Assembly (NCBI GenBank): GCA_947503625.1
Contig: CANNEK010000002.1
Span: 806,001-870,000 of the forward strand
Reading direction: 5' to 3'
Origin: an uncultured Kordiimonas sp.
Lineage (GTDB): Bacteria > Pseudomonadota > Alphaproteobacteria > Sphingomonadales > Kordiimonadaceae
DNA: 64,000 nt
A model generated the notes under the pieces. That model had not been told where the DNA came from. It saw only the letters and a list, made by a program, of their open reading frames with translations, and searched no databases. Numbering within the stretch: the stretch's first letter is position 1; every line of letters starts with the position of its first letter. The position numbers and the translations under genes are program-made. Shown one piece after another: positions 1 to 64,000 of this stretch.

Positions 1-453
1 GATAACGTGGCTTATGGCCCCCGCATTCACGGTATAGCTGCCGACCGGACATCGCTGGACGAAATCGTGGAATCGTCCCTTGAAAAAGCGGGCTTGTGGC
101 AGGAAGTTAAGGACAGACTGGACGACTCCGGGATCGCTCTTTCCGGTGGGCAGCAGCAACGCCTTTGTATCGCGCGCGCTATTGCGGTAAGTCCGGAGGT
201 CATTTTGATGGATGAACCCTGTTCTGCACTGGACCCGATCGCGACCGCCAAAGTAGAGGCCTTGATCGACGAACTGTCCGGGCGATATGCTATCGTGATC
301 GTTACACACAGTATGCAGCAAGCTGCCAGAGTGTCTCAAAAAACCGTTTTTTTCCATCTTGGGGAAATGATTGAGCAGGGTGACACGACGCAGATTTTTA
401 CTGCTCCGCGAGAAGAGCGTACACGAGATTACATAACCGGTAGATTCGGATAA
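1..453 (+). CDS. pstB: Phosphate ABC transporter ATP-binding protein PstB, C-terminal part (5' end outside window)
   Basis: The open frame runs in from the left edge, so only about the last 150 residues are present. It shows the ABC signature (LSGGQQQR) followed by the Walker B stretch ([13 protein letters not shown]) and the H-switch ([13 protein letters not shown]). The DEPCSALDP form and the immediate phoU neighbour identify PstB, the cytoplasmic ATPase that powers high-affinity phosphate import through PstA/PstC with PstS. The end (RDYITGRFG) is typical of the family. The stop lies 11 bp before phoU, so the two are very likely co-transcribed. The Walker A motif lies outside the window. 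Confidence 0.95.
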
Positions 454-464
454 GGGTCAAGGCA

Positions 465-1154
465 ATGAACCAGCATATCTTGAGCACATACGATGATGAG
501 TTGAAAGAGGTGCGCAGCGTAGTCGTGCGGATGGGCAGCCTTGCTGCAGAGCAGTTAGCTGATTCTATGCGGGCACTGAGAGAGCTTGATACAGAGTTGG
601 CGGAACTGACCCGTGTTGCGGACAAGAAACTCGACGCACTGGAAGTTATTGCGGAGAACACCGTGGTTGGTGTCTTTGCCCGCAGGGCACCGGTAGCCGA
701 CGATTTACGGGAAGTTGTGTCAGCGCTTAAAATGACCACAATGATTGAACGGATAGGCGATTATGCAAAAAACATCGCTCGCCGCACTCTCGAGATTGCT
801 GATGGGAAAGGGGTAATCCTGATGCCGCAGCTTCTGGAGCAGATGTCAGCGGAAGCGCACGAGATGATCCAGGATGTAATGGATGCATATGTGAAGCGTA
901 GCGCGGATGATGCCGTTGCCGTGTGGGAACGGGACGATCACCTCGATAACCTGTATGATTCCACATACCGGCAGATTTTGGCCCGGATGATGGAAAACCC
1001 CGACCAGATCGCTGTCTGGAGCCACTATCTGATGATTGCGAAAAATCTGGAGCGGATCGGTGATCAGGCGACCAATGTGGCGGAGCAGGTTTTCTATACA
1101 ATTAACGGAGAGTTTCTTGAGGATGCCCGTCAGAGGCGTAACGCTGGAGATTAG
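465..1154 (+). CDS. phoU: Phosphate signalling protein PhoU
   Basis: This is a 229-residue, all-helical protein of normal PhoU length, built as two related three-helix-bundle halves. Each half carries the acidic metal-binding style motif of the family (ERIGDYAKNIARR around residue 93 and ERIGDQATNVAEQ around residue 195). PhoU links the Pst transporter to the PhoR/PhoB two-component system and keeps the Pho regulon off when phosphate is plentiful. It directly follows pstB, as in the usual pstSCAB-phoU order. Its promoter must lie upstream, outside the window. The gene converges on the minus-strand gene ending at 1251. Confidence 0.96.
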   Translation: MNQHILSTYDDELKEVRSVVVRMGSLAAEQLADSMRALRELDTELAELTRVADKKLDALEVIAENTVVGVFARRAPVADDLREVVSALKMTTMIERIGDYAKNIARRTLEIADGKGVILMPQLLEQMSAEAHEMIQDVMDAYVKRSADDAVAVWERDDHLDNLYDSTYRQILARMMENPDQIAVWSHYLMIAKNLERIGDQATNVAEQVFYTINGEFLEDARQRRNAGD

Positions 1155-1250
1155 CGGCGTCTCACCAGCCATCCGAGCAGAATAAAGTGTTCACAAATGC
1201 GTAGCCGAGGCCATCACACCTGATCTAGCTTGATTGCCAAAAAACCGGTT

Positions 1251-1829
1251 TTATTGAGCAAACGTTACATTCAGGGTGCCGAGAACATCTGCTTTCGCCT
1301 GAACGAAGACGGCCTGACCTTCAGTGCGCACTGCTTCGGAAATAGTTTCCTGCAACTGCAACATGGTCAGAAAATGAGGTGATGTTTCCCGTTCGGTCAT
1401 GATGGACCTTAGCTCGCGTGTGGTGAAGTGCTGGCTATAGATATTGGCGAGAACTTCGTTCCATTTGCCTTGATGTCTTTTTTGCGCCGCGCGGATTGCC
1501 GCAATCACGCGGGATTGTACGGCGTCCATGCCCAGACGGGGAATGGCTGACTGCACTGTAGAATCTTTTTTGATATCCTGAAGCAGCAACAATGACAGGT
1601 TTTTCGTGATGCCGGCCATGTTGACAAATTCAAGAGCAGAGTCGAAAGCGCTAGAGCTGTGGTTTGCTAAAAACTGATCCTGATAGTCATAAACGACATC
1701 AGGTTGAGCCATCACGGGCGCTTTTGGCGCTGTCGTAGCTGACGCAGCTTGGCCAACCGTCAGTACCGCCAACAGACTTGCTGCCTTAAGGCCTCTCGTG
1801 AATCGATTGTTTCGCAAATAGAACTGCAT
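1251..1829 (-). CDS. Secreted protein of unknown function, DUF2059-like
   Basis: A 192-residue protein with an N-terminal signal peptide (hydrophobic stretch around residues 16-31, ending in an ASA-type cleavage site). The C-terminal part has the pattern W-x-x-x-L-A-x-I-Y-x-x-H-F-T-x-x-E-L near residues 123-140. That resembles the DUF2059 helical domain of periplasmic proteins with no established function. The assignment rests on motif recall, not on a profile search. The gene stands alone, convergent with phoU and divergent from the gene at 2127. The ATG at 1829 is preceded by a GAGGG-like ribosome site. Confidence 0.7.
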   Translation of the reverse strand: MQFYLRNNRFTRGLKAASLLAVLTVGQAASATTAPKAPVMAQPDVVYDYQDQFLANHSSSAFDSALEFVNMAGITKNLSLLLLQDIKKDSTVQSAIPRLGMDAVQSRVIAAIRAAQKRHQGKWNEVLANIYSQHFTTRELRSIMTERETSPHFLTMLQLQETISEAVRTEGQAVFVQAKADVLGTLNVTFAQ

Positions 1830-2066
1830 GAAACCCTCTGTTTAATCGCGTGCGCGATGCGCTTTCGAGTTCCTGCTACGCGACATTGAATCGCTTGTCC
1901 GCACTTTTCTGCTGGTGTCATAAAAAATTCATATGCACCCAATTCAACTACACGAGTTTTGTTAAGTTATTATGGGAAATAAGAAAATTGACGGCGTGGA
2001 AATTTGGGAAAAAATAGCCATGTTTTTCAACATGTTAAAAAATGATGGCCTTCAAATTACTTTCTA

Positions 2067-2086
2067 TGTTACACATTAGTGTAACA
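2067..2086. promoter_or_regulatory. Perfect 8-4-8 palindrome, candidate operator
   Basis: TGTTACAC and GTGTAACA flank a 4-bp spacer, 41 bp upstream of the ATG at 2127. The size and symmetry suit a dimeric helix-turn-helix regulator. A weaker 6-4-6 inverted repeat (CATGTT/AACATG, 2019-2034) lies 33 bp further upstream. The 297-bp divergent region 1830-2126 is AT-rich and otherwise empty of genes. No regulator is encoded next to it, so the cognate protein is unknown. Confidence 0.45.
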
Positions 2087-2126
2087 ATACTGTTGATTAT
2101 AGAAAGATTTGCCATAGGAGTTTTTT

Positions 2127-2531
2127 ATGCGTCATTCGAAAATGAGAAAGTTTGCGGCAGCAACTGCCTTGGTCGTTTTGGCACCATTTGCAACAGCTGG
2201 ATTCGCAACCGTCGACGCAGCCGGATCAGACCCGGTTATGGGATCTATGGGTTTCAACGATGAAGATTTCGCTAATAAAGAATTGAAGGATCAAGACTGG
2301 AGCAAAGCCGAAGCTGCTCTTTTAAAGTCTGGTGTAGCGAAAGAGGACGAAGTGTTTGCCAAGCTTAATTTGGCATTTGTCTATAGCTCTACAGGACGCC
2401 GGGACTTGGCGGTTGCTATATACAATGACATTTTGACGTCCAAAGAAAACCCATATGCGTTGACCCGTTCGGGTCAGCCGCGTCGTGTTAAGTCGATCGC
2501 GAAGGTCGCTCTTGCACGATTGAACCAATAG
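2127..2531 (+). CDS. Small secreted TPR-like protein, function unknown
   Basis: A 134-residue protein with a clear signal peptide (MRHSKMRKF then a hydrophobic stretch to about residue 27). Residues 50-120 look like one or two tetratricopeptide-type helix pairs: DWSKAEAALLKS, then AKLNLAFVYSSTGRRDLAVAIYNDIL. Such small periplasmic TPR proteins usually act in protein-protein contacts. No specific partner can be named. An AGGAG ribosome site sits 6 bp before the ATG. The gene appears monocistronic, with a palindromic operator candidate upstream and a strong terminator downstream. Confidence 0.75.
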   Translation: MRHSKMRKFAAATALVVLAPFATAGFATVDAAGSDPVMGSMGFNDEDFANKELKDQDWSKAEAALLKSGVAKEDEVFAKLNLAFVYSSTGRRDLAVAIYNDILTSKENPYALTRSGQPRRVKSIAKVALARLNQ

Positions 2532-2601
2532 GTCTTTTTGAACCGGTTCAATATCTAGCGGGGCACTATCGCCCTTAGCACAGCTTCACACTATAAGAAT
2601 T

Positions 2602-2632
2602 AGGGCGTCCACTGCGGTGGGCGTCTTTTTTA
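2602..2632 (+). terminator. Rho-independent terminator after the TPR-like gene
   Basis: An 8-bp GC-rich stem (GCGTCCAC with GTGGGCGT, allowing G-U pairs, extendable by about 3 bp) with a TGCG loop is followed at once by CTTTTTTAT. It lies 70 bp after the stop at 2531 and separates this gene from the prepilin peptidase. Confidence 0.85.
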
Positions 2633-2735
2633 TTCTGGTAATATGCCAGCTTCTTCTTAAACATGAAATCAGTGCACATAATAGGCAGGGTTGTTTCTCA
2701 GGCCCGACAAAACTCGTTTGGAAAGATGGAAGCGC

Positions 2736-3299
2736 ATGAGCGATGAGCTACAAATCCATGAAAGGGCTATTGGCCGTGTAAGTGTTGTTTGGTTCTGTCT
2801 GGTATGTTTCTGTTGTGCTGGTTTATGGTTTTTTTCTCCCCAGCCTGAACTGATTTCTTTGGCATTGTTCATCAACCTCGCTGTTCTTTCATTCTATGAT
2901 TTCCATTACTATCGTTTACCTAATCTTCTGACCCTCTGCCTCTTTGTTACTGGTTTGCTTCACGTCTGGTTTGCGCCTCGCTATAGCCTCGATGATCATC
3001 TTATTGGTGCCGCGATTGGCCTTGTTTTCTTTCCTCTGTTGAATGCCGTTTATAGCCGGGTGCGTGGGCGGCAGGGAATCGGGTTGGGTGACGCCAAACT
3101 GCTCGCCGGACTCGGTTTATGGTTTGGCTGGCAGTCTTTGCCGTTTCTTCTGTTGATCGCATCTGTTACGGGGCTGATTTCTGCCATTTTCGCTCAGTTT
3201 GCCTCTGAAAAATCGACCAAAGATACAATCATGACGAAACCATTGCCTTTCGGTGTTTTCCTGGCATTTGCAGGTTGGCTGGTTTGGCTCTTTTTTTAA
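2736..3299 (+). CDS. Type IV prepilin peptidase (A24 family), GspO-type
   Basis: About 187 residues with six or so membrane segments and the two aspartates of the A24 peptidase family: one in FYDFHYYRLPN and one in the GxGD-type motif GLGDAKLL. These enzymes cleave the leader of type IV pilins and T2SS pseudopilins at the inner membrane. The protein lacks the N-terminal cysteine-containing methyltransferase domain of full-length GspO/PilD, so it resembles the short, TadV/CpaA-like form. The T2SS operon 6 kb downstream has no prepilin peptidase of its own, so this is its likely processing enzyme. I chose ATG 2736 (GGAAG upstream) over TTG 2691, which has no well-spaced ribosome site. Confidence 0.85.
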   Translation: MSDELQIHERAIGRVSVVWFCLVCFCCAGLWFFSPQPELISLALFINLAVLSFYDFHYYRLPNLLTLCLFVTGLLHVWFAPRYSLDDHLIGAAIGLVFFPLLNAVYSRVRGRQGIGLGDAKLLAGLGLWFGWQSLPFLLLIASVTGLISAIFAQFASEKSTKDTIMTKPLPFGVFLAFAGWLVWLFF

Positions 3300-3363
3300 A
3301 GCCTATCGCTAAATACCTATTAATAATGGAAAAAACTGATCGCATGTCGTCGTGAAAACAAGC

Positions 3364-3413
3364 ATGACAGCAATGTTACAAAAACGGTAAAACTTCCGAA
3401 AAGAAACTGTCAC
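3364..3413. promoter_or_regulatory. Pho-box-like elements upstream of the lipoprotein/receptor pair
   Basis: Read on the minus strand, 3381-3364 is TTGTAAC-ATTG-CTGTCAT. It has the 7-4-7 layout of a PhoB box, with a perfect second half and a first half matching at most positions. A plus-strand half-site CTGTCAC follows at 3407-3413. The region 3300-3522 holds no gene. PhoB control is plausible given pstB-phoU at the window start, but the boxes are imperfect and face opposite ways. Confidence 0.4.
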
Positions 3414-3522
3414 AAAACCCCGTTAAAGGTCTGGCCACATGAGCTGGCATGCGACTTTGCTGGCCAATAGCGAATGCAAAACGATTATTTCAGGTGGCGG
3501 ATCTCGTCCAACGGGGAATACG

Positions 3523-6402
3523 ATGACAAACCTTGACCTTCTTAAGAAAACTTTGCTGGCTGCGGTTGCCTCTGTGGCGCTGGTAGCTTGCGGCGATGAC
3601 AGTACAGAGCTTCAGTCACCAGGAACAGTGGCGCCGAACCCGGGCACAGGCGGTGGCGGCGACGGTGGCGGCGACGGTGGTGGTGATGGTGGCGGTGACC
3701 CAGCTGTTAAAGTTGGCCGTGGCGGCATCGAGTATACATCTGCTGGCAATTGCCCGACAGGTACTACCTCCACAACCGTTGGCGAGCAAACGCATTGCAC
3801 TCTCTCTGGCACCATCACGAGCGACGTTACCTTAACGTCTGGTAACATCTACCAGTTGTCCGGCAAAGTTGCAGTTGGTGTTGACACTGGCGCAGACGGA
3901 TCAGCCGCTGCTGGTGATGCTGCAGTTCTGACCATCGATCCCGGTGCTGTTTTATACGGCGCCACGGCGACAGACGTACTGGTTATATCTCGTGGTTCTG
4001 AAATACAAGCCAACGGTACAGCCAGTAACCCGGTCGTGTTTACATCAGCCCTTGATCTCGATCTTGCCACCGAGCTTGGTCTCAATGCTCCGTCCTCTTT
4101 CAACGGTGCGCTTCTTGAAGAGCCATTTACATCTGAGTGGGGCGGCATTGTTGTCAACGGCCAGGCCAGCATCAATACGTGTAACGGTTCTGGCACATGT
4201 GAAGCCGAAGGCGAAGGCGACAGCGGCCTTTATGGCGGTGACAACGATACAGACTCAAGCGGTACCATGCGGTACGTGCAGGTCAAGTATGCCGGTAACC
4301 CGATTACATCAGAAGATGAGTTGAACGGCATCGCTTTCCAGGGTGTCGGTTCAGGCACAACACTTGAGTTTATTCAGGTGCATAACGGCGCAGACGACGG
4401 CATCGAATTCTTTGGTGGCACCGCGCAGGCAAAATATCTTGTTATTACCGGCGCTGATGATGACAGCCTGGACTGGACACAAGGATGGCGGGGTAAAGGT
4501 CAGTATGTGATCATTATCCAAAACCCGGCCCAGCCAGCTTCCGACCAGGGCATCGAAGCGGATAACTTTGGCGACGGCGAAGACTTCTTGCCTCGCGCAC
4601 AACCGCAGCTTTCAAACATGACTATTGTTGGTTCAGGTTCCAAAGGCGGTGAAAGCGATATCGGTATGTTGCTGCGTGCCGGAACAGGCGCCAACATCTG
4701 GAACACGGTTGTTTCCGATTTTGGCGATGCGTGCCTGGATATTGATGACAACTCGACTTTCGCAAGCGCTGGTTCCAGTGCTACCAGCCTGAGCGGTAAC
4801 CTGACAATCGAGTCAACGCTGCTCGGCACTGACTGTGTAGAGGTGTTCAACGACGACGGAAACGTCTTTGACCTTGAAGCCTTCTTCACCAATCAGGCCA
4901 ACAACGTTGTTGGCCCGACCACTCTGTCGAACAACTTCATCAATGGTTCCGCGGAAAATGCGGTAATAGCAACTGACCCGAGCGCGGTTAGTGCTTTCTT
5001 CGATAGCGTTGATTTTGCTGGTGCGGTTCAGAGCGACTCTGCTGCTGACAACTGGACATTGAACTGGACTTACGGTCTTAATCCCGATCCCGAGTGCCCA
5101 ACAGGTACCACAGCTAACTCAGATGGCACTGTTTGTACGCTGGCCGGCACCTATACCAATGACCTCCGTCTTGTGTCTGGTCTTACGTATCAGCTTTCAG
5201 GCAAGGTTGTGGTTGGTGTAGATATGGGTCCGGACCCGGCAAGCCCGCTTGCCGCGGGTGACGCTGCTACGCTCACGATCGAACCAGGCGTGACCATTGT
5301 TGGCGAAGACCAGACAGCATATCTGGTGGTGTCACGTGGATCAAAGCTGAATTCCAACGGCACAGTTGATGCGCCAGTGACATTCACGGCAATCAACCCT
5401 GACACACGCGATCTTGATGTGGATACGTCACTTTGGGGCGGTCTGGTTGTCAACGGCCGCGCAACCATCAACACTTGTAACGGTTCCGGAACATGTGAAG
5501 CTGAAGGAGAAGGCGACAGCGGCCTCTATGGCGGTGTTGACGACACTGACGACAGCGGCCAGATATTCTATACCCGCGTGGTGTACGCCGGTAACCCGAT
5601 CACCTCAGAGGACGAGCTGAACGGTATCGCTTTCCAGGGTGTAGGTTCTGCAACTGAAATTGACTTCCTGCAGGTTCACAACGGCGCAGACGATGGTGTC
5701 GAGTTCTTTGGTGGCACCGCACGGGCCAAACACCTCGTGATCACTGGCGCTGACGACGACAGCCTGGATTGGACACAGGGGTGGCGCGGCAAGGTTCAAC
5801 ACCTTGTCATCGTTCAAAACCCGAACCAGCCAGCAACTGATCAGGGCATTGAGGCCGATAACTTTGGCGACGGCGAGGACTTCCTGCCACGTGCTCAGCC
5901 CATGATCGCAAATGCAACAATCGTTGGTTCAGCGGCTGTCGGCGGCGAGAGTGATATAGGTATCCTGCTTCGTGCCGGAACAGGTGGTAACATCTGGAAT
6001 GCTGTTGTTGCTGACTTCGGTGATGCCTGCCTCGACATTGATGACACGTCCACTTTTGTTTCTTCTGGTGCAGATGCGACAACCTTGAGCGGCAGCCTGA
6101 CCATGGAATCGACGCTCCTGAGCGACACGTGCCCTGAAGTGTTTAACGACGATGGCAATGACTTTGACCTGGAAACCTGGTTTACCAACCAGAACAACAA
6201 TACGGTTGCAACAGACACTCTTGCTGCTCTGACGGGTGCAGCCAGCTTCAAGACCTACATCAACGGGTCGGTTGAAAATGGCGTGACCGCAACGGATCTC
6301 AGCGCCATCGACAGCTTCTTCGATGCCACCACATATGTGGGCGCTGTTGAAAACGCAGCGAGTGACTGGACGCTTGGCTGGACAGTCTGGCTCAACCAAT
6401 AA
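3523..6402 (+). CDS. Internally duplicated acidic outer-surface lipoprotein paired with a TonB receptor
   Basis: From ATG 3523 (GGGGA ribosome site) the product has 959 residues. The upstream ATG at 3439 would only add 28 residues before the signal peptide. A lipoprotein signal ends in LVAC (Cys23). A Gly/Asp linker (residues about 43-59) follows. Two homologous halves of about 440 residues begin at C-P-T-G-T-T near 3751 and 5095. Each half contains TCNGSGTCEAEGEGDSGLYGG-like, HNGADDG, TGADDDSLDWTQGWRGK and QGIEADNFGDGEDFLPRAQP blocks, and looks like a beta-helix fold with many acidic turns. The role is unknown. Co-directional linkage to a TonB-dependent receptor suggests a surface substrate-capturing or calcium-dependent partner. 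Confidence 0.8.
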   Translation: MTNLDLLKKTLLAAVASVALVACGDDSTELQSPGTVAPNPGTGGGGDGGGDGGGDGGGDPAVKVGRGGIEYTSAGNCPTGTTSTTVGEQTHCTLSGTITSDVTLTSGNIYQLSGKVAVGVDTGADGSAAAGDAAVLTIDPGAVLYGATATDVLVISRGSEIQANGTASNPVVFTSALDLDLATELGLNAPSSFNGALLEEPFTSEWGGIVVNGQASINTCNGSGTCEAEGEGDSGLYGGDNDTDSSGTMRYVQVKYAGNPITSEDELNGIAFQGVGSGTTLEFIQVHNGADDGIEFFGGTAQAKYLVITGADDDSLDWTQGWRGKGQYVIIIQNPAQPASDQGIEADNFGDGEDFLPRAQPQLSNMTIVGSGSKGGESDIGMLLRAGTGANIWNTVVSDFGDACLDIDDNSTFASAGSSATSLSGNLTIESTLLGTDCVEVFNDDGNVFDLEAFFTNQANNVVGPTTLSNNFINGSAENAVIATDPSAVSAFFDSVDFAGAVQSDSAADNWTLNWTYGLNPDPECPTGTTANSDGTVCTLAGTYTNDLRLVSGLTYQLSGKVVVGVDMGPDPASPLAAGDAATLTIEPGVTIVGEDQTAYLVVSRGSKLNSNGTVDAPVTFTAINPDTRDLDVDTSLWGGLVVNGRATINTCNGSGTCEAEGEGDSGLYGGVDDTDDSGQIFYTRVVYAGNPITSEDELNGIAFQGVGSATEIDFLQVHNGADDGVEFFGGTARAKHLVITGADDDSLDWTQGWRGKVQHLVIVQNPNQPATDQGIEADNFGDGEDFLPRAQPMIANATIVGSAAVGGESDIGILLRAGTGGNIWNAVVADFGDACLDIDDTSTFVSSGADATTLSGSLTMESTLLSDTCPEVFNDDGNDFDLETWFTNQNNNTVATDTLAALTGAASFKTYINGSVENGVTATDLSAIDSFFDATTYVGAVENAASDWTLGWTVWLNQ
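3748..6402 (+). repeat. Tandem intragenic duplication (two copies of about 1.3 kb)
   Basis: Copy 1 spans about 3748-5091 and copy 2 about 5092-6402. Several protein blocks are nearly identical between copies (CNGSGTCEAEGEGDSG, YAGNPITSEDELNGIAFQG, GADDDSLDWTQGWRGK), whereas synonymous positions differ. The duplication is therefore old and maintained by selection, not a recent tandem amplification. Confidence 0.85.
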
Positions 6403-6413
6403 GCCAACATTGA

Positions 6414-6450
6414 AACGCCGCAGCAGGGCGTTCTGCTCTGCTGCGGCGTT
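6414..6450 (+). terminator. Perfect 13-bp hairpin between lipoprotein and receptor genes (no U-tract)
   Basis: AACGCCGCAGCAG pairs perfectly with CTGCTGCGGCGTT around an 11-nt loop. It starts 12 bp after the stop at 6402 and ends 22 bp before the next start. The 3' side reads CCGCATAAAT, so the T-tract of an efficient intrinsic terminator is missing. It may be a partial terminator or an mRNA 3'-end stabiliser that makes the lipoprotein more abundant than the receptor. Confidence 0.6.
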
Positions 6451-6471
6451 CCGCATAAATTAGAAAGCCGA

Positions 6472-9090
6472 ATGGTGGCCGAGATGAAATTGAACCACAG
6501 AAATTTTAAGCGCCTGCTGATGGCTTCGACAGTGCTGATGATGCCTGCCGAAGCTTTCGCGCAAGACCAAGTAGAAATACCGCAGCCAGATATCGAGGAA
6601 ATCACGGTTCTTGGCCGCTACATCCCTGATGAAAAACGGGCAACGTCGGAAATTGCCAATGTTCTCGATTCTGAGGCCTTTGCACTGGCGGGCGATGCCG
6701 ACATCAGTTCCGCACTCCAGAGGTTGCCAGGCTTGTCGCTGGTTGGTGGTAAATACGTCTATGTTCGAGGCCTGGGTGAAAGATACTCCTCAACGCTCCT
6801 GAACAATTCCGGCATTCCAAGCCCGGAGCCGCTCAGAAAAGTTGTGCCGCTGGATATCTTCCCGACCAGCATCATTGAATCTGTGCTCGTGCAAAAAACC
6901 TTTTCGCCTGAATACCCCGCCGAGTTTGGTGGCGGTGTGATCGATCTGCGTACCAAGGCCGTGCCGGACGAGTTTATTTTCGAAGTTGGTATCTCTGGTC
7001 AATACAACTCGGAAGCAACAGGCAAAGATGGCCTGAGCTACGACGGTACCGGTTCGGAAATCTTCGGCTTCGGTGGTTCACGCCGCAACATTCCGGATGA
7101 GATTTTGCAGGATGTTACGCTTGCAAGTCTTACCGAGGAAGAACTTGAAGCAGCCGGTGAGGCCCTGCCAAACATCTGGTCCATTGATGGCGAATCACTG
7201 TATCCGGGGGCCGGACTGAACTTCATTGTTGGTGACCGTTTTGACGTTGGTGACGAGGGAGCCTTTGGTTTCTTTGCCGCCGTTGATTACGACGTGAACA
7301 CGCGCAACCGGGTTGGGGTCCGCAGGATTGTTGTTACATCTGACGCCGGACCGGTTATCCGTGCCAATTTTGCACCGGAGGTCTGTGAAAGCGGCGAGTT
7401 TGAAAACGTTGATATTGATGGCTGTGGTCTGCGACAGACCAACCTTGATGTTGCACTGAACGGTCTGCTGGCATTTGGCTACGAATTCAACAGCGATCAC
7501 TCAATCTCATACACGGGCACTGTGCTGCGCCAGTCGACTAAACGGTCACTGATCGAAAAGGGTATTTTCCCGCTAGAGGAAGACATTCGGACACGCTCGA
7601 CCATTGACTGGATTGAAAGCCAGGTCTGGACCAATCAGGTCAGTGGTGAACACTTTGTCCCTCTGTTTGGTGACAGCGACACCTTCCAGCAAACCGAGAT
7701 CAACTGGCGTGCGAACATTTCCCGGTCTGACCGCGATGTGCCGCTGCGCCGTAACACGGTTTACGAGTTTGACGTCAACCTGGGCACAGACCTTATTCTG
7801 GCGCGCCCTGACAGCAACACAACGATCTACAATGCGCTTGATGAAGAGACCAAAGAGTTTGGCATCGATTTTGTGCAGCCGGCCTATATAGCTGATTTTC
7901 CTGTCGATATCATTGGTGGTTTCACCTACGCGGATAAAGACAGAAGCTTTGGTCTTGTACGTTACAGCTTTGATATTCCGCGCGGTTCTTCGCGTGAGTT
8001 GAGAGCATTGGCGCCTGAAATCATTTTTGGCCCAGCCAATATAGGGCCAGACCAGATCAGGCTTACAGAAGTGTTCGATGCGTCTGATTTTTACACCGCA
8101 ACTTTTGAAAATGTACAGGCCTACCTGGGTGCGGATATCGAGCTTTCACCAAAGGCGCGTTTGGCTTTTGGTTTGCGCTATGAAGACAGTTCTCAAATTG
8201 TCGATACGGCGGAACGGATCACTTTGGACCCACTGCGAATTACACAACTCGGTGAGTTCTGGCTGCCATCAGCAACATTCACCTATGAAATTGTCGAAAA
8301 CATGCAGGTGCGGTTCGCGTTCAGCCAGACCCTGAACAGGCCTGACATGCGGGAACTTTCAACGGCACGCTTTGTCGATGACGAACGTAACTTGCCGGTT
8401 GAAGGTAATCCGGAACTGCGTATTGCCGAGATTGACAATTATGATGCCCGATTTGAATGGTATTTCGCATCTGGTGAAAGCCTGACGATTGGCGCTTTCT
8501 ACAAGAAATTCACCAACCCGATCGAACAAAGCAGCCGCGCATTTGGTGAAGGCCGACTGCTGACCTATGTAAACGGCGAAACAGCTGAGCTTAAGGGTGT
8601 AGAGGTCGAGGTCGAAAAAATCCTGTTCTTCCAGGATTGGTTCGGTTGGGACTGGCTTGGGTCTCGAGAGATGTTTGTAAAGGCTAATGGCTCTTACATT
8701 GACGCTGAAACCAGAACTGCAGAAGAAGATTTGGGCATTGTCACGAATGCAGTTCGTCCTTTCCAGGGTCAGTCTGAATGGCTTGCAAACCTGCAATTCG
8801 GTTGGCGCGATTATGACCGGGGCGAGAATCTTGCTGTGATTTTGAACTACACAGGCCGCCGTCTGGCGCTTGTTGGTGTGTTTGAAAACCCGGACGAGTT
8901 TGAGAGCCCGCCCATTATGCTCAATGTCGCTTACAGTAAAGAGTTCAACGTGGGTGATAGCCTGCTCGAACTGAGCGTTGAGGCGGAAAACCTGCTAGGT
9001 GACGAAATTGAGTTTAGCCAGAACGGTGTGATAACCGAAGGTTACGAACTGGGTCGCACAGTTTCACTGGGGCTGAAGTTCAAGTTCTAG
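6472..9090 (+). CDS. TonB-dependent outer-membrane receptor
   Basis: An 872-residue protein, a usual length for this family. A signal peptide ends around residue 27 (AEAFAQ). A TonB-box-like stretch follows (EEITVLGRYI). The plug domain (about residues 50-165) carries the RGLGERYSSTLLN and PSPEPLRKVVPLD signatures, then a 22-strand barrel ends in the aromatic-terminated strand (SLGLKFKF). It would import a ligand across the outer membrane using TonB energy. The substrate cannot be read from sequence. The Pho-like box upstream makes a phosphorus-containing ligand possible. The partner lipoprotein lies immediately upstream. An in-frame ATG at 6484 is an alternative start. Confidence 0.92.
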   Translation: MVAEMKLNHRNFKRLLMASTVLMMPAEAFAQDQVEIPQPDIEEITVLGRYIPDEKRATSEIANVLDSEAFALAGDADISSALQRLPGLSLVGGKYVYVRGLGERYSSTLLNNSGIPSPEPLRKVVPLDIFPTSIIESVLVQKTFSPEYPAEFGGGVIDLRTKAVPDEFIFEVGISGQYNSEATGKDGLSYDGTGSEIFGFGGSRRNIPDEILQDVTLASLTEEELEAAGEALPNIWSIDGESLYPGAGLNFIVGDRFDVGDEGAFGFFAAVDYDVNTRNRVGVRRIVVTSDAGPVIRANFAPEVCESGEFENVDIDGCGLRQTNLDVALNGLLAFGYEFNSDHSISYTGTVLRQSTKRSLIEKGIFPLEEDIRTRSTIDWIESQVWTNQVSGEHFVPLFGDSDTFQQTEINWRANISRSDRDVPLRRNTVYEFDVNLGTDLILARPDSNTTIYNALDEETKEFGIDFVQPAYIADFPVDIIGGFTYADKDRSFGLVRYSFDIPRGSSRELRALAPEIIFGPANIGPDQIRLTEVFDASDFYTATFENVQAYLGADIELSPKARLAFGLRYEDSSQIVDTAERITLDPLRITQLGEFWLPSATFTYEIVENMQVRFAFSQTLNRPDMRELSTARFVDDERNLPVEGNPELRIAEIDNYDARFEWYFASGESLTIGAFYKKFTNPIEQSSRAFGEGRLLTYVNGETAELKGVEVEVEKILFFQDWFGWDWLGSREMFVKANGSYIDAETRTAEEDLGIVTNAVRPFQGQSEWLANLQFGWRDYDRGENLAVILNYTGRRLALVGVFENPDEFESPPIMLNVAYSKEFNVGDSLLELSVEAENLLGDEIEFSQNGVITEGYELGRTVSLGLKFKF

Positions 9091-9105
9091 ATGAGATGCA
9101 ATGAT

Positions 9106-9131
9106 GAGCTTACCGCTGTTGCGGTGAGCTC
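9106..9131 (+). terminator. Hairpin after the TonB receptor gene
   Basis: GAGCTTACCGC pairs with GCGGTGAGCTC (one G-U pair) around TGTT, 15 bp after the stop at 9090. It has no T-tract, so intrinsic termination would be weak. A TATAAA element at 9169-9174 beyond it could serve the T2SS operon. Confidence 0.45.
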
Positions 9132-9210
9132 CAATAATAAAATACCGCAACGGTTCACAGAAACCGGGTATAAAAACAAATGTTGATGCTTTTGGAGACG
9201 TACCAGTTCC

Positions 9211-10056
9211 ATGGACAGGGTTGGAAATAGTTCAACTGGCAGGGTTATGCTTCAATCCGCGCCACGTTCCTTGCGCGTGGGCGTTTTATGCGTTGAGCTG
9301 CTTCTGGTTGCTCTTGTTGCTTACCAACTTGTGCTTCTTGTTTTTGATATGATGAAGGTTGATGCTGGCCCGCGTCCGTTAACGGTGCCCGGAGAGGTCT
9401 CCAGCGAAAAAGCAATAGACTCTGGACGCCTGGTTTCATTCGATCCGTTTTTTCGACAGATAGCGGGTGAGCTCGCAGTGACCCCATCAGCATCTGTCAG
9501 GGAGAGCTCTCTGCGGATTGAAGTTTTTGGCTTGCGGGCGACAGATGGGGGTGCGGGATCAGCAATCATAAAAACGCAGGACGGCGGCCAGAAACTTGTG
9601 ATGATTGGCGACACTGTTGTGCCTGGTGTAAGACTAAGTGCTGTTTATCCGGATCGCCTAGAGGTAAACCGCGCCGGCATTCGCGAAGCAATTTATATGA
9701 CGCCTCAACGGGCACGGCAGGATACTGGCGGGGAAAACCCTCCGGCACCAGCAACTGTAGCTGGGCAACCGCGAGCAACTTCAGGCTTCGACTTGGCCAA
9801 TATCGAACTGTCGCCGGTTCGGCGTGACCGGCGTATCATAGGCTTTCGGTTGCCGGACCCGCTGCCACTGCTGTTGGTGGGCTCGGGTCTTGAAGCCGGC
9901 GACGTTTTGACAAGTGTGAACGGCGAACCTCTTGCATCTTTTGAAAGGCTGCAGGAGGTTGGTGAGCAGATAGTCGGCTCTGACCGCCTGTCTCTGGAAA
10001 TTGAACGGCGTGGGGAACAGCGTCAGCTGAGCGTCAACCTTGGAGGGAACCGCTAG
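9211..10056 (+). CDS. gspC: Type II secretion protein GspC (inner-membrane clamp)
   Basis: A 281-residue bitopic protein with a short cytoplasmic head, one membrane segment (about residues 27-47, rich in L/V), a periplasmic homology region and a C-terminal PDZ-like domain (about 195-278, with GLEAGDVLTSVNGEP). GspC joins the inner-membrane platform to the GspD secretin and takes part in substrate choice. It opens the operon. A GGAG ribosome site lies upstream, and a TATAAA box (9169-9174) may mark the promoter. The gspD start follows the stop without a gap. Confidence 0.93.
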   Translation: MDRVGNSSTGRVMLQSAPRSLRVGVLCVELLLVALVAYQLVLLVFDMMKVDAGPRPLTVPGEVSSEKAIDSGRLVSFDPFFRQIAGELAVTPSASVRESSLRIEVFGLRATDGGAGSAIIKTQDGGQKLVMIGDTVVPGVRLSAVYPDRLEVNRAGIREAIYMTPQRARQDTGGENPPAPATVAGQPRATSGFDLANIELSPVRRDRRIIGFRLPDPLPLLLVGSGLEAGDVLTSVNGEPLASFERLQEVGEQIVGSDRLSLEIERRGEQRQLSVNLGGNR

Positions 10057-12030
10057 ATGACAAATACACTTCATTCAATGAAGGTGTTTATCTGCCTTTT
10101 TCTGGCGGTAACATGCGGTACAGCAGCCCTGTCACAGGACACTGGGCATATACTAAACTACCGTGACGCGGAAATCAGGGCATTTATTGATGATGTGGCG
10201 GCTATTACCGGTAGAACCTTCATCATTGACCCGCGAGTGCGCGGCAAGATCAATGTTGTGTCAACAGAAGCAGTAACCGTTGAAGGTGTGTTCCAAACCT
10301 TCTTGTCCGCATTGAAGGTCAATGGTTTTACACTGGTGCCTTCTGCGAGTGGTGCTTTTAAAATCATACCTGACGAAATTGCGGCACAAGATGCAGGCCC
10401 GGTAAATGAGGCCCGTACCGGTGATACGTTGGTCACCAGGGTATTCAGCCTTAGGTATGCGGATCCGCTCGCAGTTCAGGCCGCAGCAAAACCATTTGTT
10501 TTTAAAAATGGTCGGGTGTTTGCGCGTAAAGGCATGCCTGTCGTGATCGTGACGGACTATGCAGATAACCTGAACCGTATCGCCCAGCTTGTTGAAAGCA
10601 TGGATGTTGATCACTCGGTAATCCGGACACTTGCTTTGGAGAACACGTCTGCAACTGAAATGGCCGAGATCGCACTAAAGCTGGCGGCTCAGCCGGGATT
10701 TGAGGACAATATCCTCACATCGCTGACGGCGATGCCACTCGAATCGAGCAATACACTGATTCTAAAAGGTCCTGCCGATGTGATTGATACATTTATGCCG
10801 GTACTTGTGGAACTGGACCAGAACAATGCCTCACGTGGTGATCTGCGGGTGATTTACCTGAAGTACGCAAATGCTGAAAAACTGCTTCCAATGCTGGAAA
10901 CGGTCACGCGGTCACTATCCCGACGTGATGCATCCGGCAATCCGCTCGCAACAGACGGTGACGTAACAATTTCTTCATATGCGGGCGCGAACGCGATTGT
11001 TATCAATGCCTCAAGCGATATGCAGCAGAGGATTGCTAATGTGATCAATATGCTGGACCTGCCGCGGGCGCAGGTGCTTGTCGAAGCAATTGTGGTTGAA
11101 GTGTCGGACAGGGCAGCGAAAGACCTCGGTGTGCAGTATATTCTTGCTGGTGGGGATAACAGCAGTATTCCGTTCACGATCGCCAACTATTCGAACACTG
11201 CACCCAATCTGCTCGCACTGGCGGGTGCCCTACAGTTACCAGATGACGATGATGATGACGATGACACCGATACCGCTGCCGAAGCATTCGGTGCCGCTGC
11301 AGTGGAGTCCCTGCTGGGGTTCAATGGATTTGGTCTCGGCATCGCCGGGGAAACAGACGGTGGTACTATATTCGGTGCTGTTTTAAACGCCGTGCAGCAG
11401 GACACTGGAAGCAATGTGCTGTCCACGCCGTCCATCATGACTATGGATAACGAGCCAGCCAAGTTCCTGTCTGGTCAGGAGATACCAATCTCGACGGGCG
11501 AGGCGCTAGGCAGTGCGAACATCAACCCGTTTCGTACGATTGAACGTAAGGATGTAGGCATCCAGTTAGAAGTGACGCCGCAGGTGAATGAGGGTGAAGA
11601 AATACGCCTGCATATTCGTCAGGAAATTTCATCTATCGCTGGCCCTGTTAGTTCGAGTTTTAGCGAACTCGTGACCAACAAGCGTGAAATTGAAACAACG
11701 GTGAGCATCAAAAACGGCGATATCGTCGTGCTTGGCGGTTTGGTTCAACAGGACGAAGTTACATCTGTTGAAAAAGTTCCGTTTCTTGGTGACATTCCAC
11801 TTTTGGGCAGGCTTTTCAGGTCCGATAGTAAAAGTCAGACGAAGACCAATCTGATGATTTTCTTGCGCCCGACGATCGTCAGAAGTGCTGAAGACGCACA
11901 AGCGCTTACATCTCAGAAATTCGATTATATTAGTGCCCAGCGAGCGCTGGTGAACCCTGGCGGCCTGTCACTGGAGCAACTCATCGATGAGGTTGTAGGG
12001 CCAAAGGCAACCCAGGATCTTAATAACTAA
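10057..12030 (+). CDS. gspD: Type II secretion outer-membrane secretin GspD
   Basis: A 657-residue secretin. A signal peptide (cleavage after about residue 27) is followed by the N0 domain (ILNYRDAEIRAFIDDVAAITG), N1-N3 domains, and the secretin core with NVLSTPSIMTMDNEPAKF and VVLGGLVQQDE near the C terminus. Fifteen such subunits form the outer-membrane channel. Unusual is a run of eight aspartates (residues 396-403, DNA 11242-11265) inside the secretin core. The ATG directly abuts the gspC stop, with GGAGGG as ribosome site. No pilotin gene of a known family is adjacent. Confidence 0.97.
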   Translation: MTNTLHSMKVFICLFLAVTCGTAALSQDTGHILNYRDAEIRAFIDDVAAITGRTFIIDPRVRGKINVVSTEAVTVEGVFQTFLSALKVNGFTLVPSASGAFKIIPDEIAAQDAGPVNEARTGDTLVTRVFSLRYADPLAVQAAAKPFVFKNGRVFARKGMPVVIVTDYADNLNRIAQLVESMDVDHSVIRTLALENTSATEMAEIALKLAAQPGFEDNILTSLTAMPLESSNTLILKGPADVIDTFMPVLVELDQNNASRGDLRVIYLKYANAEKLLPMLETVTRSLSRRDASGNPLATDGDVTISSYAGANAIVINASSDMQQRIANVINMLDLPRAQVLVEAIVVEVSDRAAKDLGVQYILAGGDNSSIPFTIANYSNTAPNLLALAGALQLPDDDDDDDDTDTAAEAFGAAAVESLLGFNGFGLGIAGETDGGTIFGAVLNAVQQDTGSNVLSTPSIMTMDNEPAKFLSGQEIPISTGEALGSANINPFRTIERKDVGIQLEVTPQVNEGEEIRLHIRQEISSIAGPVSSSFSELVTNKREIETTVSIKNGDIVVLGGLVQQDEVTSVEKVPFLGDIPLLGRLFRSDSKSQTKTNLMIFLRPTIVRSAEDAQALTSQKFDYISAQRALVNPGGLSLEQLIDEVVGPKATQDLNN

Positions 12031-12039
12031 GGAACGGCC

Positions 12040-13536
12040 TTGGACAACAAGCAGACACATATTCTGCGATACACGTTTGCTCGTGACTATGGTTTTGCCG
12101 TAGTGGAACATTCTTCTTCAGTTGCACTGATCGCCGTGCGCGAAGACGCAGATATGCGTATGCTTCCTGAAGTGCGCCGCGTTGTCGGTGTTCCGCTCAC
12201 TTTGGAAACCAAGACCAAACCAGACTTTGATACTCTGTTGTCGGACTTGCACGCGGTAGAGGGCATTAACACTGAAATCAGTGATGAAATGCCTGCTGAA
12301 AGCCTGGACCGTGCGCTTGAAGGTATGCCCGCTGTGGCGGATTTGCTCGCCAGCGAGGATGACGCGCCCGTTATTCGTCTGATCAATAGTCTGATTGCTG
12401 AAGCCGTCAAAAATGCTGCGTCTGATGTTCATCTGGAGCCGTTTGAAAACAGGCTGTCTGTCAGGCTTCGCGTTGATGGTGTTCTGACAGAGATCGCCAG
12501 TCTGGCCGCTCGGATGACACCTTACATCGTTTCTCGCATCAAGGTGATGGCACGACTGGATATCGCTGAAAAGCGTATTCCACAGGATGGAAGGCTTTCG
12601 CTGAAGCTGGGAAACCGCGTCTTTGATGTGCGGGTTTCCACACTACCCGCCAGGCATGGTGAACGCGTGGTCTTGCGTTTGCTTGATGCGGCGCAAGCGC
12701 ACTTCTCGCTCACTGATCTGGGTATGAAGCCCAAAACTCATGAAGGTCTTATGGATCTTTTGGCTGAGCCGAATGGGATTATTCTTGTGACCGGACCCAC
12801 AGGCTCAGGCAAAACGACGACCCTCTATGCAGGCCTGGGCCTTCTCAATGATCAGAGTCGTAATATCATGACGGTTGAAGACCCGGTAGAGTATGCTCTC
12901 GACGGTGTTAGCCAGACGCAGGTGAATGCAAAGGTCGGCATGACGTTTGCCTCTGGCCTTAGAGCTATTCTGCGTCAGGATCCGGACGTTGTGATGGTCG
13001 GCGAGATACGAGACATGGAAACCGCTGAAATGGCAATTCAGGCCAGTCTTACGGGCCACCTTGTTCTCTCGACGGTGCATACCAACAGTGCCATTGCTGC
13101 CATCACACGCTTGCGGGACATGGGCGTGGAGCCGTTCCTTCTATCGTCCACCGTCAAAGGCATCATGGCACAACGCTTGGTGCGTAAGCTGTGTGAGCAT
13201 TGCAAAGTTCCTGTGGATGAACCAGCAGTGCTTCTTCAGCAGATGGGCCTGCAACCGGGTCAGGCAGCAACACTTTATGAAGCGAAAGGGTGCTCGGCGT
13301 GTGGCGGCAAAGGTTATAGCGGCCGTATCGGTATATATGAACTGGTGAAAGTCGACAGTATCTTGCGCCGAATGATCCAGGAAGGCTCGTCCGAGCAGGA
13401 CATGGAAGGTGTGGCTTTCAAAAACAACGATACTTTGTCGGACAGCGGACGCGCCCTGGTTCTGGAAGGTGTCACGACTATTGAAGAGGTGCTAAGGGTA
13501 TCCCGGATCAAGGAGGCCTCCGGTGCAAGCCTTTGA
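12040..13536 (+). CDS. gspE: Type II secretion ATPase GspE
   Basis: A 498-residue AAA-type secretion ATPase of normal length. Walker A GPTGSGKTT lies at about residues 252-260, Walker B around 314-325 (DPDVVMVGEIRD), with Asp and His boxes between and after. A tetracysteine zinc site is visible as C385-x2-C388 and C418-x2-C421 (LCEHCK and GCSACGGKG). It powers pseudopilus assembly from the cytoplasm through GspL/GspF. The start is TTG at 12040, preceded by AAGGA. The end overlaps gspF by 14 bp, indicating translational coupling. Confidence 0.97.
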   Translation: MDNKQTHILRYTFARDYGFAVVEHSSSVALIAVREDADMRMLPEVRRVVGVPLTLETKTKPDFDTLLSDLHAVEGINTEISDEMPAESLDRALEGMPAVADLLASEDDAPVIRLINSLIAEAVKNAASDVHLEPFENRLSVRLRVDGVLTEIASLAARMTPYIVSRIKVMARLDIAEKRIPQDGRLSLKLGNRVFDVRVSTLPARHGERVVLRLLDAAQAHFSLTDLGMKPKTHEGLMDLLAEPNGIILVTGPTGSGKTTTLYAGLGLLNDQSRNIMTVEDPVEYALDGVSQTQVNAKVGMTFASGLRAILRQDPDVVMVGEIRDMETAEMAIQASLTGHLVLSTVHTNSAIAAITRLRDMGVEPFLLSSTVKGIMAQRLVRKLCEHCKVPVDEPAVLLQQMGLQPGQAATLYEAKGCSACGGKGYSGRIGIYELVKVDSILRRMIQEGSSEQDMEGVAFKNNDTLSDSGRALVLEGVTTIEEVLRVSRIKEASGASL

Positions 13537-14752
13537 ATACAGTGCAATTGACCGGGACGGTAAAACCCGGCAGGGCACCATATCTGCCGAAGGCGCACAA
13601 GAGGCGCGCCGTACCCTGCTTTCGCGCCAGCTGTACGCGACAGAAATAAAGCCCACTGGCGCGCGCAAAGCGGGTTTGACATCCATGTTGCCAAATCTCT
13701 TTCAGCGAGAGGAGAAGATCTCGTCTAAGGATCTGGCGCTTGTCACTCGGCAGATGGCTACGATGATTGAAGCGGCATCTCCTGTCGAGGAGGTGCTCGG
13801 CGCGCTTGCGCAGCAGGCCCAAAAACCGGAAACCAGAGCGGTCCTGTCGCGTGTCAGGACCAACGTAATGGAAGGAATGCGCCTTTCCCGGGCAATGGAA
13901 CAGGAAAAAGCAACTTTTGACACCCTGTATTGCTCCATGGTTGCCGCCGGAGAGGCTTCTGGCGCGCTGGGTGCAGTCCTCGCGAGGGTTGCTGAACATC
14001 GGGAAAAATCTGAAGAAACGCGCTCGAAAATACAATCAGCCCTGATCTACCCGGCTGTTTTGATGACAGTGGCCATCGGGGTCGTAACAGCTTTGATGGT
14101 TTTGGTTGTGCCTAAAGTTGTCGCTCAGTTCGATAGTTTTGGTAGTGAGTTGCCGGTGCTGACCCAGATTGTGGTCGCGGTTTCAGAGTTTCTGACAAAT
14201 TATGGATTGTTGTTAGCGGTGGCTATTGCATTGCTGGTATTGGGCTTTTCGGTCGCAATGCGCCGAGACAGGTTTCGTTATGCCGTGCACGCCCGCATGC
14301 TTGCATTGCCGCTTGTTGGCCGCCTCATTCGCTCCGTAAACGCTGCCAGGTTTTCCAGAGCGTTTGGTACCCTGGTGCTTGGCGGCAGCCCGGCGCTGGA
14401 AGCATTGGTCGCCGCGAAGGAAACCATTCGCAACGATCCGATAAAAACGGCTGTCATTGATGCCATCTCAAGGGTTCGCGAAGGTGGAGGCGTTGCCAAC
14501 AGTTTGCGACAGGTTGACGCCTTGCCGCCGATGTTGGGGTATATGGCTGCTGCAGGCGAGCGCAGTGGCCAGCTTGGAACCATGATGCATAAGGTGGCGG
14601 ACTATCTGGAGAGTGAATTTGATGGTTTTACCAAGTCAGCCTTGAGCCTTCTGGAACCCATGATCGTAATTATGATGGGCGGACTTGTTGGCGCAATTGT
14701 CATGTCGATCATGTTGCCTATTCTGAGGCTGAACAGCCTTGTCCTGTCTTAA
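13523..14752 (+). CDS. gspF: Type II secretion inner-membrane platform protein GspF
   Basis: A 409-residue polytopic protein with the two repeated T2SF domains: LALVTRQMATMIEAASP near residue 73, then FSRAFGTLVLGGSPALEALVAA near residue 275. Three membrane segments are present. It is the core of the inner-membrane platform that connects GspE motion to the pseudopilus. The start is GTG at 13523 with an ideal AAGGAGG seven bases upstream, inside the gspE end. Length and domain order match the family. Confidence 0.96.
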   Translation: MQAFEYSAIDRDGKTRQGTISAEGAQEARRTLLSRQLYATEIKPTGARKAGLTSMLPNLFQREEKISSKDLALVTRQMATMIEAASPVEEVLGALAQQAQKPETRAVLSRVRTNVMEGMRLSRAMEQEKATFDTLYCSMVAAGEASGALGAVLARVAEHREKSEETRSKIQSALIYPAVLMTVAIGVVTALMVLVVPKVVAQFDSFGSELPVLTQIVVAVSEFLTNYGLLLAVAIALLVLGFSVAMRRDRFRYAVHARMLALPLVGRLIRSVNAARFSRAFGTLVLGGSPALEALVAAKETIRNDPIKTAVIDAISRVREGGGVANSLRQVDALPPMLGYMAAAGERSGQLGTMMHKVADYLESEFDGFTKSALSLLEPMIVIMMGGLVGAIVMSIMLPILRLNSLVLS

Positions 14753-14762
14753 GGAGGAACCT

Positions 14763-15227
14763 TTGAAGCAAATGCTGGACAAATGTAAACAGTACCTGGT
14801 TGACGCGAGCCGTGATGATGCAGGTTTTTCGCTTATCGAGTTAATGGTTGTGATCGTCATCATGGGACTTTTGACGACCATTGTAGTCGTCAATGTGCTG
14901 CCAAGTCAGGATCGGGCTATGGTCGAAAAGGCACGAGCCGACGTTCGGTTGATTGAACAGGCGGTTGAGATGTATCGCCTGGATACACGGCGTTATCCAT
15001 CTCTTGAGGAAGGCATTGAAATATTGGCTCAGGCCCCGCGAGGTAACGGCTTGCGTACGGAAAGTTATATCAAGTCGCTCCCGACCGATCCTTGGGGAAA
15101 TCCTTATCAGTATCTCTATCCGGGAGAAAAGGGTGCTTTTGATGTGTTTTCATACGGTGCGGATGGTCGCACCGGCGGTGAAGGCCTGAATGCCGATATA
15201 GGTAATTGGGGAAGTGGACCTCAGTAA
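14763..15227 (+). CDS. gspG: Major pseudopilin GspG
   Basis: From TTG 14763 (AAGGAGG five bases upstream) the protein has 154 residues. ATG 14772 is the alternative; the TTG at 14739 lies inside gspF and has no ribosome site. The prepilin cleavage site is G21/F22 followed by SLIELMVVIVIMGLL, with Glu at +5. The C-terminal part (TDPWGNPYQYLYPG, FSYGADG, GEGLNADIGNW) is the calcium-binding region of GspG. It is the main subunit of the periplasmic pseudopilus and is processed by a prepilin peptidase, probably the one at 2736. Confidence 0.96.
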   Translation: MKQMLDKCKQYLVDASRDDAGFSLIELMVVIVIMGLLTTIVVVNVLPSQDRAMVEKARADVRLIEQAVEMYRLDTRRYPSLEEGIEILAQAPRGNGLRTESYIKSLPTDPWGNPYQYLYPGEKGAFDVFSYGADGRTGGEGLNADIGNWGSGPQ

Positions 15228-15716
15228 ATGGGAGCGCGGTGTAACACAGCAGGGTTTTCGCTTGTTGAAGTGATGATGGTGGTCGCCATCATCGGCTTGA
15301 TGACCGGTGCTGTAGTGCTTGCACTTCCTTCCCGGACAGACAATCTGACGACCGAACTTGCGCGCACTGAAAGGGCCCTCATAGCCCTCTCTCGCACCAG
15401 TGTTATGACGGGACGGATACTGGGTGTTCGTTTCGCTTCTGATGGCTTTGAGACCCTTGTTTTTTCCGATGACGGTTGGATGCAAAATGACGGCCTGCTG
15501 AAACACGATGCACGGCATTGGCCAGAACTTGATTTGTTGTCTCTCACAGTTGACGGCGTTGAAGCCGACATAGATAGCGGTGTTGCCGGGCCTCATCTCT
15601 GGTTTTTGCCAACTGGGGAATACCCCAGTTTTAATATCGTCCTTTCAGGTGGTAACGCCCGGGCGCACCTGAGCGCAAACGCGTCCGGGCCCATGAAGAT
15701 TTCCGGCGATGAATAG
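15228..15716 (+). CDS. gspH: Minor pseudopilin GspH
   Basis: A 162-residue protein starting at the base after the gspG stop. The prepilin site is G9/F10 SLVEVMMVVAIIGLM, with Glu at +5, followed by a beta-rich globular domain. GspH is a minor subunit of the pseudopilus. Position between gspG and gspI and the length support the assignment. Sequence identity among GspH proteins is low, so order is an important part of the evidence. The end overlaps gspI by 8 bp. Confidence 0.9.
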   Translation: MGARCNTAGFSLVEVMMVVAIIGLMTGAVVLALPSRTDNLTTELARTERALIALSRTSVMTGRILGVRFASDGFETLVFSDDGWMQNDGLLKHDARHWPELDLLSLTVDGVEADIDSGVAGPHLWFLPTGEYPSFNIVLSGGNARAHLSANASGPMKISGDE

Positions 15717-16101
15717 AAGGTGGTATAAAACTCTTCAGAACGGTCAAGAGGGGTTTTCTCTCATAGAGCTTCTGGTTGCAGTTGCCATTTTGTCTATTGC
15801 AGCTGTTGCATTGCTGGAAAGCCAGACGCAGGCCATTAATGTAGCTGGAAACCTCGAAAAACGCAGTCTTGCTTCAATTGTTGCCGAAAACAGACTGACG
15901 CTTGCTCTTGGTCATGTCGAGCAACCGGTGCCTGGCGCACGCAGTGGTTCTGAACAGCAAATGGGTGTGGATTTTTTGTGGACAGAGACAGTCAGACCTG
16001 CACCCGGCAATGACCTCATGGTGATCGAGGTTGTAGTGACCCCGCCATCGAACCGCACGCAAGAACTGGCCCGACTGGTCGGTTTCAGGAAAGTGCTCTG
16101 A
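15709..16101 (+). CDS. gspI: Minor pseudopilin GspI
   Basis: A 130-residue protein with prepilin site G15/F16 SLIELLVAVAILSIAAVALL, then a short domain with the GspI pattern (ASIVAENRLTLAL near residue 62). GspI forms the pseudopilus tip with J and K. The ATG at 15709 overlaps the gspH end. The size matches the short GspI family. Confidence 0.92.
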   Translation: MNRRWYKTLQNGQEGFSLIELLVAVAILSIAAVALLESQTQAINVAGNLEKRSLASIVAENRLTLALGHVEQPVPGARSGSEQQMGVDFLWTETVRPAPGNDLMVIEVVVTPPSNRTQELARLVGFRKVL

Positions 16102-16102
16102 G

Positions 16103-16720
16103 ATGAAGTTGCAGGCATTGCAAAACGAGCACGGTTTTTCACTGGTAGAAACACTTGTCGCCACTTTTATCTTCGCGCTTATTACGGCTGCGAGCGTTGC
16201 TCTTTTAACAGGGTATCAAGATGGCAGAATATCGCTAAAAGATGCAGACGAAAAACTAGCTAAACTAGAGATGTCGCGCGCTATTCTGCGCCGTGATTTT
16301 CTTGCTGCAGTTGTTCGGCCTGTTCGGGATGAGCTGGGGGGCGTTCTGCAGCCTTTCGAGGCTGGAGAACACATGCCCGATGGCATGCAGTTGCGCCTCG
16401 TTCGTGCCGGGCACATGGGAGCTAAAATTCACGGTAACCTGTCACAGGTGAAACGAATTGAATATCTGTTTCAGGACAGAAAATTGATCCGTCGGACCTA
16501 TATCAGGTCCGATGTCACGCCGGGTGCCCGCTTTCAGGATCAGGTTCTTTTGACGGACCTGGAACAGGTTTCCTTTCGACTTGCTACAGATGGTATCTGG
16601 TCTGAAGAGTGGGGAACAATTGGTCGCACATCGTCGTTGCCGCAAATGGCTGAAATCAGGTTGCAGTTTGAAGGCGATCGTTACGCTACAATGGCATTTA
16701 TCGTGGGAACCGGGGTATGA
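16103..16720 (+). CDS. gspJ: Minor pseudopilin GspJ
   Basis: A 205-residue protein with prepilin site G11/F12 SLVETLVATFIFALI and Glu at +5. The middle has the usual GspJ pattern of a long helix, RRDFLAAVVRPVRDE, and a later R-x-Y motif (IRRTYIRSD). It is part of the pseudopilus tip. It starts 1 bp after the gspI stop, and its stop overlaps the gspK ATG (ATGA). Confidence 0.92.
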   Translation: MKLQALQNEHGFSLVETLVATFIFALITAASVALLTGYQDGRISLKDADEKLAKLEMSRAILRRDFLAAVVRPVRDELGGVLQPFEAGEHMPDGMQLRLVRAGHMGAKIHGNLSQVKRIEYLFQDRKLIRRTYIRSDVTPGARFQDQVLLTDLEQVSFRLATDGIWSEEWGTIGRTSSLPQMAEIRLQFEGDRYATMAFIVGTGV

Positions 16721-17700
16721 GGTGCTCTCGTTTCAGAAGCCTGTTGGCTGAACGAGGGGCGGCCCTCGTAACGGTGCTGTTGCTGGTTTCTATCATGGCC
16801 ATTGGTGCCGTTGTGACATTTGAAGCATTGGGGTATTCCATTAAACGATCAGGTGCGTTGCGGACTTTCGATCAGGCACATCACTATGCGTGGGGCGGTG
16901 AGCAGCTCTCTGTTGCTGCGGCAGAACAGCTTTATTCGAACAAAGTTGTTCTGGATAGCCCGCGCGCGATCTCTTTTCCCATTGAGGGTGGGAGAATTGA
17001 GGGTCTGATCACCGATAAAAGCAATTGTTTCAACGTAAACAGCCTTGTAAGCAGCACGGAAAACGCTGGCTATTTGGCAAACCCTGTTCAGGGACAACAT
17101 TACAACCGCCTGCTCCAGTCTCAGGGGTTTGCGCAGAGGCAAGCTGGTCAGTTAGTCGCAGCACTGACAGACTGGCTGGATAGCGATACACGGGCAAGTT
17201 CGCTGGGCGCTGAAGACTATGACTACGGTGTGCTTCAGGAACCATACAGAACAGCTAACGGACTGATGGCGGACCTATCGGAATTGCATTTGGTGAAAGG
17301 GTATGATCCTACAGTTTTCGAAGCCATAATACCTTTCTTGTGTGTTGATGATTCCACTTTGCCAGGTGCCCTGAATGTCAATACTTTGACCGTTCAACAG
17401 GCGCCGCTTTTGGTTGCGCTGATTGCTGGGGATTTCGGGCTTGGTCAGGCGATAGAGCTTATCCTCGCGCGCCCCGGGCCGGGTTATGATGATATCGCAG
17501 ATTTCTGGCTTGAACCCGAGCTGGCAAACCGCAATATCGATCAGTCGATTCGGGAAAAAACGACGATACGGCCTCATCGGTTCGAAAGCAGAGTACGTGT
17601 TCGCTACTATGATGCAGTAAGCCATCTGACAGCAGAAATTCGCGTAGACGACTCTGGTGCAGCTCGAATTGTCCGTCATCATTTGGGAGTTTTACCGTGA
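16717..17700 (+). CDS. gspK: Pseudopilin tip protein GspK
   Basis: A 327-residue protein, the largest pseudopilin. The leader site is G14/A15 followed by ALVTVLLLVSIMAIG. The usual Glu at +5 is absent, which is the known peculiarity of GspK and fits a tip position. The helical domain includes TDWLDSDTRASSLGAEDYDY near residue 150 (calcium-site type) and LNVNTLTVQQAPLL near residue 222. The start overlaps gspJ and the end overlaps gspL by 4 bp. Confidence 0.95.
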   Translation: MRCSRFRSLLAERGAALVTVLLLVSIMAIGAVVTFEALGYSIKRSGALRTFDQAHHYAWGGEQLSVAAAEQLYSNKVVLDSPRAISFPIEGGRIEGLITDKSNCFNVNSLVSSTENAGYLANPVQGQHYNRLLQSQGFAQRQAGQLVAALTDWLDSDTRASSLGAEDYDYGVLQEPYRTANGLMADLSELHLVKGYDPTVFEAIIPFLCVDDSTLPGALNVNTLTVQQAPLLVALIAGDFGLGQAIELILARPGPGYDDIADFWLEPELANRNIDQSIREKTTIRPHRFESRVRVRYYDAVSHLTAEIRVDDSGAARIVRHHLGVLP

Positions 17701-18791
17701 GTGACTATCTTGTCATTGAGGTTGATGAAAGTGGTGCGCGCGCGGTTGCAGTCCATTTGGTTTCGGGTGGCGGCTGGGCTCAACTGGACCCTGAAAACCT
17801 TGCTGCGCGGAGTGATAAGAGAGCTATTTTTATTCTGGATGGGCGCGCAGTTTCGGTTCATGCGGTCGAAATACCTGATATTGAGGACAATAAAGCAACC
17901 AAGATTTTGCCGGCAATTATGGATGATAAAATTGCCACACATACAAATGATGTTCACTACGCTCTTGTCGGTGATAGAGACAAAGACTCCGGCATCAGAC
18001 CGGTTGCTGCGGTCGATCGTCTGGTCATGAACAACGTTATGGAGTTGGCTGCGAGCCTGGGCATAACCCCTAATATTATTGTCCCGGATTTTTTGATTTT
18101 GCCAGTGCCAGCAGAAGCTTCTGTTTCAATTGTTTTAGATGATAGAAGCCTGGTTCGGTTGCCAGACCAGAGTGGCTTTGCCCTTGAGGCCGGAATAGTG
18201 TCACATGTGACAACCGGTGCGGTTACGGGCGAGTCTTGGCACGACTTGGTTGCTTCGGAATTACCGACACTTGGCAGCAACCTGATGCAGGGTCCATTTG
18301 CGCCGCACACAAGTTTGCTTGCAGGTCTGGTTTGGTGGCGCCGCAGCGCAATACTCGGATTGTTGGCGCTTGTCGTTCTGGCGGGGGGAACCCTCTATAG
18401 GGCTGGCGAAAACTACAGGCAGGTGGACACGTTATATGCGAATGCCGAAGAGGTTTTCCGCACCGCCCTGCCCGAAGAGCGACGCATTGTGAATATGGAA
18501 GCGCAGATGCGCCGGGCTCTTGTCGGCCAGCGGCAGCAAGGGGGTGGAGAGTTTTTCGTGTTGGCAGACGTCGCGATGCGTGCTGTTGAAGCAGGGGAGC
18601 GAACTCTGCTTGAGACTGTGCGCTATGACCGGGGGGAAGGCCTGCTGATTTTGGATGTGTCCTTTGCGTCTTTCGCCGAAAGTACGGACTTCAGGAATCG
18701 GATCGAAGAAGCCGGGATGATCGTTACCGAGGGTAGTAGCCGTCAAGAAGGTAACCGCGTCATCTCCGAAATTCGAGTAAGGAGATCGTAA
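17697..18791 (+). CDS. gspL: Type II secretion protein GspL
   Basis: A 364-residue protein with an actin-like cytoplasmic part (about residues 1-210), one membrane segment (about 218-235, ILGLLALVVLAGG) and a periplasmic ferredoxin-like domain. GspL recruits GspE to the membrane and binds GspM. The start is GTG at 17697, overlapping the gspK stop. It ends one base inside the gspM start. Confidence 0.92.
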   Translation: MSDYLVIEVDESGARAVAVHLVSGGGWAQLDPENLAARSDKRAIFILDGRAVSVHAVEIPDIEDNKATKILPAIMDDKIATHTNDVHYALVGDRDKDSGIRPVAAVDRLVMNNVMELAASLGITPNIIVPDFLILPVPAEASVSIVLDDRSLVRLPDQSGFALEAGIVSHVTTGAVTGESWHDLVASELPTLGSNLMQGPFAPHTSLLAGLVWWRRSAILGLLALVVLAGGTLYRAGENYRQVDTLYANAEEVFRTALPEERRIVNMEAQMRRALVGQRQQGGGEFFVLADVAMRAVEAGERTLLETVRYDRGEGLLILDVSFASFAESTDFRNRIEEAGMIVTEGSSRQEGNRVISEIRVRRS

Positions 18792-19276
18792 TGCTTAATT
18801 ATTGGCAGTCTCTGACGGACAGGGAAAAAATGCTGGTTGGTATGGCGGCGACGTTAGCATTGTTAACAGTGTTCTATTTTGCGGTGATGAGGCCGCTGAT
18901 CTCCTATCACCAAGACAGCGTGCGCGCATACACTGCTGCTGTCACGACTTATGAGAGTGTGCGTGGCTATGCTGCACAGCTGCTTGCAACGCAGAGACCT
19001 GAAAGCCCTCATGGACAGAGTGGCGAAAACAGGCAGTCCTTGAGAGTGGCCATTTCCAATGCTGCAAGGGCAAACGGTGTTTCTATCAGCCGGCTGCAAC
19101 CATCTGAAGATGGTACTCTGACCATTTGGGCCGAAGGCATCGGTTCGGCGCAATTGTTCCGCTGGCTTCAAACGCTATCGGATCAACGGGGTGTTGGACC
19201 CGCCAACGTGCTGATCCAGAAATCGACATCTGATGAAACATTACGCGTACAGCTCCGTTTCGAGAGCGTTTCTTGA
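18791..19276 (+). CDS. gspM: Type II secretion protein GspM
   Basis: A 161-residue bitopic protein. The opening W-x-x-L-T-D-R-E-K-x-L motif (about residues 4-16) is diagnostic. One membrane segment spans about 17-33, with a small periplasmic domain after it. GspM stabilises GspL in the platform. The start overlaps the gspL stop (TAATG) and the end overlaps gspN by 4 bp. Confidence 0.92.
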   Translation: MLNYWQSLTDREKMLVGMAATLALLTVFYFAVMRPLISYHQDSVRAYTAAVTTYESVRGYAAQLLATQRPESPHGQSGENRQSLRVAISNAARANGVSISRLQPSEDGTLTIWAEGIGSAQLFRWLQTLSDQRGVGPANVLIQKSTSDETLRVQLRFESVS

Positions 19277-20013
19277 TGATCAGTGTTTGGCGACTGCTGG
19301 CTTTTGGCCTGCTGACTTTCTTGGCCCTCTTCGTTGTATTATTGCCGATGAAAAGTGCTTTGCGATTCGTTGATGCGCCAGCAGCCCTTTCGTATGGCAA
19401 TGTGGACGGCAGCATCTGGTCATCACAATTCGAGCAATCCAGCTGGTTGGGCAAGCCCTTGGGAACGGTTCGTTTCTCACCCGAGATAACTCCTCTTTTA
19501 TGGGGGGAGCTGAGGGGAAGGGCCGATTTATCCGGTAGCAGATATCGTGGCTCGGTTTATCTGGTCTACAGTGATGTATTGATTCTGCAAAACCTAGCAT
19601 TACAAGCGCCGGTAAGTGGTTCAGTTGGGCAGTTGCCAGTATCAGGAGACGTCAGTCTTCTTGATGCCCGGTTTGTTTTTGACGTGAATGGACGTTGCAC
19701 AGAAGCGTCAGGAAGCCTCAGCACAAATGCGTTCGCGCCGTTTATCTCCGCTTTAGGAGATCGTCGTCAGGAACTTTCGGCGCTGGTCTTCTGTGAGGGC
19801 GGCGTTCCTGTGATTACCTTCAACCATGATACTGACTTGGCCACCATCGAAGCCATTGGACGGTTGACCGGTGGGTCGGAGGTCAGCTTTGATGTGACTT
19901 TGCGTTTTCTGCAACAGCCTGCTATGCCTGCACAACAGGCTGACTGGCTTTCCCGCTCTGGGTTCCAGGAGACTGGTGGGGTGTGGCGAAGCACAATGAA
20001 AGTTTCTCTATGA
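19273..20013 (+). CDS. gspN: Type II secretion protein GspN
   Basis: A 246-residue protein with one N-terminal membrane segment (about residues 5-24) and a periplasmic region with GNVDGSIWSSQFEQ near residue 42, a pattern of the GspN family. GspN is not present in every T2SS and its exact task is unsettled. Position after gspM and overlap on both sides (ATGA) support the call. The end overlaps the ATG of the lipoprotein gene. Confidence 0.88.
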   Translation: MMISVWRLLAFGLLTFLALFVVLLPMKSALRFVDAPAALSYGNVDGSIWSSQFEQSSWLGKPLGTVRFSPEITPLLWGELRGRADLSGSRYRGSVYLVYSDVLILQNLALQAPVSGSVGQLPVSGDVSLLDARFVFDVNGRCTEASGSLSTNAFAPFISALGDRRQELSALVFCEGGVPVITFNHDTDLATIEAIGRLTGGSEVSFDVTLRFLQQPAMPAQQADWLSRSGFQETGGVWRSTMKVSL

Positions 20014-20534
20014 TCGAATTTCCGGGGTCGGTAAAACGCGGATTGTTTGCCCTGATCGGCGCGCTGATACTTTCGGCTTGCGCGGGTACCCCGACTTCGA
20101 CGCCGGTGGTATCAGAAACACGTGCACAACCTTCTCCAGCTTCTGCCTCATTGGGAACAGACGAGGTACTGTCGAGGCTTGGAACCATGCCGAGGCAGCA
20201 AATTCCAACCGGGGAGTGCGGGCTGTTTTTGTGGGTCAAGCAAGAGAATACGCCGTTGGTTTTTTTTCAACGCTCGGGCGGGCAGGCCTTTATGCACATT
20301 GACGGTGACGTGGCAGCACTTGTGAGAACCGGTGTGGAAGATCAGTTTGCGCTTCAGTTCCACCAACAGCAGATGTTTTCGTTTGCGGATATGACTGTCA
20401 AAGTATCCGTAACCCCGGAGCAGATCCGTAGTCTCCAGCAAGGGTTGAAGTTGCCAACAGGAAGTATTTCAGTGTCTACCAAAGATGGCTGGTCTGCTGC
20501 CCTGCCAGTTGCAGGCATTATTGGGTGTCAGTAG
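20010..20534 (+). CDS. Lipoprotein closing the T2SS operon, function unknown
   Basis: From ATG 20010, which overlaps the gspN stop (ATGA), the product has 174 residues. The signal ends in a lipobox LILSAC (Cys24). A Ser/Pro/Thr-rich linker leads to a beta-rich domain (about residues 60-174) that contains ECGLFLWVK and HIDGDVAALVR. No known family is recognised. Tight coupling to gspN shows it belongs to the T2SS operon. A role as pilotin for GspD, or as an accessory outer-membrane factor, is an inference from position and lipidation only. The operon terminator follows at 20670. Confidence 0.7.
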   Translation: MIEFPGSVKRGLFALIGALILSACAGTPTSTPVVSETRAQPSPASASLGTDEVLSRLGTMPRQQIPTGECGLFLWVKQENTPLVFFQRSGGQAFMHIDGDVAALVRTGVEDQFALQFHQQQMFSFADMTVKVSVTPEQIRSLQQGLKLPTGSISVSTKDGWSAALPVAGIIGCQ

Positions 20535-20669
20535 CGCTGTTATCGCTATTTTGAACAACTCTTTGATTTGTTTCAGTTTCTTTAAATATTTGTGACTTGG
20601 TCGTTCGGTGGTTGACGCTTTTTTGCCTGGCGGTATGATCCTCTTGTTTTCAATAAGCATCAACTAATC

Positions 20670-20696
20670 GCCGCAGGTTTTCTGCGGCTTTTTTTT
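20670..20696 (+). terminator. Intrinsic terminator of the T2SS operon
   Basis: GCCGCAG and CTGCGGC form a 7-bp perfect stem with a GTTTT loop, followed by eight T residues (20689-20696). It lies 136 bp after the last stop of the operon and before the promoter of the next unit. Confidence 0.92.
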
Positions 20697-20711
20697 GCTT
20701 AGTTGGCAAGC

Positions 20712-20742
20712 TTGACAGCGGAAGCCCGCTATGAGGTAATGC
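20712..20742 (+). promoter_or_regulatory. Possible promoter of the DUF3604 unit
   Basis: A consensus -35 hexamer TTGACA lies at 20712-20717. TAAT-type -10 candidates occur around 20735-20742, with 17-19 bp spacing. It sits just after the T2SS terminator and about 60-90 bp before the GTG at 20804. The -10 match is poor. Confidence 0.35.
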
Positions 20743-20803
20743 CTTCCATTAATGTGCTACAGGTCGATTTCTTGAACTTGTACGTTCTCGGGGGAGGATT
20801 AGG

Positions 20804-22690
20804 GTGAAAAACCATTTATTTGTAACAGCGTTTGCAGCGATTTGCGTTTATGGAGCGCCAGTCTCTGCGCAATCAGAAGACACGCATTTATACTGGGGTG
20901 ACACACACCTGCATACGTCATACTCATTCGATGCGTTTATGAACGGCAACAAGAGCGCTGATCCCGATACAGCTTACAGATGGGCAAAAGGCCAGCCGGT
21001 TATCCACCCCTACAATCGTGCACGTGTCCAGCTTGATCGTCCGCTTGATTTTCTGGTTGTTGCCGACCATGCCGAATTGATGGGCGTTATTCGGTCCATT
21101 AATTTTGAGCAGGCAGAACTGCCAGAAGTGGGTTTGTGGCACAGCATAAAGCGCTGGTTTTCAATCCGTGTTCTCAACAGTAAACTTGAGGATGGTACAG
21201 CAGGAGAAGTATTCCTGGACCTGTTACCTACCGCATCGGAAAACCCTGGCGGTGATCCTGTTGCGGACCCGAAAAATGTGCTGGCCACCGGCGCGTTTGG
21301 CAATACAGAGGCAATGGAGAAAATTGCATGGAACGAGATTGTCGACGCGGCAGAAAGGCATAACAAACCGGGTGAGTTCACCAGTTTTGTCGGCTGGGAA
21401 TGGAGCTCCATTCCAACCGGGGCGAATTTGCACCGTGTTGTGATGTCACCGGATGGGGGCGATGTTGCAAAGCAGTATCTTCCATACGGGTCGGACGATA
21501 GCCAGTATCCGGAAGACCTTTGGTCCTGGTTGGGTGAAACATCGGAGCGCACCGGCGCCCGGTTTGTGGCCATCCCTCACAATTCCAATATTTCAAAAGG
21601 CTATATGTTCAGGGACACGACGCTGAAGGGCCAGCCGATGACGTCTGTCTATGCAAGCAACCGAATGCACTGGGAACCGGTCGCGGAAATTACCCAGATC
21701 AAAGGCGATAGTGAAACACACCCAAGTCTTTCTCCGGATGATGAATTTGCAGATTTTGAAGGATATGAATTCTACATCCAGAAGACCGATGCCGGGTATG
21801 AGTATTCGCCGGGCAAGGGTGATTTTGTGCGGTCAGCTTTAAAAACCGGAATGGAAGTTGAAGCAAAGATCGGCGTAAACCCTTTCAAGTTTGGCGTGAT
21901 CGGGTCGACCGACAGCCATAGTGGCCTGGCAAGTGCAGATGAGGATAATTTCTGGGGTAAAATGGCCCGCGACAGTACGCCTGAGACCAAAAGAAATTTT
22001 GGTATTGGCCGGCGGAGAGTTACGGGTTGGAATATGGCGGCTCAGGGTTTGGCGGCTGTTTGGGCGGAAGGAAACTCCAGAGAAGCGATTTTCGCTGCGT
22101 TCAAGCGCCGAGAGGTATACGGCACCACAGGTCCGCGCATGCAGGTTCGCTTTTTCGCGGGTTGGGACTTTTCAGAGCTGCAAGACGATTTTACCAATCT
22201 GGCACAGATAGGTTACCGCAAAGGTGTGCCAATGGGCGGCGATCTGGTGCGCGCGAATGCAGAAGATGCTTCGCCTAAATTTCTTATTCAGGCCGTCAAG
22301 GACCCCGTTGGGGTGAACCTCGACCGCTTGCAAGTCGTAAAAGGGTGGATTGGCGCAGATGGAGACTCTTACGAACGCGTCTTTAATGTGGCCTGGTCTG
22401 CTGACCGCGAGATTGATGCTGCGGGTAATCTAACTCCCATGGAAGATACAGTTGATCGCCTGACTGGCGTCCTTACAGAGGATAACGGTGCACCGGAATT
22501 ACTCGCGGTTTGGGAGGACCCCACTTTCAACCCGGACGAGCGAGCATTCTATTATGTTCGTGTGTTGCAGGTGCCCACCGCGCGCCACTCGCTTCTGGAT
22601 GCAATTGCATTGCAGACCGAACCGCCAGAAGAAGGGCCGGCAGTTCAGCAGGAACGCGCTTACACATCGCCAATTTGGTATACACCTTAA
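20804..22690 (+). CDS. Secreted DUF3604 (PHP-like metallohydrolase) protein
   Basis: A 628-residue protein with a signal peptide (cleavage near residue 22, VSAQ). The DUF3604 domain fills the rest. GDTHLHT (H35, H37), DFLVVADHAE and STDSHSG resemble metal-binding motifs of PHP-type phosphoesterases. The reaction and substrate are not known. The GTG start has a strong GGGGGAGGA ribosome site. It opens a three-gene unit with a parvulin isomerase and a HupE/UreJ-like membrane protein, which suggests an exported metalloenzyme with its folding or metal supply factors. Confidence 0.85.
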   Translation: MKNHLFVTAFAAICVYGAPVSAQSEDTHLYWGDTHLHTSYSFDAFMNGNKSADPDTAYRWAKGQPVIHPYNRARVQLDRPLDFLVVADHAELMGVIRSINFEQAELPEVGLWHSIKRWFSIRVLNSKLEDGTAGEVFLDLLPTASENPGGDPVADPKNVLATGAFGNTEAMEKIAWNEIVDAAERHNKPGEFTSFVGWEWSSIPTGANLHRVVMSPDGGDVAKQYLPYGSDDSQYPEDLWSWLGETSERTGARFVAIPHNSNISKGYMFRDTTLKGQPMTSVYASNRMHWEPVAEITQIKGDSETHPSLSPDDEFADFEGYEFYIQKTDAGYEYSPGKGDFVRSALKTGMEVEAKIGVNPFKFGVIGSTDSHSGLASADEDNFWGKMARDSTPETKRNFGIGRRRVTGWNMAAQGLAAVWAEGNSREAIFAAFKRREVYGTTGPRMQVRFFAGWDFSELQDDFTNLAQIGYRKGVPMGGDLVRANAEDASPKFLIQAVKDPVGVNLDRLQVVKGWIGADGDSYERVFNVAWSADREIDAAGNLTPMEDTVDRLTGVLTEDNGAPELLAVWEDPTFNPDERAFYYVRVLQVPTARHSLLDAIALQTEPPEEGPAVQQERAYTSPIWYTP

Positions 22691-22742
22691 GCAAATTTGT
22701 TATACAAGGTCATGGTGTCCAACGGTGGGGTGAGCGGGCGAT

Positions 22743-23624
22743 ATGTCTTCAGTTTTTCGGCAACCATTTGTGCAGTTTCTGATTAGCGGCGCGGCCTTGT
22801 TTCTCGCCCTTTCCTGGTTTGGTGGAGAAAACGAGCTGGACGACCAATATCAGATTGTGGTGGATGACAGAGCCCTGTTGACCTACCTGCAGTTTCAGGA
22901 CAAGGCATTCGATCAGGCGCAGGCAACGCAGATACTGACATCTTTAAACCCTGAAGCCCGGTCCCGGTTAATTGAAGAATATGTGCGCGACGAGATCATG
23001 GTGCGTGAAGCGATAAGCATGGGGCTTGATCAGAACGACGACGTTATTCGCCAACGACTTGTTCAGAAAATTGATTTTATCTTCCAGGGATTTGTAGACG
23101 AAAGCACAGAACCAAACCAGGCTGAGCTTCAGGCTTTCTTCGAGCAAAATCAGGATCGCTACCGTGCACCGGCGCAGGCAACCTTTACGCATATTTTTTT
23201 CAATGTTCGGGATAGAGAACGCGATGCTGCCAAGGCCATGGCGACCGGGTTATTGTCCGAACTGAAAAGCAAAAACGCCCCTTTTGAAGCTGCCGGTGAG
23301 TACGGCGACCGTTTTTTCTTTCTGCGCAATTACGTTGATCGCTCTGAAAAACTGATCGAGGATCATTTTGGCCCGGAAATGACGGAACAGATATTTGCTT
23401 TACCGCCTGGCGATACATGGGCCGGGCCTTTTTCTTCCCGTTACGGCGAACATCTTGTCCTTCTCAGGAATCGTTCTGCCGCCAGAGATCTCGGTTTTGA
23501 AGAGGTTGCTCGGCAGGTCGCTGAGGACTTCATGATCGAGAAGCGTAACGAAGCGCGGGTTAATGCCTATGAAGAACGCGCGAAAAAATATCGCGTCAAT
23601 GTTCCGGGTGTGTCGGCAAAATGA
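22743..23624 (+). CDS. Membrane-anchored parvulin-type peptidyl-prolyl isomerase
   Basis: A 293-residue protein with one N-terminal membrane segment (about residues 8-24) and a periplasmic part. A SurA/PpiC-like helical region (RLIEEYVRDEIMVREAISMGL) comes first. The parvulin domain spans about residues 135-255, with ATFTHIFFN and GPFSSRYGEHLVLL. It probably assists folding of exported proteins. It lies 52 bp after the DUF3604 gene, and its stop overlaps the next ATG, so the DUF3604 protein or the HupE-like protein is the likely client. Confidence 0.88.
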   Translation: MSSVFRQPFVQFLISGAALFLALSWFGGENELDDQYQIVVDDRALLTYLQFQDKAFDQAQATQILTSLNPEARSRLIEEYVRDEIMVREAISMGLDQNDDVIRQRLVQKIDFIFQGFVDESTEPNQAELQAFFEQNQDRYRAPAQATFTHIFFNVRDRERDAAKAMATGLLSELKSKNAPFEAAGEYGDRFFFLRNYVDRSEKLIEDHFGPEMTEQIFALPPGDTWAGPFSSRYGEHLVLLRNRSAARDLGFEEVARQVAEDFMIEKRNEARVNAYEERAKKYRVNVPGVSAK

Positions 23625-24628
23625 GACGCATTTTCCTTGTGTTGACAGGCCTTTTATTTCTGACGACTTTGCCGTCTCATGCTCATGAAGGCAGGCCTGT
23701 CCATATCGAGGTGAGCGAGACAGTTGCAGGCGAGTTTCAACTGCGTTGGAAAATCCCACCTGTTTTGCGTGGTAGCGAAATTCCCACAATCAGGCTCTCG
23801 GGTACATTTTGCTCGTCCGTTGCCGAGAGAGCTCCGTCTCTTGTTGGATCGGCGTTGTACCGTTGTAGCGATGAGCGGCGCCCGGATTCCGTAGCGCTTA
23901 CTTTCCCGGGTTTCAACCCCGCGTTATCAACGCTTGTCATACTCACGTTGGCTGACGGAGAGAGCCATACCCTGCTTTCCGGACCGGAACAGACCATAAT
24001 AGGCTTGCCGGGCCCACAGAGTTTTGCAGATACAGCTGCGCAATATACCTACGCCGGATTTGATCATATTCTCGAAGGTTTTGATCATCTGTTGTTTGTA
24101 TTTTGCCTCATTTTGCTGGTTGGTAGTCCTGGCAGAATACTCTGGGCTGTTACCGGGTTCACCATTGGACATTCCATCACTCTCGGACTGACAGCTCTTT
24201 ATGAGCTTTCGTTGCCACCAACCTTCATCGAGCCGCTGATTGTGCTCAGTATTGTTATGCTGGCTGCCGAAAAACTGACCGCCCAGAGCACACCGGATGC
24301 CCGGCCAACGCTGGCGGCACGCTATCCGGCAATCATTGCTTCCGGTTTTGGGTTGCTGCACGGCTTTGGGTTTGGTGGGGCCCTGGCGGAAATTGGCTTG
24401 CCATATAGTTACAAGATAACCGCTTTGGCTTTCTTCAATATCGGTGTTGAACTGGGTCAGGTCGCTTTCATTCTGGCGGTGTTGATGCTCGCCAAGCTCC
24501 TTCAATTAACCAAGCATATCATGCCCGGTTTGCCCGGCCCCGCTCAGATGGCAAACTGGATGATATATCCAGCTGGCCTGGTGGCGGGATACTGGAGTGT
24601 TGAGCGGATTGCTGGTATCTGGATTTGA
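23621..24628 (+). CDS. HupE/UreJ family membrane protein
   Basis: A 335-residue protein. It has a signal peptide (cleavage after SHA, about residue 21), then a histidine-started extracytoplasmic domain of about 120 residues. The C-terminal HupE/UreJ-type membrane domain has six or seven helices, with FDHILEGFDHLLFV, GHSITLG and GLLHGFGFGGAL. The conserved His residues in membrane helices are typical of this family, in which some members carry nickel or cobalt. No hydrogenase or urease genes are nearby, so a hydrogenase role is unlikely. A metal supply role for the DUF3604 protein is an inference. Confidence 0.85.
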   Translation: MRRIFLVLTGLLFLTTLPSHAHEGRPVHIEVSETVAGEFQLRWKIPPVLRGSEIPTIRLSGTFCSSVAERAPSLVGSALYRCSDERRPDSVALTFPGFNPALSTLVILTLADGESHTLLSGPEQTIIGLPGPQSFADTAAQYTYAGFDHILEGFDHLLFVFCLILLVGSPGRILWAVTGFTIGHSITLGLTALYELSLPPTFIEPLIVLSIVMLAAEKLTAQSTPDARPTLAARYPAIIASGFGLLHGFGFGGALAEIGLPYSYKITALAFFNIGVELGQVAFILAVLMLAKLLQLTKHIMPGLPGPAQMANWMIYPAGLVAGYWSVERIAGIWI

Positions 24629-24725
24629 CACTCATGACGAAATGGTGAGCCGGCCGACCTTTACATGCGCGCCCGGCCAACGCTATGGTCGCTGCGGGTT
24701 ACAATTCAATTGAAAGGCTGGGGTT

Positions 24726-26360
24726 GTGAAAACAAAGATAATGGTACCTTTGGTGGCTGCACTGTTGGCAGGCTGCTCTCCACAGGCGAATAATCAAACC
24801 GAAGTTGCAGAAGATGTAACGGTTGCGGCCGTTTCTCATGTGCCGACGGGTTGGGCAGCGAAAACACTGCCGGAAATCGCAGCGGCATTGCAAAGCGGCG
24901 AGGTAAGTTCAGAGGAACTGGTCAGCGCCTACATTGAACGGATCAATCAGGTAGATCGGGCCGGGCCAACCCTGCAAAGTGTATTAGCGGTGAATCCGGA
25001 TGCAATTTCGCTAGCAAAAGAGCTGGACCGGAAACGTGCTTCCGGTGAAATTGTGGGTCCCCTGCATGGTGTCCCCGTCATTTTGAAAGACAACATCGAG
25101 TCCGCTGACAATATGGCAACAACAGCCGGCGCTCTTGCTTTGAAAGATAATGTAACCGGCCGCGATTCACCTTTGGTGGCGGGGTTGCGTTCAGCAGGAG
25201 CTATTATTCTCGGTAAAGCCAATCTCAGCCAGTGGGCAAACTTCCGATCAAACGATTCCATGAGTGGCTGGACAGCTCTTGGCGGACAGGTTCGCAATCC
25301 TCATCAGCTGGACAGAAACCCATGTGGCTCCAGTTCGGGCTCAGGCGCGGCGATGGCTGCATCGTTAGCGGCGGGTACTGTAGGAACGGAAACCAATGGG
25401 TCGATTATTTGTCCGTCTACAGTGAACGGCGTCGTTGGTTTCAAGCCCACGGTTGGTCTTGTTTCCCAGCAATATATTATTCCTATTTCCTCGTCTCAGG
25501 ACACAGCCGGCCCCATGACCAAGTCGGTCCGCGGGGCCGCCATGATGCTGAACGCGATGGCGACAGGCGCGGGCAAAACAGATTATGTTGCGGCGCTTGA
25601 TGCCGGAATTCTGGAAGGCAAGCGCGTTGGTGTTCTGAGATTTGCGGAAGGGTCTAACGCGGATATCGTCGCACTGTTCAATGCGGCAGTGGCTGAACTG
25701 GAAGCCGCGGGCGCAACCGTTGTGGAAATTGCTGACAATCCAGTGACGGCTGATGATTTCGGCAGTAACTCGCGACAGGTTCTCTATCATGAATTTAAAG
25801 CGACGTTGAACGAATATCTGGCGAGTACGCCTGATACCGTGAAAACCAGAACCCTGTCTGATTTGATTGCTTTCAATTTAGACAACGCGGACGTGGAACT
25901 GGCATTATACGATCAGAGCATTTTTGATATCTCCGCTCCTTTGCCGGGTCTCGATGACCCGGCCTATATTGAGGCGCGGGATATGGTTCAGTCCGCGACG
26001 CGCGAGAATGGCATTGATGCTATGTTATCGGCGAATAACGTTGACATTCTGGTGGCGCCTTCCGGTCCTGTGCCGGGCCGGATTGACCCAATAAACGGTG
26101 ACGTTTGGCCATCGTTCCCCGGTGCCGGGTGGATCGCCGCAATTGCCGGATATCCTCACATTTCAGTTCCAATGGGCACTGTGCATGGTATGCCGGTCAG
26201 TTTCTCTTTTATGGGGGCCAGGGGCGAAGATGTCAAAGTGATGTCTTACGGTTATGCCTATGAACAACGTACAAACCTGCGGGCAGAACCTCAGTACCTG
26301 CCCACAGCGGAAGCCAGAGATGAGATAGCCGGCCCCATGAAGGGTGTGCTGAATCAATAG
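24726..26360 (+). CDS. Secreted lipoprotein amidase (amidase signature family)
   Basis: A 544-residue protein. The lipobox LLAGCS gives lipidated Cys16. The amidase-signature fold carries the Ser-cisSer-Lys triad: Lys in VILKDNIES, cis-Ser in CGSSSGSGAA, nucleophile Ser in TETNGSIICPS. It hydrolyses an amide bond outside the cytoplasm; the substrate is unknown. GatA is unlikely because GatA is cytoplasmic and comes with GatB/C. It is a paralogue of the lipoprotein amidase at 40252. The start is GTG at 24726. It converges on the CadC-like regulator gene with an 8-bp gap. Confidence 0.88.
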   Translation: MKTKIMVPLVAALLAGCSPQANNQTEVAEDVTVAAVSHVPTGWAAKTLPEIAAALQSGEVSSEELVSAYIERINQVDRAGPTLQSVLAVNPDAISLAKELDRKRASGEIVGPLHGVPVILKDNIESADNMATTAGALALKDNVTGRDSPLVAGLRSAGAIILGKANLSQWANFRSNDSMSGWTALGGQVRNPHQLDRNPCGSSSGSGAAMAASLAAGTVGTETNGSIICPSTVNGVVGFKPTVGLVSQQYIIPISSSQDTAGPMTKSVRGAAMMLNAMATGAGKTDYVAALDAGILEGKRVGVLRFAEGSNADIVALFNAAVAELEAAGATVVEIADNPVTADDFGSNSRQVLYHEFKATLNEYLASTPDTVKTRTLSDLIAFNLDNADVELALYDQSIFDISAPLPGLDDPAYIEARDMVQSATRENGIDAMLSANNVDILVAPSGPVPGRIDPINGDVWPSFPGAGWIAAIAGYPHISVPMGTVHGMPVSFSFMGARGEDVKVMSYGYAYEQRTNLRAEPQYLPTAEARDEIAGPMKGVLNQ

Positions 26361-26368
26361 CTTTAAGA

Positions 26369-28432
26369 CTACGGAGTGCGCTGCTGATCCCGCGGCGCAC
26401 TCATATCGACGTATTCAATGTCGCTTTCTAGGCGCTGGCGAATGGTGACTAATGCGGTCTTGCCATCTTGAGAGAAAGCGATGGCGGGATCAGCTGTCGG
26501 GACATAACCATTCACAACGGCGTTCGTTACGACGGAAAAATCATCCAGATTCAGTGTGCGAAGCGAGCCGGTTGCCCGATCAAAATAGTGCAGCTTCCCG
26601 TCGCGGATCATCCAGTTTCCCCAGTCTGAAAAGCTTATACCATCCAGCACCTTCTCGAGACCCTGATCATTTGGCGATAGCCGCCAAACCCCCGCGATAT
26701 TAGGCCGCGTATGATACAAAGTGCCGTCTGAAAGCAGGTGTCCAAACGTGCCGCCAGAGTTGGTCAGCTGTGTTTCCGCGCGCGCTGCCAGATTATACTC
26801 CCAAAGCTCCAGTCGACCATCTGTCTCCCTGGCATAAATGAGGGATTGCCCCTTGTTTGCCCAGGTTGGGGCATAGCGATTTGTACCATCTTCAGCACCA
26901 ACAGCACGCAGGTTGTTGCCATTTTCATCCATGACATACACCTGCGATACCGTTGATGGCCTTGCATCAAATGCAATCATTTTGCCATCAGGGGAGACTT
27001 GGGGGTGCGCAGTGAAACCTGACCGAAAGTCGGTCAATCGTCGTTCGGCATTGCCCCTTATATCTGCATCCCATATTTCGAAAAAGCCGGATCGGTTCGA
27101 CGAAAACACCAGCCGATCACTTGCCGGATTAATAGCGGGGTGTAATAGTTCTGCATTGAACTGAAGCAATGGGTCCGGCTCACTTATTCCATCGAGCTTT
27201 ATCGCATACAGCGCTACAGCGCGTTGGATTGCCTCAAACGCCAGTTTTTGGCCTTGCCCGGACATGGTTGGGTTCATGATACCCGTTTGGGAAATGGGCA
27301 GCCTATGCAGGTCCGAGCCGTCCGGGTTTGCTGACCAGATGCCGTAACGACCATCCCGGTTGCTGGCGAACAGTGCCCGCCCGTCGGCAACAGTGATACC
27401 CATTATGTTGCGTCCATCATTTGTGACGCGCGTTTCTCTGCCCGTCCCGATATCCAGTTTATAGACATCCTGCATGGCTTCCGAAATCGACCGGGCAAAA
27501 AAGAGAGATTTGTTGTCGGCGGAAAATACAGGGTCATAATCACCCCAAATACCTTCGGATGGTCGTGAAACGGTGCGCCGCTCACCTGTTTTGATATCAA
27601 GAAGTATAATAGCATGTTCTTCAGTGGCTGTCGGTCTGGCGCTAAAAGCGACAGAGAGGCCATTCGGCGCAACGGCCAAATCAGGGTAGCTGTTCCCTGC
27701 ACAGTTTCCCGCGAACCTTTCCGCACCATCGATAAGAAACACGAGAATTATGGAACAGGTATCCTGTTGTTTGCGCATAAAGGCGATGGCTCTATCGTCC
27801 GGCAGTATAGCGGGGGCATAATTGTCTGATTGATTGGTCAGCTGCCGATCAGTTGTACCTCGCCCCAAACCGTGCAGGAATATCTGATGCTGGCTCGTGT
27901 CGGTAATTTGAGAGTAAACCAAAAAATTGCCGTCATGAGATATGGCTGGATCCCGGTCCCGTTGGCGACTTGCCGTTGCTGGTGTTGAGACAAGAAAACC
28001 GGTGTTTTCCCGCGCAGTTTCTGCGTCACCGAAAATATAAGTGGCAACCGCAACAGCGACGGCAACACACAGTGCAACAATAGCCGGGCGCTTTACTGAG
28101 CTGCTGTGATGCTTCTCTGCCACGGAAACAGCGGCGACCAGACGATAACCCTTTTTCCTGATTGTCTCAATGTGTGATGGTTCAGAGTTTCCTTCATCAA
28201 GCAGTTTGCGCAGTTTTGAAATTGCCTGAGACAAGCTTTCGTCCGTCACGGATAAGCCAGCCCAAACAGTCGCCAGAATGGTGTCCTTTGAAACCAGCTC
28301 ATGGGGTGTTTCAGCGAGTAGAACCAGCAAGCGCATCAATCGCGGTTCGAGGGCATGGGTTTGGCTTTTTTTTGAAATCCGGTTGAGTTCTGGTTCAATA
28401 AGCCACGTGTCAATTTTAAAAGAAGTTTGCAT
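26369..28432 (-). CDS. CadC-like membrane-bound transcription regulator with periplasmic PD40 propeller
   Basis: A 687-residue protein. Residues 1-105 are an OmpR/PhoB-type winged helix (LVSKDTILATVWAGLSVTDESLSQAISKLRKLL, in pieces). A single membrane segment lies at about 118-134. The remainder is a TolB/PD40-like beta-propeller, with repeated S-P-D-G-K, S-N-R-x-G-x-x-E-I-W-type strands. Such ToxR/CadC-like regulators bind DNA directly from the membrane and sense signals outside. The divergent S9 peptidase gene is the obvious target; phased repeats at 28472-28509 fit its DNA-binding mode. Confidence 0.9.
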   Translation of the reverse strand: MQTSFKIDTWLIEPELNRISKKSQTHALEPRLMRLLVLLAETPHELVSKDTILATVWAGLSVTDESLSQAISKLRKLLDEGNSEPSHIETIRKKGYRLVAAVSVAEKHHSSSVKRPAIVALCVAVAVAVATYIFGDAETARENTGFLVSTPATASRQRDRDPAISHDGNFLVYSQITDTSQHQIFLHGLGRGTTDRQLTNQSDNYAPAILPDDRAIAFMRKQQDTCSIILVFLIDGAERFAGNCAGNSYPDLAVAPNGLSVAFSARPTATEEHAIILLDIKTGERRTVSRPSEGIWGDYDPVFSADNKSLFFARSISEAMQDVYKLDIGTGRETRVTNDGRNIMGITVADGRALFASNRDGRYGIWSANPDGSDLHRLPISQTGIMNPTMSGQGQKLAFEAIQRAVALYAIKLDGISEPDPLLQFNAELLHPAINPASDRLVFSSNRSGFFEIWDADIRGNAERRLTDFRSGFTAHPQVSPDGKMIAFDARPSTVSQVYVMDENGNNLRAVGAEDGTNRYAPTWANKGQSLIYARETDGRLELWEYNLAARAETQLTNSGGTFGHLLSDGTLYHTRPNIAGVWRLSPNDQGLEKVLDGISFSDWGNWMIRDGKLHYFDRATGSLRTLNLDDFSVVTNAVVNGYVPTADPAIAFSQDGKTALVTIRQRLESDIEYVDMSAPRDQQRTP

Positions 28433-28470
28433 CTTCTCTCTCTACCCCAAGGTTGCAGCAAGACCAAAAC

Positions 28471-28509
28471 CTTCAGGAAATCTTCAGAAAAGTTTCAGCA
28501 GTTTTTCAA
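28471..28509. promoter_or_regulatory. Four 11-bp-phased TTCAG/TTCAA direct repeats, candidate operator
   Basis: TTCAG occurs at 28472, 28483 and 28494, and TTCAA at 28505, each exactly 11 bp apart. The repeats lie between the divergent regulator (start 28432) and peptidase (start 28571). One-turn phasing of direct repeats is how OmpR/PhoB-type winged helices bind DNA, so the site probably serves the product of the minus-strand gene. Confidence 0.65.
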
Positions 28510-28570
28510 GCCCCGGAATGCGGGAAGTGTCATCTCCTTATCCACCCCATGATAGAGGAAGGACAGTGAT

Positions 28571-30733
28571 ATGAAACGATTTAGCCTTTTGAAGCTGGTC
28601 TGCATCACCCTGAGCACAGCTTTGGCGAGTTTGCTGGGTGCTCACGCGGCAGCATCTGAAGAAGAGCCGGGAGTATATGGAGATACGGAAACATATTTCG
28701 GTATAACCGTGCGGGACCCATACAGGTGGATGGAAGATTTTCAGTCCGAAGAGGTGATCCGCTGGTCAGGGGAGCAAACACGCAGAACATCCGATTTTGT
28801 CGCAAGCCCAGAACTGGAGGCGATGAGAGAACGTATTTTTGAATTGTCAAACTTTGACCTCAGGTACGCAGCAAAAATCAGAGGTGACCGGCTTTTTTTC
28901 CTCAAGCGCCCGAAAGGAGGACGCCCCGCTGAACTGTGGTTCAGGCAAGCGGAAAGTCAGTTGCTTGTTCTAAGCTCGGACAACGTGCCAGATGATACCA
29001 TGGAGCAAAGCTATATCGGTGGCCGTAATTTTGGCGCCACCTTCTGGCCGGACCGTACTGGAAACATGGTGGCATATGGCTACAATGATGGTGCGTCTCG
29101 GGGCTTCAAAATTCGAGTGATCGAAACACGGACGGGCCTGCACCTTGAAGACGTTATTTCCGAGGTTGGGTATGGCCTGTTGTCGCTGGTGTGGGACGCA
29201 GAAGGTCGAGGTTTTTACTATGCCCGAGCCAAATCGGTTCCGGTAGAGGACGAAAGTGGTGAGCGAATCCAGCCGTTGGGCGTTTTTTATCACCTCCTTG
29301 GTTCCAGCCAGCAAGAAGACAGGGCGATTGTTGCACGTGGAGATGAACGCCTGGTTCATACACCTTATGTCTCGGTGAGCGGCCAGTATCTGATCGTTGC
29401 GGAACGTGAAGGATTGAAGCAGGAAAACAGATATCTGGTTTACAACACTGAACGATTGCAACAGGCCCCGGTTGAACTGTTCGCCGGTTTGGAAAGCATG
29501 TTCAGGTTTTTGGGTGACGAAGGAAACCGACTCTATTTTCAAACCTACCACAACGCTCCCAATGGGCGGGTCATTTACGTTGAGCTGAATGATCCGGAAA
29601 CGCTTGTTGAAGTGGTGGCGGAAACCGACCGATCCATGCTTGTGGGTAGCAGTGTCGGCGGTGATATCATCGGGTATGCAGATGGTCATTTTCTTGTCGG
29701 ATTTTTGCAGGATGGCGTGCCAGAGGTGGCTGTCTATAATTCGGTTGGCGTGTTTCTCTATACGCTTGATTTGCCCGAAGGCAAGACGATCTGGGGGGGT
29801 GTGCAGGGCGTAGCAAACGAGCCTATTGTGTCGATATCAGCGCTTAGTGCTCTGGCACCATCCGAAATCAGCACTGTCGACGTCCGCTCAGGTACCATAA
29901 CCAAAGTTTTCGAGACACCTGTATCAGTTAAGCAGGACGACTTTGTTATCGAAAGGGTCTTGTACCCCAGTTTTGATGGCACGCGTGTGCCGATGTATGT
30001 TGCTCGCCACAAAAGAACATCACTTAATGGCAATAATCCAGCGTTTATATACGGTTACGGGATGCACGGCTGGGTCAGTTTCCTGTTTTACCAGCCGCAT
30101 ATTGTGCACTGGCTGGAGATGGGTGGTGTTTATGCCATGCCTGCTATCCGGGGCGGCGGCGAGTACGGGGCTGATTGGCATCAGGCAGGCATCCGGGCCA
30201 ACAGGCAAAATGCGGTTGATGACTTTGTCGCTGCGGGTCAGTGGCTGATCGACAAAGGCTACACGAATAACAGGAAACTAGCCGCCAATGGTTCCAGTGC
30301 GAGCGGGCCGCTTGGAGGCATTGCCGCCGTGCGGTATAGCCATGTGTTTGCGGCAAGCACGGTCGACTATCCCGTTGCTGATATGGTGCGCGCACCTTTG
30401 TTTGGAAATGGCGCTCTGATGATTGAGGAATATGGTTCGCTAGAGGTTGAAGCCGAGGCAAAATCGATTATTCATCAGTCGCCTTATCATCAGGCGCAGT
30501 CACCTGCATGCCGTGTGCCGACACTCGTGATGGTCGGCGACAAGGACAAGGTGGTTTTACCGTTTCATGGGCTAAAGTTTGCTGCGGTCATGCAGGATAT
30601 GCAAACCTGTGACCAACCAATTCTATTTCGCCTGATGCCGGACACAGGCCATAACTATGGCAACAGTCCGGAAGGCATCGCAGAAAACACGGCGATCCAG
30701 CTGATGTTTTTAAAGCGCGTATTGGATTTCTAG
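28571..30733 (+). CDS. Exported prolyl-oligopeptidase family (S9A) serine peptidase with altered nucleophile motif
   Basis: A 720-residue protein with a signal peptide (about residues 1-27), an S9A N-terminal propeller (YRWMEDFQSEEV near residue 41) and an alpha/beta-hydrolase domain (about 445-720). The catalytic triad aligns with Ser576, Asp659 (GDKDKVVLP) and His694 (DTGHNYG). The nucleophile motif is NGSSASG, where the family usually has NGGSNGG or GGSAGG, so the glycine two after Ser is replaced by Ser. Activity is still likely but specificity may differ. The gene is divergent from the CadC-like regulator and presumably controlled by it. Confidence 0.88.
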   Translation: MKRFSLLKLVCITLSTALASLLGAHAAASEEEPGVYGDTETYFGITVRDPYRWMEDFQSEEVIRWSGEQTRRTSDFVASPELEAMRERIFELSNFDLRYAAKIRGDRLFFLKRPKGGRPAELWFRQAESQLLVLSSDNVPDDTMEQSYIGGRNFGATFWPDRTGNMVAYGYNDGASRGFKIRVIETRTGLHLEDVISEVGYGLLSLVWDAEGRGFYYARAKSVPVEDESGERIQPLGVFYHLLGSSQQEDRAIVARGDERLVHTPYVSVSGQYLIVAEREGLKQENRYLVYNTERLQQAPVELFAGLESMFRFLGDEGNRLYFQTYHNAPNGRVIYVELNDPETLVEVVAETDRSMLVGSSVGGDIIGYADGHFLVGFLQDGVPEVAVYNSVGVFLYTLDLPEGKTIWGGVQGVANEPIVSISALSALAPSEISTVDVRSGTITKVFETPVSVKQDDFVIERVLYPSFDGTRVPMYVARHKRTSLNGNNPAFIYGYGMHGWVSFLFYQPHIVHWLEMGGVYAMPAIRGGGEYGADWHQAGIRANRQNAVDDFVAAGQWLIDKGYTNNRKLAANGSSASGPLGGIAAVRYSHVFAASTVDYPVADMVRAPLFGNGALMIEEYGSLEVEAEAKSIIHQSPYHQAQSPACRVPTLVMVGDKDKVVLPFHGLKFAAVMQDMQTCDQPILFRLMPDTGHNYGNSPEGIAENTAIQLMFLKRVLDF

Positions 30734-30747
30734 TCCAGAGGCATCAA

Positions 30748-30770
30748 GAGGCCGGGCCTTGCCCGGCCTC
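30748..30770. terminator. Bidirectional hairpin terminator between convergent genes
   Basis: GAGGCCGGGC pairs perfectly with GCCCGGCCTC around CTT. It sits between the peptidase stop (30733) and the dihydropyrimidinase stop (30784). Neither side has a strong T-tract, but the 10-bp GC stem is very stable. Confidence 0.75.
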
Positions 30771-30783
30771 ATATCGATATTTA

Positions 30784-33667
<2,884 letters not shown>

Positions 33668-33678
33668 GGTTTTTCAAT

Positions 33679-34563
33679 CTATTCTCCGTCAACAAGCCTG
33701 CCATAGGTGCTGGGACGACGATCCCGGAAAAATTGCCAGTTGTTTCGAACGGCTTGCACCATGCCCATATCCATATCGTGGATGATTAACTCGTCTTTAT
33801 CCCGGCTGGCTTCGGCTTCGATTTGGCCTCGAGGGTTGGCAAAGTAGCTTTGACCGTAGAATTCGCCGATATCCCACGGACCTTCGTGTCCTACCCGGTT
33901 GATGGCACCAATCCAGCATCCGTTGGCAGCAGCAGAGGCCGGTTGCTCGAGTTTCCAAAGATACTCTGACAGGCCCGCCACGGTTGCCGACGGGTTCACG
34001 ATGTACTCGGCACCGTTTAGCGCCAGCGCCCGCCAGCCCTCCGGGAAGTGACGATCATAACAGATATAAACGCCCAGCTTGCAATATTGGGTTTCAAACA
34101 CGGGCCAACCCGATGATCCAGGTTTGAAAAAGAACTTTTCCCAGAAACCGGCAACCTGCGGGATATGGGTTTTCCGGTATTTGCCCAGATAGCTGCCATC
34201 GGCATCAATCACGGCAGCAGTATTATAGTAAACGCCGGTCACGTCATCCCGTTCGTATATCGGCACAACAATGACCATTTTGTATTTTTTCGCATACTCC
34301 TGCATCAGTGTTGTGGTTGGGCCGCCGGGAATGGGTTCGGCACTTTCGTACCATTTGGCATCCTGGCTTGGACAGAAGTAGGGTTGAGTAAACACTTCCT
34401 GAAAGCATAAAACCTGTACGCCTTTTTCGCCCGCCTCTTCAATCATGGGGATATGAGCTTCGATCATCGCCTTGCGGATTGTTTCCGGGTCATTGTCGGT
34501 TGACGACTTAAGGGCCATCTGGATCAGCCCGCCACGCAACATGGAATTCGAGTTCATTGTCAT
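33679..34563 (-). CDS. Beta-ureidopropionase (N-carbamoyl-beta-alanine amidohydrolase, nitrilase fold)
   Basis: A 294-residue nitrilase-superfamily enzyme. The catalytic Glu-Lys-Cys triad is visible in CFQEVF, YRKTHIPQ and YICYDRHFPEG. It splits N-carbamoyl-beta-alanine into beta-alanine, CO2 and ammonia, step three of the pathway. The sequence RKTHIPQVAGFWEKFFFKPG is the pattern of beta-ureidopropionases rather than generic nitrilases. An AAGGGA ribosome site precedes the ATG. Confidence 0.92.
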   Translation of the reverse strand: MTMNSNSMLRGGLIQMALKSSTDNDPETIRKAMIEAHIPMIEEAGEKGVQVLCFQEVFTQPYFCPSQDAKWYESAEPIPGGPTTTLMQEYAKKYKMVIVVPIYERDDVTGVYYNTAAVIDADGSYLGKYRKTHIPQVAGFWEKFFFKPGSSGWPVFETQYCKLGVYICYDRHFPEGWRALALNGAEYIVNPSATVAGLSEYLWKLEQPASAAANGCWIGAINRVGHEGPWDIGEFYGQSYFANPRGQIEAEASRDKDELIIHDMDMGMVQAVRNNWQFFRDRRPSTYGRLVDGE

Positions 34564-34575
34564 AAAAGTCCCTTT

Positions 34576-36072
34576 CTAGCCCATGCTCGGGAATGTGAAT
34601 TCGGCGCCAGCCCGGATACCTGTTGGCCAGCGTGAGGTGATTGTTTTTAACCGTGTGTAAAAATGGATGGCTTCAGGGCCATAAATGCCATGCGCCCCGA
34701 AGATCGATCGCTTCCAGCCGCCAAAGCTGTGGTACGCTACCGGAACCGGGATAGGTACATTCACACCCACCATACCTACCTGAATACGGTTTGCAAAATC
34801 GCGGGCAGCGTCGCCGTCGCGCGTAAACAGGGCAGTTCCGTTGCCGTACTCATGGTCGTTGATCAGGCTTACGGCCTGATCATAGCTATCGGCGCGTAGC
34901 ACGCTCAGTACAGGGCCGAATATTTCTTCGCGGTAGACAGTCATGTCCGGGGTAATATCGTCCAGAAGTGTGCCGCCAAGCCAGTAACCGTCTTCATAGC
35001 CTTGCAGTTGATAACCCCGGCCATCCACGACCACTTTTGCGCCTTCCTGTTCACCCTTGGCGATCAGGCTTTCAATGTGGGTTTGGGCTGCACGCGTGAT
35101 CACAGGCCCCATTTCAGCATCCGGGTCGGTGGATGGTCCAATTTTCAGGGCCCGGACTTGTGGGGCCAGTTTTTCAACGAGTTTGTCCGCGGTTTCCGTA
35201 CCCACCGGCACGGCGACACTGACAGCCATGCATCGTTCGCCTGCCGAACCAAAGCCCGCCCCCATAAGAGCATCCGCTGCCTGATCCAGATCGGCATCAG
35301 GCAAGATCACCATATGGTTTTTGGCACCACCAAGGGCTTGTACACGTTTCCCCGAAGCTGTGCCGCGCGCATAAATATATTCAGCCACAGGTGTGGAACC
35401 TACGAAGCTGACAGCTTGAATATCCCGGTGGTCAAGCAGTGCGTCTACCGCGGTTTTGTCACCGTGTACGACATTTAGAACACCGTCAGGCAAACCTGCC
35501 GCCGCGAAAAGATCGTGCACCAGATTGGCACTTGAGGGGTCACGCTCTGATGGCTTGAGAACAAAAGTGTTGCCACATGCAATCGCCATGGGAATCATCC
35601 ACAAGGGCACCATCGCGGGGAAATTAAATGGCGTAACTCCTGCGACCACACCGAGCGGCTGCCGGTCTGAAAAGCAATCGATACCCGGCCCAACATCGCG
35701 GCTGAAGTCGCCCTTCAGCAGCTCTGGTATTCCGCAGGCATATTCTACAACTTCAAGTGCGCGGGTAACTTCTCCCAGCGCGTCATCATGTGTTTTACCG
35801 TGTTCGGCGGAAATGGTTCGGGCAACCTCGTCAGCGCGCGCCTCCAGTATATCCCGAAGGCGAAACATAACCCGCGCCCTTTTTGCAGGCGGCGTTGAGG
35901 CCCAGCTTTCAAAAGCGCTTTTGGCGTTGGTAACCGCAGTGGTAACATCCTCTGCGCTGGCCAGCGTTACGTCGGCAACCTGTTCGCCGGTTGCCGGATT
36001 AAAAACCGGCGATACTAATGACCCCGATCCTGTTGTCGGTTTTCCGCCAATGATGTGTGTGATGTGTTTCAT
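34576..36072 (-). CDS. mmsA: CoA-acylating methylmalonate/malonate-semialdehyde dehydrogenase
   Basis: From ATG 36072 (GAGAG upstream) it has 498 residues, the standard length. TTG 36084 would add four residues. Aldehyde dehydrogenase fold: FNFPAMVPLWMIPMA, Glu-replacing region GGAKNHMVILPDA and catalytic Cys in GSAGERCMAVS, all of the MmsA subgroup. It turns malonate semialdehyde from beta-alanine into acetyl-CoA with release of CO2. It can also act on methylmalonate semialdehyde from thymine or valine. It overlaps the aminotransferase stop region. Confidence 0.93.
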   Translation of the reverse strand: MKHITHIIGGKPTTGSGSLVSPVFNPATGEQVADVTLASAEDVTTAVTNAKSAFESWASTPPAKRARVMFRLRDILEARADEVARTISAEHGKTHDDALGEVTRALEVVEYACGIPELLKGDFSRDVGPGIDCFSDRQPLGVVAGVTPFNFPAMVPLWMIPMAIACGNTFVLKPSERDPSSANLVHDLFAAAGLPDGVLNVVHGDKTAVDALLDHRDIQAVSFVGSTPVAEYIYARGTASGKRVQALGGAKNHMVILPDADLDQAADALMGAGFGSAGERCMAVSVAVPVGTETADKLVEKLAPQVRALKIGPSTDPDAEMGPVITRAAQTHIESLIAKGEQEGAKVVVDGRGYQLQGYEDGYWLGGTLLDDITPDMTVYREEIFGPVLSVLRADSYDQAVSLINDHEYGNGTALFTRDGDAARDFANRIQVGMVGVNVPIPVPVAYHSFGGWKRSIFGAHGIYGPEAIHFYTRLKTITSRWPTGIRAGAEFTFPSMG

Positions 36073-36080
36073 GGCGGCTC

Positions 36081-37427
36081 TCAATCCAGTGACTTGATGA
36101 TATCGCGGAGCGTATCGAAGGCGAAATCGATGTGTGATTTTTCGATGATGAGGGGTGGTGACAGCGCGATCGTGTCGCCGGTTGTTCGTATCAGCAGGCC
36201 GCGATCATACGCTTGCAGGAAAGCATTGAATGCGCGCTTTGTTGGTTTGCCGGGTATGCTTTCCAACTCAATACCTGCGATCAGCCCCAGGTTCCGCAGG
36301 TCAATGACGTGTGGCAGCCCCTTAAGGCTGTGAACGGCATCTTCCCAATATTGCCCCATTTCCGTACCGCGGGTTAGCAAACCATCTTCTTCGTATGTAT
36401 CAAGGGTGCCAAGAGCTGCCGCGCAAGCCATGGGATTGCCTGAAAAGGTATAACCATGGAAAAACTCCACCATATTTTCGGGGCCTTGCATGAATGCATC
36501 ATGGATTTTATCTTGCACAAACACTGCTCCCATGGGGATAACACCGTTCGCCAGGGCCTTGGCGGTTGTTGTGATGTCAGGGATCACATCAAAATAGTTG
36601 GCAGCGAAGGGCGTGCCAAGCCTGCCGAAAGCTGTGATAACCTCGTCAAAGATGAGTAGAATGCCGTGTTTGTCGCATATGGCGCGCAGGCGCTCAAGGT
36701 AGCCTTTCGGCGGCAGAATTACACCGGCCGACCCAGCGAGCGGCTCCACAATGACGGCTGCAATCGTGGAGGGGTCATGCAGCTCGCAGAGCCGCTCGAG
36801 GTCGTCAGCGAGCTCAGCGCCATAGGAAGGCTCGCCGCGGGAGAAACGGTTTTGTTCGATGCCATGGGTATGGCGCATATGGTCAACGCCTGAAACGAGG
36901 CTGCCGAACATTTTTCGGTTGGCAGGCATCCCACCCACCGACATGCCTCCGAAGTTGACTCCGTGATAGCCTTTTTCCCGCCCGATCAGGCGCGTTCGAT
37001 GCCCTTCCCCGCGAGCCCGATGGTAGGCAATTGCCATTTTCAGGGCGGTTTCAACTGATTCTGATCCGGAGTTGGTGAAGAAGACCTTGTTCAGGTCGCC
37101 CGGCATCATGCGGGCAAGCCTGCTTGCCAGCTCGAATTGCTTGGGGTGCCCCATCTGAAAGGCAGGTGCATAGTCCAGCTCTGCCGCCTGCTTCTGGATT
37201 GCATCGACGATGCGCGGCCGATTGTGGCCAGCATTGCAACACCACAGGCCAGCGATACCATCCATCAAATCGCGACCGTCCGACAGCTTGAAATACATGC
37301 CGTCTGCGCCAACCACCATCCGCGGGTTTGCCTTGAACTGGCGATTTGCCGTAAATGGCATCCAGTAAGCATCAAGGTCATTTGCCTTGTTGCCTGCGTC
37401 CAGTCCGTTTGTATTATGGGCACTCAT
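36081..37427 (-). CDS. Class III omega-aminotransferase (beta-alanine:pyruvate type)
   Basis: A 448-residue PLP enzyme. It shows the class III pattern (FTNSGSESVETALKMA for the phosphate site, LLIFDEVITAFGRLG, and Lys in TTAKALANGVIPMGAV). The start PFTANRQFKANPRM is typical of beta-alanine:pyruvate transaminases. In this operon it converts beta-alanine to malonate semialdehyde, the substrate of the next enzyme. A GGGGAGA ribosome site precedes the ATG. Confidence 0.92.
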   Translation of the reverse strand: MSAHNTNGLDAGNKANDLDAYWMPFTANRQFKANPRMVVGADGMYFKLSDGRDLMDGIAGLWCCNAGHNRPRIVDAIQKQAAELDYAPAFQMGHPKQFELASRLARMMPGDLNKVFFTNSGSESVETALKMAIAYHRARGEGHRTRLIGREKGYHGVNFGGMSVGGMPANRKMFGSLVSGVDHMRHTHGIEQNRFSRGEPSYGAELADDLERLCELHDPSTIAAVIVEPLAGSAGVILPPKGYLERLRAICDKHGILLIFDEVITAFGRLGTPFAANYFDVIPDITTTAKALANGVIPMGAVFVQDKIHDAFMQGPENMVEFFHGYTFSGNPMACAAALGTLDTYEEDGLLTRGTEMGQYWEDAVHSLKGLPHVIDLRNLGLIAGIELESIPGKPTKRAFNAFLQAYDRGLLIRTTGDTIALSPPLIIEKSHIDFAFDTLRDIIKSLD

Positions 37428-37471
37428 GTCAATCTCCCCAGTTTGACGTGTGCTTGTTTTACCCCCTCAGC

Positions 37472-38746
37472 CTATTGAGCCGCCTTGAGCGGGTTTAATG
37501 GATGCTCGGGCCACGTCACATATGGTTTGTCGTTTTTCACCGGTACCATTTCAATACAGTCCGGCACCGGGCAAACATGGGCGCACAGGTTGCAGCCAAC
37601 GCAGTCTTCATCGATGACCGTGAAACGGCGCTTGCCGTCTTCCGCAATTTTGAATTCGATAGCCTGATGCGACGTGTCTTCACATGCGATATGGCAGCGG
37701 CCGCATTCTATGCAGGTTTCCGGGTCAATCAGTGCCTTGGTATCGAAGTTCATGTCGAGTTCGTTCCAGTCCACCGTATTTTTGACGGCCATGCCTCGGA
37801 AATCTTCGATGGACCTGTAGCCTTTCTGGTCCATAAAGGCTGATAACCCGTCGATCATGTCATCAACAATCCGGAATCCGTACAGCATAGCCGCTGTGCA
37901 AACCTGCAGTGCGCTTGCGCCCAGTGCGATAAACTCCGCCGCATCTTTCCAGGTTTCGATTCCACCAATGGCAGAAATCTCCAACCCTTGTGTTTCCTGG
38001 GCACGAGCAATTTCGGCAACCATATTCAGGGCAATGGGTTTAACCGCCGAGCCGCAGTAACCGCCGTGCGTGCCCTTGTCGCCTACCACCGGTGTTGGTG
38101 CCATGGCGTCCAGGTCCACAGATACAATTGAATTAACCGTATTGATCAGAGAAACAGCATGCGCGCCGCCTTGTTTGGCAGCTTCTGCGGGCCACAGGAT
38201 ATTGGTGATGTTGGGTGTAAGCTTGGTGAAAACCGGTATATCCACGGCTTCCCGGACCCAGCGTGTCGTCTGTTCTACCATTTCAGGCACCTGCCCGATC
38301 GCACTACCCATGCCGCGTTCACACATGCCGTGCGGGCAACCGAGGTTGAGTTCAATGCCGTGAACACCCGAATTGGCGATTTTTATTGCCAGCTCTTTCC
38401 ATGCCTGCTCGTCAATTTCTGCCATCATCGAACCAATAATAATCCGGTCGGGCCACTCTTTGCGACAGGCTTCAATTTCCTGCAGGTTGGTCTCAAGCGG
38501 CCTGTCGGAAATCAGTTCGATATTGTTGATACCGATTACGCCTCTGCCACTGTCATGATGTACGCCGTAGCGACTGGACACATTTACGACCGGTGGGTCC
38601 ACACCCAGGGTTTTCCAGACAACGCCGCCCCATCCCGCCTCGAAGGCGCGGACAACATTATAGTATTTGTCGGTGGGCGGGGCAGACGCAAGCCAGAAAG
38701 GATTGATACTTTCAATACCGGCAATGGTGCAGCGAAGGTCAGCCAT
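37472..38746 (-). CDS. preA: Dihydropyrimidine dehydrogenase subunit PreA
   Basis: A 424-residue protein. A dihydroorotate-dehydrogenase-like FMN barrel (residues 1-310) is followed by a C-terminal ferredoxin domain with two 4Fe-4S motifs (CIECGRCHIAC and CVGCNLCAHVC). With PreT it reduces uracil and thymine to dihydro forms using NAD(P)H. The substrate-loop cysteine region is in LGCPHGMCERGMG. The start overlaps the preT end by 8 bp and has AAAGGAG upstream. Confidence 0.95.
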   Translation of the reverse strand: MADLRCTIAGIESINPFWLASAPPTDKYYNVVRAFEAGWGGVVWKTLGVDPPVVNVSSRYGVHHDSGRGVIGINNIELISDRPLETNLQEIEACRKEWPDRIIIGSMMAEIDEQAWKELAIKIANSGVHGIELNLGCPHGMCERGMGSAIGQVPEMVEQTTRWVREAVDIPVFTKLTPNITNILWPAEAAKQGGAHAVSLINTVNSIVSVDLDAMAPTPVVGDKGTHGGYCGSAVKPIALNMVAEIARAQETQGLEISAIGGIETWKDAAEFIALGASALQVCTAAMLYGFRIVDDMIDGLSAFMDQKGYRSIEDFRGMAVKNTVDWNELDMNFDTKALIDPETCIECGRCHIACEDTSHQAIEFKIAEDGKRRFTVIDEDCVGCNLCAHVCPVPDCIEMVPVKNDKPYVTWPEHPLNPLKAAQ

Positions 38747-40088
38747 CAGCGTCTCCTTTCAGATAACCGTCAATGGCGTGAGCCGCCTGCTTGCCGTCTT
38801 CTACAGCCTGAACTGTCAGGTCTTCGCCATTTTTAATGCAGTCGCCACCCGCAAACACACCGGACACATTGGTTGCAAATGTCGACGATACAGCCAGTTT
38901 TCCGCCTGCGATTTCAAGGCCCTTGAGTGCAGACAGGTTGAGTTGCTGGCCAATTGCCTTCAGAACCAAGTCTGCCGGTATTTTATATGTTTCGCCGGTA
39001 CCGACCAGCTTGCCATTCATGATACGGGTGCGCTCAAATTTCATGGCTTTGACATGAGTGTCGCCCTTTATCGACTGCGGTTTGGACCAAAGCCTGACCG
39101 TTACTCCGCATCGACGGGCAAGATCAATTTCGTAGGCCGTCGCGCTCATCGCGTCTTCGCCGCGCCGGTAGACCAATGTGACGTTTTCAGCACCAAGCTT
39201 TTTTGACTGGACGGCGGCATCAACCGCTGTGTTGCCACCACCTATCACAATCACGTCTCTGGCAGTCTGCAGGGTTGTTTTATCGTCAGCTTGTCTGAGG
39301 CGTTCTATGAAGTCGATGGCATCTTCGACCCCGGGTATGTCCTCTTTGTCGAGACCAAGCTTGTTGGTATTGCCAAGTCCCACACCAACAAAGATCGCAT
39401 CGTGGCTTTCTTTCAGGTCTGCCAGGGAAAGCTTTCTGCCCAGCGCTTTTTCATAAAGGATTTCAATACCGCCAATTTCAAGCAGGAAATCAACTTCCCG
39501 CTGTGCGAAATTATCGACCATTTTATAGGCAGCAAGGCCGTATTCATTAAGCCCGCCGGGTTTGGGTTTGGCTTCATAGACCGTCACTGAATGCCCGAGC
39601 ATAGCGAGCCTGTGGGCACAGGAAAGCCCGGCAGGCCCAGCGCCCACCACAGCAATATGTTTCCCTGTATTAGCGGCGCGGGAAAAAGGGTGGCTGGTTG
39701 CGTTGGCCATCAGGTGATCGGTAGCAAACCGTTGCAGAAGGCCAATTTCCACCGGGTCTTCTTCTCCGTGATTGCGAACGCATGCCTCTTCGCACAGTAC
39801 TTCGGTGGGGCAGGCACGCGCGCATGTTCCACCCATGATGTTTTCGGATAAAATCGTGCGGGCTGCACCGTCAACGTTGCCAGTTCGAATTTGGTGAATG
39901 AAAGTTGGAATATCGATTGAGGTCGGGCAGGCCTGAATGCACGGCGCATCATAGCAATAGAGACAATGTTCCGCAGCAGCGATGGCTTTGATGGAGTTCA
40001 AGGGTTTGTGGAGGTCGTCAAAACTGGCGTCCAGTTCGTCTTTCGACGGACCAGAAAGTGATGGTCTATGGTTTAAACCATCTGCCAT
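38739..40088 (-). CDS. preT: Dihydropyrimidine dehydrogenase subunit PreT
   Basis: From ATG 40088 (GGGAG six bases upstream) it has 449 residues; TTG 40106 would add six. Residues 1-130 bind iron-sulfur clusters (CLYCYDAPCIQACP, CARACPTEVLCEEAC). Then come FAD (VVGAGPAGLSCAHRLA) and NAD(P)H (VIGGGNTAVDAA) Rossmann domains, as in the GltD/PreT group. It feeds electrons to PreA. It is the first gene of the seven-gene pyrimidine degradation operon, with a RutR-like operator 43 bp upstream. Confidence 0.94.
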   Translation of the reverse strand: MADGLNHRPSLSGPSKDELDASFDDLHKPLNSIKAIAAAEHCLYCYDAPCIQACPTSIDIPTFIHQIRTGNVDGAARTILSENIMGGTCARACPTEVLCEEACVRNHGEEDPVEIGLLQRFATDHLMANATSHPFSRAANTGKHIAVVGAGPAGLSCAHRLAMLGHSVTVYEAKPKPGGLNEYGLAAYKMVDNFAQREVDFLLEIGGIEILYEKALGRKLSLADLKESHDAIFVGVGLGNTNKLGLDKEDIPGVEDAIDFIERLRQADDKTTLQTARDVIVIGGGNTAVDAAVQSKKLGAENVTLVYRRGEDAMSATAYEIDLARRCGVTVRLWSKPQSIKGDTHVKAMKFERTRIMNGKLVGTGETYKIPADLVLKAIGQQLNLSALKGLEIAGGKLAVSSTFATNVSGVFAGGDCIKNGEDLTVQAVEDGKQAAHAIDGYLKGDADG

Positions 40089-40130
40089 GTTCACTCCCTT
40101 TTTCAAATCCCTCCAAAATCCTAGATAATC

Positions 40131-40146
40131 CTGACTAAATAGTCAA
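40131..40146. promoter_or_regulatory. RutR-like palindromic operator
   Basis: On the minus strand it reads TTGACTATTTAGTCAG, matching the RutR consensus TTGACCA-N2-TGGTCAA at 11 of 14 fixed positions. The core is a perfect TGACTA-N2-TAGTCA palindrome. It lies in the 163-bp space between preT and the divergent amidase. RutR is the uracil-sensing TetR-family regulator of pyrimidine use in proteobacteria. Its gene is not in this window. Confidence 0.6.
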
Positions 40147-40251
40147 GAATTAGGAAAGTTGATACTTTGTTTGACCTTGCGGGCAAACATCAACCGGCAC
40201 TATGGTAGCAGCATACATGATTTTTATGTCAGGCTTTTTTCAGGAGGCACC

Positions 40252-41817
40252 ATGCAACGTTCAGGATACGGGTTGATTGTTGCCGGGTTGTTTGGCCTCG
40301 CGTCCTGCAGTGAGCCTGCACCAAAACCAGCGCCTTTCGAGTTTGTCGAGGCAACGATAGCAGACGTCCAGTCGGCCATTACCTCCGGGTCCGTGACGTG
40401 TCATGATGTTGTTGCGGGCTACCTGTCCCGTATTGAACGGTTCGATCAGCCAACGGGTTTGAACGCTATCACGGTGGTTAACACTGCGGCTCTCGCCCGT
40501 GCTGACGAGCTTGATGCGATGCTCCGCCGCGGGCAAACTGTTGGGCCACTTTTTTGTGCGCCTCTGTTGGTGAAAGACAATTTCGATACAGTTGGCTTAC
40601 CCACGACTGGCGGCTCAATTGCATTGAAGGACAGTATTGCGCCAGACGATGCTTTCATGGTGCGTCAACTAAAGGAAGCGGGTGCCATCGTACTGGCCAA
40701 AACAAATATGGCTGAATGGGCTTTCAGCCCCAGGCAGACCGTTAGTTCGTCCCATGGTACAACAGCCAATGCCTATGATTTTAACCGCACACCCGCTGGT
40801 TCCAGTGGCGGCACGGCATCCGGCGTCGCGGCCAGTTTTGCTGTTGCCGGTATGGGTACAGATACCGGCAATTCGATCCGCGGACCATCGTCACACCTTG
40901 CGCTTTTCGGTATTCGGTCGACAATTGGTCTCACCAGTCGTGATGGCATTATCCCGTTGTCTTTTGATTGGGATATCGCGGGGCCGATGACCCGGACCGT
41001 TGAGGATGGGGCCCGCCTCTTTGATGTTGTTGCAGGCTACGATGAAGCAGACCCGTTTACCAAACTTGGCAGAGACAAGCGCGAGGAAGACTATACTGCC
41101 TTTTTGGATGCCGATGGGTTGAAGGGGGCTCGAATTGGCGTCCTGAAGGCTCTGGTGTATACGGACGATGCGGACCCGGAGGTGATCCGGGTTTTTGAGC
41201 AGGCGGTAAAGGACCTTGAGAACGCCGGCGCCATAATCGTTGATCCCTTCAGTGTTGATAATTTTGCTGCACATCTGGACGCAGATGTTTTTTGCGTTCG
41301 GTTCCGGTATGACATGCAACAGTATTTGAGGTCACTTGGCCCGGATGCCCCGATCCGGGACGTTATGGAGGTCTATGAAAGCGGACAATACTCTCCGTAT
41401 ATAAAAGAAGGCCTCGAATTTTTTGGCAGCCGTCCGCTTGGACAGCATCCGGAAGCCGGAGACCCGCCATGCCTTGATTACCCCGATCACCCCGCCAGAA
41501 AAGCGTATCTGGATGATGTTGTTCGCGCGATGGATGCCGCAGACGTTGATGTGGTTGTCTATCCAACATGGACGAACCCGCCAGCGCCGCTGGAAACGGC
41601 ACTTGAAGACTATAAAGGCGATAACAGCCAGTTGGTGGCACCGGCAACCGGCCTGCCAGCTGTTACTGTGCCAATGGGTTTCACCAGGGGTCATTTGCCT
41701 GCGGGTTTGCAGATGTTGGGTCGGCCATACGCGGAAGGGCTGTTGATCAAGCTTGCCTATGCCTACGAGCAAGCAACGCAGCACAGGCGGCCGCCGTCAG
41801 CTTTTGCCGGTGAATAG
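40252..41817 (+). CDS. Secreted lipoprotein amidase (amidase signature family), second paralogue
   Basis: From ATG 40252 (CAGGAGG upstream) the product has 521 residues. A lipobox LASCS gives Cys18. The triad is Lys in LVKDNFDT, cis-Ser in AGSSGGTASG and nucleophile Ser in TDTGNSIRGPSS. It is related to the amidase at 24726 but well diverged. The substrate is unknown. It faces away from the pyrimidine operon and shares its upstream region, so common control by the RutR-like site is possible; an N-carbamoyl or amide compound would then be a reasonable substrate. Confidence 0.88.
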   Translation: MQRSGYGLIVAGLFGLASCSEPAPKPAPFEFVEATIADVQSAITSGSVTCHDVVAGYLSRIERFDQPTGLNAITVVNTAALARADELDAMLRRGQTVGPLFCAPLLVKDNFDTVGLPTTGGSIALKDSIAPDDAFMVRQLKEAGAIVLAKTNMAEWAFSPRQTVSSSHGTTANAYDFNRTPAGSSGGTASGVAASFAVAGMGTDTGNSIRGPSSHLALFGIRSTIGLTSRDGIIPLSFDWDIAGPMTRTVEDGARLFDVVAGYDEADPFTKLGRDKREEDYTAFLDADGLKGARIGVLKALVYTDDADPEVIRVFEQAVKDLENAGAIIVDPFSVDNFAAHLDADVFCVRFRYDMQQYLRSLGPDAPIRDVMEVYESGQYSPYIKEGLEFFGSRPLGQHPEAGDPPCLDYPDHPARKAYLDDVVRAMDAADVDVVVYPTWTNPPAPLETALEDYKGDNSQLVAPATGLPAVTVPMGFTRGHLPAGLQMLGRPYAEGLLIKLAYAYEQATQHRRPPSAFAGE

Positions 41818-41860
41818 GTTTGCCAGTGAGCAGGTTTGAAGGCGATCTGCATAGCCGTTT

Positions 41861-42139
41861 TTAGCGCCAGAACTCGACAAAAAACCTCACGGGACCGAGC
41901 GGCTTGATATGGTGCGGACCTTCCGGTTCAACAATACCCTGCTCGCTGTCCGGTTCAAGGTTTGTCGAGAACTCGGCAGACGGAATAACATATCTCAGCG
42001 TGCCGCTTTCGACATGGATCAAACCCCATACACCGGCTTTGGTGTTGTGATCCCGTAGCAAACCCGCCGGCACGGTTTCTTCGGTAAAAACGGGTGTGCG
42101 CCGATATGCGGCAAGGCCATCTGGCAGCTTTTTTTTCAT
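41861..42139 (-). CDS. DUF1971 (cupin-like) protein
   Basis: A 92-residue protein from ATG 42139, which overlaps the haemoglobin stop (TGATG). The whole length is a DUF1971 domain: LPDGLAAYRRTPVFTEETVPAGLLRDHNTKAGVWG in pieces, and GPHHIKPLGPVRFFVEFWR at the end. The domain also occurs fused to TehB tellurite proteins. No reaction is known. Conserved His residues suggest metal or small-ligand binding. As third gene of the NsrR-linked unit it may act in NO or redox stress. Confidence 0.85.
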   Translation of the reverse strand: MKKKLPDGLAAYRRTPVFTEETVPAGLLRDHNTKAGVWGLIHVESGTLRYVIPSAEFSTNLEPDSEQGIVEPEGPHHIKPLGPVRFFVEFWR

Positions 42140-42534
42140 CACCTCGCCTCATTTGCCAGGGTTGGCCGAAGGCCAGGGATGCCGAACATTCCAAGCTCAA
42201 GACTGCGGGCGATCATTTTTGATTTGGCGGTGAATCTTTCAGCAACATCAGGTGGGCAGACATTGCTCGCCGTATCCTCAAATAAACCCAGCCATACTTT
42301 GAAGTGAGCAGGGGAAATACCTTTTAAAGCTTTATGTTTTGGCATCGGGTTGCCTTTGTACCGACCGCTGGTGTTGATAACCGAGGACCAGAAGTTCACC
42401 ATGGTGGCCAGATGGGGTTCCCAGTCAGCGATGGCCTGGTTGAAAATCGGCGCAAGTACCGGATGAGTGCGCACGCGGTCATAAAACCTGTGTACAAGTT
42501 CTTCGATCATATCATCCGGTACAATGGTGCTCAT
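42139..42534 (-). CDS. Group III truncated haemoglobin
   Basis: A 131-residue globin, typical of the group III truncated family. Visible marks are VHRFYDRVRTHPVLAPIFN in the B helix area, WEPHLATMVNFWSSVI, the GRYKGNPMPKH segment and a following histidine region. It binds haem in the cytoplasm. In other bacteria group III globins react with NO or oxygen. Placement downstream of an alternative oxidase under an NsrR-type operator supports NO handling. It starts 10 bp after the oxidase gene. Confidence 0.9.
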   Translation of the reverse strand: MSTIVPDDMIEELVHRFYDRVRTHPVLAPIFNQAIADWEPHLATMVNFWSSVINTSGRYKGNPMPKHKALKGISPAHFKVWLGLFEDTASNVCPPDVAERFTAKSKMIARSLELGMFGIPGLRPTLANEAR

Positions 42535-42544
42535 TTTTTGCCTC

Positions 42545-43228
42545 TTACTCTGCGGCTATGGCTGCTGAATGGCCGCCGGGTTGTTGGCCGTTTTTGATGG
42601 CATTGGCAAAACCGTGGTTTCGGTCTCTGTGGCCCGCTTCGTCAGCGCGAACTGCCAGAACCACGTCGCGTAGCCGGGCGTCTTGGGGTAAACTCCAGTA
42701 GTCGATTGCCAACTGCGGGGCGGGTGTGTTTTCAAGCCTGCCAGCATCGATTTCCTCCAGATACTGGGTATAGCTTGTGACGGCTTCTTCCTCGAAATAG
42801 CCAACAACCCTGTGAGCTGTTCTGGAAGAAAGCAGATACAGGAAGAAATAGGCGTTGTAGAACAGCATCTGCACCGCAAGGATTACCCAGCGTTCCATGA
42901 TTGTGGGTTGTGAAATCTTGATGAAGGTCATCAGGTGCATACGTTCATTGTCGGCTTCTTCCAGCAACTCGGCGATCCAGCCCTGGTCATCCCTTATGTG
43001 ACGCAGAGCTTTCAGGTGCTGCAGCAAGCCGCCGACCATGCCCGGCACCGCGGCAACTGTTTCCAGAACGACAGCACGGTGGCCGTACCGTTTTTGAAAG
43101 AAGCGATCAGCAAAAAACCTGAGTAGTTTCACAAATGCCAGAGCAAACCTGTCACTGAAACCCTTTGGTGCGTGATGTTCACCTTCGGCAACAGGCAGGG
43201 CGGGAGCTTTGTTTTCTTGTTGTGTCAT
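42545..43228 (-). CDS. aox: Alternative oxidase (cyanide- and NO-resistant ubiquinol oxidase)
   Basis: A 227-residue di-iron protein. The six ligands are recognisable as Glu56 (LETVAAVPGM), Glu95 and His98 (NERMH), Glu147 (YFEEEAV), Glu197 and His200 (ADEAGHRD). The membrane-facing helix (WVILAVQMLFYNAYFFLYLLS) matches the family. It oxidises ubiquinol and reduces oxygen to water without pumping protons. It resists NO, so it keeps respiration going when cbb3 is poisoned. Bacterial NsrR-controlled aox is known in Vibrio fischeri. Ribosome site AGGAGGCC. Confidence 0.96.
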   Translation of the reverse strand: MTQQENKAPALPVAEGEHHAPKGFSDRFALAFVKLLRFFADRFFQKRYGHRAVVLETVAAVPGMVGGLLQHLKALRHIRDDQGWIAELLEEADNERMHLMTFIKISQPTIMERWVILAVQMLFYNAYFFLYLLSSRTAHRVVGYFEEEAVTSYTQYLEEIDAGRLENTPAPQLAIDYWSLPQDARLRDVVLAVRADEAGHRDRNHGFANAIKNGQQPGGHSAAIAAE

Positions 43229-43269
43229 GTGAGGCCTCCTTTTGGGCCAATATTACATATCTTATTAAA

Positions 43270-43288
43270 CATGTATAATTTATACATG
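43270..43288. promoter_or_regulatory. NsrR-type operator (perfect 9-1-9 palindrome)
   Basis: CATGTATAA-T-TTATACATG is perfectly symmetric and carries the ATGTAT...ATACAT halves of NsrR-like boxes. It sits between the aox start (43228) and the nsrR start (43354). It can serve both directions. For aox it would overlap the core promoter, fitting repression relieved by NO. Confidence 0.75.
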
Positions 43289-43353
43289 ATATAAATCCCG
43301 ACTTGCTTAAAAGCAATAAAAAAAATATATCTTTTAGCAGCAAGGAGAAAATC

Positions 43354-43788
43354 ATGCGCTTTACTCGTTACACTGATTATGCGCTGAGGGTCTTGATGTA
43401 TCTGGGCCGCAAGGGGGAAGGCCTGTCGACGATCAAAGAGATCGCAGCGCGTTACGGCATTTCCGAGAACCATCTGATGAAGGTGGTGCATCAGTTAGGC
43501 CGCGATGGATACATTACCACCGTTCGGGGCAGGCAGGGAGGCATGCGGCTAGCCGCCGCGCCGGAAGACATTTGTATTGGTGCAGTGGTTCGATCCACGG
43601 AAGACGATTTGCGGATTGTCGAATGTTTTCATGACGAGACCAACGCGTGTCCGATTACCGGCGTCTGCGGGTTGTCAGGTATGATTGATGAGGCTCTGGC
43701 CGCGTTCCTGGCGGTCCTTGACCAGAAGTCCCTCGCTGACGTGCTGGATCGAAGCCGGGGTCTGGGGAAGGTTCTGGAGCTGGTTTAA
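43354..43788 (+). CDS. nsrR: Rrf2-family nitric-oxide-sensing repressor NsrR
   Basis: A 144-residue protein with an N-terminal winged helix (RFTRYTDYALRVLMYLG) and three cysteines, Cys91, Cys99 and Cys105 (ECFHDETNACPITGVC), for an iron-sulfur cluster. Asp8 matches the fourth cluster ligand seen in NsrR. Reaction of the cluster with NO releases DNA. It is divergent from aox with the palindrome between, so it very likely controls aox, the globin and itself. I chose ATG 43354 with AAGGAG upstream. Its end overlaps the convergent ankyrin gene by 4 bp. IscR is less likely because no isc genes are near. Confidence 0.9.
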   Translation: MRFTRYTDYALRVLMYLGRKGEGLSTIKEIAARYGISENHLMKVVHQLGRDGYITTVRGRQGGMRLAAAPEDICIGAVVRSTEDDLRIVECFHDETNACPITGVCGLSGMIDEALAAFLAVLDQKSLADVLDRSRGLGKVLELV

Positions 43789-44927
43789 GGCTCTGTTGGC
43801 TGCCCCATTTTTTCCAGCAACTCGGCGTTTTCCATTTGCCTCGCATAGTCGATGGCGGAAAAACCATAACTGTTCCTAATTGTTGGGTCGGCTCCCAGAT
43901 CAAGAAGCTTGTATGTGGCTTCAAGTTTCCCTTCGCCGAGTGCCCACATTAACGGGGTTCCGTCTTCCCGGCCTTTTGGGTCAGGTGTTGCCCCGGCGTC
44001 TGCAAGAATTTGAACCATCACAGCACTGTCACTGAGGCCCGCCATATGCATGGGCGCCAAATAGAGCGCACTGGCGTTTGACCGATGATTGGGGTCCGCA
44101 CCTTGTGCAAGAAGGTAGCGCGCGACATCTGTTTTGCCGTCACGGGCTGCTTCCATCAGAGGGGTGAAGCCTATTTCGTCCGCAGCATCAACAGCGGCCC
44201 CCGCAGAAACCAGACGTGTAACAAGGTCCAGGTTGCCGGTACGGGCTGCCAGACCAAGTACAGGTCGTCCGGTAAAATCCAGTGCATCAGGTGACACACC
44301 AAGGGCCAGGGCATCCTCAAGTGCGCCAGTGTTTTCAGTTTTGATTGCCTGGATCAGCAGCGCCGTATCTGGCGATGGAAGGTCAATGTCTGAAAGTCTT
44401 GCCATCATTTCAGCAAAGGGTTGATGGCCTCGCCGCATCGCTATTTGGCGAGGGTTGCCGTGGCCAACCTGTTCTGTGCTTGCACCAGCTTTCAGAAGGC
44501 GTTCGGCAATGTCCGTATAGCCATAGTAAGCAGCCCAGTTGATAGCGGGGTCGCCGTTGCTATCAACAATGTTTACGTCTGCTTCGTTCTCGAGAAGCAT
44601 GTTCACGATGTCGGCTGCCTGATAGGCCGCCGCCATCATCAGGGGTGTTGCACCGATGTTTCGCTCGTTTACGAAATCAACGTCTGCTCCCCGGGCAACA
44701 AGAAGACGGCTTATCTCATACGATTGTTGCTGCACGGCGGCAAACAGGGCACTGGCCCCGGCCGCGTTCACGGCATTCGGGTTCGAGCCGGCGTCAAGCG
44801 CAGTTTCGGTTGCAGTAACATCCTTGGCGGAAATCGCTGCAAACAACGTCTCGTCGTCCTGGGCGGTCACCTGCATCGCAGATATAAGGAACAGGGATAT
44901 AAATATTGCTTTTATGGCCTGTATCAT
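43785..44927 (-). CDS. Exported ankyrin-repeat protein
   Basis: A 380-residue protein with a signal peptide (MIQAIKAIFISLFLISAMQVTAQ) and about nine ankyrin repeats over the rest, for example GATPLMMAAAYQAADIVNMLL and GFTPLMEAARDGKTDVARYLL (each with the TPLxxAA hallmark). Ankyrin repeats bind proteins; no catalytic domain is present. Periplasmic ankyrin proteins sometimes act in peroxide or envelope stress, but nothing here decides that. It lies upstream of no obvious partner; 73 bp separate it from the AttH-like gene that is read first on the same strand. Confidence 0.88.
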   Translation of the reverse strand: MIQAIKAIFISLFLISAMQVTAQDDETLFAAISAKDVTATETALDAGSNPNAVNAAGASALFAAVQQQSYEISRLLVARGADVDFVNERNIGATPLMMAAAYQAADIVNMLLENEADVNIVDSNGDPAINWAAYYGYTDIAERLLKAGASTEQVGHGNPRQIAMRRGHQPFAEMMARLSDIDLPSPDTALLIQAIKTENTGALEDALALGVSPDALDFTGRPVLGLAARTGNLDLVTRLVSAGAAVDAADEIGFTPLMEAARDGKTDVARYLLAQGADPNHRSNASALYLAPMHMAGLSDSAVMVQILADAGATPDPKGREDGTPLMWALGEGKLEATYKLLDLGADPTIRNSYGFSAIDYARQMENAELLEKMGQPTEP

Positions 44928-45000
44928 TGTTTTCTCATCATTAAAACCGGATGGAAACCTCTATCGCTGTTTGCTGGGGGTCTTCAAGCTAAGCATTGGT

Positions 45001-46059
45001 TTAGTAGCCGGTCATCTCCAGATAGCCAACCGCATCATGACTGCCGGTGGCTGTCACCGGTCCCTCCCAGTAGGCAATACTGGTGGGCATCCAGCTGTTG
45101 TGATTGAGAGCTTCCACGACAAGCGTCAGTTCTCGTGACCGGACTGTCACTGACCAGCGGGTTGGTACCTTTCGGCCCGCAACATCCGTGTAACCCAGCG
45201 GTGTCAACTCTATGTCATCGGCTTTCAGGGGTGCAAGCCGGCCCTGCTTTGTTACCCAGCTCCCAGACTGGTAGATATTGTTATCGTTGCCGCGCAAACC
45301 AAACAGCATAAGCCGCTCGCCACTGGTTAATTTCAGCGAAAACCAGTCCCAGCCGGACTGATCGGCTGCAAGCGGCTGGCTGCTCCATTCCCGGTCAAGC
45401 CATGCTTCTCCTGTGACTGCGGTTGCTTCACCATTAATCTCGACGGTGCCGGAAACTTCAAGAAACGGATGGCTGAAATAATAGGAGGCCTGACCCTTGT
45501 CTGATTTGACGCTGTAGCCGTTTTCACCGTGTTTTACGGGCGGGCCCGTCTCGGTCAAAACAAGGTCATAGGAGAAATTCTCGCCTCGGGATTTCAACTT
45601 AAAACCTTTATTTTTGGCTGATCTGGAAAAACGCCAATCGTCTATCCAAGTATCAAAAGGTGAGGCCGTCGCACCCGCCTGGCCTGTGCCGCCACGGGCC
45701 AGCTTCTCAGCTGCAAAATGACTATCCGCTGTTGTAAGCGCGGCATGCCCCATCCAGAATTCGTGGGAAGACCAGCCACCCTCTATGGCTGCACCAGGCT
45801 TTGTTGCCTGACGGAACAGCGTCCATTGTACGCCGACGGGTTCCCCTTCTGCTGTTTGCAAATTCGCCGTCACATACCACCACTCAAGACGGTAATCCGG
45901 GTGACTGCCGAAGTCCTCCGGCAGAGTGATGGGGACGCCGGGCACAACACGCGCGAACCCTTCTGCTGTCGTACCAAGCCCGGCAAAGCCTTGTGCCGCA
46001 ACTACAGGGGCCATCATTACAGACAACACGATAGCGGTAATGCATGCCTTAATGTTCAT
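45001..46059 (-). CDS. AttH/CrtC-like lipocalin-domain protein, exported
   Basis: From ATG 46059, inside the end of the permease gene (11-bp overlap), the product has 352 residues and a signal peptide ending near AAQG (about residue 23). The longer frame to 46218 would hide the signal. Two lipocalin-like barrels are present, with LPEDFGSHPDYRLEWWYVTANL at the start and GEAWLDREWSSQPL in the middle. This is the AttH/hydroxyneurosporene-hydratase-like family. It probably binds a lipid-like molecule handled by the adjacent ABC system. A carotenoid role is unlikely, since no crt genes are nearby. Confidence 0.85.
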   Translation of the reverse strand: MNIKACITAIVLSVMMAPVVAAQGFAGLGTTAEGFARVVPGVPITLPEDFGSHPDYRLEWWYVTANLQTAEGEPVGVQWTLFRQATKPGAAIEGGWSSHEFWMGHAALTTADSHFAAEKLARGGTGQAGATASPFDTWIDDWRFSRSAKNKGFKLKSRGENFSYDLVLTETGPPVKHGENGYSVKSDKGQASYYFSHPFLEVSGTVEINGEATAVTGEAWLDREWSSQPLAADQSGWDWFSLKLTSGERLMLFGLRGNDNNIYQSGSWVTKQGRLAPLKADDIELTPLGYTDVAGRKVPTRWSVTVRSRELTLVVEALNHNSWMPTSIAYWEGPVTATGSHDAVGYLEMTGY

Positions 46060-48511
46060 GGGCAAACACCTTCGATATTTCGGCGGGCGGTGTACGATGT
46101 AAGCGGATGACCGGATAGATGGATGCGATAAATGCGGTCGCCAGACCCAGTGCTGCCAACTGCACCCACTGCAGCGGAAAAACGTGTAGCGGCAGCCGCC
46201 AGCCGAACGCTTCCACATTAATCACTTCCACAAGGCACCATGTGATCGCGATACCAAGCGGGATAGCTGCAAGTGAGGTCAGCGACGCCAGCATGAGGAT
46301 TTTCAGAAGCTCAAGCCGGGTTATTACCCGCCTCTCCACGCCCATAGCCCACAATGGTGCAACGCCGGTTACCCGCGAGTGCGACAGGGTCAACAGACTT
46401 GTTACCATCGCAATCCCTGCAACACCGAGGGTAAGAGTGCCAAGCGCACCAGAGATGGTGAAAGTCTTTTCAAACACTCCGCGTGAGAAATTCTTTAACG
46501 CCGCCTGATTGATCATCTGATTGACGGGTACATCAAACCGATTGCCGAGACGCCTGGTGACAGCTTCAACATCACCGGAAATATGAAAGGACAAGCGGTC
46601 GCGGTCGCCGTCAGGCCAATGTTTGATAAGCAGGTGGTTCGGTAAGCGTACCTCGGCGCGCGGGTTGCCGTAATCCGCATATATGCCCACAACGGGAAAC
46701 GAGAGAGTATCAGAACCGGCCTTAAGGTTCAGGGCGCTGCCAACAACAAGGTCCCGGGCGTAGGACAGTTGCTCGTTGATGAGGATGCCATCCCCGTTCG
46801 TGGCATCCTGCCATGCGGTTTCAGACCTGGCGAGCAATGACCATGTGTCTCTGTATGAAGGATGGTCTTCAAACCCTGTTACTGCAACGGGCAATCCATC
46901 CGTTTCGCTGTTCGCGTTCCAAATAGGCAGAACAGCGATGATGTCCGATTGGCTTTTCGCCCATTCACTGATTGCGGTGGCGGTTTTGTCGGACGGTGCC
47001 AACACATAGAGGTCGGCGGAAAGGCGCTCTTCCAGAAAAGCGTTGAAGGTGTTTCGAAATCCTTCAACCATGCCGCTGACGCCGACATTGGTGCCGAGTG
47101 CCAGCAGAAGGGCCATAAGTGCCAGCGATAACCCCGAGAGTTGCTGGCGACTGTCAGACCAGAACCAGCGTGTGACGGGGGCGCTGCTGAGGCGCTGCCC
47201 TGTGCTGAGGAGCAAAGCGAGGATCGCTGGCAAAAGAAAAGCTGCGCCGAGTAAAATGCCGGCCATAACCATGAAAGCGGAGAATAACCCGGAACCAAAA
47301 GCGTAAAAAAATACAGTCAAACTCAGGAAAAAAAGAGCCAAACTCGCTTTAATGCGAATAATTTTACCCTGTTTCAGAATCCAGGCGGATGATCCTCGTG
47401 CCTCCAGAAGTGACATTCGTGAGACTTTTAAAAAGGCGCCGAATGCGGACGCAAGAGCACCCAGTATGCTGATCGCCAGGCCGCCGAACCACCAGGTCAC
47501 ATCCAGCGTTAATACACCGCCTATTTGAGCACCATAAAGCCCGCGCAAGCTGGCTGCGACATCGGGCAACAATACCGATGCGATCACATAGCCCGCCAAG
47601 ATGCCGATGGTGCCGGAAACCGCGGCGATGACCACCATCTCCAGTACCATCAATGCCAGCAGTTGCTTGAGCGCGACACCGCAAACCCGGAGTGTTCTGA
47701 AGACTGGCAGCCGGTCTTCAATTGCCAGCCCAATGGCAGAATACACGATGAAAAGACCGACCAGAAAACACAGCAGACCAAAGGCTGTCAGATTGAGGTG
47801 AAAGCTGTCGGTCAACCCGGCGAGATCAACCTGTGTAACGGGTTCCTGGCGCTGGAGCCTGTTCCACCACGGCGGTGGAAGGTTTTTTCCCACAGTCGTG
47901 TCGCCAACCGGCAGGAGAAGTTTGCTCAGTTTGCCGTCCATCTCAAGCAGTGCCTGTACAACGGCGATATCGCCAATGGCAGACCCGGGCGCAATCGTAT
48001 CCAGCACTTCGATTGCCGGAATTGTTTTCCCTTCCACTTGCCCGAGGATTTTCCGGAGTTGAACTGACGTATCCGCGTTTGCGTAAAGAAGCCCGGGTGG
48101 CTCCAGAAAATCAAGCGTGGACACACCCTCGGGCGGTGTGAAGTCGCCTGCAACCGGGTTCCTGTAGGATAGCGGGTCTATCCCGGTCAATTGCACGCTT
48201 TGCCCCGATGGACCAAAGCGTCCTTCGACGATGGGTGTTACCTCAAGGCCGGCCCGTCGGATAGCGGCAAAGGCCGCCGCACCAAACGGCTGGCCGTCGA
48301 TGCTTACGAATGCAGCCCGGTTGAAGCTTCCCACTGTCGCCGCCGAACGGTCATAACTTGCGCGTGCGTGCGTGTTCAGGGCCTGTACTGCCGTCCATAA
48401 GGCTGTTGCAGACGCAAGGCCGATACAAAGGGTAAACAGTTGAATTTTGTGCTTGTGCCAATGGCTGAAAAGCGTTTTGAGCGTGAGTATTGCGCTGGCC
48501 ATGCCTGTCAT
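46049..48511 (-). CDS. FtsX-type ABC transporter permease (AttFG-like)
   Basis: An 820-residue membrane protein with two FtsX domains in one chain: helices around 20-40 and 240-345, then 385-480, and a last set near 690-805. Large periplasmic loops lie between. This is the LolCE/MacB-like mechanotransmission type, expected to move lipids or lipoproteins or to eject substrates from the membrane rather than import. It is coupled to the ATPase gene by a 4-bp overlap and to the lipocalin-like gene downstream. Confidence 0.9.
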   Translation of the reverse strand: MTGMASAILTLKTLFSHWHKHKIQLFTLCIGLASATALWTAVQALNTHARASYDRSAATVGSFNRAAFVSIDGQPFGAAAFAAIRRAGLEVTPIVEGRFGPSGQSVQLTGIDPLSYRNPVAGDFTPPEGVSTLDFLEPPGLLYANADTSVQLRKILGQVEGKTIPAIEVLDTIAPGSAIGDIAVVQALLEMDGKLSKLLLPVGDTTVGKNLPPPWWNRLQRQEPVTQVDLAGLTDSFHLNLTAFGLLCFLVGLFIVYSAIGLAIEDRLPVFRTLRVCGVALKQLLALMVLEMVVIAAVSGTIGILAGYVIASVLLPDVAASLRGLYGAQIGGVLTLDVTWWFGGLAISILGALASAFGAFLKVSRMSLLEARGSSAWILKQGKIIRIKASLALFFLSLTVFFYAFGSGLFSAFMVMAGILLGAAFLLPAILALLLSTGQRLSSAPVTRWFWSDSRQQLSGLSLALMALLLALGTNVGVSGMVEGFRNTFNAFLEERLSADLYVLAPSDKTATAISEWAKSQSDIIAVLPIWNANSETDGLPVAVTGFEDHPSYRDTWSLLARSETAWQDATNGDGILINEQLSYARDLVVGSALNLKAGSDTLSFPVVGIYADYGNPRAEVRLPNHLLIKHWPDGDRDRLSFHISGDVEAVTRRLGNRFDVPVNQMINQAALKNFSRGVFEKTFTISGALGTLTLGVAGIAMVTSLLTLSHSRVTGVAPLWAMGVERRVITRLELLKILMLASLTSLAAIPLGIAITWCLVEVINVEAFGWRLPLHVFPLQWVQLAALGLATAFIASIYPVIRLHRTPPAEISKVFAHEH

Positions 48512-49161
48512 GTCAGCACACCACCGGACAGGCGAAGGATACGGTCCGCACGAGCGGCGAGCCGCGTGCTGTGGGTTGCCATCAGAAGGCTCGCACCTGT
48601 TCTGGCAAGCAGGTCGAACGCGATATCCAGAACGATATCGCTGTTTGTTTCGTCAAGGTTTCCAGTGGGCTCATCAGCCAGGACCAGACCGGGTTTGGCA
48701 GCAAACGAGCGGCCGATTGCGACGCGTTGTTGTTGCCCGCCGGAAAGCTGTTCGGGATAGCGGTCCAGAACTTGTTTCAAGTCAAGTCGTTCAGCGAGTT
48801 CCTTTGTCCATTCAGGGTCGAACCGGCCGGCCAGCCTGGCTTCGAATGCCAGGTTTTCAGCAACTGAAAGGCTGGTAATCAGGTTGAACTGCTGAAAAAC
48901 CAGACTGATGGTGGTCCGTCTCAGGCCGGCACTACCCGCATCGTCCAGTGAAGAAACTTCTATGCCCCCCACTTTGATACTGCCGGAATTGATGACATCA
49001 AGTCCTGCTATAACATGGAGAAGCGTACTTTTGCCGCAGCCACTTTCCCCCATCAGGGCAATGGTCTCTCCCGGTGCCATATCAAACGACAGCCCTTTCA
49101 GGACCTCGATGGCACCTTGTGGTGAAGAGTAGTTTTTGATGAGGTTGGAAACCGTTAGCAT
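48508..49161 (-). CDS. ABC transporter ATP-binding protein (LolD/MacB-like, AttE-like)
   Basis: From ATG 49161 it has 217 residues. The frame is open to ATG 49215, which would add 18 residues unlike the family. Walker A is GESGCGKST, the signature is [14 protein letters not shown], and Walker B is VLADEPTGNLD. The TGNLD form and size put it with LolD/FtsE/MacB-type ATPases that partner FtsX permeases. It is the first gene of a three-gene export unit. Confidence 0.92.
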   Translation of the reverse strand: MLTVSNLIKNYSSPQGAIEVLKGLSFDMAPGETIALMGESGCGKSTLLHVIAGLDVINSGSIKVGGIEVSSLDDAGSAGLRRTTISLVFQQFNLITSLSVAENLAFEARLAGRFDPEWTKELAERLDLKQVLDRYPEQLSGGQQQRVAIGRSFAAKPGLVLADEPTGNLDETNSDIVLDIAFDLLARTGASLLMATHSTRLAARADRILRLSGGVLT

Positions 49162-49306
49162 CGTTTTTTTACCGCAGTTGCAAGGTGTGAAAGTATCTAG
49201 CACAGATATCGCCATTGGGCCTGCGACTTATCGACCTTACGTTAAATCATAGCAGTTCATGCCGAAGCATTAGCTGCGGACCTGAGCGTGTAGGAAAACG
49301 GTAGTA

Positions 49307-49324
49307 CCCCGGAGATGCCCGGGG
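49307..49324 (-). terminator. Hairpin after the GH13 operon
   Basis: CCCCGG and CCGGGG pair around AGATGC, 12 bp beyond the glucosidase stop at 49336. The downstream T-rich stretch (minus strand CGTTTTCC) is displaced by about 7 bases, so termination strength is uncertain. Confidence 0.5.
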
Positions 49325-49335
49325 CATGTATGTGT

Positions 49336-51009
49336 TTATTCAGTGACTTCCAGAATCATGCACCCATATGCCGGCAATGGCCCTGTTTTCTCTGCCCCGT
49401 CGGTTGCCCAGACCACCAAACCTTCAGTGCTGATGGTGAAAGCCTGTTGATCCGGTGAAAGATTGAACACACAGCGCAGCGTCTGGCCATTGTGAGTGCG
49501 GTCAAAAGCCAGCAAAGGTGCAGGTGTGTCGATGAAATCCAGATTGCCCTGCTTCAGTGCATGCATGCTCTGGCGCTTGGTCAGGAAGGCCCGTGTGTAG
49601 TTTAAAACCGAGCCTGTGTCTGGTTCCTGAGTTTCGACGGCAAGTAACATATGCCTGGCATCGATGGGCAACCATGGAGCATTCGCCGAGAAACCGGCAA
49701 AACACTCGGAATTGTTCCAGGGCATGGGCGTGCGTGTCCCGTCCCGGTCTAGATGGTTGGGCCAGTTGTTGATGCCCTCAGGGTCTACCAGTTGCTCATA
49801 CGGCACTTTTCCTTGTGGCAGGCCCAGTTCTTCTCCCTGATACAGGAAAGCACACCCTCGCAGGCAAGCCAGAAGTGTCACCAGCATTTTAGCAAACTCC
49901 GGGCCGGCATTTTCAGTGCCCCACCGGCTGACTGCCCTCGGCCGGTCATGGTTGGAAAAAGCCCAGCTCGGCCATCCGGTGACCCCGTCTGTCGGATCCC
50001 ACCGTTCGATAGACGATCGAATAACTGCAGGCGTCAGTTCGTCAGATTCGAGGAACTGAAAGCCGTAGGCGGTGTTCAGGCGGTTGTCGCCAGATGTATA
50101 GTCCTGCATTTCCTGAACCGAATATTCGCCGCCAATTTCAGCGACGGTGAAGGTGTCAGGATATTCGTCCATCATGGCGCGCAGGCGTTCGAGAAAGCCA
50201 ATGATATCGGCGTGCGACTTGTTGAAAACATGGTCCTGACAGTCGAACGGTAAGGTGCTTTTGGGGTCTCTTACAGGCGGGTTGTCGCGCAGCTGAGGGT
50301 CATGCATCAGGAAATTGAGAGCATCCAGACGAAATCCATCGACGCCGCGGTCCAGCCAGAAACGGGCAGTGTCAAGAATCGCCTCCTGTACTTCAGGATT
50401 GTGTGCGTTCAGGTCTGGTTGCGATGGCAGGAAATTATGGAAGTAATATTGCTCACGTCCGGGGTCCCAGCTCCACCCGGGACCACCGAAAACAGAAAGC
50501 CAGTTATTCGGGGGGGAGCCATCTGCTTCTGCATCAGCCCACACATACCAGTCATTTTTCGGATTATCTCTGGATTGCTTGCTTTCCTGAAACCAGGAAT
50601 GCTGATCTGACGAATGCGAATAGACCTGATCAATGACCACCTTCAGGCCAAGGGCATGTGCTTTCTCGACGAGGCGATCAAAGTCAGCCATCACGCCAAA
50701 AACAGGGTCAACATCACAGTAATCCGAGACGTCGTAGCCAAAATCAGACATGGGCGATGTAAAAAACGGCGACAACCAGATGCCATCGACGCCCAGGCTG
50801 GCAACATAATCCAGTTTCTCGACGATGCCCGGCAGGTCACCAATGCCATCGCCGTTGGTGTCCAGAAAACTACGGGGATATATTTGATAGATTACGGCGC
50901 CACGCCACCATTCTGCACCGGTACTGGTGTCAGGTTTAACAATGGCGAGCGGGCTTTTGTTTGGCCCGCGGTGGGATTGGTTGCCGCTTATGATGGACTG
51001 ATTTTGCAT
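49336..51009 (-). CDS. GH13 alpha-glucosidase / oligo-1,6-glucosidase type
   Basis: A 557-residue GH13 enzyme with no signal peptide, so probably cytoplasmic. The triad is Asp229 (DGFRLDALNF), Glu291 (VAEIGGE) and Asp355 (FSNHDRPR). The start WWRGAVIYQIYPRSFLDTNGDGIGDLPGI is standard for exo-acting alpha-glucosidases (GH13_23-like). It would release glucose from malto- or isomalto-oligosaccharides. The start overlaps the end of the amylase gene by 22 bp. Confidence 0.93.
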   Translation of the reverse strand: MQNQSIISGNQSHRGPNKSPLAIVKPDTSTGAEWWRGAVIYQIYPRSFLDTNGDGIGDLPGIVEKLDYVASLGVDGIWLSPFFTSPMSDFGYDVSDYCDVDPVFGVMADFDRLVEKAHALGLKVVIDQVYSHSSDQHSWFQESKQSRDNPKNDWYVWADAEADGSPPNNWLSVFGGPGWSWDPGREQYYFHNFLPSQPDLNAHNPEVQEAILDTARFWLDRGVDGFRLDALNFLMHDPQLRDNPPVRDPKSTLPFDCQDHVFNKSHADIIGFLERLRAMMDEYPDTFTVAEIGGEYSVQEMQDYTSGDNRLNTAYGFQFLESDELTPAVIRSSIERWDPTDGVTGWPSWAFSNHDRPRAVSRWGTENAGPEFAKMLVTLLACLRGCAFLYQGEELGLPQGKVPYEQLVDPEGINNWPNHLDRDGTRTPMPWNNSECFAGFSANAPWLPIDARHMLLAVETQEPDTGSVLNYTRAFLTKRQSMHALKQGNLDFIDTPAPLLAFDRTHNGQTLRCVFNLSPDQQAFTISTEGLVVWATDGAEKTGPLPAYGCMILEVTE

Positions 51010-52940
51010 ACACGTAACTCAAGTGGTGAAAGGGTAAGGTCTAGAACCGGCGCGTCCGATGATTTTTCGCAAGCACCCAGTAGGGCTGTAACGGTATGGT
51101 GCTGGTTCAGCGGAAAGCTGGTGCGTACCGCCCGGTCGGCAGTGTTGGCGATCACAAGCACATGGTCGTCAGACCCTGGAACTTGCCGCTGCACAATCAG
51201 TATGCCGGCTTCGCTGTCGGCTCTTAAAACAGTTTGACTGCCGCGCCTCAAGGCAGGCTCCGCCTGATGAACCGTATTGAATTTTTTTATCGCCTGAAAC
51301 AGCGGGTGGCTTGTATCGAAATTTGACTGAGCCGTTGTGGCCTCGGTACCGACAAGGTTGTTGTCGTTGTAAGAGGCCACTTTTGACGGGAACATTGTTT
51401 CACGCGCGTCGGCATCGTTGCCATCCCCGACAAAGCCCTGTTCGTCACCATAATAAATTACGGGAATACCCCGACTGAAGATCATTAAACCATGTGCGAG
51501 GATCGTGCGCGCCAGCGCTTCTTCGTCAGGCATATCCGGCCGTGCCCGTGCCAGAAAATAACCGAACCGGCCCATATCGTGATTGCCGGTAAAAGTAGGC
51601 AGCATGAGTTCAGCATTTGCACCATTTTGGTATCGGGTGTCGTTCGCAAACAGATTTGCCAGAACTGATGGCCCACCCTTGCCTGAAGCTACGTCAACAA
51701 TTGCCGACTGGAACCCGAAGTCGAGTACAGCAGGTAGTTTATGGTCGTTTGTGAAAGACGACAGGACATCGATGTCCGAGGAGTATACTTCGCCAAAAAT
51801 GTAGAATTTTTCTATGTTTTCGGTACGCGCATGATCCAGTATCGCAGGCGCAAAGGCTTGCCAGAATTCGCCGTTTACATGTTTGACAGTGTCGACACGG
51901 AACCCGTCAACGCGGAAATCGGTTATCCACTGTTTGTAGATGTCAATGAAGCCTTGAACCACGGAAGGGTGTTCGGTGAAGAGGTCATCAAGTCCCACAA
52001 AATCGCCAAACAGGGAGTTCTCGCCGCTGAAAGTGGTTTCGCCCCGGTTATGATAATAGATCGGATCGTTTAACCATGCGGGGGCTTTTATGCCCAGTTC
52101 CTCCTCGCGGACAAACGGTGTGTAGGCATAGTCCGGCCGGGTCAGGAGAGCGAAGTTTTCCGGCGTTTGATGCTCTGGCTCGTCACCGAGGAAACCGTTG
52201 TTTATCGGGTGGGCGGGATCAGCCTTGAACTGCGTATAGGGGTAATGCTGTCGCGAGCGATAGCTGCAGGCAGGCAACTTTTCTTTCCCGGCGAAATCGG
52301 GATCGTGGCATTCGCGGTACTGAATGACATCGGCGGTATGGTTCGTGATGATATCAAGGATAACTTTCATGTCGCGCGCATGTGCGGCATCAACGAACGC
52401 GCGAAAGTCTTCCGGACTGCCAAGGTGCGGGTCAACCCGGGTAAAATCAGTGACCCAGTATCCGTGATAGCCACTGGAATGATCGTCTCCCCTGCCTTGA
52501 ACAGCTTTGTTTTTGTATACGGGTGTGAACCAGACTGCTGTAACGCCAAGCTCCTGCAGGTAGTCAAGTCTTGCGGTCAGGCCTTTCAGGTCACCCCCAT
52601 GATAGAACTTGGGGTGAGAAGGGTCAAAGCCATGGTCAAGCCTGTTGCCCTTTATGCCGCCAAGGTCATTGGTGGGGTCACCATTTTCGAAGCGATCAGG
52701 CAGGACAAAATAGATAATATCGTCAATTGCCGGTCGCTGCGGGTATGGCAGGCGTTTGTCCGCCGCCTGTATGGCTTCAGCGACCTGTGGGTTTATAATC
52801 GCGTTATAGCTTTCATCAACGGTTTGGTTTGTTGCGAGTGTTTCATTCTGTGTTTCGCTGCAAGCAGCGACAGCCAGCACGGGTATTGTTGCCGCGCACA
52901 GAATGCGGGCGCGCTTTTGGTATTTGAGCAACATCTTCAT
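50988..52940 (-). CDS. Secreted lipoprotein alpha-amylase (GH13)
   Basis: From ATG 52940 (GAGAGG ribosome site) it has 650 residues. The frame extends to 53306 but lacks a signal there. The lipobox VAAC gives Cys27. The triad is Asp350 (DGFRVDTVKH), Glu384 (IFGEVY) and Asp455 (TGNHDMG). Calcium-site-like DIITNHTADVIQY is present. It probably cuts starch or glycogen-like polymers at the cell surface, feeding the divergent sugar transporter and the glucosidase. Confidence 0.93.
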   Translation of the reverse strand: MKMLLKYQKRARILCAATIPVLAVAACSETQNETLATNQTVDESYNAIINPQVAEAIQAADKRLPYPQRPAIDDIIYFVLPDRFENGDPTNDLGGIKGNRLDHGFDPSHPKFYHGGDLKGLTARLDYLQELGVTAVWFTPVYKNKAVQGRGDDHSSGYHGYWVTDFTRVDPHLGSPEDFRAFVDAAHARDMKVILDIITNHTADVIQYRECHDPDFAGKEKLPACSYRSRQHYPYTQFKADPAHPINNGFLGDEPEHQTPENFALLTRPDYAYTPFVREEELGIKAPAWLNDPIYYHNRGETTFSGENSLFGDFVGLDDLFTEHPSVVQGFIDIYKQWITDFRVDGFRVDTVKHVNGEFWQAFAPAILDHARTENIEKFYIFGEVYSSDIDVLSSFTNDHKLPAVLDFGFQSAIVDVASGKGGPSVLANLFANDTRYQNGANAELMLPTFTGNHDMGRFGYFLARARPDMPDEEALARTILAHGLMIFSRGIPVIYYGDEQGFVGDGNDADARETMFPSKVASYNDNNLVGTEATTAQSNFDTSHPLFQAIKKFNTVHQAEPALRRGSQTVLRADSEAGILIVQRQVPGSDDHVLVIANTADRAVRTSFPLNQHHTVTALLGACEKSSDAPVLDLTLSPLELRVCKISPS

Positions 52941-53291
52941 ACCCGCCTCTCCCAGCATGTATGCAAAAAAATGAAATATTGCACAAATTGTCGGCAAAAT
53001 AGGTTTTATGTCAAAGACTATATTTTTAATTATATATAATAATAGTTTATGAAATATTTTTGCTGATGCACGGGAACAGTTTTTAGCGATATTTCTCATT
53101 TTCCTTATCAAAATCGAGGTTTTTGTTGCAAAAAATATCAAAAAATTGCATCTTTTTTCATAGGGAAGAAGAAAATCTTGACCAGCCATTGTTCCTAATC
53201 TGCCGGTGTCTTTTCCGGTGTGATGTGCTGGTGCACTTTGGCGTATGAAGTTTTGGCAAAGCAAATGGGCAATGTCACCGGGGAGAGACAT
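52941..53291. promoter_or_regulatory. Divergent control region of the alpha-glucan genes
   Basis: A 351-bp space between the amylase and the MFS transporter genes, with a strongly AT-rich core (about 53000-53160). It holds no convincing gene. TTGCA-containing A-rich repeats occur near 52961-52990 and 53127-53153 but do not form a clear operator. It must hold both promoters. No regulator gene is in the cluster. Confidence 0.5.
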
Positions 53292-54761
53292 ATGCGCACG
53301 TTTCAAAGAAATCTGTCAAATTCCTTCTTTGTTGTTCTGGGGCTTCCGGCAACGGCGATGGGCCTTGCCTTGTCTGTACAGATAGCAGCGCTAAGCTGGA
53401 TCCTGACCACTCGTTACAATCTGGATATTCATGATGTCGGCCTGGTTTGGGCCGCTGGTCCGCTTGCGGGTATTTTCGGTCAGGTGATCATTGGTATCAT
53501 CAGCGACAAGGTCTGGTTCTGGGGCGGCAGGCGGCGACCATTTATTCTTGTTGGCGGTTTTGTCGGGGCATTTGCCCTGTTATCTTTGCCCTATATTGGC
53601 GTTATATCGTCTTCGCTGGGTTTTGAAGGTATTGTCGGGGTGGCGCTTGTTGTTGCGCTCACGCTCGATATGGCGATCAATATCAGTTTCAACCCCACAC
53701 GCGCAATCATCGCAGATGTAACGCCGGAGGGGGTGAACCGGACCAAAGGCTATACCTGGATGCAGACGATTTCCGGGACGGTCTCTGTCGGCGCCTATGC
53801 AATCGGAGCCATCTGGGGCAACTATGCGCTGATATATGTTGGGGCTTTCATCACGCTTGTGCTGGCGGTGTTTCCCACACTGATGATTGAAGAACCAAGA
53901 GTTCTGCTAGGGAATGAGCAGAAGAACGGCGTGCCGTCTCAAGCACTCTCGTTGGTAAAAATTTTGCAGACGATCCGACCTTTGTGGGGTTTCCTGATCT
54001 ATGATGCCTATGCTCTGACACTGCGGCTTGGCGGCTTCGAAGTTCAAAACTTTTACATGGAATATGCATGTGCGCTGCTGACCTTTGTATTCGTTGGGGC
54101 AACGGTCTTCGACAAGTCCACACCCGGGAATACTAACAGCAGCAACATGATTGAGTTCAAGAAAGTACTCGCGGCGCATTCTTTTAGCTGGATCAGCATC
54201 CAGACGATATTTGTTTATCTGGTGCCGCTGCTGAAGTTCCGCATGCCGGGCATTGCTGATGATGCGCTGGGAAGTGTATCTTCCTGGGCTTTCTTTACCC
54301 TGAATGCGGTGGCGGCAATTTTGCCGGTGTTTGCACTGGAGCCGATGGCGAGGCGTATTGGTCGCATCCGTACGCATGCGATTTCATTACTCGTGATGTC
54401 AATGGCGTTTGCCTATGGTTATGTCGCAGGGTTTAGTGACTGGCAAATCTGGGGCACCATGCTGTTTGCCGGTGTGGGGTGGGCGGCAATCGTGAGCTTG
54501 CCATTTGCGATTATGTCCCAGAAAGTTGATCAGTCGCAGATGGGGCTTTACATGGGGCTGTTTAATTTGTCGGTGGTGTTGCCGCAGCTTCTGGTGTCGC
54601 TTGGCATCGGACTTTTTGTCAGCCGCGTTGAGGACAAAGGTATTATCTTCATGATTGCGTCTGTTTCGGTGGCGATGTCAGCGGTGCTATGGCTATTTGT
54701 CAAAAGAGCAAAGAACCACCCTTCTGATGTGACGACATCCGTTCAAGTGAACGACACATGA
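53292..54761 (+). CDS. MFS sugar transporter (GPH/SLC45-like)
   Basis: From ATG 53292 (GGGGAGAGA upstream) it has 489 residues and 12 membrane segments. The loop after helix 2-3 contains SDKVWFWGGRRRPFI, the RxGRRRP-like signature of the SLC45/GPH sugar-cation symporters. TPEGVNRTKGYTWMQTISG is also typical. It most likely imports maltose, sucrose or glucose across the inner membrane. It is divergent from amylase and glucosidase, completing an alpha-glucan uptake set. The stretch after it converges on ccoS. Confidence 0.9.
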   Translation: MRTFQRNLSNSFFVVLGLPATAMGLALSVQIAALSWILTTRYNLDIHDVGLVWAAGPLAGIFGQVIIGIISDKVWFWGGRRRPFILVGGFVGAFALLSLPYIGVISSSLGFEGIVGVALVVALTLDMAINISFNPTRAIIADVTPEGVNRTKGYTWMQTISGTVSVGAYAIGAIWGNYALIYVGAFITLVLAVFPTLMIEEPRVLLGNEQKNGVPSQALSLVKILQTIRPLWGFLIYDAYALTLRLGGFEVQNFYMEYACALLTFVFVGATVFDKSTPGNTNSSNMIEFKKVLAAHSFSWISIQTIFVYLVPLLKFRMPGIADDALGSVSSWAFFTLNAVAAILPVFALEPMARRIGRIRTHAISLLVMSMAFAYGYVAGFSDWQIWGTMLFAGVGWAAIVSLPFAIMSQKVDQSQMGLYMGLFNLSVVLPQLLVSLGIGLFVSRVEDKGIIFMIASVSVAMSAVLWLFVKRAKNHPSDVTTSVQVNDT

Positions 54762-54825
54762 TGTGCCCTTAAGCATGGTCTCTGCCTATATGAAGACAGC
54801 GTGACCTTAGAGAGGGTGTGCCACT

Positions 54826-55002
54826 CTAGTCTTCTGTCTTTTCCGTATCGTCTGATGGCTCTTCCTCATCGTCCAGCAAAATGCGATGCGCGTTGCCATC
54901 CATATCATCAAACTGATTGTTCTTCAGAGCCCACATGAAACCCACAAGGCCAACAAGCCCAAGCGTCAGGGCAATAGGAATGAGATAGAGAAGAATATCC
55001 AT
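54826..55002 (-). CDS. ccoS: cbb3 oxidase maturation protein CcoS
   Basis: A 58-residue protein read from ATG 55002, immediately after the ccoI stop (TAGATG). It starts MDILLYLIPIALTLGLVGL, has one membrane helix, then FMWALKNNQFDDMDG, the CcoS hallmark, and an acidic tail. CcoS is needed to put haem and copper into the CcoN subunit. It is the last gene of the cco operon. Confidence 0.92.
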   Translation of the reverse strand: MDILLYLIPIALTLGLVGLVGFMWALKNNQFDDMDGNAHRILLDDEEEPSDDTEKTED

Positions 55003-57330
55003 CTAGTCGTCTCGTTTCAGGTTCAGGCGGAAAGAGTTCAGGATCACGACGATTGATGAGCCCGACATGGCAATGGCTGCCACCAACGGTGTTACGTGGC
55101 CCATAACAGCCAGGGGTATGGCGACAATGTTATAAACAACAGCAAGTGCGAAATTCTGCTTCACCAGCCGTGTGGAAGATTTTGCGGTGTCGAAGGCTGT
55201 TGCGACAGGCTTCAACATGTCACCCTGAAAAACGATATCGGCTGTATTCTGGGTGATATCCACTGCGCTCGACGGTGACATGGAAACGTGGGCAAAAGCC
55301 ATGGCTGCAGCGTCATTAAGGCCGTCTCCGACCATTAGCGTTTTTGCCCCCGCGTTTTTCAAGGCTTTCAGTCGATCACATTTTTCAACCGGCGACACAC
55401 CAGCCTCATAGGTATCAATCCCGGCCTCCTGTGCGATTTCAGCGGCAACCGCTTCCCTGTCACCCGAAAGCAGCTGTACCGAGATCCCGGCTTTCTTCAG
55501 CGTGTCAATTGTTTGTCTGGCATCTGTACGTAACTGGTCGGCAAACGCAAAACGAGCCATCGGTTCGCCGTTGGTCGACAGCCACATTTCGAGTGCTGAG
55601 CCCATGTCACCCGCTGTTTCGGGGCCGCACCATGCGCGGCTGCCCAACCTCAGCGTTTTGCCCTCATGGACTGCTTCCAGTCCTTTTCCGGGTATTTCAG
55701 ACACAGAAATATCAGCAAATTCGCCGTCATAAGCGCGTGCAAGTGCCATGGAGAGAGGGTGTTTGCTCTGCGCCGCCATTGAGGCCGCCAGGGTGAGAGC
55801 AACGCCGTCGTATGCAAAATCGCTACCTTCGTCGTCTACCTCGGAAATCAGTTCGGGCCGTCCCAACGTCAGTGTGCCGGTTTTGTCAAACACCACTGTG
55901 TCGATCACGGCCATTTTTTCCAGTGCGTCACCGGATTTGAGCAAGATGCCCCGTCGCATCATCTTGCCGCTGGCAAGCACCTGCACCACAGGCACGGCAA
56001 GCCCGAGCGCACAGGGGCACGTAATGATCAACACTGTCACTGCGTTCAAAAGAGAAACCTGCCACGGCGCCGACATCACCAGCCACCACCCTAGGAAGGT
56101 TAGCGCACCCATGGAGTGGATAACCGGAGTGTAAAGCCGTGCTGCCATGTCCGCCAGCCGCACGTATTTGGACGCACTCTGCTCGGCAACTTCCATGAGT
56201 CGGACAATTTCGCTGAGCAGGCTTTTTTCACTTGCTTTTGACACGTCCACACGTATCGGAGCCGACAGGTTGACTGTGCCCGCGAATACACCGCTGCCGG
56301 GTTCAATCGTTTCAGGTATGGTTTCGCCGGTGATCAACGAAAGATCGGCACTCGACCGGCCGCTTTTTACCACGCCGTCTGCCGGGATGTTTTCGCCAAC
56401 GGCAACAACAACCGTCATGCCTTCCCTGAGGTCTTTAATAGGTACCTGTTCCAGTTTTCCGTCCTGATCCACGGCGGCAAAACCCTGCAGTCTGGATAGA
56501 AGGCGAGCGGCACTTTCCCGCGCTTTTCCCTTGGCGCGTGCATCAAGGTATCGACCAATCAACAGGAAAAACAACAGCATCACAGCGCTGTCGAAATAGA
56601 CATGTTCGCCGTGGTTTATGGTTTCCATCAAACTCATAACCGACGCCAACACAACGGCCAGCGAAATAGGCACATCCATATTGGTGCGCTTTTCTTTCAA
56701 CACAGCAAGAGCCGAGCGGAAAAAAGGCTGGCCTGAATAAAGAACGGTTGGAAGCGCGATAAGAGCCGAGATCCAGTGCAACAAATCGCGGGTGGCCATG
56801 CCCATTGTTTCAGTACTGGAAGACCATAGGCCCATGGAGAGCAGCATCATGTTTGCAGCAGCAAAACCAGATACCGCAATCGCGCGCAACAGATATTTTT
56901 CCTGATCGTCACCCTGTATTTCACCGGCATCAAGTGCGTGAAGCTTGTAGCCAAGCGTTGTTACTGCATTGGCGAGCTTGTCTGCCTCTGTCCGCTCGCC
57001 CTGCCAGCGCACGGTCATGCGCTCGGTTGTCATGTTTACCCGGCCTTCAAGAACACCCTCTCGAGAATTGAGGGCGTTTTCAATCAGCCGGATACAGGAA
57101 GCACAATGAATGCCTTCCACACCCAGTGTCAGGGTGAAAGTCTCGTCGCCATCATCACGCGCCAGAGCACTGTATCCAGTATTGGTTTGCATGGTATTTT
57201 TTGCTTCGAATGCGGCTTCACAGCCATGGCAACAAAAGGTCTGGCCCTGCGGTGCCGGGGCACCGCAATGGGCGCAGGCTGCTACTTGATGATCAAGCGT
57301 TCGCCCTGCTGATACGATTGCTGGTTCCAT
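55003..57330 (-). CDS. ccoI: Copper-exporting P-type ATPase CcoI (FixI)
   Basis: From ATG 57330 it has 775 residues; ATG 57354 would add eight. The N-terminal part has a cysteine-rich zinc-ribbon-like stretch (CAHCGAP, CCHGC) and a heavy-metal domain (GIHCASC). Eight membrane helices include the CPC copper site (TCPCALG). DKTGTLT and GDGLNDAAAM mark the P-type ATPase. It moves copper outward for cbb3 assembly. The start lies within the end of ccoH. Confidence 0.95.
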   Translation of the reverse strand: MEPAIVSAGRTLDHQVAACAHCGAPAPQGQTFCCHGCEAAFEAKNTMQTNTGYSALARDDGDETFTLTLGVEGIHCASCIRLIENALNSREGVLEGRVNMTTERMTVRWQGERTEADKLANAVTTLGYKLHALDAGEIQGDDQEKYLLRAIAVSGFAAANMMLLSMGLWSSSTETMGMATRDLLHWISALIALPTVLYSGQPFFRSALAVLKEKRTNMDVPISLAVVLASVMSLMETINHGEHVYFDSAVMLLFFLLIGRYLDARAKGKARESAARLLSRLQGFAAVDQDGKLEQVPIKDLREGMTVVVAVGENIPADGVVKSGRSSADLSLITGETIPETIEPGSGVFAGTVNLSAPIRVDVSKASEKSLLSEIVRLMEVAEQSASKYVRLADMAARLYTPVIHSMGALTFLGWWLVMSAPWQVSLLNAVTVLIITCPCALGLAVPVVQVLASGKMMRRGILLKSGDALEKMAVIDTVVFDKTGTLTLGRPELISEVDDEGSDFAYDGVALTLAASMAAQSKHPLSMALARAYDGEFADISVSEIPGKGLEAVHEGKTLRLGSRAWCGPETAGDMGSALEMWLSTNGEPMARFAFADQLRTDARQTIDTLKKAGISVQLLSGDREAVAAEIAQEAGIDTYEAGVSPVEKCDRLKALKNAGAKTLMVGDGLNDAAAMAFAHVSMSPSSAVDITQNTADIVFQGDMLKPVATAFDTAKSSTRLVKQNFALAVVYNIVAIPLAVMGHVTPLVAAIAMSGSSIVVILNSFRLNLKRDD

Positions 57331-57758
57331 TCGGCAAACACCCTTACATCCCATACACCTTTAAGCGGAAAGTCCACTGGTGCAGTATAGCTTCCGTCAC
57401 TCGATGCGATCAATTCAACCGAGAAATCGGCCCCATTATGAGTGGGTCGTATGAATTCAGCAACCACTTGTGCGCCGGAAACCGGCGTCTCGGATGCATT
57501 CACAAGCGTGAAGGAAAGCATCCCGCTCTCGGAATAGTTGATGGTGCTTTGCCAACCAAGAGCGTCCTGCTCGGCCGCAGCCGATACCGTTTCATTGTAA
57601 TCGAGGCCTTTCTGATAGGCCTGTTCGGTTACGACACCCGTGTGTGTGCTGGTTGCCAAATAGACGAAGATGCCGTCCATAATGGCAAGTACGACGAAGA
57701 ATCCGACGAAATACAGCGGGATGAAACGGTCACTTTTTCTAACGGTTGTTTCTGTCAT
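57282..57758 (-). CDS. ccoH: cbb3 assembly protein CcoH (FixH)
   Basis: A 158-residue protein with one N-terminal membrane helix (about residues 13-33) and a periplasmic FixH beta domain. YQKGLDYNETVSAAAEQDALGW is the conserved family block. CcoH stays with the cbb3 subunits during assembly. It follows ccoG by 11 bp and overlaps ccoI by 49 bp. Confidence 0.93.
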   Translation of the reverse strand: MTETTVRKSDRFIPLYFVGFFVVLAIMDGIFVYLATSTHTGVVTEQAYQKGLDYNETVSAAAEQDALGWQSTINYSESGMLSFTLVNASETPVSGAQVVAEFIRPTHNGADFSVELIASSDGSYTAPVDFPLKGVWDVRVFAEWNQQSYQQGERLIIK

Positions 57759-57769
57759 TGAAGGGCTCC

Positions 57770-59185
57770 CTAGCGGCCTTCACTCAGGAAAATTCCTGAA
57801 TAGGTTTCAATGATATCACCGCGCGCATTTTTTGCGGTGAAAGTGATAGGTGATCGCGCGGCGGGTGGTTTGGGCGCCGTTACGAAAACCCGGAAGTGTG
57901 CTACCCCGTCGGCATAAACCAGCAGTGCGCCCGGATCAGGATCACCCGCTGCCTGTACACGCAAGTCTGCGCCAGCCAGGCCATCCACTGACAACTCAAA
58001 CACCATGTCATCATGGGTTTTGTTGAGGATGCGGATGTCGTAGCCATTCCTGATTGTACCATCAGACAGCGTGACATAAAGCGGATTGCGATCATGCAGC
58101 ACATTCAACTCAGAGGCACTGCGATTCAGCAAACCATAAAGCATCACTCCGCCGACAATGGCGAGGACCCCAATGTACCAGAAGGTGCGAGGCCGCATGA
58201 CATGGGTTGATTCCGGCTTGCCTGCCAGTCGCTGTTCGCGGTTATGAGTTGTATCATATCTGATCAGTCCGCGCGGGCGGTCAACTTTGTCCATGATTTC
58301 ATTGCAGGCATCGATACACAGGCCGCATGCGATGCATTCCATTTGCAAGCCGTCACGGATATCAATGCCAACCGGGCATACCTGAACGCACATTGTGCAA
58401 TCAACGCAGTCTCCGCGTCCGTCCCAGCTATCACCTTTTTTATGCTTGCCACGCGGCTCACCCCGATCAACGTCGTAGCCGATAACCAATGTGTCCTTGT
58501 CGAACATGGCCGATTGAAACCGTGAATAGGGACACATGTACATACATACCTGCTCACGGGCGAAGCCTGCCATCAGGTATGTCGAGAATGTCAGCGCAAC
58601 AATCCAGCCGCCAACATCCCATGGCACATCAAGGTGGATGATTTGTTCAAGCAGCGTGGGTGCGTCGTTGAAATAGAAAACCCAGGCACCGCCGGTGAGG
58701 GCGCCTATGATGATCCACAGCGAATGTGTCGCTGCCATCTTCCATATTTTTTCGAACCCCCATGGACTTTTGGCAAGCTTCATTCGTTTGGCGCGGTCGC
58801 CCTGAATAATGCGTTCCACCCATACAAACAGGTCGGTCCAAACGGTTTGCGGGCAGGTGTATCCGCACCAGACCCGTCCGGCCAGACTTGTGACAAAAAA
58901 CAGGGCAACAGCCGCCATCACAAGAATACCGGTCAGATAATAGACCTCCTGCGGCCATATCTCGATAAAGAAGAAGTATGCCCGTCTTGCCGGCATGTCG
59001 ATCAGGATGGCCTGATCAGGGGCGTGCAGCCCCCGATCCCAGCGCAAGAAAGGCGCAAGATAATATATGGCCAGTGTCACGATCATTGTGACCCATTTCA
59101 GTTTGCGGTACTTACCCCAGATACGCTTGGGGTAAGCCCGTTCCCGCTTTTCGAAAAACTTGATCGGTTCTGCCGTGTCACTCAC
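57770..59185 (-). CDS. ccoG: Cupric reductase / ferredoxin-type protein CcoG (FixG, RdxA)
   Basis: A 471-residue membrane protein with about five helices, the NapH-like WCGYTCPQTVWTD block and two 4Fe-4S motifs (CVDCTMCVQVCPVGI and CIACGLCIDAC). The C-terminal part is a periplasmic immunoglobulin-like domain. In Rhodobacter CcoG reduces copper(II) so it can be inserted into the oxidase. It starts 6 bp after ccoP. Confidence 0.96.
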   Translation of the reverse strand: MSDTAEPIKFFEKRERAYPKRIWGKYRKLKWVTMIVTLAIYYLAPFLRWDRGLHAPDQAILIDMPARRAYFFFIEIWPQEVYYLTGILVMAAVALFFVTSLAGRVWCGYTCPQTVWTDLFVWVERIIQGDRAKRMKLAKSPWGFEKIWKMAATHSLWIIIGALTGGAWVFYFNDAPTLLEQIIHLDVPWDVGGWIVALTFSTYLMAGFAREQVCMYMCPYSRFQSAMFDKDTLVIGYDVDRGEPRGKHKKGDSWDGRGDCVDCTMCVQVCPVGIDIRDGLQMECIACGLCIDACNEIMDKVDRPRGLIRYDTTHNREQRLAGKPESTHVMRPRTFWYIGVLAIVGGVMLYGLLNRSASELNVLHDRNPLYVTLSDGTIRNGYDIRILNKTHDDMVFELSVDGLAGADLRVQAAGDPDPGALLVYADGVAHFRVFVTAPKPPAARSPITFTAKNARGDIIETYSGIFLSEGR

Positions 59186-59191
59186 AGGACT

Positions 59192-60064
59192 TTACTCCGT
59201 CTCACCGCCACCAAGGGCGTGGACATAAATAGCCAGTTGCCGAATAGTGTTGGCGTCAAGCCGGGTGTTCCAGTTTGGCATCATGCCATGCTTGGGCCGT
59301 TTTATTTGAGCAACCAGATCCGTTTTGTTGCCCCCATAGAACCAGATGGCATCTGCCAGATTTGGTGCGCCCTGAAAACGGTCGCCTGTGCCATTATCAG
59401 CATGGCAAAGCGAACATTGCTCGTCATACAGTTCTTTGCCCCTCGCCGGGAAGGCTCCATCAGTGCTGAAGCTGAGAACATAATCCGCGATATCCGCAAC
59501 TTCATCGTCAGCATAAATGTCTGCAAACGCAGGCATCTCGGAGAAACGTGTCTCATCGTGGTTCGCACGGACACCAAAACGAATGGTTTCATGGATGTCG
59601 TCAACCGTACCGCCCCAAAGCCAGTCGTCATCCAAGAGATTGGGGTACCCCGGTCCGCCGGTGCCGCCGGTGCCGTGGCAGGTAGCGCAGTTATCCTTGA
59701 AAGCCGAGGCTCCACCCGCCTGAGCGAATGCATAAAGGGCCGGGTCTTGCTGAATTTCAGTAAAAGACGCATTCTCAAACCGTTCCAGGTAGGCAGCCCG
59801 CCTTGCCAGAATCTCGGCCTGACTTTCCGCCAGTTCACTATATTGCGTCCAGCCAATGTTGCCGGTTGTGCCGCCGCGTTCGCCGTCACCACTGAGAGTT
59901 GGCCAGGACGGGTACACAAACGAGTAACCGATTGCCCAGATAATGGTCACAATCATAACGCCCAGCCACCAGCGCGGCGCCGGGTTGTTTAGTTCCTTGA
60001 TGCCGTCCCAGTCGTGGCCTGTGGTTTCGACACCGGTGAACTCGTCTCTTTCTTTTTCGCTCAT
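59192..60064 (-). CDS. ccoP: cbb3 cytochrome c oxidase dihaem subunit CcoP (FixP)
   Basis: A 290-residue protein. A membrane helix lies at about residues 31-51, then two cytochrome c domains with CATCH (near residue 128) and CSLCH (near 217). The start TTGHDWDGIKELNNPAPRWW is highly typical. It passes electrons from bc1 and soluble cytochrome to CcoO and CcoN. The start overlaps the ccoQ stop (ATGA). Confidence 0.97.
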   Translation of the reverse strand: MSEKERDEFTGVETTGHDWDGIKELNNPAPRWWLGVMIVTIIWAIGYSFVYPSWPTLSGDGERGGTTGNIGWTQYSELAESQAEILARRAAYLERFENASFTEIQQDPALYAFAQAGGASAFKDNCATCHGTGGTGGPGYPNLLDDDWLWGGTVDDIHETIRFGVRANHDETRFSEMPAFADIYADDEVADIADYVLSFSTDGAFPARGKELYDEQCSLCHADNGTGDRFQGAPNLADAIWFYGGNKTDLVAQIKRPKHGMMPNWNTRLDANTIRQLAIYVHALGGGETE

Positions 60065-60213
60065 TGCTCGTCCCCCTTGAGAGGAATAAATTTGTGATCT
60101 TCAATGACCTTCTTCTGACTGGGGCGAAACGCCCAGTATACGATGCCGCAGAATACGGAGAAGAAGAACATCAGGCCGGTCATACCGGCGTTATCGGAGA
60201 GCCAGTCAATCAT
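60061..60213 (-). CDS. ccoQ: cbb3 oxidase small subunit CcoQ (FixQ)
   Basis: A 50-residue protein, read from ATG 60213, which overlaps the ccoO stop (ATGA). It has one membrane helix ([20 protein letters not shown]) followed by RPSQKK and a polar tail, the standard CcoQ layout. CcoQ stabilises the complex and its contact with CcoP. Both ends overlap their neighbours by 4 bp. Confidence 0.94.
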
Positions 60214-60944
60214 TCGCCGCTCCTTTTGGTGCCGTCATGTTTATAGTCCTGCAATTCAGCCATGGTGCCCAGAACCTGCAGGTAGGCAATCAGCGCATCC
60301 ATTTCAGTGGTTGTTGGCTGGCCATCGAAGTTGCGGGCATTGACTTTGCTGTATCGTTCCATCAGCCCATCGACGGCGTCGCTTTCATCAGCGGCTTGCG
60401 CAAGGGCATCGGAATGGGCATTGGCGATCATCTCGTCAGTGTAGGGAACCCCCACCATTCTGAGCGCGATCATGTCCTGGCCAATGTCGTCGATGTCCGC
60501 ACCCCGGCGAGAGAGGTGGGCGTAACCCGGCATGATTGATTCCGGCACCAGTGCCCGAGGGTCAATCATGTGAGCCACGTGCCAGTCATCCGAGTATTTG
60601 CCGCCCACACGCGCTAGGTCTGGCCCCGTGCGTTTGGAGCCCCACTGGAACGGATGGTCATACATGCTTTCCGCTGCCAGTGAATAATGGCCGTATCGTT
60701 CAACCTCATCGCGCAGCGCCCGCACCTGCTGGCTGTGGCAGCCATAGCACCCTTCGCGGATGTAGACATTTTGTCCTGCAAGTTCGAGCGGGGTGTAGGG
60801 CCTTACACCCTTCACCGGTTCGATTGTGGTTTCCATGCGGAACAAGGGCACGATTTCAATGATGCCGCCGATCGAGATGGTAATCACCACGAAAATAAGC
60901 ATCAGGATGGAGTTTTTCTCCAGAGCTTCATGTTTCTTAAGCAT
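60210..60944 (-). CDS. ccoO: cbb3 cytochrome c oxidase monohaem subunit CcoO (FixO)
   Basis: From ATG 60944 (GGGGAGA upstream) it has 244 residues. The open frame to 61001 is an extension into ccoN. One membrane helix (about 12-33) is followed by a c-type haem site [10 protein letters not shown] with later Met ligand in [10 protein letters not shown]. It ends near [12 protein letters not shown], as in the family. The start overlaps the ccoN end by 8 bp. Confidence 0.97.
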
Positions 60945-62388
60945 GAACAGTCTCCCCTGCGTCTTCTGCTGGATAGAGGTTTTCCTCAGGCGCGGCATCA
61001 CCGCGCACAGTTTTGATTAGGTTGTAGACCATGATCAGGCTGCCCGAGAGGAACAGGATGCCGCCGAAGGCCCTGATCAGGTATGGAATATGCTTGGCCG
61101 CAACAGTTTCAACGAAGCTGTACTCCAGGAACCCGAGCGCGTCATACGAACGCCACATCAGGCCTTCCATGATGCCGGAAACCCACATGGCAGCGATGTA
61201 GAGAACGATACCAATGGTGGATATCCACAAGTGAGTGTTTACAAGCTTCAGAGAATACAACCCCGGGCGTTTCCAAAGAACCGGCACCAGATGATAGATC
61301 GCACCGAAGCTGATGAACGCAACCCAGCCAAGTGCACCTGAATGCACGTGCCCGATAGTCCAGTCCGTGTAGTGGCTCAGCGCGTTCACGGCTTTAATGG
61401 ACATCAAAGGCCCTTCAAAAGTGCTCATGCCATAGAAAGCCAGCGAAATAATCATGAACTTGAGAACAGGGTCTTCCCGCAGTTTGTGCCATGCGCCCGA
61501 AAGCGTCATCATACCGTTGATCATGCCGCCCCATGAAGGCATCCACAGCATGATTGAGAAGGTCATGCCCAGTGTTTGCGCCCAGTCTGGCAGTGCTGTG
61601 TAATGCAGGTGGTGGGGACCAGCCCAGATATACATGAAAATAAGCGACCAGAAGTGCAGGATCGACAGACGGTAGCTGTAAACAGGCCGTCCGGCGCGCT
61701 TGGGTACAAAATAATACATGATGCCGAGGAAGCCTGCGGTCAGGAAGAAGCCTACTGCATTGTGGCCATACCACCACTGGATCATTGCCGCCTGTACGCC
61801 GCCCCATAAAGGATAGCTCTTGGCGCCAAAGATCGATACAGGGATCGAAATATTGTTCACCAGATGCAACACAGCGACCGTGACGATGAAACCAAGGAAG
61901 AACCAGTTTGCCACATAAATGTGGGGTTCTTTCCGGTTTTTAAGTGTCATCAGGAACACAATAAGATAGGCAACCCAGACAAAGGTGAGCCAAAGATCGG
62001 CATACCACTCGGGTTCTGCATATTCTTTTGCCTGCGTCACGCCGGTTACATATCCGAGTGCAGCGAGAACAATGAAGAACTGATAGCCCCAGAAAGTGAA
62101 CTTGGCCCAGCCATCACCCCACAGGCGGGTGCGACAGGTGCGCTGCACAGCAAAATAACTGGTTGCGAACAGGGCGTTGCCCCCGAACGCAAAAATTACC
62201 GCTGATGTGTGAAGCGGCCGCAGACGGCCAAATGTCAGATATTCACCGATATTCAGAGCTGGAAAGGCCATTTGAAGGGCGATGAAAACCCCGACCAGAA
62301 AGCCGGTTACGCCCCAAAAAACGGTTGCGATCGTGAAAAGCTTCACGATCTCATCGTTATAATTCGGTTTTTCAGCAAGCATGTTCAT
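60937..62388 (-). CDS. ccoN: cbb3 cytochrome c oxidase catalytic subunit CcoN (FixN)
   Basis: From ATG 62388 (GAGGA upstream) it has 483 residues and 12 helices. Histidines for the haems and copper are in [24 protein letters not shown] and [20 protein letters not shown]; the His-linked Tyr of C-family oxidases is in QWWYGHN region. This is the high-affinity oxidase core for low oxygen. It lies 10 bp after the TauE-like gene, so both share one transcript. Confidence 0.97.
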
Positions 62389-62398
62389 AGGCTTGTCC

Positions 62399-63136
62399 TC
62401 ATGATAATAAACCCCCTGCAATTGCAAACAGACTGGCACTGTTGAAAACCATCACGCCCCTGGCGATGGATTTTGTGCTGACAGGCCAGCGGTTTGCGGA
62501 AAGTTGACCCAGCGCCGCTGCCAAGGCAAGGGCTGGAATAGTGGCAAGGCCAAAGCCTGCCATTGAAAAGAATGCGGCGAACGGGTCGCCGGTTGCTGCA
62601 ACAGCAAGCAGCGCTGCTGCAACAAGGCCGCATGGCAGAAATCCCAGAACCACACCAAGCGCGTAGCGGTGCAACGAAGACTGTCCGCGCAGAAATGGCT
62701 GCGCCGCTCTACCAAGTGTAGCACCAAACTTGCCAAAACCTTCGCGCAATTTTGGTGGCCAGATTTTGATCCTGAGCGTTGGAAATGCACTGGCAAGAAA
62801 CATAAATCCGGCAGCGATCATCAGGACTGCTGCCCATTTCTGGTGGTCGTCCGCAACAGCGAAAAAGCCTGTGAATGCTGCCGCTGTAACGCCCATTGCC
62901 GTGTAGGTGGTGATTCGGCCCAGATGATAGGGCAACAGGGCTGCGCCTCGAACCCTTTCAAAAATGCCGGATTCTTTTGGAAGGGCTCCTCGCACTGACG
63001 TCTGGGCAAAAGCAAAAGGCCCGCACATGCCGACACAATGCGTCATGCTGCCGACCAGCCCGCCCAAAAACAGCGTAAAAGTCAGCCCACCGTGGTTCTG
63101 AATGGCAGCCTGACAATGATTTAGGAACATTTCCAC
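62399..63136 (-). CDS. TauE/SafE-like (DsbD-type) membrane protein, first gene of the cco operon
   Basis: A 245-residue protein with about six helices. The motif [11 protein letters not shown] (near residues 31-41) holds two cysteines, and [14 protein letters not shown] holds a third in helix 4. These features mark the UreH/TauE-like subgroup often found with cco genes and suspected to act in metal or redox traffic for oxidase assembly. A sulfite role is not supported here. The start is GTG 63136 (AGGGG upstream) or ATG 63130. It directly follows the FNR-type promoter. Confidence 0.88.
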
Positions 63137-63165
63137 ACAGAGCCCCTGTTTTTTGTCACGGTGCC

Positions 63166-63206
63166 AATATAGCGATGGCTATCAAGGGTGATTTGACAGA
63201 AGTCAA
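63166..63206 (-). promoter_or_regulatory. FNR-type promoter of the cco operon
   Basis: TTGAC-N4-GTCAA (63193-63206) is a perfect palindrome of FNR/FixK/Anr type. On the minus strand a TATATT -10 hexamer lies at 63171-63166. Counting seven bases on gives a start near 63158, placing the box centre at -41.5, the standard class II activation position. The predicted leader is about 22 nt. Confidence 0.82.
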
Positions 63207-63280
63207 AACAGCGCCTTTGTATAGTGCGGCAGAGCGACGCAGCGACTGCAACAAGCCCGATAAGCAGGTTCCAAAGGTCG

Positions 63281-63300
63281 GCTTTTCACAAGCGAAAAGC
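63281..63300. promoter_or_regulatory. Inverted repeat upstream of the NTF2-like gene
   Basis: GCTTTTC and GAAAAGC flank a 6-bp spacer, 89 bp before the ATG at 63389. A TATGAT hexamer lies at 63313-63318. It may be an operator or an upstream promoter element; function unknown. Confidence 0.35.
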
Positions 63301-63388
63301 GGGATTAAATGTTATGATATAGCCTTGACGGCTGATAGTATGGATCGCGTTGCTTCATTGAGAAGTTTTGTGACAGAGGGGAATCCAC

Positions 63389-63823
63389 ATGAAAAATCTA
63401 ATAGTCCTTTTCGCCATGATGGCAGGTATTGCAATGCCTGCCGCCGCCGATGGCCACGAAGACAAAGAAGCCATAAAGGCAGCAGTTTTCGACTATTTTC
63501 ACGGTCAGGGTGAAGCAAGCCGGGAACGCCTGTTCAGGGCCTTTGATGCCGACAACTCCACCATGGTTGGCGTTGTGAAAAGCGAAGATGGTTCGGAGAT
63601 GGTGCGTTCATGGAAAGACATGAATGTTGTTTTGTCCAACTGGGCGTCGAATGAAAACCCCGCTGGCGGCGACCGTGACGGCGAAATCATTTCCATGAAT
63701 ATGGTAGATGACCAACTCGCCGTTGTTCTGTTTCGTTCTACCGACCGTTTTTACGATGCGCTGACGCTTGGCAAGGTCAATGGTGACTGGAAAATCATCG
63801 CGAAGGCTTTTGTGCTGCAATAG
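63389..63823 (+). CDS. Secreted NTF2/lumazine-binding-like protein
   Basis: A 144-residue protein with a signal peptide (cleavage after AAA, about residue 20). The mature part (EAIKAAVFDYFHGQGEAS then LFRAFDADNSTMVG and DRFYDALTLGKVNGDWKIIAKAF) matches the SnoaL/NTF2-like putative lumazine-binding fold. These proteins form a pocket for small ligands or catalysis; no specific role can be read. It is divergent from the cco operon and has a GGGGA ribosome site. Confidence 0.82.
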   Translation: MKNLIVLFAMMAGIAMPAAADGHEDKEAIKAAVFDYFHGQGEASRERLFRAFDADNSTMVGVVKSEDGSEMVRSWKDMNVVLSNWASNENPAGGDRDGEIISMNMVDDQLAVVLFRSTDRFYDALTLGKVNGDWKIIAKAFVLQ

Positions 63824-63885
63824 CAGGTGGTCTCTGGCGGCTCTGCGTATATAGATGGGGCCGCCGAACTGCTGTTTGATTTGTT

Positions 63886-64000
63886 TCAGCGTTTCGGCGG
63901 ATGACTTTGCATGATCTGGCTGTCCAGTTCCATTGCCGTGATAACACTTTCCGCGATATCGGATAGCTTGCGGCTTTGCTGCATGGCTGCGTTCCGCATT
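63886..64000 (-). CDS. ANTAR-domain protein, C-terminal end (5' part outside window)
   Basis: The frame runs in from the right edge and ends at 63886-63888. The 38 visible residues include MRNAAMQQSRKLSDIAESVITAMEL, in pieces, which match the last helices of an ANTAR RNA-binding domain (as in NasT/AmiR). ANTAR proteins bind paired hexaloop hairpins in leader RNA and prevent termination. The rest of the gene, likely with a receiver domain, is outside the window. Confidence 0.65.
   Translation of the reverse strand, partial: MRNAAMQQSRKLSDIAESVITAMELDSQIMQSHPPKR

Follow-up and report, generated by a model that had tools for sequence, protein, structure and literature searches.

The closest described counterpart of the locus presented here is found in Caulobacter crescentus, in which the lipoprotein ElpS (CC0170) is encoded ahead of the TonB receptor CC0171, followed by gspC-N (PMC2996285). 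Induction of ElpS by phosphate starvation was described in 2010: the protein is made only in low phosphate, and elpS is not induced by iron depletion; ElpS is a surface lipoprotein, the proteolytic release of which depends on the type II secretion system (T2SS) (PMC2996285). Overexpression of ElpS raises extracellular alkaline phosphatase activity, although purified ElpS is without phosphatase activity and deletion of elpS does not lower that of the cells (PMC2996285). Moreover, cc0171 RNA is not phosphate-regulated, deletion of cc0171 leaves ElpS production unchanged, and cell phosphate did not differ between rich and poor medium (PMC2996285). A study of 2024 showed that the Caulobacter PhoB regulon takes in the T2SS and several TonB receptors (PMC11208175).

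Other systems share part of this arrangement. Fjoh_3856/Fjoh_3857 of Flavobacterium johnsoniae (FI, PUSIII), which we liken to the present pair by description, are likewise an abundant low-Pi lipoprotein with a TonB transporter, for which the authors report a weak resemblance to polygalacturonase; they differ in belonging to the Bacteroidetes, with a T9SS and sigma/anti-sigma genes (PMC8115612). SusCD and PusCD also combine a surface lipoprotein and a TonB transporter, PusCD being induced in low phosphate, but SusD is mainly helical with Pfam families of its own, whereas the lipoprotein described here is predicted to be all-beta and has no Pfam SusD match. Klebsiella pullulanase resembles ElpS as a surface lipoprotein with T2SS-linked export; however, pullulanase crosses by the T2SS, while in Caulobacter ElpS does not depend on the T2SS for reaching the surface, but only for its release.

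Gene content of the locus and kinship with ElpS

The window, meaning the whole 64-kb stretch of DNA that was analysed, comes from a marine alphaproteobacterium of Kordiimonas type, the nearest named loci in homology searches being those of Kordiimonas. It carries, in plus-strand order, pstB (after pstSCA), phoU, two small ORFs (the first of them on the minus strand), gspO, the lipoprotein, the TonB receptor, gspC, gspD, gspE and the rest of a T2SS cluster (Table 1). The longest ORF of gspO begins at TTG 2691, with an ATG at 2736.

Table 1. Features of the locus, in window coordinates
Feature	Position	Strand	Basis
pstB, 3' part	1..453	+	pstS-C-A-B-phoU order in own genome; pstSCA just upstream of window
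phoU	465..1154	+	TIGR02135 E 1.1e-59; PF01895
gspO, prepilin peptidase	2736..3299	+	PF01478 E 1.1e-21; kept upstream of lipoprotein in relatives
Pho-box-like 7-4-7 direct repeat TTGTAAC-ATTG-CTGTCAT	3364..3381	-	17.8 bits; poorly conserved
Tandem array of three 7-bp half-sites CGGTAAA-ACTT-CCGAAAA-GAAA-CTGTCAC	3385..3413	+	14/14 Kordiimonas orthologues
-10-like TTAAAG about 10 bp past the array, inferred promoter element	3423..3428	+	Sequence and alignment
ElpS-type lipoprotein, 959 aa, two beta-helix repeats	3523..6402	+	Homology; AlphaFold model; beta-helix matches
Beta-helix repeat 1, residues 77-467	3751..4923	+	Structure matches (VIA-align); 64% identical to repeat 2
Beta-helix repeat 2, residues 521-901	5083..6225	+	Structure matches (VIA-align)
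Intercistronic 16-bp hairpin without U-tract, lipoprotein/receptor spacer	6414..6450	+	Folding energy and compensatory changes
TonB-dependent receptor, 872 aa, CC0171-like	6472..9090	+	PF00593 E 4e-24; PF07715 E 2e-8; downstream of lipoprotein in relatives
Hairpin, receptor/gspC spacer	9106..9131	+	z -3.3 for spacer
gspC	9211..10056	+	PF11356 E 1.4e-14; sole match in genome
gspD, secretin	10057..12030	+	TIGR02517 E 3.5e-160
gspE, ATPase	12040..13536	+	TIGR02533 E 5e-194
gspF to gspN, remaining T2SS cluster	13523..20013	+	Assigned by order and pseudopilin-type N-termini

A sequence-only reading of this DNA had described a duplicated acidic lipoprotein and a TonB receptor on one strand. Indeed, the two repeats of the lipoprotein are 64% identical over 454 columns, the mature protein has a pI of 4.05 (net charge -104), and the receptor matches the Pfam barrel and plug families. 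That reading left out the T2SS genes on both sides of the pair, with gspO just upstream and gspC-gspN just downstream, and it was mistaken in taking the lipoprotein family to be without an assigned function, since the protein is homologous to Caulobacter ElpS, which is induced by phosphate starvation and neighbours a T2SS of the PhoB regulon (PMC2996285, PMC11208175).

The assignment to the ElpS family appears safe but indirect, as it was made through homologues of the Caulobacteraceae rather than the CC0170 record; it is safe because in these homologues both the order of genes and the LAGC lipobox agree with what was published for ElpS. In Caulobacteraceae genus g274 they are about 486 aa long, with the order lipoprotein-TBDR-gspC-D-E-F, and the window lipoprotein is 42% identical to a Phenylobacterium protein (L118; E 5e-76 in the own genome). 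The window gene is homologous to these ElpS-position lipoproteins and has the TonB receptor immediately downstream, then gspC onwards. Gene order, lipobox and a homologous lipoprotein are common to this locus and Caulobacter ElpS/CC0171/gspC-N, and phosphate-linked regulation is probably so too. In contrast, the window protein has two beta-helix repeats where ElpS (about 50 kDa) has one, gspO lies directly upstream instead of downstream and reversed, a pst-phoU operon is found 2.4 kb upstream, unlike at the Caulobacter ElpS locus, and the lipobox Cys is followed as CGDD, compared with CGGA in the Caulobacteraceae relatives that were inspected.

The phoU context stressed by the sequence-only reading is true of the window, where 2.4 kb separate the end of phoU (TIGR02135) from the start codon of the lipoprotein gene, but this adjacency is limited to a subset of 4 of the 14 Kordiimonas loci, and we rejected the phoU neighbourhood as defining context on that count. 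The constant neighbours of the lipoprotein in Kordiimonas are gspO, the TonB receptor and gspC-N; the gene order is identical in all 12 genus loci with a contig long enough, and across most of the taxonomic order. Two small proteins predicted to be exported (1251-1829, minus strand; 2127-2531, plus strand), which had no Pfam match at cut-off, are conserved throughout Kordiimonas between phoU/gspO and the pair, and both remain in Kordiimonas loci without the pst operon. Directly after gspN, a small lipoprotein-like ORF (19983-20534) is possibly a secretin pilotin or accessory protein.

Pho-box-like sites and probable phosphate control

Sites were scored with a weight matrix that had been built manually on the E. 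coli-type Pho box at a stage when no relative had yet been inspected. The 7-4-7 element pointed out by the sequence-only reading (3364-3381) is real and is the best match in the window, the runner-up reaching 12.0 bits; a Markov model of the window predicts 0.026 such sites per 64 kb, counting both strands, and 8e-5 for the upstream region of 223 bp. As for its conservation in orthologues, the box is common to only about 2 of the 14 Kordiimonas relatives, with a recognisable full copy among relatives in L038 only. Alignment of the 14 Kordiimonas upstream regions placed the conserved block instead at the neighbouring plus-strand array (3385-3413), whose three direct half-sites lie 11 bp apart and whose position, about -105 to -121, is kept in all 14 orthologues. 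The CTGTCAC half-site proposed earlier (3407-3413) is present, not as a lone element but as the last of these three.

Relatives have better half-sites at the same spacing (GTGTCAT-ACTT-CCGAAAC-CAAA-CTGTCAC in L033, CTGTCAT-ACTT-CCGAAAC-TAAA-CTGTCAC in L035, CTGAAAC-CAAA-CTGAAAC in L042), and such substitution is what selection on a regulator site would be expected to produce. The array is likely to be the principal PhoB site. The Kordiimonas array is degenerate, which counts against our best explanation: in 8 of the 14 loci, only about 1% of dinucleotide shuffles do as well as the three-half-site score, which is marginal in four and, in two (L039, L040), not above their own shuffles. The window takes its place among the eight via its site on the minus strand; the array on its plus strand has the same sequence as those of L032 and L036 (shuffle fraction 0.010-0.013). 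Taken as a whole, the locus has direct repeats of PhoB-box type, 7 bp long and spaced by 4 bp, to an extent that exceeds chance expectation. As a control within the same genome, which encodes both PhoR and PhoB, a 7-4-7 box precedes the predicted start of pstS by about 128 bp.

The test was extended to 106 loci of the family (350 bp upstream and 100 dinucleotide shuffles each). Sites of at least 11 bits were found in 58 loci (5.1 expected) and of at least 15 bits in 29 (0.36 expected from shuffles); where the receptor is directly downstream, 27 of 82 reached at least 15 bits (0.26 expected), as did 24 of the 74 receptor-linked loci without a nearby pst/phoU match (0.26 expected). These counts are not independent trials because the loci are related, but the excess spans alpha- and gammaproteobacteria. 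Moreover, in about six unrelated lineages, the flanking sequence that was retrieved contains pst or pho genes: the Kordiimonas subset, Rheinheimera/Arsukibacterium (with phoB-phoR), a Nitrosomonas MAG, a gammaproteobacterial MAG, a Myxococcota MAG (pst and phoBR) and a Caulobacteraceae genome. By the criterion that the sequence-only reading had itself named, orthologous pairs lacking any Pho box and lying far from pst/pho genes would have spoken against the phosphate regulon; the enriched boxes and pst/pho neighbours favour it, and on both grounds phosphate control of the lipoprotein-receptor pair appears well supported by sequence comparison.

The strict 7-4-7 pattern was rejected as a regulon list: it has 14 matches in the own genome against 3 for the reversed control, and most fall inside or beside apparently unrelated genes, so the pattern alone does not define a regulon. 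A near-perfect Pho box TTGTCATAAATCTGTCAC (L187, G000:C1:1326541-1326558) lies in the same genome between divergent genes, with a low-molecular-weight phosphatase/arsenate-reductase-like and aquaporin-like pair on one side and a DedA-like membrane protein on the other (named from N-termini only). No literature on phosphate and TonB in Kordiimonas was found.

The lipoprotein, its fold and possible functions

The lipoprotein gene starts behind a conserved GGGGAA ribosome site. Its product has a signal peptide with lipobox, MTNLDLLKKTLLAAVASVALVAC followed by GDD, kept in orthologues; the lipobox ends in LVAC, Cys23 is codon 3589-3591, and GDDSTELQSPG follows. An SPG-type motif 6-12 residues past the lipobox Cys (residues 23-36 in the window, 3589-3630) is found with a loose pattern in 43 of 48 alphaproteobacterial members versus 2 of 22 gammaproteobacterial members, many of which have CGGDI(N)I in its place; it is possibly a surface-sorting or release signal.

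Directly past the lipoprotein stop codon, the intercistronic hairpin reaches -33 kcal/mol (z -4.9), with compensatory changes at 10 of 15 pairs in 12 Kordiimonas sequences (0/500 shuffles; slid controls far lower). A strong hairpin (z < -2.5) is present in 37/37 two-repeat alphaproteobacterial loci tested versus 1/114 random stretches, and only one of the 37 has a U-tract after it; the same spacer hairpin occurs in L032-L056, L118, L132 and L135. Judged from similar hairpins that separate transporter genes, the probable role of this one is to keep the lipoprotein:receptor ratio high, which agrees with Caulobacter, where elpS is induced and cc0171 constitutive (PMC2996285).

Given the release of ElpS by the T2SS, the separate regulation of cc0171 and the rise in extracellular phosphatase caused by an inactive protein in Caulobacter (PMC2996285), and since the cluster adjoins gspC-N in alphaproteobacteria, the lipoprotein might be mainly a secretion-linked scaffold or activator of T2SS-exported phosphatases at the surface, with the TonB receptor doing separate work. 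We regard this as possible, but less likely than not. However, the receptor is directly downstream in 82 of the 106 loci, and most gammaproteobacterial loci have the pair without any T2SS gene within about 6 kb; thus, it is the pair that forms the stable unit, rather than the secretion system.

The AlphaFold model of the lipoprotein (mean pLDDT 87.7) is nearly all beta, with two confident right-handed beta-helices. The nearest solved chains are alginate epimerases, polysaccharide lyases, polygalacturonases, phage tailspikes, NosD and pertactin-type chains (VIA-align at the level of single domains, Z about 18-23, about 10% identity). A lyase, hydrolase or epimerase-like enzyme acting on an extracellular polysaccharide or teichoic-acid-like polymer could be imagined from these matches and from a conserved Asp/Glu cluster (HNxxDDGxEFFGG...TGxDDDSxDW...EADN), in which case the receptor would import the products and the phosphate link would be regulatory. 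We find this unlikely. The fold is common to many non-enzymes, such as NosD and the pertactin-type chains of the same match list, identity is low, and no catalytic signature of a named family was shown; the matches are generic for the right-handed beta-helix, and therefore no enzyme family was assigned. Searches of the lipoprotein against Pfam and NCBIfam gave no family at cut-off, and its alignment profile matched nothing up to E 1 among PDB sequences. Whole-model Foldseek TM-scores were low, probably because two domains were searched together.

The weakest alternative, an uptake pair for iron, heme or another non-phosphorus ligand with Pho-box-like sites by chance, is very improbable: TonB receptors mostly serve metal chelates and FecA accounts for the receptor's sole PDB sequence matches, but the Pho-box enrichment and recurrent pst/pho neighbours across lineages, as well as the response of Caulobacter elpS to phosphate and not iron (PMC2996285), argue against it. 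The receptor has a TonB-box-like EEITVLG, and no N-terminal signalling domain was matched.

Repeat number is one, two or three among family members (lipoproteins of L031-L144, L201-L216). In the repeat tree, the repeats of one lineage cluster together so frequently that one shared ancestral duplication is excluded, the d1 rows needing at least 13 changes on well-supported branches. The sequences would fit a history of many independent duplications or one in which gene conversion repeatedly homogenised the repeats. A single-repeat homologue adjoins phoBR and pstSCA genes in a Myxococcota MAG (L136).

A proposed phosphate-linked module of the outer membrane

Homology, gene order, sites, hairpin and fold prediction together point to a PhoB-regulated pair of ElpS-CC0171-type lipoprotein and TonB receptor heading a T2SS cluster, which we consider likely. 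In low phosphate, PhoR/PhoB would be activated and PhoB would bind the array, perhaps also the minus-strand box. The lipoprotein would be made in excess of the receptor because of the conserved hairpin after its stop codon, would receive its lipid at Cys23 and would then be exposed on the outer surface; in Caulobacter, both surface display and T2SS-dependent release have been shown. Its two acidic beta-helices might bind a substrate of poly-anionic or polysaccharide type that probably bears phosphorus, might keep a secreted phosphatase close to the cell, or might do both, and the receptor would import the product by TonB energy. We infer the import by the pair, the phosphorus in the ligand, a bound cation at the acidic face and the role of the hairpin. 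With its net charge of -104, the lipoprotein is unlikely to bind phosphate directly unless a cation forms a bridge. Capture of a phosphorus-containing ligand by the pair, as the sequence-only reading proposed, is a plausible hypothesis drawn from the regulation, and as a whole its interpretation is partly supported.

More tentatively, ElpS-type tandem beta-helix lipoproteins might be a third kind of surface partner of TonB importers, besides SusD and the small hemophore-type lipoproteins: an acidic, cation-bridged groove would grip extracellular phosphorus-rich polymers in low phosphate and feed the receptor, and repeat number would have changed again and again, altering reach or avidity. We consider this broader idea rather unlikely.

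ElpS and CC0171 have been known since 2010 as a phosphate-starvation protein and its neighbouring receptor (PMC2996285). The new details are the two 64%-identical beta-helix repeats, the tree against one ancestral duplication and the 16-bp hairpin with compensatory changes. The comparative data turn an observation in a single species into a widespread phosphate-linked outer-membrane module and name its parts, on the basis of Pho boxes in both alpha- and gammaproteobacteria, recurrent linkage to pst/pho genes, a lipoprotein-receptor unit that is stable even without the T2SS, and the repeat tree.
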